A stretch of 22,074 nucleotides of DNA. Source: a virus. Made by a program: the position numbers and the translations under genes. This document shows, piece by piece, positions 1 through 22,074 of the stretch. The stretch's first letter is position 1; every line of letters starts with the position of its first letter. The notes beneath the pieces are model-generated. The model saw nothing but the letters and a program-made list of their open reading frames with translations. It made no database searches and was not told the origin of the DNA. The stretch covers positions 1-22,074 of the IMG/VR virus record IMGVR_UViG_3300048586_000622. The stretch is one strand, 5' to 3'.

Positions 1-312
1 AACAAATTTTCACCGGAAGTCCGCCAACGCGCCATCCGTATGGTGCTGGATCACGAGGCAGAGCATCCGTCGCGGTGGGCAGCCGTTTCATCTATTGCGG
101 GCAAGATCGGTTGCTCGCCAGCCACGCTGCATGAATGGGTGAAGAAGACCGAGGTCGACAGCGGCAAACGAGCAGGCCTGCCGAGCGACGCGGCCGAGAA
201 GATGAAGGCTCTGGAGCGGGAGAACCGCGAGCTTCGTCAGGCCAACGAGATTTTGCGTAAGGCGTCTGCTTATTTCGCGATGGCGGAGCTCGACCGCCCC
301 TTCAAACGATGA
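1..312 (+). CDS. IS3-family transposase OrfA (partial, 5' end missing)
   Basis: The frame is open from base 1, so the true start lies upstream. The product is the DNA-binding half of an IS3-family transposase. It has an N-terminal helix-turn-helix (around [15 protein letters not shown]) followed by a leucine-zipper-like helix ([21 protein letters not shown]) typical of OrfA, which binds the terminal repeats and allows multimer formation. The stop TGA at 310-312 overlaps the ATG of OrfB in an ATGA. In this family OrfA and OrfB are usually joined by programmed -1 frameshifting to give the active OrfAB. I did not identify a definite slippery site, though AAAC lies in the last codons (304-307). 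Confidence 0.9.
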
Positions 313-1214
313 TCTCGTTCATTGACGAACACCGTGGCGTGTTCGGGGTCGAGCCGATCTGCAGGCTTTTGCCGATTGCCCCGTCAACCTACTACGAGAA
401 CGTCGCCAAGCGCCTGGACGTGGATCGCCTGTCGACCCGCGCCCGCAGCGATATCGGCCTGAAGATCGAGATACGCCGGGTGTTCAATGAGAACTTCCAG
501 GTCTATGGCGTGCGCAAGGTCTGGCGGCAATTGCAGCGGGAGGGCTTCGACATCGCCCGCTGCACTGTCGCTCGGCTTATGAGGGTGATGGGGCTGCAAG
601 GCATCATTCGTGGCAAACCGATCCGCACGACGATCAGTGACAAGACCGGCCCATGCCCGCTCGACCGGGTGAACCGGCACTTCTTCGCGCCTGCGCCGAA
701 CATGCTCTGGCTTTCTGATTTCACGTATGTTGCGACCTGGCAGGGCTTCGTTTACGTCGCGTTCGTAATCGATGCCTTTGCTCGCCGCATCGTCGGTTGG
801 CGGGCAAGTCGGACTGCCCATGCGGGTTTCGTTCTCGATGCACTCGATCAGGCGCTTCATGATCGGCGGCCCGTGCACCGTGGTGGACTGGTCCACCATT
901 CCGACCGCGGATCGCAATATGTGTCCATTCGCTATTCCGAACGGCTAGCGGAAGCGGGCATCGAGCCGTCTGTCGGAAGTGTCGGCGACAGCTATGACAA
1001 CGCTCTCGCCGAAACGATCAATGGTCTTTACAAGGCCGAGGTCATCCATCGGCGAGGACCGTGGCGAACCTTCGAAGCCGTGGAGTTCGCCACTTTGGAA
1101 TGGGTCGACTGGTTCAATAACCGCCGCCTTCTGGAGCCCATCGGCAACATACCGCCAGCCGAAGCCGAAGAACGATATTACGCCATGCTGGACGCACCGG
1201 CCGTGGCCGCTTAA
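309..1214 (+). CDS. IS3-family transposase OrfB, DDE catalytic domain
   Basis: This 301-aa protein is the catalytic subunit of an IS3-family transposase (integrase core, rve superfamily), which cuts and joins DNA at the element ends. The N-terminal part (residues 1-100) has the HTH_21-like region with the [10 protein letters not shown] motif. The DDE triad is visible as D137 (WLSDFTYV), D199 (HHSDRGSQY) and E235 ([12 protein letters not shown]), with the usual lysine seven residues after the glutamate. Length and motifs match intact family members. It overlaps OrfA by four bases. The end at 1214 lies about 40 bases inside the probable right end of the element. Confidence 0.93.
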
Positions 1215-1226
1215 CTTAAATGAAAT

Positions 1227-1253
1227 GGCCTCCGGCAAACCCGGCGCGGTTCA
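1227..1253 (+). repeat. Probable right terminal inverted repeat of the IS3 element
   Basis: The GC-rich segment after the OrfB stop ends in GCGGTTCA. Read on the opposite strand it begins TGAACCGCGCCGGGTTTGCC, which has the TG start expected of IS3-family termini. The left partner is not in the window, so the exact inner boundary is inferred. Confidence 0.5.
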
Positions 1254-1349
1254 CTCACTTATTGGTACAATTGCCGGCGGCGTCTTGCAAAAGAGAGGCG
1301 CAACAAACCTCGTTAAAAACGTACTATATGAAGGCCGCTTAGGGCTTAT

Positions 1350-2117
1350 TCAAAAGCGTCGACGACTAGGCCCACGTTGGGCCAGCAGTGTCTCAAGCTC
1401 CAACAATCGACGACGGTTCTCTGCACTGTGCGATTCAAACCCGCGCAGATGTTCCCCATTCATATAGTGTCCAATTACTCCGCTCTTCAATACCGGCATA
1501 AAGGACACCTTCCCCAGCTGAAAGACCAAATGCCAGAGGAGGTCGAAATTGGACGCAAGCCCGAATGCAGTAAAATCCACCTCTCCGAAATCGAGGAAGA
1601 CCTTGCAGCGACTTCCAGTCCACCGTTGTACTATCGCGGGAGCTTTTGCAGTAGGCATCCACCATGCGCGAAGCTCAGCAAAAAAATCTGGCTCAGCACT
1701 AAAAACAGCGCGGCGGAAAGCTTCGGCATCTCGCTTAAGCCTAGTTCCACTCACGATCCAAGCCATTTGCGGGCGATAGAAAGCCTCCCGTGAAGCCAAT
1801 TCATCCGGGTGTAGAGCTGAGTATTGAAATTCAATGACTTCGCCGCTGGGGGTCTTGATATCGGCAATGTGGACCTCCCCGCTATCAGCGAGGTGACGCA
1901 CTTCCTGCCACTCCTTAGGAAACTTGTCTTTCCAGCCCCGGTGCCATTCCGTTTCCGGCTCTCACCAGTGGTCACACTCAAGGCGACCTTTATGGGCCCA
2001 ATGATGAAGTTTCTTAGCCCCACATTTTGCGATCATTGGCGATCCGCAACCGATGCAAGCACCTAGCAGTTTCGGGGTTGCTTCCTGACGGACTCCGTCT
2101 ACCAAGGCATATTTCAT
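1350..2117 (-). pseudogene. CoiA-like nuclease gene interrupted by a TGA nonsense codon
   Basis: Read leftwards from the ATG at 2117, the frame encodes a protein of about 255 aa resembling the competence CoiA-like family. It has an N-terminal zinc-finger-like part (CIGCG at 21-25, then KCGAKKLHHWAHK) and a PD-(D/E)XK-type nuclease core: E-x-E-W-H near residues 55-59, HIADIK, and IEFQYS carrying the ExQ signature. Codon 52 is TGA (bases 1964-1962), exactly where homologues would be expected to have the second W of WWEPETEWH, so a TGG to TGA change is the simplest cause. The rest of the frame stays open to the stop at 1350, which suggests a recent event or a sequencing error. A shorter product could restart at the ATG at 1901 but would lack the zinc finger and the first catalytic motif. 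Assignment is by recognised motifs only. Confidence 0.75.
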
Positions 2118-2200
2118 CCTACGCTCCAAGTGCCTTTAGCTGTGCCATCATCTACAAAGTAAACGGCAATTGTATAGGAACTTAGATACGCCAGGCAGGG

Positions 2201-2353
2201 ATACGTAAATGTGCAATATGGGAGTGGGAAAGCAAACAAATACGGATTCTGCATCCCCGACGCTCCATTCAGTTGCACTGTGATTTGTTCACGATCTGAT
2301 CGAAATCCGTAAATGTTCTATATGGGAGTGGGGAGCCAAACATTTACGGATTT
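2201..2353. repeat. Pair of 49-bp imperfect direct repeats
   Basis: Copy 1 (2201-2249) and copy 2 (2305-2353) agree at 40 of 49 positions by direct comparison and start 104 bases apart. Both contain the shared block ATATGGGAGTGGG, and both begin with a TA/TC-CGTAAATGT arm and end with a TACGGATT arm. In copy 2 the two arms are exact inverted complements; in copy 1 the symmetry is degraded. They lie on the 3' side of polB. Confidence 0.85.
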
Positions 2354-2354
2354 C
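2302..2354. repeat. Perfect 16-bp inverted repeat with a 21-base centre
   Basis: GAAATCCGTAAATGTT at 2302-2317 and AACATTTACGGATTTC at 2339-2354 are exact inverted complements. The centre contains GGGAGTGGGG. As RNA it would make a strong hairpin on the polB transcript, but no U-tract follows on either strand, so it is not an obvious rho-independent terminator. A protein-binding, origin or recombination site is equally possible. Confidence 0.85.
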
Positions 2355-2392
2355 ACCTTTCCATCATCGCCAACGGTAGGGGAAGGCGTGGG

Positions 2393-2461
2393 AAAAACTC
2401 TAAAATCGATGAGAAAAACTCACCTCATGCAGCAGCCTTCTCGGGCGATTTTAGAGTTTTT
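2393..2461. repeat. Perfect 16-bp inverted repeat overlapping the polB 3' end
   Basis: AAAAACTCTAAAATCG at 2393-2408 and CGATTTTAGAGTTTTT at 2446-2461 are exact inverted complements separated by 37 bases. The right arm lies in the last codons of the polymerase gene (K-T-L-K-S), so the hairpin would form across its stop codon in the leftward transcript. It could act in transcription termination or mRNA protection. The transcript after the hairpin continues CCCACGCC rather than with a U-tract, apart from the Ts inside the arm. Confidence 0.75.
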
Positions 2462-5103
2462 TGCAGGGCTTCTCCCGGGATAAACAACTCAATTTCTAAC
2501 TCTGGATAAAACTCTGCCCGCAACTTCATCAATGCTTCGATGACCCTATCGGTATCCGGCGTGCGATGCGGCTCGAACGGCTTTCTCTTGCCGTTGTCGA
2601 TATCGCTGATTTTGCACGGTATACCGCAACTCACCAGAGCGTTAATGAAATCCGCATGCTTCAATTTCAGGTTACTACGGATGAGATCGAATCCTGCCTG
2701 ATGTTGCTGATAAGCCCGGGTTAGGTCCTCTCGAAGCCTTTTGATATCCCCATCAGCTTGCCGCAGATATTTCTTGGCTCTATCTCCAAGAGAATCCTTG
2801 GATGTGCGGTACGTCGTGAACGCGCTGTAATCCTTGAGTGATTTCAGAACACGAGGGGATTTCTTGTTGTAGCTTTCCCAGTATTCGCGCACGAGGTTGA
2901 ATTCTGTAACATCCTCGACCGGCCGCGTTTCAAATGTGAGATGTGTGTGCTGCCCACCTTCAAATTCAAAGGTAGTATCGCGTGCATTTGCGGGTGTTCT
3001 TTTCCAGTCAAATTCCATTGAAAGACGTTTGGTCACTGAACGAAATACGAAATCGGTTTCGCCACGCAGCATTTCTTTGATGCCGACGCCTGATTTGTAC
3101 TCGAATTTCTGATCGGGATAGCGGTTTAGGAACAGGCGTAGCGTCTGTTGGTTCTCTTCAAATGGATCATTGAGCGGATTTGTCTTGATACCCCCTTTTT
3201 GCAAGACGATTCCGTTGTCACCATCACCCATTTTCAACGTTGCCGCGCCGCGGGTTCGCCAGCCGACAGGTTGGCGAACTGTATGCTTGATCTCCAATGG
3301 ATTGCTGTTGTCGAGATGACGACGAGTTGCTCGAAACGATTTGAACAACTCACCGCTGGTAGCCGTTTCGATATCTTGGTCGCTGGCATTTGAGAGGAAG
3401 CCATCGGTTGTCACGCTGAAAACATGTACATGTTCGGCAAAGCCGTTGAGAATTTCACCGAGGACCGCCCTTGTATATGACGTGATGAATGATGCGAAAT
3501 ATGGCTGTGTGATCTTGCTCGGCGGAAGCGCTTCCATTCCATCGTCTTGTAGGTTGTATACCCGCTTTTCGCGCAGGCCCTGTGCCGTCTTTCCGTAAGT
3601 GCTGTTTCCCACCTCTTTCCAGAACAGGTTGTCAAAAGTCCCCTTCGGATGCGCCATGCGCTTTTCGATGCTGGTCTTGATGAAGTCCCTGAAAGCCGGA
3701 TGATGGCGATTGGTGGGAACATGTACACCCTTACGGAATGTCAATCGTGCACCGAGCTTCTTGGCCAGGTACAGCTCTGGCGCTGCGCACTTCGAATTGC
3801 CTTTGCGAGGAAAAATAATCCCATTGGCCGTGCGAACAGGCAGTGTCGGAAAGCGTACAGACTGCGGGAATTCGAAATCCACCGAGAAGAAGCTGAGATC
3901 GTGCGGCCCGACGTCATCAAGCGCTGTCAGATTGGTGATGTTATCCCAGTCAGGCATGCCGATTAATGACATTGCCGTCGTGTATGCCGAACTGAGGTCG
4001 TGATCCCGCCACTCTCCTTCATCCGCAATGCCGAAAATGAACTGCTCGTTCCGGCCGCCGTGGTAGGTCTCCGTTATGAACGCCTCGTTGAAATACGCTT
4101 CCTCCTTCAGCGGCGTCACGGTCTTGGTTTTGAAATAGCCGTGCTTCTTGCTGAAGATTTTCTCTTTGACGGTATCGCGTCCCAAGATTTGATTGCTGTC
4201 CAACCCTTTTTGTTGCCATCCCTGAAGCAGGAGTTTTGTCCCAAAGGAGGTTAAGGTTGCCGGCATTTTGAACGATGCGAAAAGCGTCTGGCTTTGCTGA
4301 ATGATACGCTCTGCAAAGCGTACGCACACCTGAGCATCACGGATTGCATACTCGCGGAAATCGCTCCATCGCTCCCTACGAAAGCGCGCCATGTTCTCCT
4401 TGATTTCCCTGTCTTCCTGCTGGGTTTTGCCGAGTTGAATCTTCGGGAAGCCAAGAAGATCGCCGATACCTGCCAAGGATTTCGCGTTGCTCGGCGCAAG
4501 CAGAATGGTATCGCGGACAAGGACGCTGAACTCTGCAATCGCTGTATCAGCCTCGCCAAACTTTACGGAAATTGCGCTGTCGATGCTGACGAATGTGCTT
4601 CTGACGTTGGAAGTCAGCCGAGCATTGTCCTTGAAGTCGCTGAATGCGGGAAAGTCCGCCCGGATAAAATGGCCGAGGAGGTAGATGGAATTTGGCAGCT
4701 TCAGATCGGGAAATTTCTCTATCAGTGAACCGATCGCAAAGCCCACAAACTCGGTGAGGGTCAAGCGCTGATCCGCATCGGGAATAATAATCCCGTCAGC
4801 TTCAGGTGCGTCGGCCTGTACGTCTTTGGTGATCAGCTTGATTGAAAACTGGTAGGAAAGAAGCTCGTTTTTTGCACCTGCTTCAATGGTGCTCTCCAGT
4901 TCGTTGTCAGCTACCGACTGATATTCGGTGTCAAAACCGATGAGGAGATGAGCGCTTGGCTCTTTCTTTCGCCGTTGTTTTTTTCCGGCGACAGGGGGCT
5001 CAGAAATGTTCTGGCTTTGAATGGTGACAGTTTTTGTTCTGCCGCCGTGATCGTCAGGTTCGATCTTAAAGGTGAATTCGTTCGCAAGCGTGGACTTATG
5101 CAT
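2425..5103 (-). CDS. Family B DNA polymerase, probable primer-independent (piPolB) type
   Basis: This 892-aa protein is a replicative family B DNA polymerase of the viral/organellar group (DNA_pol_B_2). The proofreading domain shows Exo I GFDTEY (56-61), Exo II GHFIRADF (144-151) and Exo III YAIRDAQ (252-258). Polymerase motif A is HDLSSAY (D369), motif B is KEVGNSTYGK (496-505) and motif C is VTTDGF (D567). All catalytic acids appear present. Protein-primed phage enzymes of the phi29 type are near 575 aa, whereas bacterial piPolBs are near 850-900 aa. The length, the lack of a visible terminal-protein gene and the divergent neighbouring tyrosine recombinase together suggest a pipolin polymerase, which can start synthesis without an external primer. 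The start is set by AAAGGGAG seven bases before the ATG at 5103. Family B is certain; the piPolB subgroup is inferred. Confidence 0.93.
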   Translation of the reverse strand: MHKSTLANEFTFKIEPDDHGGRTKTVTIQSQNISEPPVAGKKQRRKKEPSAHLLIGFDTEYQSVADNELESTIEAGAKNELLSYQFSIKLITKDVQADAPEADGIIIPDADQRLTLTEFVGFAIGSLIEKFPDLKLPNSIYLLGHFIRADFPAFSDFKDNARLTSNVRSTFVSIDSAISVKFGEADTAIAEFSVLVRDTILLAPSNAKSLAGIGDLLGFPKIQLGKTQQEDREIKENMARFRRERWSDFREYAIRDAQVCVRFAERIIQQSQTLFASFKMPATLTSFGTKLLLQGWQQKGLDSNQILGRDTVKEKIFSKKHGYFKTKTVTPLKEEAYFNEAFITETYHGGRNEQFIFGIADEGEWRDHDLSSAYTTAMSLIGMPDWDNITNLTALDDVGPHDLSFFSVDFEFPQSVRFPTLPVRTANGIIFPRKGNSKCAAPELYLAKKLGARLTFRKGVHVPTNRHHPAFRDFIKTSIEKRMAHPKGTFDNLFWKEVGNSTYGKTAQGLREKRVYNLQDDGMEALPPSKITQPYFASFITSYTRAVLGEILNGFAEHVHVFSVTTDGFLSNASDQDIETATSGELFKSFRATRRHLDNSNPLEIKHTVRQPVGWRTRGAATLKMGDGDNGIVLQKGGIKTNPLNDPFEENQQTLRLFLNRYPDQKFEYKSGVGIKEMLRGETDFVFRSVTKRLSMEFDWKRTPANARDTTFEFEGGQHTHLTFETRPVEDVTEFNLVREYWESYNKKSPRVLKSLKDYSAFTTYRTSKDSLGDRAKKYLRQADGDIKRLREDLTRAYQQHQAGFDLIRSNLKLKHADFINALVSCGIPCKISDIDNGKRKPFEPHRTPDTDRVIEALMKLRAEFYPELEIELFIPGEALQKTLKSPEKAAA

Positions 5104-5246
5104 CTACTCCCTTTCTAGAGTTGACCACATCGAGGTGTGGGGAGCGGCGATATAATCCTAAAGGTCTCCTAATGCAAGTTCGCGTTGTGGCGTTGAGCAA
5201 TGCCCTGCTTCGGCGGGACAATCCCGCTGTTACGAAAAGGGAGCCT
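5104..5246. promoter_or_regulatory. Divergent promoter region between polB and the integrase gene
   Basis: The two genes start back to back. Rightwards, TATAAT at 5151-5156 is a consensus -10 for the integrase; its best-placed -35 is weak (the TTGACC at 5121-5126 is 24 bases away, too far for a standard spacer). Leftwards, AAAGGGAG precedes the polB ATG, and ATTATA on the minus strand overlaps the same -10. The near-palindrome CCACATCGAGGTGTGG (5125-5140) lies between the two starts and could be an operator controlling both genes. The integrase mRNA would have a leader of about 80 bases if transcription begins near 5163. Confidence 0.5.
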
Positions 5247-6335
5247 ATGTCGCTGGTAAAACGCGGAAATTCCAAGTTCTGGTATGTGCAGTTTCAGATC
5301 GATCATCGAACGATAGTCCGTTCGACAAAGACGACCGACCGCAAGGTTGCCGAACAGGTCGCGGCGAAGATTCGCGCTGATGTCCACGCTGAACTGCTGC
5401 TCGGCAAAAAGGAGCTGATCACGCTGGAGACGGCGCTTCGTCGGTTTGCGAACACGAAGGCTGGAACCGCGAACTACCGCAATCTGGAAAGCCAAATCAG
5501 GATCATTCTGAGGACTATCGACTGCTCGACTCCTCTGCCGAAGGTCAATTCCGACACGCTGGAACAGTTTCGGCAGAAGCGTTTATCCCAAGGGTGCGGA
5601 TCGCAGACGATCAAGCACGGAATGAACTGTTTGATGGGAGCAATCCGGCTTGCTCGAAAGGACGGTTATCAATGTCCGTCAATCGACGCCCCCTTGATTA
5701 GAACAGCAAATTCCAGAGTGCGGTATCTGAGTGTTGAGGAAGAGCGCCGCCTACTGCGCGAATTAGACCCTACACGCGTCACCAATGGTCTATCTGCTGA
5801 ACCCGCTCGTCGTGCTGATCGCCAGAAATGGATGCAGGACAATTATGATCTGGTCGTCATGCTGATCGACACCGGCGCGCGCTATAGCGAAGTCGCCAAT
5901 ATCGCATGGAAGGACATCGATCTTAACGGTGGCGAAATACGCTTATGGCGCTCTAAGGTTCAAAACGAGAGCGTGATCTATATGACAGACCGTGTGGAAA
6001 CGATTCTTCGCCGCCGCCGAAGGGAGAGCAACGGTCTGACCGTCTTTGCCAACAAGGCGGGGAAGAGGCGGGGATACTCGGCGATTGCCATCCGCAAGGC
6101 GTTCCGTCGCGCGGGTCTCGATGATTGCACGATCCATACGCTTCGGCATACGCACGCAACGCGCCTTGTTCAAAACGGGCTGTCCATTCAAGAGGTCAAG
6201 GCCGTGCTCGGTCACACCGATATCCGAACGACAATGCGATATGCCCATCTTGAGCAGGCTGTCGTTACCCGCAAAGCGCGTGACATCGTGAATGCCCTCA
6301 ACGCTGCCAATTTCTCTGCTGAAGGTAGAGCGTAA
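5247..6335 (+). CDS. Tyrosine recombinase / integrase (phage integrase family)
   Basis: This 362-aa site-specific recombinase would integrate and excise a mobile element. An N-terminal arm and SAM-like core-binding domain (about residues 55-145) precede a complete catalytic domain. R212 is in DTGARYSEV, K237 in RSKVQ, H297 and R300 in HTLRHTHATR, H323 in LGHTD, and the nucleophile Y332 in MRYAHL. The ATG at 5247 is chosen because AAGGGAG lies just upstream and because MSLVKRGNSKFWYVQF is a normal family start. A longer frame runs to 5121, but that start would overlap the promoter. It diverges from the polymerase gene, and together they form the probable mobile-element core. The last part of the protein looks intact. 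Confidence 0.93.
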   Translation: MSLVKRGNSKFWYVQFQIDHRTIVRSTKTTDRKVAEQVAAKIRADVHAELLLGKKELITLETALRRFANTKAGTANYRNLESQIRIILRTIDCSTPLPKVNSDTLEQFRQKRLSQGCGSQTIKHGMNCLMGAIRLARKDGYQCPSIDAPLIRTANSRVRYLSVEEERRLLRELDPTRVTNGLSAEPARRADRQKWMQDNYDLVVMLIDTGARYSEVANIAWKDIDLNGGEIRLWRSKVQNESVIYMTDRVETILRRRRRESNGLTVFANKAGKRRGYSAIAIRKAFRRAGLDDCTIHTLRHTHATRLVQNGLSIQEVKAVLGHTDIRTTMRYAHLEQAVVTRKARDIVNALNAANFSAEGRA

Positions 6336-6483
6336 GCCTCTCAAGCTTATTGCCTAGCGTGAGTTACATTGGGAACCCTGCTGGAGAGACGTCGGCATCG
6401 TTGCGGTGGGAGAGTTTCCTTCGAGTTTAAGCGCCTAACCCTGCAAGGTCTCGACAAGTGAGGCGGCTCGCCATCAGATGAGG
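6336..6483. other. Short convergent intergenic stretch
   Basis: This lies between the stop of the integrase (rightward) and the stop of the Beta-family gene (leftward). I see no gene and no clear rho-independent terminator for either direction. Confidence 0.4.
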
Positions 6484-7626
6484 TCAAAAAAGCCGAGAAG
6501 CCTGTCTCTGCAGAAATATCTCCATGCGAACAGAAATCCAAAAGGATGGAGAGCTGGAGGGGACACGACCGATTGCAGCTTCTTTAATTTGCTCGACGCC
6601 CCATGATCCAGATAACCCATCAAACTTTGAATCTGCCACAACGTCCGCCGCAACCGATGAATAATGGCTCGCGTACGTGGCCGCCTCTCTTTTTTCACGA
6701 TAGTAAAAGAAACGCCGATCGTTGGTCGGAAAGTCGATACGCGGCCTCCATCCTCCTCTAGCAAAGACAAGATCGTTGCGGATAGGGTTTATCGATCCGT
6801 AATCTCCATAGTATATCCCTGAGTTATCATTGATCTGTCGTATGATTTCTTCGTAAAGATAGGTTTCTTCAGCCCTGAATAGGCCATGATCCTCGCTGCC
6901 CAACTCTGTAACGTTGCTTGGGAAGGAGGTGGCAAGCACGACTATTTCAATTTTTGGAGTCAGCCCTCTAACCTGCTGGATGATTTTGCTGGTTCTAAGT
7001 GCGTGCAGAATTCCGGTTCCGGTACGTATAAACTCATGATCGATCACCAAAATGAAGCGGCGTCCTGAGGAAACATGCTGATTTATCTCTGAGGCCAAAA
7101 GCGTGATGTCGTAAAGAAAGTCTGTGTCGTGCAATACAGAGGCGCGGTATGCCACCGCACCAAACTTTGTCATTAGAGCATCAAGCTGATTCCGAACATT
7201 ATCTTTGTATTCGTCGGCGGTCTCATTATCTGCGGGATTTATAAGAAGCGTGGGAATAATGTTTTTCAACCCATCACAACGCATCTGCAAACAGAAATTC
7301 TGCCAGCGTGAGTAACCGCTATCTGAAATGGTCAACTCGCTGAGTTCTGCGCACGAGAGCGACGGTTCCCGCGTCATGTCGAGAATTGTGACACCACTAT
7401 CCGTGAAGTCACTCAAGGCGGAATCAATACTTTTCTGATAGTCAAAAATTCCTGGTGTGGAAGGCCATTGGTCCTCTGGAACTGCCTGTCCAGCCCTAGG
7501 TTTTTTCCGGCCACGGGTGAGCTCGATTATCGGGATTATGTCCCGCTTATGATGGTGGTTGAAGCTTCGCCAGCAACGTGTTTCAGATTGCGCGGTTTTA
7601 AAAAGCAAAAAATATTCGTTAGCCAT
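6484..7626 (-). CDS. Beta-family protein (T4 Beta-protein-like, PF14350 type)
   Basis: This 380-aa cytoplasmic protein resembles the Beta family named after a phage T4 protein. It has the N-terminal pattern of a short strand, then KRDIIPIIELTRGRKK, a central region with LVIDHEFI, and a C-terminal W-G-V-E-Q-I-K-x-A followed by ISVRMEIFLQ that typically closes these proteins. No enzymatic activity is established for the family, and members often occur in defence islands and prophages. It is the last gene of a three-gene leftward operon: its ATG at 7626 follows the stop of the metallopeptidase gene after a single base, so translational coupling is likely. The pairing with an ImmA/IrrE-type protease suggests a role in sensing or immunity, but this is inference. 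Confidence 0.72.
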   Translation of the reverse strand: MANEYFLLFKTAQSETRCWRSFNHHHKRDIIPIIELTRGRKKPRAGQAVPEDQWPSTPGIFDYQKSIDSALSDFTDSGVTILDMTREPSLSCAELSELTISDSGYSRWQNFCLQMRCDGLKNIIPTLLINPADNETADEYKDNVRNQLDALMTKFGAVAYRASVLHDTDFLYDITLLASEINQHVSSGRRFILVIDHEFIRTGTGILHALRTSKIIQQVRGLTPKIEIVVLATSFPSNVTELGSEDHGLFRAEETYLYEEIIRQINDNSGIYYGDYGSINPIRNDLVFARGGWRPRIDFPTNDRRFFYYREKREAATYASHYSSVAADVVADSKFDGLSGSWGVEQIKEAAIGRVPSSSPSFWISVRMEIFLQRQASRLF

Positions 7627-7627
7627 T

Positions 7628-8194
7628 CTAGCGCACTGCCCATCCTAGCTGGGAAGCCCGAACTCTGACTGCTTCCGGGGAAACATTGAAATTCGTGGCA
7701 ACGGCCCGGACTTCACCATTTGCACGCTTGATGAAATCAACGAACTCTTCTTCAGGCATCAGAATTTCGGCAGCAACCCTATTTGCTTGATATTCAATCG
7801 CGTTTCGCTCGTCATTTCGGAAGAGAATTCTCTCACCCTCGGGTTTAGTTCCGATATGCTCTCTATGTAACTGATAATGCGCATATTCATGCGCCATTGA
7901 GAATCTCTGGCGATTCTTATGATGACGAGAGTTTACTGCGATTTTAAAGCTATTATCGGCCAGCTTCATTATATAAGCGTCCGCGTCGCCAAGATCTTCA
8001 TACGCGAGTTCTAATTCAGGATTCTCTTTAATTGCCTCCTCGATACTCGTGCAGCCGTTCTTTATGAATTGCTTCCGCCGAAAATACTCTAGGATGCGTT
8101 CTGGGGTGTCGAGAGCGGTCGCGTCCAAATCCCTGTCGAACGTGACAGTTCCTAAAACAGAGGGGTCGATAGGTCTGTTGGGTCGCTTCTTCAT
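7628..8194 (-). CDS. ImmA/IrrE-type zinc metallopeptidase
   Basis: This 188-aa protein belongs to the ImmA/IrrE (COG2856) family, whose known members cleave XRE-type repressors to induce mobile elements or stress responses. The zinc motif HEYAH is at residues 102-106 inside FSMAHEYAHYQLH. The expected third ligand E134 stands in NAIEYQANRVAAEILMP, the conserved second helix. The C-terminal part (163-188) looks like a small helical domain, NFNVSPEAVRVRASQLGW, typical of the family. No XRE gene is directly adjacent in this operon; the nearest is at 10528-10791. Its ATG overlaps the TGA of the upstream membrane-protein gene in an ATGA, which supports co-translation. Confidence 0.9.
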   Translation of the reverse strand: MKKRPNRPIDPSVLGTVTFDRDLDATALDTPERILEYFRRKQFIKNGCTSIEEAIKENPELELAYEDLGDADAYIMKLADNSFKIAVNSRHHKNRQRFSMAHEYAHYQLHREHIGTKPEGERILFRNDERNAIEYQANRVAAEILMPEEEFVDFIKRANGEVRAVATNFNVSPEAVRVRASQLGWAVR

Positions 8195-8730
8195 TGTGTC
8201 GCAATTGTTCCCGGTATGTCGTAGCCGTCTTCTTCCAACACTGTAATGATCGTTTCCAGCCGTACTGCGAGTTCCCGTGTTCTCTGTTCGATCATCGTAT
8301 CTGCGAGTGCGCCTAGTTTGCCTTCAATGGAAATGACGGCAGCATTCGAAGCGAAATAACGCTCAACCTCGCCCTCCATCGATTCTTGAGCATGATGTCC
8401 CGCCGATATTCGAACAACGAGAAATGCAAGCGTTGCAAGTATCGCAAGGAAACCAATTAGGATGGTAATAATCGTCCCATAGAAAGTTGTGATAGCCGAT
8501 AGGTATTCCCCCGAATCCCATGCTTTGTCGAAGAAGCAATAGTGAAATTTTCCATCAACCCCGCAGGTCGCGTTTTTCACGAAGTCTATATCGACGAAGA
8601 GATATAAAATGAGGACTATTGCAAGCGTGGCAACGATCCCGCCTACAACTCCGGCAAAAAAGCAAACCCAAAAAGCAGCTTTTTGAGTTTTAGCTGTAGG
8701 CCCATTTTGGCCTGGGGCAGATTTTGACAT
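8191..8730 (-). CDS. Two-helix membrane protein, first gene of the IrrE-Beta operon
   Basis: This 179-aa protein is not recognised as a named family. Two strong hydrophobic segments are visible at about residues 19-46 and 83-108. They are joined by a loop with two cysteines (C56 and C65) that could form a disulphide if the loop is periplasmic. The C-terminal 70 residues are charged and helical (ESMEGEVERYFASN, then IEQRTRELAVRLETIITVLEEDGYDIPG) and would be cytoplasmic. Such an arrangement fits a membrane anchor or effector carrying a cytoplasmic sensor helix. The gene overlaps the metallopeptidase by four bases. The ribosome-binding site before the ATG at 8730 is weak. Confidence 0.75.
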   Translation of the reverse strand: MSKSAPGQNGPTAKTQKAAFWVCFFAGVVGGIVATLAIVLILYLFVDIDFVKNATCGVDGKFHYCFFDKAWDSGEYLSAITTFYGTIITILIGFLAILATLAFLVVRISAGHHAQESMEGEVERYFASNAAVISIEGKLGALADTMIEQRTRELAVRLETIITVLEEDGYDIPGTIATQ

Positions 8731-9047
8731 TGTCGTTAAAAGAATGCCTCTGAAACACGAATCGCAACCATATCGTACTTGAGGTATCTATCCTCGTCCA
8801 TTGGTTGGGTTCTGCGGAAATGGCCTCGTTAATCGCTTTACATGTCGGCGATAAGACTTGGGCTTCTGTCGAATTTTCAGGCAAATTGGCTGGTTCGGCA
8901 TGCTTCCGTTTGGTCGATAATTAAGTTTCCTTCCCGATTCGAACTCGATCCCATTGTTTCGGGGCGCGTGGATTCTTAACCTTCAGTCATTTTTTGGGGA
9001 ATGTGGCTTTCGTTGACGGAAACAAGCGACAGGGGGATGAAGCCTCG
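8731..9047. other. Intergenic stretch with a possible degraded reading frame
   Basis: This is the divergent region between the leftward operon and the GNAT gene. On the minus strand a 64-aa frame (8884-8690) overlaps the membrane-protein start. Its protein-like beginning (MPENSTEAQVLSPTCKAINE) could be the remnant of a frameshifted gene. I see no convincing intact gene and no clear promoter. Confidence 0.35.
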
Positions 9048-9485
9048 ATGACGTCAAGCTCTCCCGATTTCGACTGTGATTTTCGCAGCGCCACAACCTA
9101 TGACGCGGGCCAGCTCGAACTGATCATTCAAAAAGCTATGTTTGAGATATATGGGCGATTTGAATGCGATCGCTGCTTCAACGCTTCGTCTCTCTTTGCG
9201 GAAATCGCTGTTGTGGGCTCGGAGATCGTTGGCGTTGCTGCATTCGTAAAGAGCCGGCTGACTTGTCTTTATGTCGTGGAGCACTTCAGGAAATCTGGGA
9301 TCGGAACCTGCGTTTTGCACAACGCAACGCTCTCTGGTGTGAGGGCTGTAACAATTCCCTTCGGTAATTTTCGGGCGCTGACATTCTTCGAGCTCAGAGG
9401 ATGGCGCTCTCACGGTGAAACCGTACTCGATATTGGCGGCGAGGAATTGCAGGGCATTGCTATGCACTATCGAAAAGGGAATTAA
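9048..9485 (+). CDS. GNAT-family N-acetyltransferase
   Basis: This 145-aa protein has the GNAT fold. The N-terminal FRSATTYDAGQLELIIQKA matches the first strand and helix. A mid-protein strand AEIAVVGSEIVGVAAFV leads to LYVVEHFRKSGIGTCVL, which carries the acetyl-CoA pyrophosphate-binding R-x-x-G-x-G pattern (RKSGIG). NFRALTFFELRGW matches the terminal helix and the usual F-x-x-x-G-W feature. The substrate cannot be told from the sequence. I chose the ATG at 9048 because the domain begins shortly after it; a longer frame would use TTG at 8994 with no ribosome-binding site. It is a single gene, divergent from the IrrE operon. Confidence 0.8.
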   Translation: MTSSSPDFDCDFRSATTYDAGQLELIIQKAMFEIYGRFECDRCFNASSLFAEIAVVGSEIVGVAAFVKSRLTCLYVVEHFRKSGIGTCVLHNATLSGVRAVTIPFGNFRALTFFELRGWRSHGETVLDIGGEELQGIAMHYRKGN

Positions 9486-9891
9486 CAAATAAAGCTGGAC
9501 TAGCGCACGAGCTCCTACGCCTTGAGCCTAAATAACCAACATAGGCTCGAACTAACTACCTTACGGCTATCCTCTGCGTTAAAATTCGATTCGGTTACAC
9601 ATTTTCATCCTGCTCTTCGGTGGGAGTATATTATTATGTTTAAATGTATTGTAGAAATAAACTGATTGTAGAAATTTTATTATTGTTATTTGTAATTTAT
9701 ATGTAATTATATATTGTTGGTTTTTATTATTAAAATCAGTGGTTGCTTTTCATATATTATTGTGGCTATTTTAAAAATAGAACAAAACATGAACAATATT
9801 TAATGAGGCGGAATGTAAATTCAGTTAAGTTGGAGAAGGTAATCGGTCGACAAAGCAGACCTTTACAAGCATTGAAATGGACAAATGAACA
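9486..9891. other. AT-rich intergenic stretch with a stem-loop
   Basis: Of these roughly 400 bases the first 150 are ordinary, with a hairpin at 9522-9550. From about 9630 the sequence turns strongly AT-rich, with long runs of A/T and no reading frame of note. The low-GC block continues through the following gene to about 10520. It could contain an unwinding element or promoters for the HUH-like gene, but no consensus promoter stands out. Confidence 0.5.
9522..9550 (+). terminator. Stem-loop downstream of the GNAT gene
   Basis: GAGCCTA (9524-9530) and TAGGCTC (9542-9548) are perfect complements around an 11-base loop, and two flanking pairs (one a wobble) extend the stem. It lies about 40 bases after the stop at 9485. 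No U-tract follows, so it is only a possible terminator or mRNA-stabilising hairpin. Confidence 0.35.
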
Positions 9892-10494
9892 ATGAATAAA
9901 ATGAAAAAATCTGAATATAGTGAGGCACTTGTTGGATGGGTGAGGGATTTAATCAAGGAAAGATATGAGGCTGAGAAAGCTGCATATCAAACATTTGAGA
10001 GTTATCTAATATCCAATTTCTACCTCGTAACACTGGTCTTTAATCAGAGTAAAATCTTACAAAAATATAAGGATGAAGATCAGGAGTATGCGGTTGGTGA
10101 GGTTGAATTAAAGCAATTCCGTCATCTGTATAATCTTGTTTGCCGAGAGGCATTAGGAAGAAAATATAATAAGGCTCAAAACTCTGAGAAGCCTCTGAGT
10201 ATTGCTTGCATTGATGCGAATGGGTCACGCTACTGGAGTGAAGTGGGTGACTTGGATAACATCCATATACATTCTGTCTGGCTTATGAATCCTTCAATGA
10301 AGGAGTGCTTCGATAGGGTTGTCAAGAATATGGTAGAGAAACCTAGCGGTGCAATTGATATCGAGAACGTTGATGTTAAGCGGTATACAGGTGAAGTAGA
10401 TAAAGTAATATCATATACAATGAAATTTGATGCATTCACTAGGGATGGTGACGATATAGGAGTGACATTTCATATACTTCCAACACCTGTTTGA
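9892..10494 (+). CDS. Putative HUH endonuclease / Rep-like protein (AT-rich gene)
   Basis: This 200-aa protein is not a family I can name, but the order of motifs resembles rolling-circle Rep and HUH transposase proteins. There is a hydrophobic strand FYLVTLVFN (43-51) as motif I, then HIHSVWL with the His-hydrophobe-His pair H125/H127 as motif II, then ISYTMK with Y175 and K178 spaced as Y-x-x-K as motif III. If correct it would nick single-stranded DNA and attach through Y175. The helix between motifs (FRHLYNLVCREALGRKY) fits the usual spacing. Base composition is clearly richer in A and T than the neighbours, indicating acquisition from another source. The start could be either of two in-frame ATGs (9892 or 9901), and neither has a strong ribosome-binding site. 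No partner gene is obvious. Confidence 0.55.
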   Translation: MNKMKKSEYSEALVGWVRDLIKERYEAEKAAYQTFESYLISNFYLVTLVFNQSKILQKYKDEDQEYAVGEVELKQFRHLYNLVCREALGRKYNKAQNSEKPLSIACIDANGSRYWSEVGDLDNIHIHSVWLMNPSMKECFDRVVKNMVEKPSGAIDIENVDVKRYTGEVDKVISYTMKFDAFTRDGDDIGVTFHILPTPV

Positions 10495-10527
10495 TGGTGT
10501 AAAGTATATACATTGTAAAGGTATCAA

Positions 10528-10791
10528 TTATTTTGATTTTCGCCGCCCCGGTCTAAGCGGTGATGGCTTGCTCTCACTGTCTGCTGGCTGAATGAACAGC
10601 TGGGAAATGTGCACTTCGAGTGCATTGGCCAATCGGGCGAGGATTGCAACAGTTGGGTTGCGTTTCCCTCTTTCCAGATACCCCACATACGCTCGTTCGA
10701 CCTCGGCGATCAAAGCCAAATCGTCCTGAGAAATTTTGCGTTCAACACGCAACCTCCTGAGATTCCAGCCGACTAGCTCTTGCACTTCCAT
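10528..10791 (-). CDS. XRE-family helix-turn-helix regulator
   Basis: This 87-aa DNA-binding protein of Cro/C1 type has the complete five-helix fold: NLRRLRVERKISQDDLALIAEVERAYVGYLERGKRNPTV (about residues 9-47) followed by ILARLANALEV. The recognition helix is around VERAYVGYLERG. The C-terminal tail is short and basic (RPGRRKSK). The ATG at 10791 is preferred; an in-frame TTG lies two codons upstream. It faces the HUH-like gene and is divergent from the zinc-ribbon gene at 10887. It may repress its own promoter and could be a target for the ImmA/IrrE-type protease in the same region, but that link is speculative. Confidence 0.88.
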   Translation of the reverse strand: MEVQELVGWNLRRLRVERKISQDDLALIAEVERAYVGYLERGKRNPTVAILARLANALEVHISQLFIQPADSESKPSPLRPGRRKSK

Positions 10792-10886
10792 GTGCAACAG
10801 GAATCACTTGCGCTTGAACAAAACCACGTAATATAGGACCATAAATTGAAGGCGAGATTGCAGCTCGCTGTAACGTGGAGAACGAA

Positions 10887-11231
10887 ATGCAAGAGACCCC
10901 ATCGGTAGCGACAATCGAATGCCCCTACTGCTCGGAAGTGATCAATGCGAAGTCGAAGAAGTGCCGTCATTGCGGTGAAATTCTCGACCATCAGATGCGC
11001 GAAATTGAACTTCTAAAATCACAGCGTAACAGCCCGAACGTTTTCATGAATGCCGGGGGTGCAGCGGCGGCGGCTTCGTCCGCATCGTCTTCATCTTCGG
11101 GCGGGGAGGGGAATCTATTGCGCCGATTTCCGCATTGGATTCACATACTCATTACCATCGTGACAGGTGGTCTTTGGTTCCCGGTGTACCTGTTGATGTA
11201 TCTATTCAGGAACAAGCGGTATTACTATTGA
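10887..11231 (+). CDS. Zinc-ribbon membrane protein
   Basis: This 114-aa protein has an N-terminal zinc ribbon, CPYC...CRHC (residues 12-31), a helix, a low-complexity linker of Gly/Ala/Ser (AGGAAAAASSASSSSSGG) and one or two C-terminal hydrophobic segments (WIHILITIVTGGLWFPVYLLMYLF) ending in RNKRYYY. Short zinc-ribbon proteins with a membrane tail are widespread and mostly uncharacterised. The ATG at 10887 is chosen because GGAG stands six bases upstream; a GTG at 10875 is the alternative. The following gene starts 38 bases after its stop and probably shares the transcript. Confidence 0.72.
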   Translation: MQETPSVATIECPYCSEVINAKSKKCRHCGEILDHQMREIELLKSQRNSPNVFMNAGGAAAAASSASSSSSGGEGNLLRRFPHWIHILITIVTGGLWFPVYLLMYLFRNKRYYY

Positions 11232-11269
11232 AGGTCGGGCCTATCTTTAGAAGAATTGGGGATGGAAAA

Positions 11270-11824
11270 ATGATGAAGGTGCTGAGTGTAATCTGCGGGA
11301 CCCTGTTTTTTTCTGGAGTTTTGATTTCCCATGGGCACACATCCCCTTTGGCTTCCTTAAAAGAAAAGGTGAATGATGTAACAGAAAATGTTTCTACGAC
11401 GCTCAGCGGCAAGGCGATGGCTACCGCATCGGAGGTGATGCTTAGGGTTGCTTCTGAATTCGCGCTTGTGAAGCCTCAGTTGGAGTCTTTAGGTTATCAT
11501 CTATCAATTGTAGATTTTCAGATGCTCCCACCGTCTGTCCACCTATGCATTATTTCTGTAGGTAGCAATGAGGTCGCCGAGGATTTCGAATATGAAGGGG
11601 GAAATATTTCGAAGATGTTATTGCAGTCCGCCTTTTCAGCTAAAAAGGCGCAGAATTTAATTGGATTGAAGTACGTTGTTGTCAATATGAGTGTAGGTTC
11701 AGAATCGAATATACGTGTATCATACTATTCAGAGGGTGATTTCTCTGATGTTGGTGAGGAGATTGTTGGTAAGGAGAGCATCAATAATGCTTGTAGTTCA
11801 TCAGTAAAAAAGAGGCCTATATGA
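11270..11824 (+). CDS. Probable exported protein of unknown function
   Basis: This 184-aa protein starts with a signal-peptide-like segment, MMKVLSVICGTLFFSGVLISHG. The mature part begins with an alanine/serine/threonine-rich helical stretch, then alternates strands and helices (EFALVKPQLESLGYHLSIVDFQMLPPSVHL, later LKYVVVNMSVGSESNIRVSYYS), suggesting a compact alpha/beta domain. The family is not recognised. The start at 11270 is set by GGGGATGG just upstream; the frame is open further left but overlaps the zinc-ribbon gene. It probably forms an operon with that membrane protein. The gene is more AT-rich towards its 3' end. Confidence 0.6.
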   Translation: MMKVLSVICGTLFFSGVLISHGHTSPLASLKEKVNDVTENVSTTLSGKAMATASEVMLRVASEFALVKPQLESLGYHLSIVDFQMLPPSVHLCIISVGSNEVAEDFEYEGGNISKMLLQSAFSAKKAQNLIGLKYVVVNMSVGSESNIRVSYYSEGDFSDVGEEIVGKESINNACSSSVKKRPI

Positions 11825-11929
11825 TTGTATTATTTAAAGTATGATATTTTCGGGGATGGTTATTTGAGGGGTGAAGTTATTCGAGCATTGCCGTTGAATG
11901 GATCGCTTCCTTCGTAGATGCCGTAGTTC

Positions 11930-12892
11930 ATGGTTTTACACAACGTAGTCAACGCAAGCCCCAAGCTCTCTCCCGTTCCTGATCTGATCGAGCACGTTGC
12001 GGGAGAGTTTGCTCCGGCGGTTATGGCAATCTGGGGAAACCGTGATGTTGGTGAGTATTTGATAGCAACATCCGCTCAGCGCCATGTCTGGCACGCAGCC
12101 CTTGCAGCGGGCGATCATGATTGCCTGCCAACTCGTAAATGGCTGACCGAAAACAGGCGAAAGGTGATCTTGAAGCGAGCCTACGGAAGCTATCCATCAG
12201 GTATGATTCGATTGCTTTCCAGGCTTGGTCCCCGTGCGGAAACGAAGGAATTCTATCGTGCTGCGTATGTGGCGATGAGCCGTGGGGATATGCTGACAAG
12301 CATATTGCAGCACTCGAAAACGATTGACCCTCACGTTGTTTTTGCAGTTGCCGAACTGCCAATAGATTTGGTCAGCGTTCGGATGGCCCGCCATTTGTTG
12401 CGAAGGGGGGCTTCTGCTTGTGAAATTGCTGAAATGTCCTGGCTGGTGAAGCTGGTTGTCGAAGTGTCAGGATCGGTGGCTATTCTGAATCTGGTGGCTA
12501 ATTCCAAGAACCCTGTAGTCACGGTGCGCAAGGCAATTACCCGTCTTTCGTTTCCCGCTCCACCGTGGAAGGCGGAGGGATTGATCCCGGTGCAATCGGC
12601 TGAAGAGCTTTCCGATATTGCTCGTCGTTTAGGGAACTGCCTGAGTGACCACGATATTTTCTATTCGTCTTGCCTCGATGTTCAGGCAGGAATTGCATTC
12701 TATTTCATCACTCGATCAGCCAAGCCGCTGCTGTTGAAGTTCACCAAGTTCGGTGGCGTTGGCTGGTATCTTGATGAATGTCGTGGCGAGGGGAACCGTC
12801 ATCCGACTGCGGAAGAGATGGAACGCATTGTCGGTGTTCATTCGCATATCGAGACTGTGTGGTACCGAAGGCTGAGCTATGAAATGCGGTAA
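11930..12892 (+). CDS. Hypothetical protein, 320 aa, PcfJ-like C-terminal resemblance
   Basis: I do not recognise this protein with confidence. It is mostly helical and basic in the first 200 residues (for example TRKWLTENRRKVILKRAYGSYP and RMARHLLRRGASACEIAEMSW). The C-terminal part has a more structured stretch, SAEELSDIARRLGNCLSDHD followed by AGIAFYFITRSAKPLLLKF and WYLDECRGEGNRHPTAEEM. It vaguely recalls the C-terminal NC-containing region of PcfJ-like proteins of conjugative and mobile elements. That resemblance is from memory and weak. No signal peptide or membrane segment is visible. The following exported-protein gene starts about 60 bases downstream in the same direction. Confidence 0.6.
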   Translation: MVLHNVVNASPKLSPVPDLIEHVAGEFAPAVMAIWGNRDVGEYLIATSAQRHVWHAALAAGDHDCLPTRKWLTENRRKVILKRAYGSYPSGMIRLLSRLGPRAETKEFYRAAYVAMSRGDMLTSILQHSKTIDPHVVFAVAELPIDLVSVRMARHLLRRGASACEIAEMSWLVKLVVEVSGSVAILNLVANSKNPVVTVRKAITRLSFPAPPWKAEGLIPVQSAEELSDIARRLGNCLSDHDIFYSSCLDVQAGIAFYFITRSAKPLLLKFTKFGGVGWYLDECRGEGNRHPTAEEMERIVGVHSHIETVWYRRLSYEMR

Positions 12893-12951
12893 GGGGACTC
12901 GGATTCCTCGCGGGAACCTCTAAGGTCGTGACCACAAGGGAAGAATATGAG

Positions 12952-13551
12952 GTGTTCAAGATAGCCGCCAACCTGAACCGCTGGACCCTTACTATATTAA
13001 TGGCCGCAATCCCTGTTGCCGCCACGGCGTCCGATCGGGTGCCTATTGATGACGGAGCATATCTGGATAGGAAGGATTGCGATCTGGCCGAGCGCGGTGA
13101 ACTCGATTTGGTGTCATTCACGATTGGAAAGGCCGGGCGGGAAGTTTCATTTGAAGAAGCTGGATGTCTCGTCGCCAACGTGAAACCCGTCCGTGCAAAT
13201 CGATATGACATTGAACTGGATTGCCGGGAGTTTGAGGATGTGTACCGGCACCGGATGTTCCTTGACGTTATAGCCAAAGACCATATCCGGGTTGATGGTG
13301 ACGACCGTTATCTCTGCAAAAAGGGGTTCCTCGCTGACGGGCCTTCCGCCTCCGACCCTGCTGCATCGGTGAATGCTCTCATCGAGAAATGGGAAGGGCT
13401 AAACGAGAATTGCCGTGGTGGAAGCGGTGATGATCCCAGTACAATAAAAGAATGTAATCAAAGGACCGGAGTTTCCGAGCGCTTGGAAGCTCTCGGATAT
13501 TGCTATGGCGGCGAAGCTACTGTCACATCGGAATGGAGGAGGTGTGAATAA
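12952..13551 (+). CDS. Probable periplasmic protein, cysteine-containing, unknown family
   Basis: This product of about 199 aa has a clear signal peptide: a basic start (FKIAANLNR), a hydrophobic core (WTLTILMAAIPVAA) and an A-T-A-S-D cleavage region. The mature part has an N-terminal domain (VPIDDGAYLDRKDCDLAERGELDLVSF) with several cysteines, and a C-terminal tail with the pattern NENCRGG...KECNQR...LGYCYGG...WRRCE that suggests two disulphides. Such a C-terminal tail recurs in small proteobacterial periplasmic proteins. I favour the GTG at 12952 because AAGGGAAG lies eight bases upstream and gives a standard signal peptide; a GTG at 12928 would add eight residues. Confidence 0.6.
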   Translation: MFKIAANLNRWTLTILMAAIPVAATASDRVPIDDGAYLDRKDCDLAERGELDLVSFTIGKAGREVSFEEAGCLVANVKPVRANRYDIELDCREFEDVYRHRMFLDVIAKDHIRVDGDDRYLCKKGFLADGPSASDPAASVNALIEKWEGLNENCRGGSGDDPSTIKECNQRTGVSERLEALGYCYGGEATVTSEWRRCE

Positions 13552-13652
13552 CGCGGATCATCGAGCTCACCAAATCGCAGCGGTAGGCTGATGCCGCCTC
13601 GCGTTTTCAGTTCTGCCCCCACACTTTTGTTGCCTCGATCACCTTTCGGTAG

Positions 13653-13668
13653 GCAGGCCAAGGCCTGC
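13653..13668. repeat. Perfect 7-bp inverted repeat (GCAGGCC AA GGCCTGC)
   Basis: Two exact 7-base arms with a 2-base centre lie just downstream of the last accessory gene. Such a tight palindrome is more likely a protein-binding site or cruciform than an RNA terminator. Confidence 0.5.
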
Positions 13669-13790
13669 ATGAGTGACCGGACGCGATCAGTTGAACAACT
13701 GGCCGCAAATCGCTTGCTTCATGTCCCCGCTTCACGCTTCATTTTGTTCTTGAGCGATGGTCTAGGCTGGCATATCGCCGGCCTCACTTC

Positions 13791-13809
13791 ATCCGGCAAA
13801 ATGCCGGAT
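13791..13809. repeat. Hairpin ATCCGGCA-AAA-TGCCGGAT
   Basis: Eight exact base pairs surround a three-base loop. No U-tract follows. GTCGGCA motifs occur twice directly afterwards (13832-13853). Function is unknown; it lies in the gene-free stretch before cspA. Confidence 0.5.
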
Positions 13810-13915
13810 AGACCGGCACTATGCGGCTTTCTGTCGGCATATTGTCGGCAGGCAATCGGGGGCCTCGAATTGCCGATGAACGGGTGATCCGCGAGGCGAA
13901 TTGCCCGAGCTGGCG

Positions 13916-13968
13916 GGCGCTCATCATGCCGAGGCCGGTCGAGTGCCCGGAGGACCGGCTCGGTTGAC
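13916..13968 (+). repeat. Copy 1 of a 53-bp diverged repeat (gene-end fragment)
   Basis: This segment matches 15651-15703 base for base over the first 19 positions (GGCGCTCATCATGCCGAG and one more) and at most later positions. In one frame both copies read A-L-I-M-P-R then a short variable part, then D-R-L and a TGA stop, so both look like the 3' end of related genes. The copies flank the cspA-rpsU block. Confidence 0.6.
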
Positions 13969-14186
13969 CGTATCCCGTCGGGAATCTTCCACGGCTCCAG
14001 CTTCGGTCGTATGGGTAGTAATTGATGCCAGGATGCCGGAATCTGGTGGTGCTTTTATAAAGCTCATCGAAAAATCGCCCGTCTTCTAAAATTAATACCC
14101 AATATTATTTCTCGCTAGCCCGCTGTTTCCTTGAGAAAAAACAGGATTTTCCCTGCTGGGTTGTGCGATGGAATCCGTTATTTTTC

Positions 14187-14214
14187 TTGCAAAATACGTG
14201 GATTTCACTATATT
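14187..14214 (+). promoter_or_regulatory. Probable cspA promoter
   Basis: TTGCAA (14187-14192) and TATATT (14209-14214) are separated by 16 bases and precede cspA by about 125 bases, leaving a long untranslated leader as is usual for cold-shock genes. The match is good but not verified. Confidence 0.55.
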
Positions 14215-14294
14215 GCTGCTATCGAACTTTGCTTGTGACCTTTGTCTTCGCCCTAGCGGCCCGGTCGGATCTCCTCTCATCGTCGATTTATATG

Positions 14295-14333
14295 GGCTGC
14301 CAACCGGGCAGCCTCACCAACGGTTGAAAGGAA
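14295..14333 (+). promoter_or_regulatory. Structured cspA leader next to the ribosome-binding site
   Basis: GGCTGCC (14295-14301) pairs with GGCAGCC (14307-14313). The loop side CAACCG (14301-14306) is also an exact complement of CGGTTG (14321-14326), which directly touches the Shine-Dalgarno sequence AAAGGA (14327-14332). The two pairings could coexist as an H-type pseudoknot or alternate. Either would change access to the ribosome-binding site, which suggests temperature or ligand control. Confidence 0.45.
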
Positions 14334-14339
14334 ATCGTT

Positions 14340-14549
14340 ATGAATTCAGGCACTGTAAAGTGGTTCAACAGCACCAAGGGCTTCGGTTTCATCGCTCCCG
14401 ATGACGGCGCGACGGACGTGTTCGTCCATATTTCGGCGGTTGAGCGCGCCGGCCTTCGTTCCCTCGCCGAGGGCCAGAAGGTAAGCTTCGACATCGTGCA
14501 GGACCGCAAGTCCGGCAAGAGCTCCGCAGACAACCTGCGCGCTGCATAA
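14340..14549 (+). CDS. cspA: Cold-shock protein CspA family
   Basis: This 69-aa protein is a single cold-shock domain that binds single-stranded RNA and DNA and acts as an RNA chaperone. RNP1 is KGFGFIAP (residues 13-20) and RNP2 is VFVHISA (27-33); the opening [15 protein letters not shown] is nearly universal. The end [14 protein letters not shown] is typical of rhizobial members. The start is fixed by GAAAGGAAA seven bases before the ATG. A promoter about 125 bases upstream, a structured leader and a rho-independent terminator make it a single-gene unit. Rhizobia carry several csp genes, so the symbol denotes the family rather than a particular paralogue. Confidence 0.95.
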
Positions 14550-14615
14550 GGAATTGTCGTCCCTCTTCGCTGACCACGGATGTACTGGCAGCGTCGATGG
14601 CGAGCGACGGGAAGA

Positions 14616-14644
14616 GGTCGGGTCAATCCCGGCCTTTTTGTTTT
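14616..14644 (+). terminator. Rho-independent terminator of cspA
   Basis: GGTCGGG and CCCGGCC form a 7-bp stem with one G-T pair around the loop TCAAT, followed directly by TTTTTGTTTT. It lies about 65 bases after the cspA stop. An outer CCTCTTC/GAAGAGG pairing may extend the structure. Confidence 0.85.
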
Positions 14645-14677
14645 CAGACAAGATGCGATGTGCGGAAGGGACTGGCC

Positions 14678-14965
14678 ATGAGCCGGGTAATCTACGCTGT
14701 CGGCGATACCGTCAGGCTTAAGCCTGACCTGTTCCGCCGGGCAGAAGGTGGCGGAATTTGCCGGATCGCGGGAATTCTGCCTTCCGATCACGGAGAGGTG
14801 CAGTATCGCGTGCGTCTCGGCAACGAAACGTTCGAGCGCCGCATCCTGGCGAGCGATATCGACGCGCCGGAGGCAATGGCGGCGCGCTCCGCTGCGGGAT
14901 TGCATCCATCGGCGGGTGGCAAGGAGCCTTGGTTCAAGCCATCCACCATTCGGACCAGAAAGTAA
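14678..14965 (+). CDS. Conserved small hypothetical protein
   Basis: This 95-aa protein looks like small proteins found next to csp genes in rhizobia. Residues 5-50 (IYAVGDTVRLKPDLFRRAEGGGICRIAGILPSDHGEVQYRVRLGNETFERRI) have the pattern of a small beta-barrel, SH3-like domain, and ASDID follows. The function is unknown; an RNA- or ribosome-associated role is possible from the neighbours but not shown. The start at 14678 is preferred because the conserved part begins there and AAGGG lies about ten bases upstream; an upstream in-frame ATG at 14597 would overlap the cspA terminator. Confidence 0.75.
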   Translation: MSRVIYAVGDTVRLKPDLFRRAEGGGICRIAGILPSDHGEVQYRVRLGNETFERRILASDIDAPEAMAARSAAGLHPSAGGKEPWFKPSTIRTRK

Positions 14966-14976
14966 TCGAGTGATGT

Positions 14977-15000
14977 AGCGGCAAGGCCGCTCGGAAAGGA
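14977..15000 (+). promoter_or_regulatory. Hairpin and ribosome-binding site before rpsU
   Basis: AGCGGC-AAG-GCCGCT (14977-14991) is a perfect 6-bp hairpin ending four bases before AAAGGA (14995-15000). That Shine-Dalgarno sequence is six bases from the TTG start of rpsU. The closeness of the hairpin suggests an effect on initiation, and the TTG start itself probably lowers expression. Confidence 0.45.
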
Positions 15001-15006
15001 CATGAC

Positions 15007-15252
15007 TTGCAGGTTCTCGTACGGGACAACAATGTCGATCAGGCCCTCCGGGTCCTGAAGAAGAAAATGCAGCGCGAAGGGCTTTTTCGCGAGATGAAGG
15101 CGCGGAGCGCCTTTGAGAAGCCTTCCGAGAAGAGGGTGCGCGAGAAGGCCGAGGCCGTCAGGCGTGCCCGCAAGCTCGCCCGCAAGAAAGCACAGCGGGA
15201 GGGGCTGCTGCCGGCTCCGAAGAAGAAGCCCGTGAGCGCGCGTCGCGCCTGA
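15007..15252 (+). CDS. rpsU: 30S ribosomal protein S21
   Basis: This 81-aa basic protein is bS21 of the small ribosomal subunit, which helps mRNA binding at initiation. The opening [20 protein letters not shown], then [21 protein letters not shown] and the arginine/lysine-rich helix [18 protein letters not shown] match alphaproteobacterial S21 along the whole length. The start is TTG at 15007, supported by AAAGGA six bases upstream; an out-of-frame ATG at 15002 is not used. Alphaproteobacterial members usually have this extended C-terminal basic tail. It lies between two small conserved genes, an order familiar from rhizobia. Confidence 0.97.
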
Positions 15253-15285
15253 CGGTAGCGCGCTACGGAACAAGGGAGTGAACGA

Positions 15286-15486
15286 ATGACGGCGACCAAG
15301 CAGCAGTTTTTCAAGCCGACGAAGGTAAGCGCGGAGGCAAAATCTGCGCAGACCAATTCCATCGCAAGAGGGATCGTTGAGCAGGAGGCGGCAGCGCGGG
15401 AAAAGAAGACTGAAAAACTTCGTGCCCTGCGCATGGCCAGGGAGGCTGCCACTCCCGCTCCCCTGCCGGTGCTGAAACGGAAATAG
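15286..15486 (+). CDS. Conserved small hypothetical protein downstream of rpsU
   Basis: This 66-aa, highly basic and helical protein begins MTATKQQFFKPTKVSAEAKSA. Similar short proteins follow cold-shock/rpsU loci in rhizobia. The central helix SIARGIVEQEAAAREKKTEKLRALRMAREA is charged and could form a coiled coil or bind nucleic acid. GGGAGTG stands upstream of the ATG at 15286. The gap to rpsU is 33 bases, so it probably shares the transcript. Function unknown. Confidence 0.75.
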   Translation: MTATKQQFFKPTKVSAEAKSAQTNSIARGIVEQEAAAREKKTEKLRALRMAREAATPAPLPVLKRK

Positions 15487-15517
15487 AAATCGGTGTCCTG
15501 GAGGGGGCCTTCTTCTA

Positions 15518-15547
15518 TTGGCGGGGCCGTCCATGTCGGCCCGCCAA
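15518..15547. repeat. Strong hairpin after the rpsU block
   Basis: TTGGCGGGGCCG and CGGCCCGCCAA pair over 11 bases with one bulged G. No U-tract follows on the plus strand, so termination by this hairpin is uncertain. Confidence 0.5.
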
Positions 15548-15650
15548 GCGGTGATCCGTTAGCTCTGTGGTTGACATGTCGGTCTTGGCAAGCCGTGGTC
15601 AATCATCGGGCGATTTCTGGGTAAGGCGGCGAGCCGCCCGAAGCGCTGCA

Positions 15651-15703
15651 GGCGCTCATCATGCCGAGACTGATCGAACGCTCGGACGACCGGCTGGCTT
15701 GAC
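15651..15703 (+). repeat. Copy 2 of the 53-bp diverged repeat
   Basis: This is the partner of 13916-13968. In one frame it reads A-L-I-M-P-R-L-I-E-R-S-D-D-R-L-A and then TGA. No upstream start or conserved domain belongs to it here, so it is probably the end of a decayed gene. Confidence 0.6.
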
Positions 15704-15747
15704 ACATCTCGCGAACTGTTGAATGACTGCGGCCTCGGCGCTGCCCT

Positions 15748-15821
15748 GCGGGTATGATGTAATGGTAGCCTGTCAGCTTCCCAAGCTGAACGCGCGGGTT
15801 CGATTCCCGCTACCCGCTCCA
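15748..15821 (+). tRNA. tRNA-Gly (anticodon CCC)
   Basis: A full cloverleaf is visible. The acceptor arms GCGGGTA and TACCCGC pair over seven bases. The anticodon stem-loop is CAGCT-TCCCAAG type, with loop TTCCCAA and anticodon CCC. The T-arm is GCGGG-TTCGATT-CCCGC, and CCA is encoded at 15819-15821 after the discriminator T. It reads GGG codons. The remnant of an integrase gene ends about 50 bases beyond its 3' end, so this gene is the likely attachment site of the prophage that follows. Confidence 0.96.
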
Positions 15822-15871
15822 AAAAATTCAATGCCTTAGCAGTGGCGGCGTGCCACTCGTTTCACTTCATG

Positions 15872-16035
15872 TCACTCGCCGGTTTTCACCCGCGATTCGG
15901 CACGAGCCTGCGCAACCTTCCGGCTGACCTCAAGGCCGTCACCGCGGCTGTACCTTTTCGTCATTTCTGTCGTCGTATGCGTGGCGAGTTCGCGCGCTAC
16001 CTCAATCGAGCCGGTTGCCTCGATTGTTTCGGAGA
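15872..16035 (-). pseudogene. C-terminal remnant of a prophage tyrosine integrase
   Basis: Reading leftwards from about 16035, the frame gives ETIEATGSIEVARELATHTTTEMTKRYSRGDGLEVSRKVAQAR and stops at 15872. This is the end of a phage-integrase-type recombinase: the GS-x-E-V-A-R-E-L-A-x-H block precedes the catalytic tyrosine of TKRYSRG. Everything upstream, including the other catalytic residues, is gone; the sequence changes abruptly into a terminase gene in the opposite direction. The orientation, with the C-terminus next to the tRNA, is the usual arrangement of a prophage integrated at a tRNA. Confidence 0.75.
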
Positions 16036-16041
16036 CCGCGC

Positions 16042-16539
16042 CAGGCTGCCATTCGCGCCGGCTACAGCGCGAAGACGGCCCAGATGCAGGCAAGCCGCCT
16101 GTTATTAAATGTTATGGTCAAGGCAGCAATTTCCGCCGCGATGAAATTGCGCGCCCAGCGCACCGAAGTCACCGCAGATCGCGTGTTGCAGGAGCTGGCG
16201 AAAATCGGGTTTGCGGATATCCGCAAGGCGGTGACCTGGCAGACGAGCCTGATCACGGAAGAGGATAATCCCGATGGTGGCGACGTCGCGGTCGTCAAGA
16301 ACGTCGTGACGAACAACGTGCAGCTCGTCGCGAGCGAGGACATCGACGATGACACCGCGGCGGCCATCGCAGAGATCAGCCAGAACGCGCAGGGCGGCTT
16401 GAAGATCAAGCTGCACGACAAGCGGGCGGCCCTCGTCGACATGGGGCGCCATCTTGGAATGTTCACGGACAAGGTAGAGCATTCGGGCGAGGTTGCCGTG
16501 ACGTTCAACACGATCTACGAGACGAAGCCGGGCAAGTGA
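16042..16539 (+). pseudogene. Phage terminase small subunit, N-terminus lost
   Basis: Residues from QAAIRAGYSAKTAQMQASRLL onward match the terminase small subunit (Terminase_2 type), which recognises phage DNA for packaging. The usual first 20-30 residues (normally ending in NATQAAIRAGYS) are missing, because the integrase remnant is joined here. An in-frame ATG at 16015 would give a hybrid start (MPRLFRRPR). The remainder is intact to TGA at 16537-16539, about 166 aa. The stop overlaps the GTG start of terL as GTGA, showing the original translational coupling. Confidence 0.8.
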
Positions 16540-17318
16540 CCGTCTATGATTTCCGCGTCCGCTGGTATCAGCAGGCGTTTCACAAGGCGCTTGTCGGAGG
16601 GCAGAAAAGGCGCCTGATCGAAATCGCCCATCGGCGGTGGGGAAAGGATGAAATCGTCCTTCACGGCTTCAGGGAGCTCTCCCGTAACCGTATCGGAACC
16701 TACTGGCACTGTTTTCCCGAATATGCCCAGGCGCGCAAGGCGATCTGGAACGGCATCAACGGCCATACGGGAAAGCGGCGCATCGACGAGGCTTTCCCGC
16801 CAGAGATCTGAAAGCGGGTCAACGACAACGACATGTTTATCGAGACCATTTGGGGCTCGACATGGCAGTTGTTGGGCTCGGATCGCTACGACGCCACCGT
16901 CGACTCTGGTCCTGTCGGCATTGCCTATTCCGAATGGGCGCTCTGTAACCCAGCCGCGTGGGCATACCACAAGCCGATGATCGAGGAGTCGCAAGGGGTC
17001 GCGGCGTTCATCACAACGCCGCGCGGCAACAATCACGCCAAGACCATGTATGACCGGGCGGTCGGAAACGATCACTGGTTCGCTGAATTGTCGAGCGTGA
17101 GGGAAACCGAAGCCCTCAGCGCCGAACAACTGGCGGAGAGCCTGTCGGAATACCAGGCGCTCTATGGCGCTGACCTTGGTTTGGCGATGTTCGAGCAGGA
17201 ATATTACTGCTCGTTCGCTGGCGCGACAGTGGGGGCCTATTGGGGGTCGGAGCTTGCGGCGGCGGAGCGTGAAAACCGCATCTGCGCAGTCGAGATCGAC
17301 GAGAAGTTTCCGGTCCAT
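16536..17318 (+). pseudogene. Phage terminase large subunit, nonsense codon and lost C-terminus
   Basis: The GTG start overlaps the small-subunit stop. The ATPase part is recognisable: AHRRWGKDEIVLHG (residues 29-42) fills the Walker A position, and GIAYSEWAL resembles Walker B, followed by ITTPRGNNHAKTMYDRA. Codon 92 is TGA (16809-16811) inside EI-stop-KRVNDND, where W is the expected residue; the same frame continues afterwards. After ENRICAVEIDEKFPVH the family match stops near 17318, so the nuclease domain is gone and unrelated sequence follows. The gene cannot make an active packaging motor. Confidence 0.85.
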
Positions 17319-17539
17319 ATGCCATCTCCTCAGCGCTCTTCGCGGCCATCTTCCTGATCGGCATCATGGTCTTCGGCCGCGCATGGTCCCGCAACATCGC
17401 TATCGGTGCCGCCTTCCTCGCTTGCGCCTCGCAGTTCCTGGCGCAAGACCCGGCCGCCTACAAAGCGTCGATCTACAGCGCCTACGCCGCGTTCGTGGCC
17501 GCGCTGCTGGCATATCTCTGGCTGCTCCTCGGCCACTGA
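17319..17539 (+). pseudogene. C-terminal fragment of a small membrane protein
   Basis: From the junction in terL a different frame gives AISSALFAAIFLIGIMVFG, then AIGAAFLACASQFL and YAAFVAALLAYLWLLLGH before the TGA at 17537. It has three hydrophobic segments and no start codon of its own before the junction. It is a phage or host membrane protein cut by the same deletion that removed the end of terL and the expected portal gene. No family recognised. Confidence 0.5.
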
Positions 17540-17568
17540 ACCACCTCCACAACAGATAGGACATTCGC

Positions 17569-18032
17569 ATGAGCGTCGAAGCACTCAATGCGTCGTTGAA
17601 CTCGTCAACACCATCAAAGCCGCTGGCGATCCTTCGAAGATCGACGAGCGGATTTCACAGAGATTGGATCAAGACCGCCGGAACGGGGAAATTGAAACGG
17701 TCGTCGACCGCGTGTCCAAGGACATGCCGTTGTATGACCAGATCCCCGAACCCGATCTGGTGAGCTTCATCCACATGGCGAAGCAGAAGCTTGGCGGTTC
17801 CGCCTCTCATGAGGCCGTTCTGAAGCGCGCTTACGACATGGCTGTCAACGCAGACCCCGACCTTCGGGCGAAGGCTGCCGCGCTTCAGGGCGCCGCAACC
17901 GACGATGCCGAACGTGTCGCGGCGGCGAAGAGAGCGAACGCAACCAACCTCCGTTCAACATCGAGTGGCAAGGCCCGCGAGCTTACCCAAGAGGAAGAGC
18001 TGGGCGCCATCTACGATAAGCACAAAGGATAA
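17569..18032 (+). pseudogene. Scaffold-like phage gene with a frameshift near its start
   Basis: The ATG at 17569 begins MSVEALNA. The protein-like continuation VELVNTIKAAGDPSKIDERISQ is one frame away, so a one-base loss near 17592 best explains the break. The rest (about 145 aa) is acidic and helical, ending EEELGAIYDKHKG. It lies directly before the capsid gene, the usual place of a scaffolding or capsid-assembly protein, but the family itself is not certain. Confidence 0.6.
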
Positions 18033-18037
18033 TCCCG

Positions 18038-18382
18038 ATGGCAGGACCATCCGCGATTTTCACGGAAATGGTGACGACGACCCTTCGCAACTCGCCGAAG
18101 GAAATCGCCGACAACGTTTCCAAGCATAACGCCCTTCTGAACATCCTGAAGAAGAAGGGGAAGATCATCAATCTCGACGGCGGCTCTGAAATCCAGATCC
18201 CGCTCGAGTACGGTGAGAACAGCACCTATCTGTACATCGCGCAGCACAAGGATGCGCAGTGGTCGCAGGACGATGAGAAGAAGCCCGTCAACCAGGACGC
18301 CGTCGTCATTCCCTACTTCTGGCAGGGGAACATGGTCTGCTCGAACCGCTCGCTTCAGGGCGTGCTGCTCGACGCGGCATAA
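18038..18382 (+). pseudogene. Phage major capsid protein with an internal in-frame deletion
   Basis: The opening MAGPSAIFTEMVTTTLRN, then ADNVSKHNALLNILKKKG and GSEIQIPLEYGENSTY, matches the N-terminus of a known family of phage capsid proteins of about 320-340 aa. The end LYIAQHKDAQWS...NQDAVVIPYFWQGNMVCSNRSLQGVLLDAA matches the usual C-terminus. The middle, about 200 residues, is missing, and the reading frame is kept across the joint near 18225-18235. The product (114 aa) cannot form a shell. AAAGGA precedes the ATG at a good distance. Confidence 0.8.
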
Positions 18383-18394
18383 GGAGAAACGATC

Positions 18395-18886
18395 ATGGTT
18401 GCACTCGTTGGCGCAAACCTCACCCAGACCTATACCGCGGCAGACCTTACCGGGATCGAATCCGGCAAGGCTCCGGGCGTCGGCGACCGTTTCGTGTCGT
18501 CCGACAACAAGAGCTATCGCTTCGTGCGCTATCTCGCCGGCTCCGGCCCCGTCGCGGCCGTCGCTGGAAATGCCGTCTACATCTACGCGCCGAGCGGCGT
18601 ATCGACGGGCGTCACGAACGACGTCACGTCCGATCTTTCGGATAGCTCCGAGATCGCGGCCGGCGTCCTCATGTCCGCTCCTGCGTCCGGTGACTATTGC
18701 TGGATCCAGACGCGCGGCGTGGTCACGCTGACGCCCGCGCTAACGGCCGGCGCAGACGGTGACCCGGTAACGGCTTCCGGCGCGACGGACGGCACGCTCG
18801 ACGTCGTTGCGGCGGTTACGGACCCGGTGGCGGGCTATGCGGTCGACGCCTCGGCGAAGATCGTCTTCCTGACCTGCCCGGACTGA
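18395..18886 (+). CDS. Phage capsid-associated structural protein (decoration-like)
   Basis: This 163-aa protein has a beta-rich, glycine/alanine/threonine/valine-rich composition (TVTPALTAGADGDPVTASGATDGTLDVVAAVTDPVAGYAVDASAKIVF type), with the C-terminal motif D-P-V-A-G-Y-A seen in small phage structural proteins encoded right after capsid genes. The position, 12 bases after the capsid stop, and AAGGAGAAACG just upstream of the ATG at 18395 support a real gene. The frame appears complete. A capsid decoration or stabilising role is inferred. Confidence 0.65.
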   Translation: MVALVGANLTQTYTAADLTGIESGKAPGVGDRFVSSDNKSYRFVRYLAGSGPVAAVAGNAVYIYAPSGVSTGVTNDVTSDLSDSSEIAAGVLMSAPASGDYCWIQTRGVVTLTPALTAGADGDPVTASGATDGTLDVVAAVTDPVAGYAVDASAKIVFLTCPD

Positions 18887-18968
18887 TCCTTACAGATCGC
18901 TACAGACGGCTACAGGGGGCGGCTTTCGGGCCGCCTTCTCCTTTCCACCTTCCAAGAAAGCGAAAACC

Positions 18969-19754
18969 ATGTCCGACAATTCAAAGCCCTTGGTCATTGT
19001 CCTGGGGTTCTTTCAGACGTTCGAGCGCGTTCCCGTCAAAGGGGATGAACTCACCGACGAGATCGACGACCGCGGCTTCAAGCTGGATGCACGAGGCCGG
19101 CGCATCATGGAGAATGTCGCAACCGATTGGGTGACGTATGCGCCGGCACATTCGCCGCTCCATACCGGAACCTCTGATCGCGTTCGCCATCTTCAGCCGA
19201 ATGACGACCTGCTTTCCAGCGAGAACGGCGAGAAGAAACTGTTCATCCAGGCGCGATGGGCCGCCATCGAGCCTCATTACGAGGCATGGAAGGCCAACTA
19301 CGAGCTTCCGATCAGCGGCACGCCGCTGGCGCAGTGGCCGGGCGTTTCTACCGCCATGGCTGATGAACTGAAGCGCTACAGCATCCGCACCGTCGAGGAT
19401 GTCCGCGACATCGCGGAAAGCATGATCGACCGTATCCGCCTGCCGAATATGCGCAGCTTGCGCGACCAGGCGCGTGCTTTCCTCGAAAACGTGAGGGTGT
19501 CCGAAGCCGCCACACGTGAGGTCGAGCGCGACGAGGAGATTGCCGCACTGAAGGCGGCGATGGCTGAACAGCAGGCGGCGATGGCCGAGCAGCAGGAACA
19601 GCTTATCGCGGCGATGGCGCTCCTTGAGGAAAAGGCGGCCGGCGATTCGTCCGAGCTCGATGACCTGCGCAAGAAGCTCGACGACAAGGGCGTGAAGTAC
19701 CACCACAAGGCCGGCGTCGATACGCTGAAGGCTCTTCTCGCCGAGGCCGCGTAA
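18969..19754 (+). CDS. Phage protein with helix-hairpin-helix, coiled coil and HeH/LEM-like end
   Basis: This 261-aa protein has an N-terminal region of unknown fold. A helix-hairpin-helix-like segment (WPGVSTAMADELKRYSIRTVEDVRDIAE, about 123-150) is followed by a long coiled coil (175-225) with the tandem MAEQQAAMAEQQ. The C-terminal SELDDLRKKLDDKGVKYHHKAGVDTLKALLAEA has the shape of a HeH/LEM domain, common at the ends of phage structural and tail-connector proteins. It lies between the decoration-like and gp4-like genes in a typical podovirus-style order. The exact role is not known. Confidence 0.65.
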   Translation: MSDNSKPLVIVLGFFQTFERVPVKGDELTDEIDDRGFKLDARGRRIMENVATDWVTYAPAHSPLHTGTSDRVRHLQPNDDLLSSENGEKKLFIQARWAAIEPHYEAWKANYELPISGTPLAQWPGVSTAMADELKRYSIRTVEDVRDIAESMIDRIRLPNMRSLRDQARAFLENVRVSEAATREVERDEEIAALKAAMAEQQAAMAEQQEQLIAAMALLEEKAAGDSSELDDLRKKLDDKGVKYHHKAGVDTLKALLAEAA

Positions 19755-20456
19755 ATGACGCTCCTTTCGGTCGTTCAGAACGTCTGCCTGGTCGTCGGGC
19801 TGGCAAAGCCCGATCAAGTGGCCGCCTCGACCGACCGGGAGATGCAAGAAATGATGCGGGTTGCGAATGAGGTCGCGATCCGCATCAGAGATGCCGAATT
19901 CGACTGGCAGGCGCTGCAGGTCCAGACGACGCTGACCGGTGACGGAACGGCGGTCGATTTCAACCTGCCGGAAGATTATGCCCGGATGCCGACGAAAGCG
20001 TCGATCTGGTCTAGTCGCTGGTCGTGGTCGCTGCAGCAGGTGCCCAGCACCGACGCATGGCTTGAACTGCAGGCGGTGCCGGTTATGGCCGTCGTCGGCC
20101 GGTGGATCACCTTCGCGGACCAGATGCACATCCTGCCGGCGATGGCGACGGGCGAGACAGCGAAATTCTTCTACATCTCCGGCCTGATCGTGAAACCGTC
20201 GAACGGTTCGAACAAGGCGCTCTTCGACGCCGACACGGATACGTTCCGCTTGTCGGAGCGCGTGCTTGAACTCGGCATGATCTGGCAATGGCGCAGCCAG
20301 AAGGGCCAGCTCGGACAGGATGACGAGGATAATTACAGCCGGGCGCTCTACACGGCGATGAACAACGATAACGGGTCGAAACCGATTGTCAGCGGGAACG
20401 CTCGCGTTCGCTTCCGCGATGCCCGGACGGCGTTCCCCTACACGGTGGGCAACTGA
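19755..20456 (+). CDS. Phage head-tail adaptor protein (P22 gp4-like)
   Basis: This 233-aa protein starts directly after the preceding stop. Its N-terminal helical pair (SVVQNVCLVVGLAKPDQVAAS, then MMRVANEVAIRIRDAEFDWQAL) and the following strand-rich region (VQTTLTGDGTAVDFNLPEDYARM) are the pattern of phage adaptor proteins that close the portal and start the short tail. No portal gene remains upstream in this prophage. The TGA overlaps the ATG of the next gene by one base. The family assignment is by pattern and position. Confidence 0.7.
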   Translation: MTLLSVVQNVCLVVGLAKPDQVAASTDREMQEMMRVANEVAIRIRDAEFDWQALQVQTTLTGDGTAVDFNLPEDYARMPTKASIWSSRWSWSLQQVPSTDAWLELQAVPVMAVVGRWITFADQMHILPAMATGETAKFFYISGLIVKPSNGSNKALFDADTDTFRLSERVLELGMIWQWRSQKGQLGQDDEDNYSRALYTAMNNDNGSKPIVSGNARVRFRDARTAFPYTVGN

Positions 20457-21549
20457 TGGTGTTCCAGTCACGCAAGGGCCGGCAGTCAGGCCCGAAACAG
20501 ACCCGTCCGGGCAGCTTCCAGCCGCCAGTTCGCGGATGGATCGCGAACGAGCCCTTCGCCTTCGGCAAGCCCGGCGGCGCGCTGATACTCGACAACTGGC
20601 TTCTGACGCCAACCGGTGCCCGCGTGCGTGGCGGATCGCTGAAGTATGCGACGATCTCGACCGGCCCTGTCACGAAGATGTGGACCTTCAAGAGCGGGCA
20701 GGTTCAGGAATTCTTTGCGGCCGACGCGAACCATATCTTCAACATCACGAACGTGGCTGACCGAGATGTGATCCCGGCGCCCGCTGTGTCCGGGCAGACC
20801 TCGGGATACTACTCGACGGCGCAGTTCGGGACGGCCGGCGGAAACTATCTCTCGGTCGTGAACGGCAGCGACACGCCGAAACTCTATGATGGCGTTGCCT
20901 GGGCCAACCACGCTTTCACGGGGCTTACTCAGGTTTCCGAGCTTTCATTCGTCTGGTCGTTTGCGAACCGTCTCTGGTACGTCCGCAAAAACACGATGAC
21001 CGCCTATTACCTGGGCGTTGACGCTATTAACGGGGCGCTCACGCCCTTCAGCCTTGCCGGCATCTTTCAGGAAGGCGGCTCGCTGCTGTTCGGCGGAAAG
21101 TGGTCGCTCGATTCCGGCGACGGCCTCGACGACAAGTGCGTCTTCGTGTCGACCGAGGGCGAGGTCGCCGTATATCAGGGCACGGACCCGAGCGATGCCA
21201 ACAATTGGCAGAAGGTCGGCGTCTACATGATCACGCCGCCGATGGGGCAGAGCTGCACCATGCAGGCCGGTGGCGACCTGCTGATCGGGACGCGCGACGG
21301 GATCGTTCCGATTTCCGAGGCGGTGAACAAGGATGCCGCTGCGCTGTCTCTGTCTGCCGTCACGAAGAACATCGGGCCGGCTTGGAAGAAGCAGGTCCAG
21401 ATCCGCGACCGCTTCCCATGGGAAATCATGAAATGGCCCTCCATGAACATGATGGTGGTTTCCTTGCCGGTGCCGGATACGGGAATTGACCCGATCTGCT
21501 ATGTCGCCAACCTCGAAACCGGCGCGTGGGGCCGATATGTCGGCTGGGA
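20456..21549 (+). pseudogene. P22 gp10-like tail/packaged-DNA stabilisation protein, 3' end lost
   Basis: The first ~364 residues look like a beta-propeller tail component of the P22 gp10 type. They have repeated strand motifs with W and Y (LYDGVAWANHAFTGLTQ, WSFANRLWYVRKN) and the closing part WEIMKWPSMNMMVVSLP, ETGAWGRYVGW. After W364 the family match ends and the frame runs through unrelated bases to a stop at 21667. A different gene fragment in another frame begins at the same spot. The gene was therefore cut by a deletion or recombination joint near 21549. The missing portion is the last blade and C-terminal tail. Confidence 0.75.
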
Positions 21550-22074
21550 GAAGCTGTTTCGCTTCGGTCGGTCTTTGCTCGTTTTACGCGGGTTCTGCTT
21601 TCGCCCTTCGAGTGGCTCTATGCCAGGTCGTGGCGTCTGGCGCTGGAATCGAGCGCGCAGACGTTGAGCGAGACGCTTGACGGCTGGGAGGCGGACTATG
21701 GGCTGCCGGATCGCTGCTTCGTTGGTGATCAATCCGCGACGCAGCGGCTTGCCGCTCTCCGTAGGAAAGTTAATGCGGCTCCGGTCTCAGTCCCCGAGGA
21801 TTTCGTACGGCTCGCGGCCGAATTCGGCTTCGAGATCGAGATCGAGGAGCCTTGTATCTTCGAATGCGGCTTTTCGGAATGCGGAAGTTACCACCCGGTC
21901 GGATCGCCGATGGAGGAAACATACTGGATCGTGCGCGTCAAAGGCGTGGCGATCAGCTACTTCGAGATCGGCGTAATACGCCGCCTCGCTGACTTCGACT
22001 CTTTAGCCTTCCCAAAGTGGGGTGAATCTGAATCTCTGGTGCAAACCGGAGGTCTGCGATGCGATCAGGGATTT
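21550..22074 (+). pseudogene. Phage tail protein fragment, DUF2313/YmfQ type (N-terminus lost, runs off window)
   Basis: In the frame beginning at 21550 the sequence reads EAVSLRSVFARFTRVLLSPFEWLYARSW, then SETLDGWEADYGLPDRCFVGDQSATQRLAALRRK and PEDFVRLAAEFGFEIEIEEP, then SPMEETYWIVRVKGVAISYFEIG. This matches the DUF2313/YmfQ family of tail assembly proteins from myo- and siphophages. Its start is missing, replaced by the gp10-like gene. From about 21972 the last residues look less like the family, so a further joint may lie there. No stop occurs before the window edge. Confidence 0.7.
22059..22074 (+). CDS. Possible start of a next gene at the window edge
   Basis: ATG at 22059 follows a strong GGAGGT (22048-22053) at five bases and is open to the end (M-R-S-G-I). 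Only five codons are visible, so nothing can be said of the product. Confidence 0.3.

Follow-up and report, generated by a model that had tools for sequence, protein, structure and literature searches.

A pipolin at a tRNA-Gly gene in an alphaproteobacterial lineage, with a conserved hairpin close to its polymerase gene

A family B polymerase gene lying back to back with a tyrosine recombinase gene (in a window of 22,074 nt from a rhizobial soil bacterium, positions 1 to 22,074 of IMG/VR record IMGVR_UViG_3300048586_000622) raises the question of which kind of element it serves: a pipolin, as the original prediction held, a protein-primed replicon, or the prophage with which it shares one virus record. 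The predicted open reading frame of 892 aa was found at 2425-5103 (minus strand; Pfam DNA_pol_B_2) and carries all of the motifs ascribed to it, namely Exo I (FDTEY), Exo II, Exo III (YAIRDA), Pol A (DLSSAYT), Pol B (GNSTYGKTAQG) and Pol C. The last of these reads TTDG and so lacks the leading Asp of the usual DTD, as do known piPolBs (PMC7544198); within our comparison, motif C was [TV]TDG in 11/11 piPolB-like sequences versus DTDS in 6/6 pPolB/rPolB ones. The window polymerase is 31% identical over 863 aa (E 1e-109) to that of the E. coli H10407 pipolin, with which it forms a sub-clade (98/96) inside a single clade (99/99) that holds all 11 piPolB-like sequences. The tree that had been proposed as a check thus places it with the piPolBs of E. 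coli, Staphylococcus, Fusobacterium and Lactobacillus, and apart from the protein-primed polymerases (phi29, Cp-1, PRD1-type, GC1 and archaeal-virus pPolBs), all of which fall outside the clade. By clade and motif C the polymerase is a piPolB; relatives of this type are able to copy DNA with no primer, and the same is predicted for the window enzyme. Its AlphaFold2 model (pLDDT 34) was built on an alignment too shallow for use.

The divergent neighbour (5121..6335, plus strand) encodes a tyrosine recombinase of 404 aa, and the two genes stand start to start, 17 bp apart. Its completeness, also part of the original prediction, is borne out by the R..HxLRH..GH..Y signature, in which the catalytic R, HxLRH and Y are intact; the site-specific recombinase expected of a pipolin is thus present in intact form. 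Orthologues (57-84% identity) adjoin piPolB in four further loci (L001, L003, L004 and L054). No terminal-protein gene lies beside piPolB, in agreement with the prediction, and in the window, L001-L003 and L054 alike it is the integrase gene that occupies the upstream spot. That the element is nevertheless protein-primed, through a terminal-protein gene that escaped recognition, could draw on the relatedness of piPolB and pPolB, on the poor conservation of terminal proteins and on several small window ORFs without a match, and homology does leave room for a divergent terminal protein elsewhere in the element. We consider this reading very improbable, however, since the clade and motif C of the polymerase are of the piPolB type, and since the integrase adjoins the polymerase start, precisely where phages of the phi29, Cp-1 and PRD1 types carry their terminal protein.

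The limits of the element were located through relatives at the same site (G277 and G356), a comparison that had been suggested as a check and that yielded both the target, tRNA-Gly(CCC), and the att repeats. In the window the tRNA gene is whole at the right end (15748..15821, plus strand), and the right-hand att repeat (15697..15785, plus strand) comprises its upstream region together with its 5' half as far as the anticodon loop (AGCTTCCCAAG), in which the repeat terminates. In both relatives the same repeat forms the left end (tRNA 5' half ...CAGCTTCCCAAG, followed by near-identical element sequence, GCTGCCCGCTATGG / GCTACCCGCTATGG), while attR holds the whole tRNA. The left member of the direct repeats was seen only in these two genomes, at the same tRNA; it is absent from the window because the contig begins inside an IS3-family copy (1..1253, plus strand), beyond which the pipolin has its actual left end, and for this reason the window alone shows no complete element. 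Integration at tRNA-Gly is probably the work of the window's own tyrosine integrase. On the other hand, four sister elements are inserted in comM beside a large serine recombinase, and in some elements integration may therefore fall to an enzyme other than the tyrosine recombinase; a single core that has switched between tRNA-Gly and comM illustrates how pipolins change target. The same boundaries bear on the possibility that the polymerase is part of the prophage whose terminase genes run from 16015 onward, and not of a separate element. Although the two share one virus record, homology to the same-site locus of G277 spans 12608-15821 and ends with the final base of the tRNA, where the prophage starts, and none of the related piPolB elements showed phage genes of this kind; we therefore regard this possibility as highly improbable. 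A search of a viral contig collection for piPolB, the 200-aa protein described below and the hairpin returned no matches.

Several of the remaining genes of the element are cargo. The IrrE/Beta module of the original prediction is real, and consists of a Beta-protein family gene (PD-Lambda-2_C-like; 6484..7626, minus strand) and an IrrE/ImmA-type M78 metallopeptidase gene (CapP / PD-Lambda-2_B-like; 7628..8194, minus strand), the start of which is overlapped by the third gene of the operon, encoding a predicted membrane protein of 179 aa (8191..8730, minus strand). Matches to PD-Lambda-2 were obtained for component C (5.5e-15) and, only weakly and partially, for B (1.6e-4), with none for A; the operon is probably anti-phage cargo. 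Further genes recur among related elements: a Cro/C1-type HTH regulator (10528..10797, minus strand; also in G277, G356 and G121), a zinc-ribbon membrane protein (10875..11231, plus strand; in G277, G356, G121, G003 and Camelimonas) and a 320-aa cargo protein (11930..12892, plus strand; common to G277 and G356). An ORF with a weak match to CoiA-like nucleases (1350..1901, minus strand), between the IS3 copy and the hairpin, may be cargo or a later insert; homology to L001 continues beyond it, at window 1254-1294.

The predicted HUH-like gene (9892..10494, plus strand) also proved to be real. Its 200-aa product contains HIHSVW and SYTMK, and HxH and YxxK are conserved in 15/15 members of its family; we assign it, by these motifs, as a probable HUH nickase or Rep-like protein. 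Searches with it against Pfam and PDB profiles gave no match, a plasmid collection contained no relatives, and its AlphaFold2 model (pLDDT 37) came from an alignment too shallow for use. The gene is present in most members of the piPolB lineage, and its co-occurrence with piPolB has a p of 2e-4 (relatedness uncorrected) when the three genomes that supplied the query are left out; the value of 2e-7 obtained with them is inflated, precisely because they supplied it. Relatives are also found in integrase elements devoid of piPolB, so the association is not an exclusive one.

Structured repeats had been predicted on the 3' side of the polymerase gene, and two kinds were recovered: a 30-nt inverted repeat overlapping the piPolB stop (2379..2475, arms 2379-2408 and 2446-2475; also in L001, L002 and L003) and a 48-nt unit occurring twice (2201-2248 and 2305-2352). 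The better copy of this unit forms a 49-nt hairpin (2304..2352; AATCCGTAAATGTT-N21-AACATTTACGGATT) with a perfect 14-bp stem, of which none is expected in shuffled sequences, while the second copy (2200..2248) is degenerate and retains the loop motif CCCATAT. Across the near lineage the hairpin goes together with piPolB in seven members: it occurs once per genome in G001, G002, G003, G004, G282 and G593, as well as in the window (reversed-pattern control: 0), and its single-stranded fold reaches z-scores of -5 to -10. Between distant members, whose polymerases are only 54-56% identical, it is conserved at 80-92% against 33-48% (chance level) for its flanks; its length is fixed at 49 nt, and the CCCATAT half of the minus-strand loop is invariant and asymmetric. 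Its location varies: it is mostly 3' of piPolB and, in G282, 5' of it, whereas Camelimonas has it 2.7 kb away from a fragment of piPolB; in the window, L001, L003, G593 and G282 it lies within 10-113 nt of the gene. As the hairpin is found without an HUH gene (G593, G004) and without a nearby tyrosine integrase (G282), piPolB is the only tested protein common to all of its carriers.

Several functions were weighed against this pattern. A terminator was rejected on account of the missing T-run, the 21-nt loop, the conservation of sequence and the position upstream of piPolB in G282; a tyrosine integrase site was rejected for now, given that G282 has no such integrase gene in ~28 kb, as was an exclusive HUH target, in view of the carriers that lack the gene. 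Two further readings appear to us equally tentative. The hairpin may be a start site of element DNA synthesis; its fixed sequence, tied to piPolB and an associated nickase, would make it a concrete candidate for both origin and substrate. It may also be a regulatory site of the piPolB gene (either an operator bound by a regulator in dimeric or tetrameric form or a structure in the mRNA), which would suit its proximity to that gene, the dyad of its stem and the HTH regulators encoded by several elements; its shift from 3' to 5' in G282 would be odd for a single operator, the missing T-run, the asymmetric loop half and the fixed length also speak against such a site, and the window-type HTH gene is missing from some carriers. 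The start-site reading bears on what piPolB does for its element, a role that PMC9710591 describes as still unclear.

On the scheme that we propose, the tyrosine integrase would recombine the two tRNA half-sites and excise the element as a circle, which piPolB would then copy; needing neither primer nor terminal protein, it would initiate at the hairpin or close by, and the hairpin would be exposed in single-stranded form. Where encoded, the HUH protein would introduce a nick into the element and set single strands free in the style of rolling-circle replication or mobilisation, the second strand of which piPolB could make without a primase. That piPolB instead serves DNA damage tolerance or repair in the host is unlikely in our view. 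In favour of such a role, E. coli grown under standard conditions showed no excised pipolins (PMC7385651); against it, a patchy distribution (6/395 genomes of the family sample), the linkage to recombinases, the plasmid versions and the polymerase-linked cis element favour a function for the element.

Taken together, the piPolB clade, motif C and the complete divergent integrase support the predicted pipolin core in the left accessory region, and the element is almost certainly a pipolin; to the whole explanation (a pipolin of an alphaproteobacterial lineage at tRNA-Gly(CCC), with the scheme of excision and copying) we assign a probability of roughly 0.8. The suggestion of a possibly unusual alphaproteobacterial pipolin holds for the host class and not for the rarity within it, as Fig. 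3 of PMC9710591 already displays such pipolins. The core thus belongs to a known, rare kind of mobile DNA, to which the hairpin, the probable HUH nickase, the comM sister elements and the PD-Lambda-2-like module are additions. The pipolins of that figure share host class and piPolB with the window element, and the accompanying description, on which this comparison relies, mentions neither hairpin nor HUH-like gene in the portion consulted. The E. coli pipolins (H10407 and 3-373-03_S1_C2; PMC7385651) resemble it in the piPolB hallmark, tyrosine recombinases, tRNA integration with direct repeats, defence cargo and, in some strains, a prophage that shares the tRNA site; they differ in their target (tRNA-Leu versus tRNA-Gly(CCC)), and the single divergent integrase, the HUH-like gene and the 49-nt hairpin (not found in the H10407 pipolin) set the window apart. 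The protein-primed polymerases of phi29 and PRD1-type phages belong to the same superfamily and share the Exo and Pol motifs, but have DTDS as motif C, a length of ~570 aa and an adjoining terminal-protein gene, and the window polymerase groups outside them. The cargo module resembles PD-Lambda-2 (PADLOC) in its Beta-protein gene with a PD-Lambda-2_C match and an adjoining M78 peptidase gene, but given the weak, partial B match and the unrecognised A gene it is at best a relative. Finally, the plasmid pipolins (Staphylococcus epidermidis pSE-12228-03, L. fermentum pLME300 and Fusobacterium plasmids; piPolB 24-27% identical to the window's over the aligned parts) are circular, do not integrate at a tRNA and have a relaxase in place of the 200-aa HUH protein; that relaxase gene lies nearby in each of them, so that they too pair piPolB with a nickase, as the window does.

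The window, an IMG/VR virus record of 22,074 bases, encodes a family B DNA polymerase (PolB) of 892 aa (2425-5103, minus strand; Pfam DNA_pol_B_2) and, divergent from it, a tyrosine recombinase of 404 aa (5121-6335, plus strand; Pfam Phage_integrase), both confirmed by ORF calling and Pfam searches at the positions claimed for them, with a start-to-start gap of 17 bp. The recombinase retains its catalytic residues, in agreement with its description as complete, and the polymerase carries the full set of Exo and Pol motifs that had been ascribed to it, with a motif C that lacks the first Asp. The polymerase aligned with that of the E. coli H10407 pipolin (866 aa; 31% identity, E 1e-109, over 863 aa), which is found in an island beside yecA and adjoins a tyrosine recombinase, followed by S. 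epidermidis pSE-12228-03 (26%), Fusobacterium plasmids and pLME300; a search of phage records yielded a single weak match, to an archaeal virus. The original prediction held that grouping with protein-primed or phage enzymes would refute a primer-independent PolB (piPolB). A tree built on the Pol A - Pol C region united all piPolB-like sequences in one clade (support 99/99), in which the window PolB grouped with those of E. coli and G260 (98/96), with the protein-primed enzymes of phi29, Cp-1, PRD1-type L17, GC1 and LCBv1 falling outside. The first Asp of motif C, the loss of which has been named as a piPolB trait (PMC7544198), was absent in 11/11 piPolB-like proteins and present in 6/6 others. 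Given this placement and the altered motif, the prediction stood, and we regard the identity of the window element as a pipolin as near certain; its mechanism is put forward as a testable proposal.

Relatives of this piPolB are rare (6 of the 395 genomes in the family sample, with the order and class samples adding one each). Close ones (83% identity) derive from Brucella grignonensis (L001), Rhizobiales AFS055504 (L002) and Paenochrobactrum gallinarii (L003), and those at 54-56% from Camelimonas fluminis (G004), G282, G121 and G593. The head-to-head integrase-piPolB arrangement is common to the window, L001-L003 and G593, and the Camelimonas contig contains both genes. In Pseudosulfitobacter plasmids of ~280 kb (L040, 30 records) the piPolB is split by an IS66 insertion and lies close to MobC/relaxase genes.

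Same-site loci were recovered from two genomes of the window's host group, G277 (piPolB broken at ~residue 599) and G356 (piPolB lost). Alignment to G277 (98%) covers 12608-15821 of the window and stops exactly at the final base of tRNA-Gly(CCC). In both genomes, the 5' half of the tRNA together with its upstream region recurs on the left, ending ...CAGCTTCCCAAG and followed by near-identical element sequence, which points to this tRNA as the integration site and, judged by these repeats, would place the crossover within the stem-loop of the anticodon. The comparison proposed for finding att repeats thus located the right one in the window (15697-15785) and the left one in G277 and G356 only, since the contig begins inside an IS3 copy and the left element end is lost. 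As the same interval between a LacI-family gene and the tRNA is filled with other DNA (1.4 kb, 5.2 kb) in other genomes, it looks like an insertion hotspot. G277 and G356 have the LacI-family gene intact on the left side of the site; in the window its 3' end (EALQALIMPRLIERSDDRLA*) is duplicated (13895-13968 and 15628-15703), and these copies are relics of repeated insertion there. The position of a cspA - unknown - rpsU block (14340-15252) varies: in the window and G277 it is found on the side of the element, in G356 beyond the left repeat. The hairpin-bearing Camelimonas contig (L102) has a cspA-like gene as well. In G277, the C-terminal part of the integrase is present a second time, as an incomplete copy (L031 7028-7408) next to an IS21-type element, which suggests two related elements in tandem.

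Sister elements occupy comM, broken at codons 29-36 in L001, L002 and G282 and at ~codon 212 in L003, with a large serine recombinase at the junction of each; the same core is thus found with two modes of integration. The L001 element (~14.2 kb) is bounded by a comM piece on each side. In AFS055504 (L002 15121-21833), another element, opening with three consecutive recombinase-like genes, splits what remains of comM a second time, at codon 77.

A 49-nt unit (AATCCGTAAATGTT-N21-AACATTTACGGATT; window 2304-2352) adjoins piPolB in the window, L001, L002, L003, G593 and G282, and folds well as a single-stranded DNA hairpin. Between distant members, pairwise identity reaches 80-92% within the hairpin vs 33-48% outside, and the loop motif CCCATAT is invariant, even in a degenerate second window copy (2200-2248). 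A pattern scan of 11 whole genomes returned a single hairpin in each of six with intact or fragmented lineage members, including Camelimonas, which had been left out when the pattern was made; the scan found none in G277 and G356, whose elements are decayed, in G121, where a degenerate form is present, or in G260 and G1146, whose piPolBs are distant, and a reversed control pattern gave 0 matches. The hairpin is retained where the HUH-like gene is missing (G593, G004) and, in G282, without a nearby tyrosine integrase. Because piPolB alone, among the proteins tested, is common to all carriers, we propose the hairpin as a candidate cis site of piPolB.

The HUH-like protein (window 9892-10494) and its relatives share T..F, HxH and YxxK among few invariant positions, the latter two being motifs of HUH Rep/relaxase proteins and conserved in 15/15 members of a wider set that included integrase neighbours from piPolB-less elements. 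Such piPolB-less elements, in which relatives adjoin tyrosine integrases, include L078, L079, L080, L081 and L082, and the relatives may constitute an unnamed family of element Rep proteins. Strong matches occurred in 4/6 piPolB genomes of the sample (co-occurrence p = 2e-4, with query-supplying genomes removed and uncorrected for relatedness). The G260 pipolin encodes a different protein of 393 aa directly downstream of piPolB (L036 12633-13814), in which HLHGIVH and YALK supply the HUH and YxxK motifs and the match to Rep_1 is weak and sub-threshold, and relaxases are encoded on plasmid pipolins (also PMC9710591); together, these genes suggest, at the level of sequence, that a nickase beside piPolB is a recurring theme.

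The predicted IrrE/Beta module was recovered as part of a three-gene cargo operon (6484-8730) encoding a membrane protein, an M78 peptidase (CapP 2.9e-25) and a Beta protein (beta 1.8e-39, PD-Lambda-2_C 5.5e-15). The operon is similar to the PD-Lambda-2 defence system, of which it is at most a candidate member, and L001 carries a different, defence-like cargo (PDC-S46). A 2024 survey by the group behind the earlier pipolin papers reportedly describes defence cargo in pipolins. Directly past the final tRNA-Gly base starts a prophage unrelated to the pipolin (15822-22074) and distantly similar to Rhizobium phages RHph_N2 and relatives; its large terminase gene has an in-frame stop and apparently misses the C-terminal part, so it looks decayed. 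IS repeats lie at both contig ends, IS3 at 1-1253 and, in the last 101 bases (21974-22074), the end of a ~1.16 kb IS with two copies in the G356 element.

Pipolins, their tRNA sites, the relaxases of plasmid forms and alphaproteobacterial members are already known (PMC7385651, PMC9710591). In the literature consulted, neither the hairpin nor the HUH-like gene seen in integrated pipolins nor the comM/serine-recombinase form was mentioned, and it is with respect to this literature, and not more widely, that we present these three features as additions.
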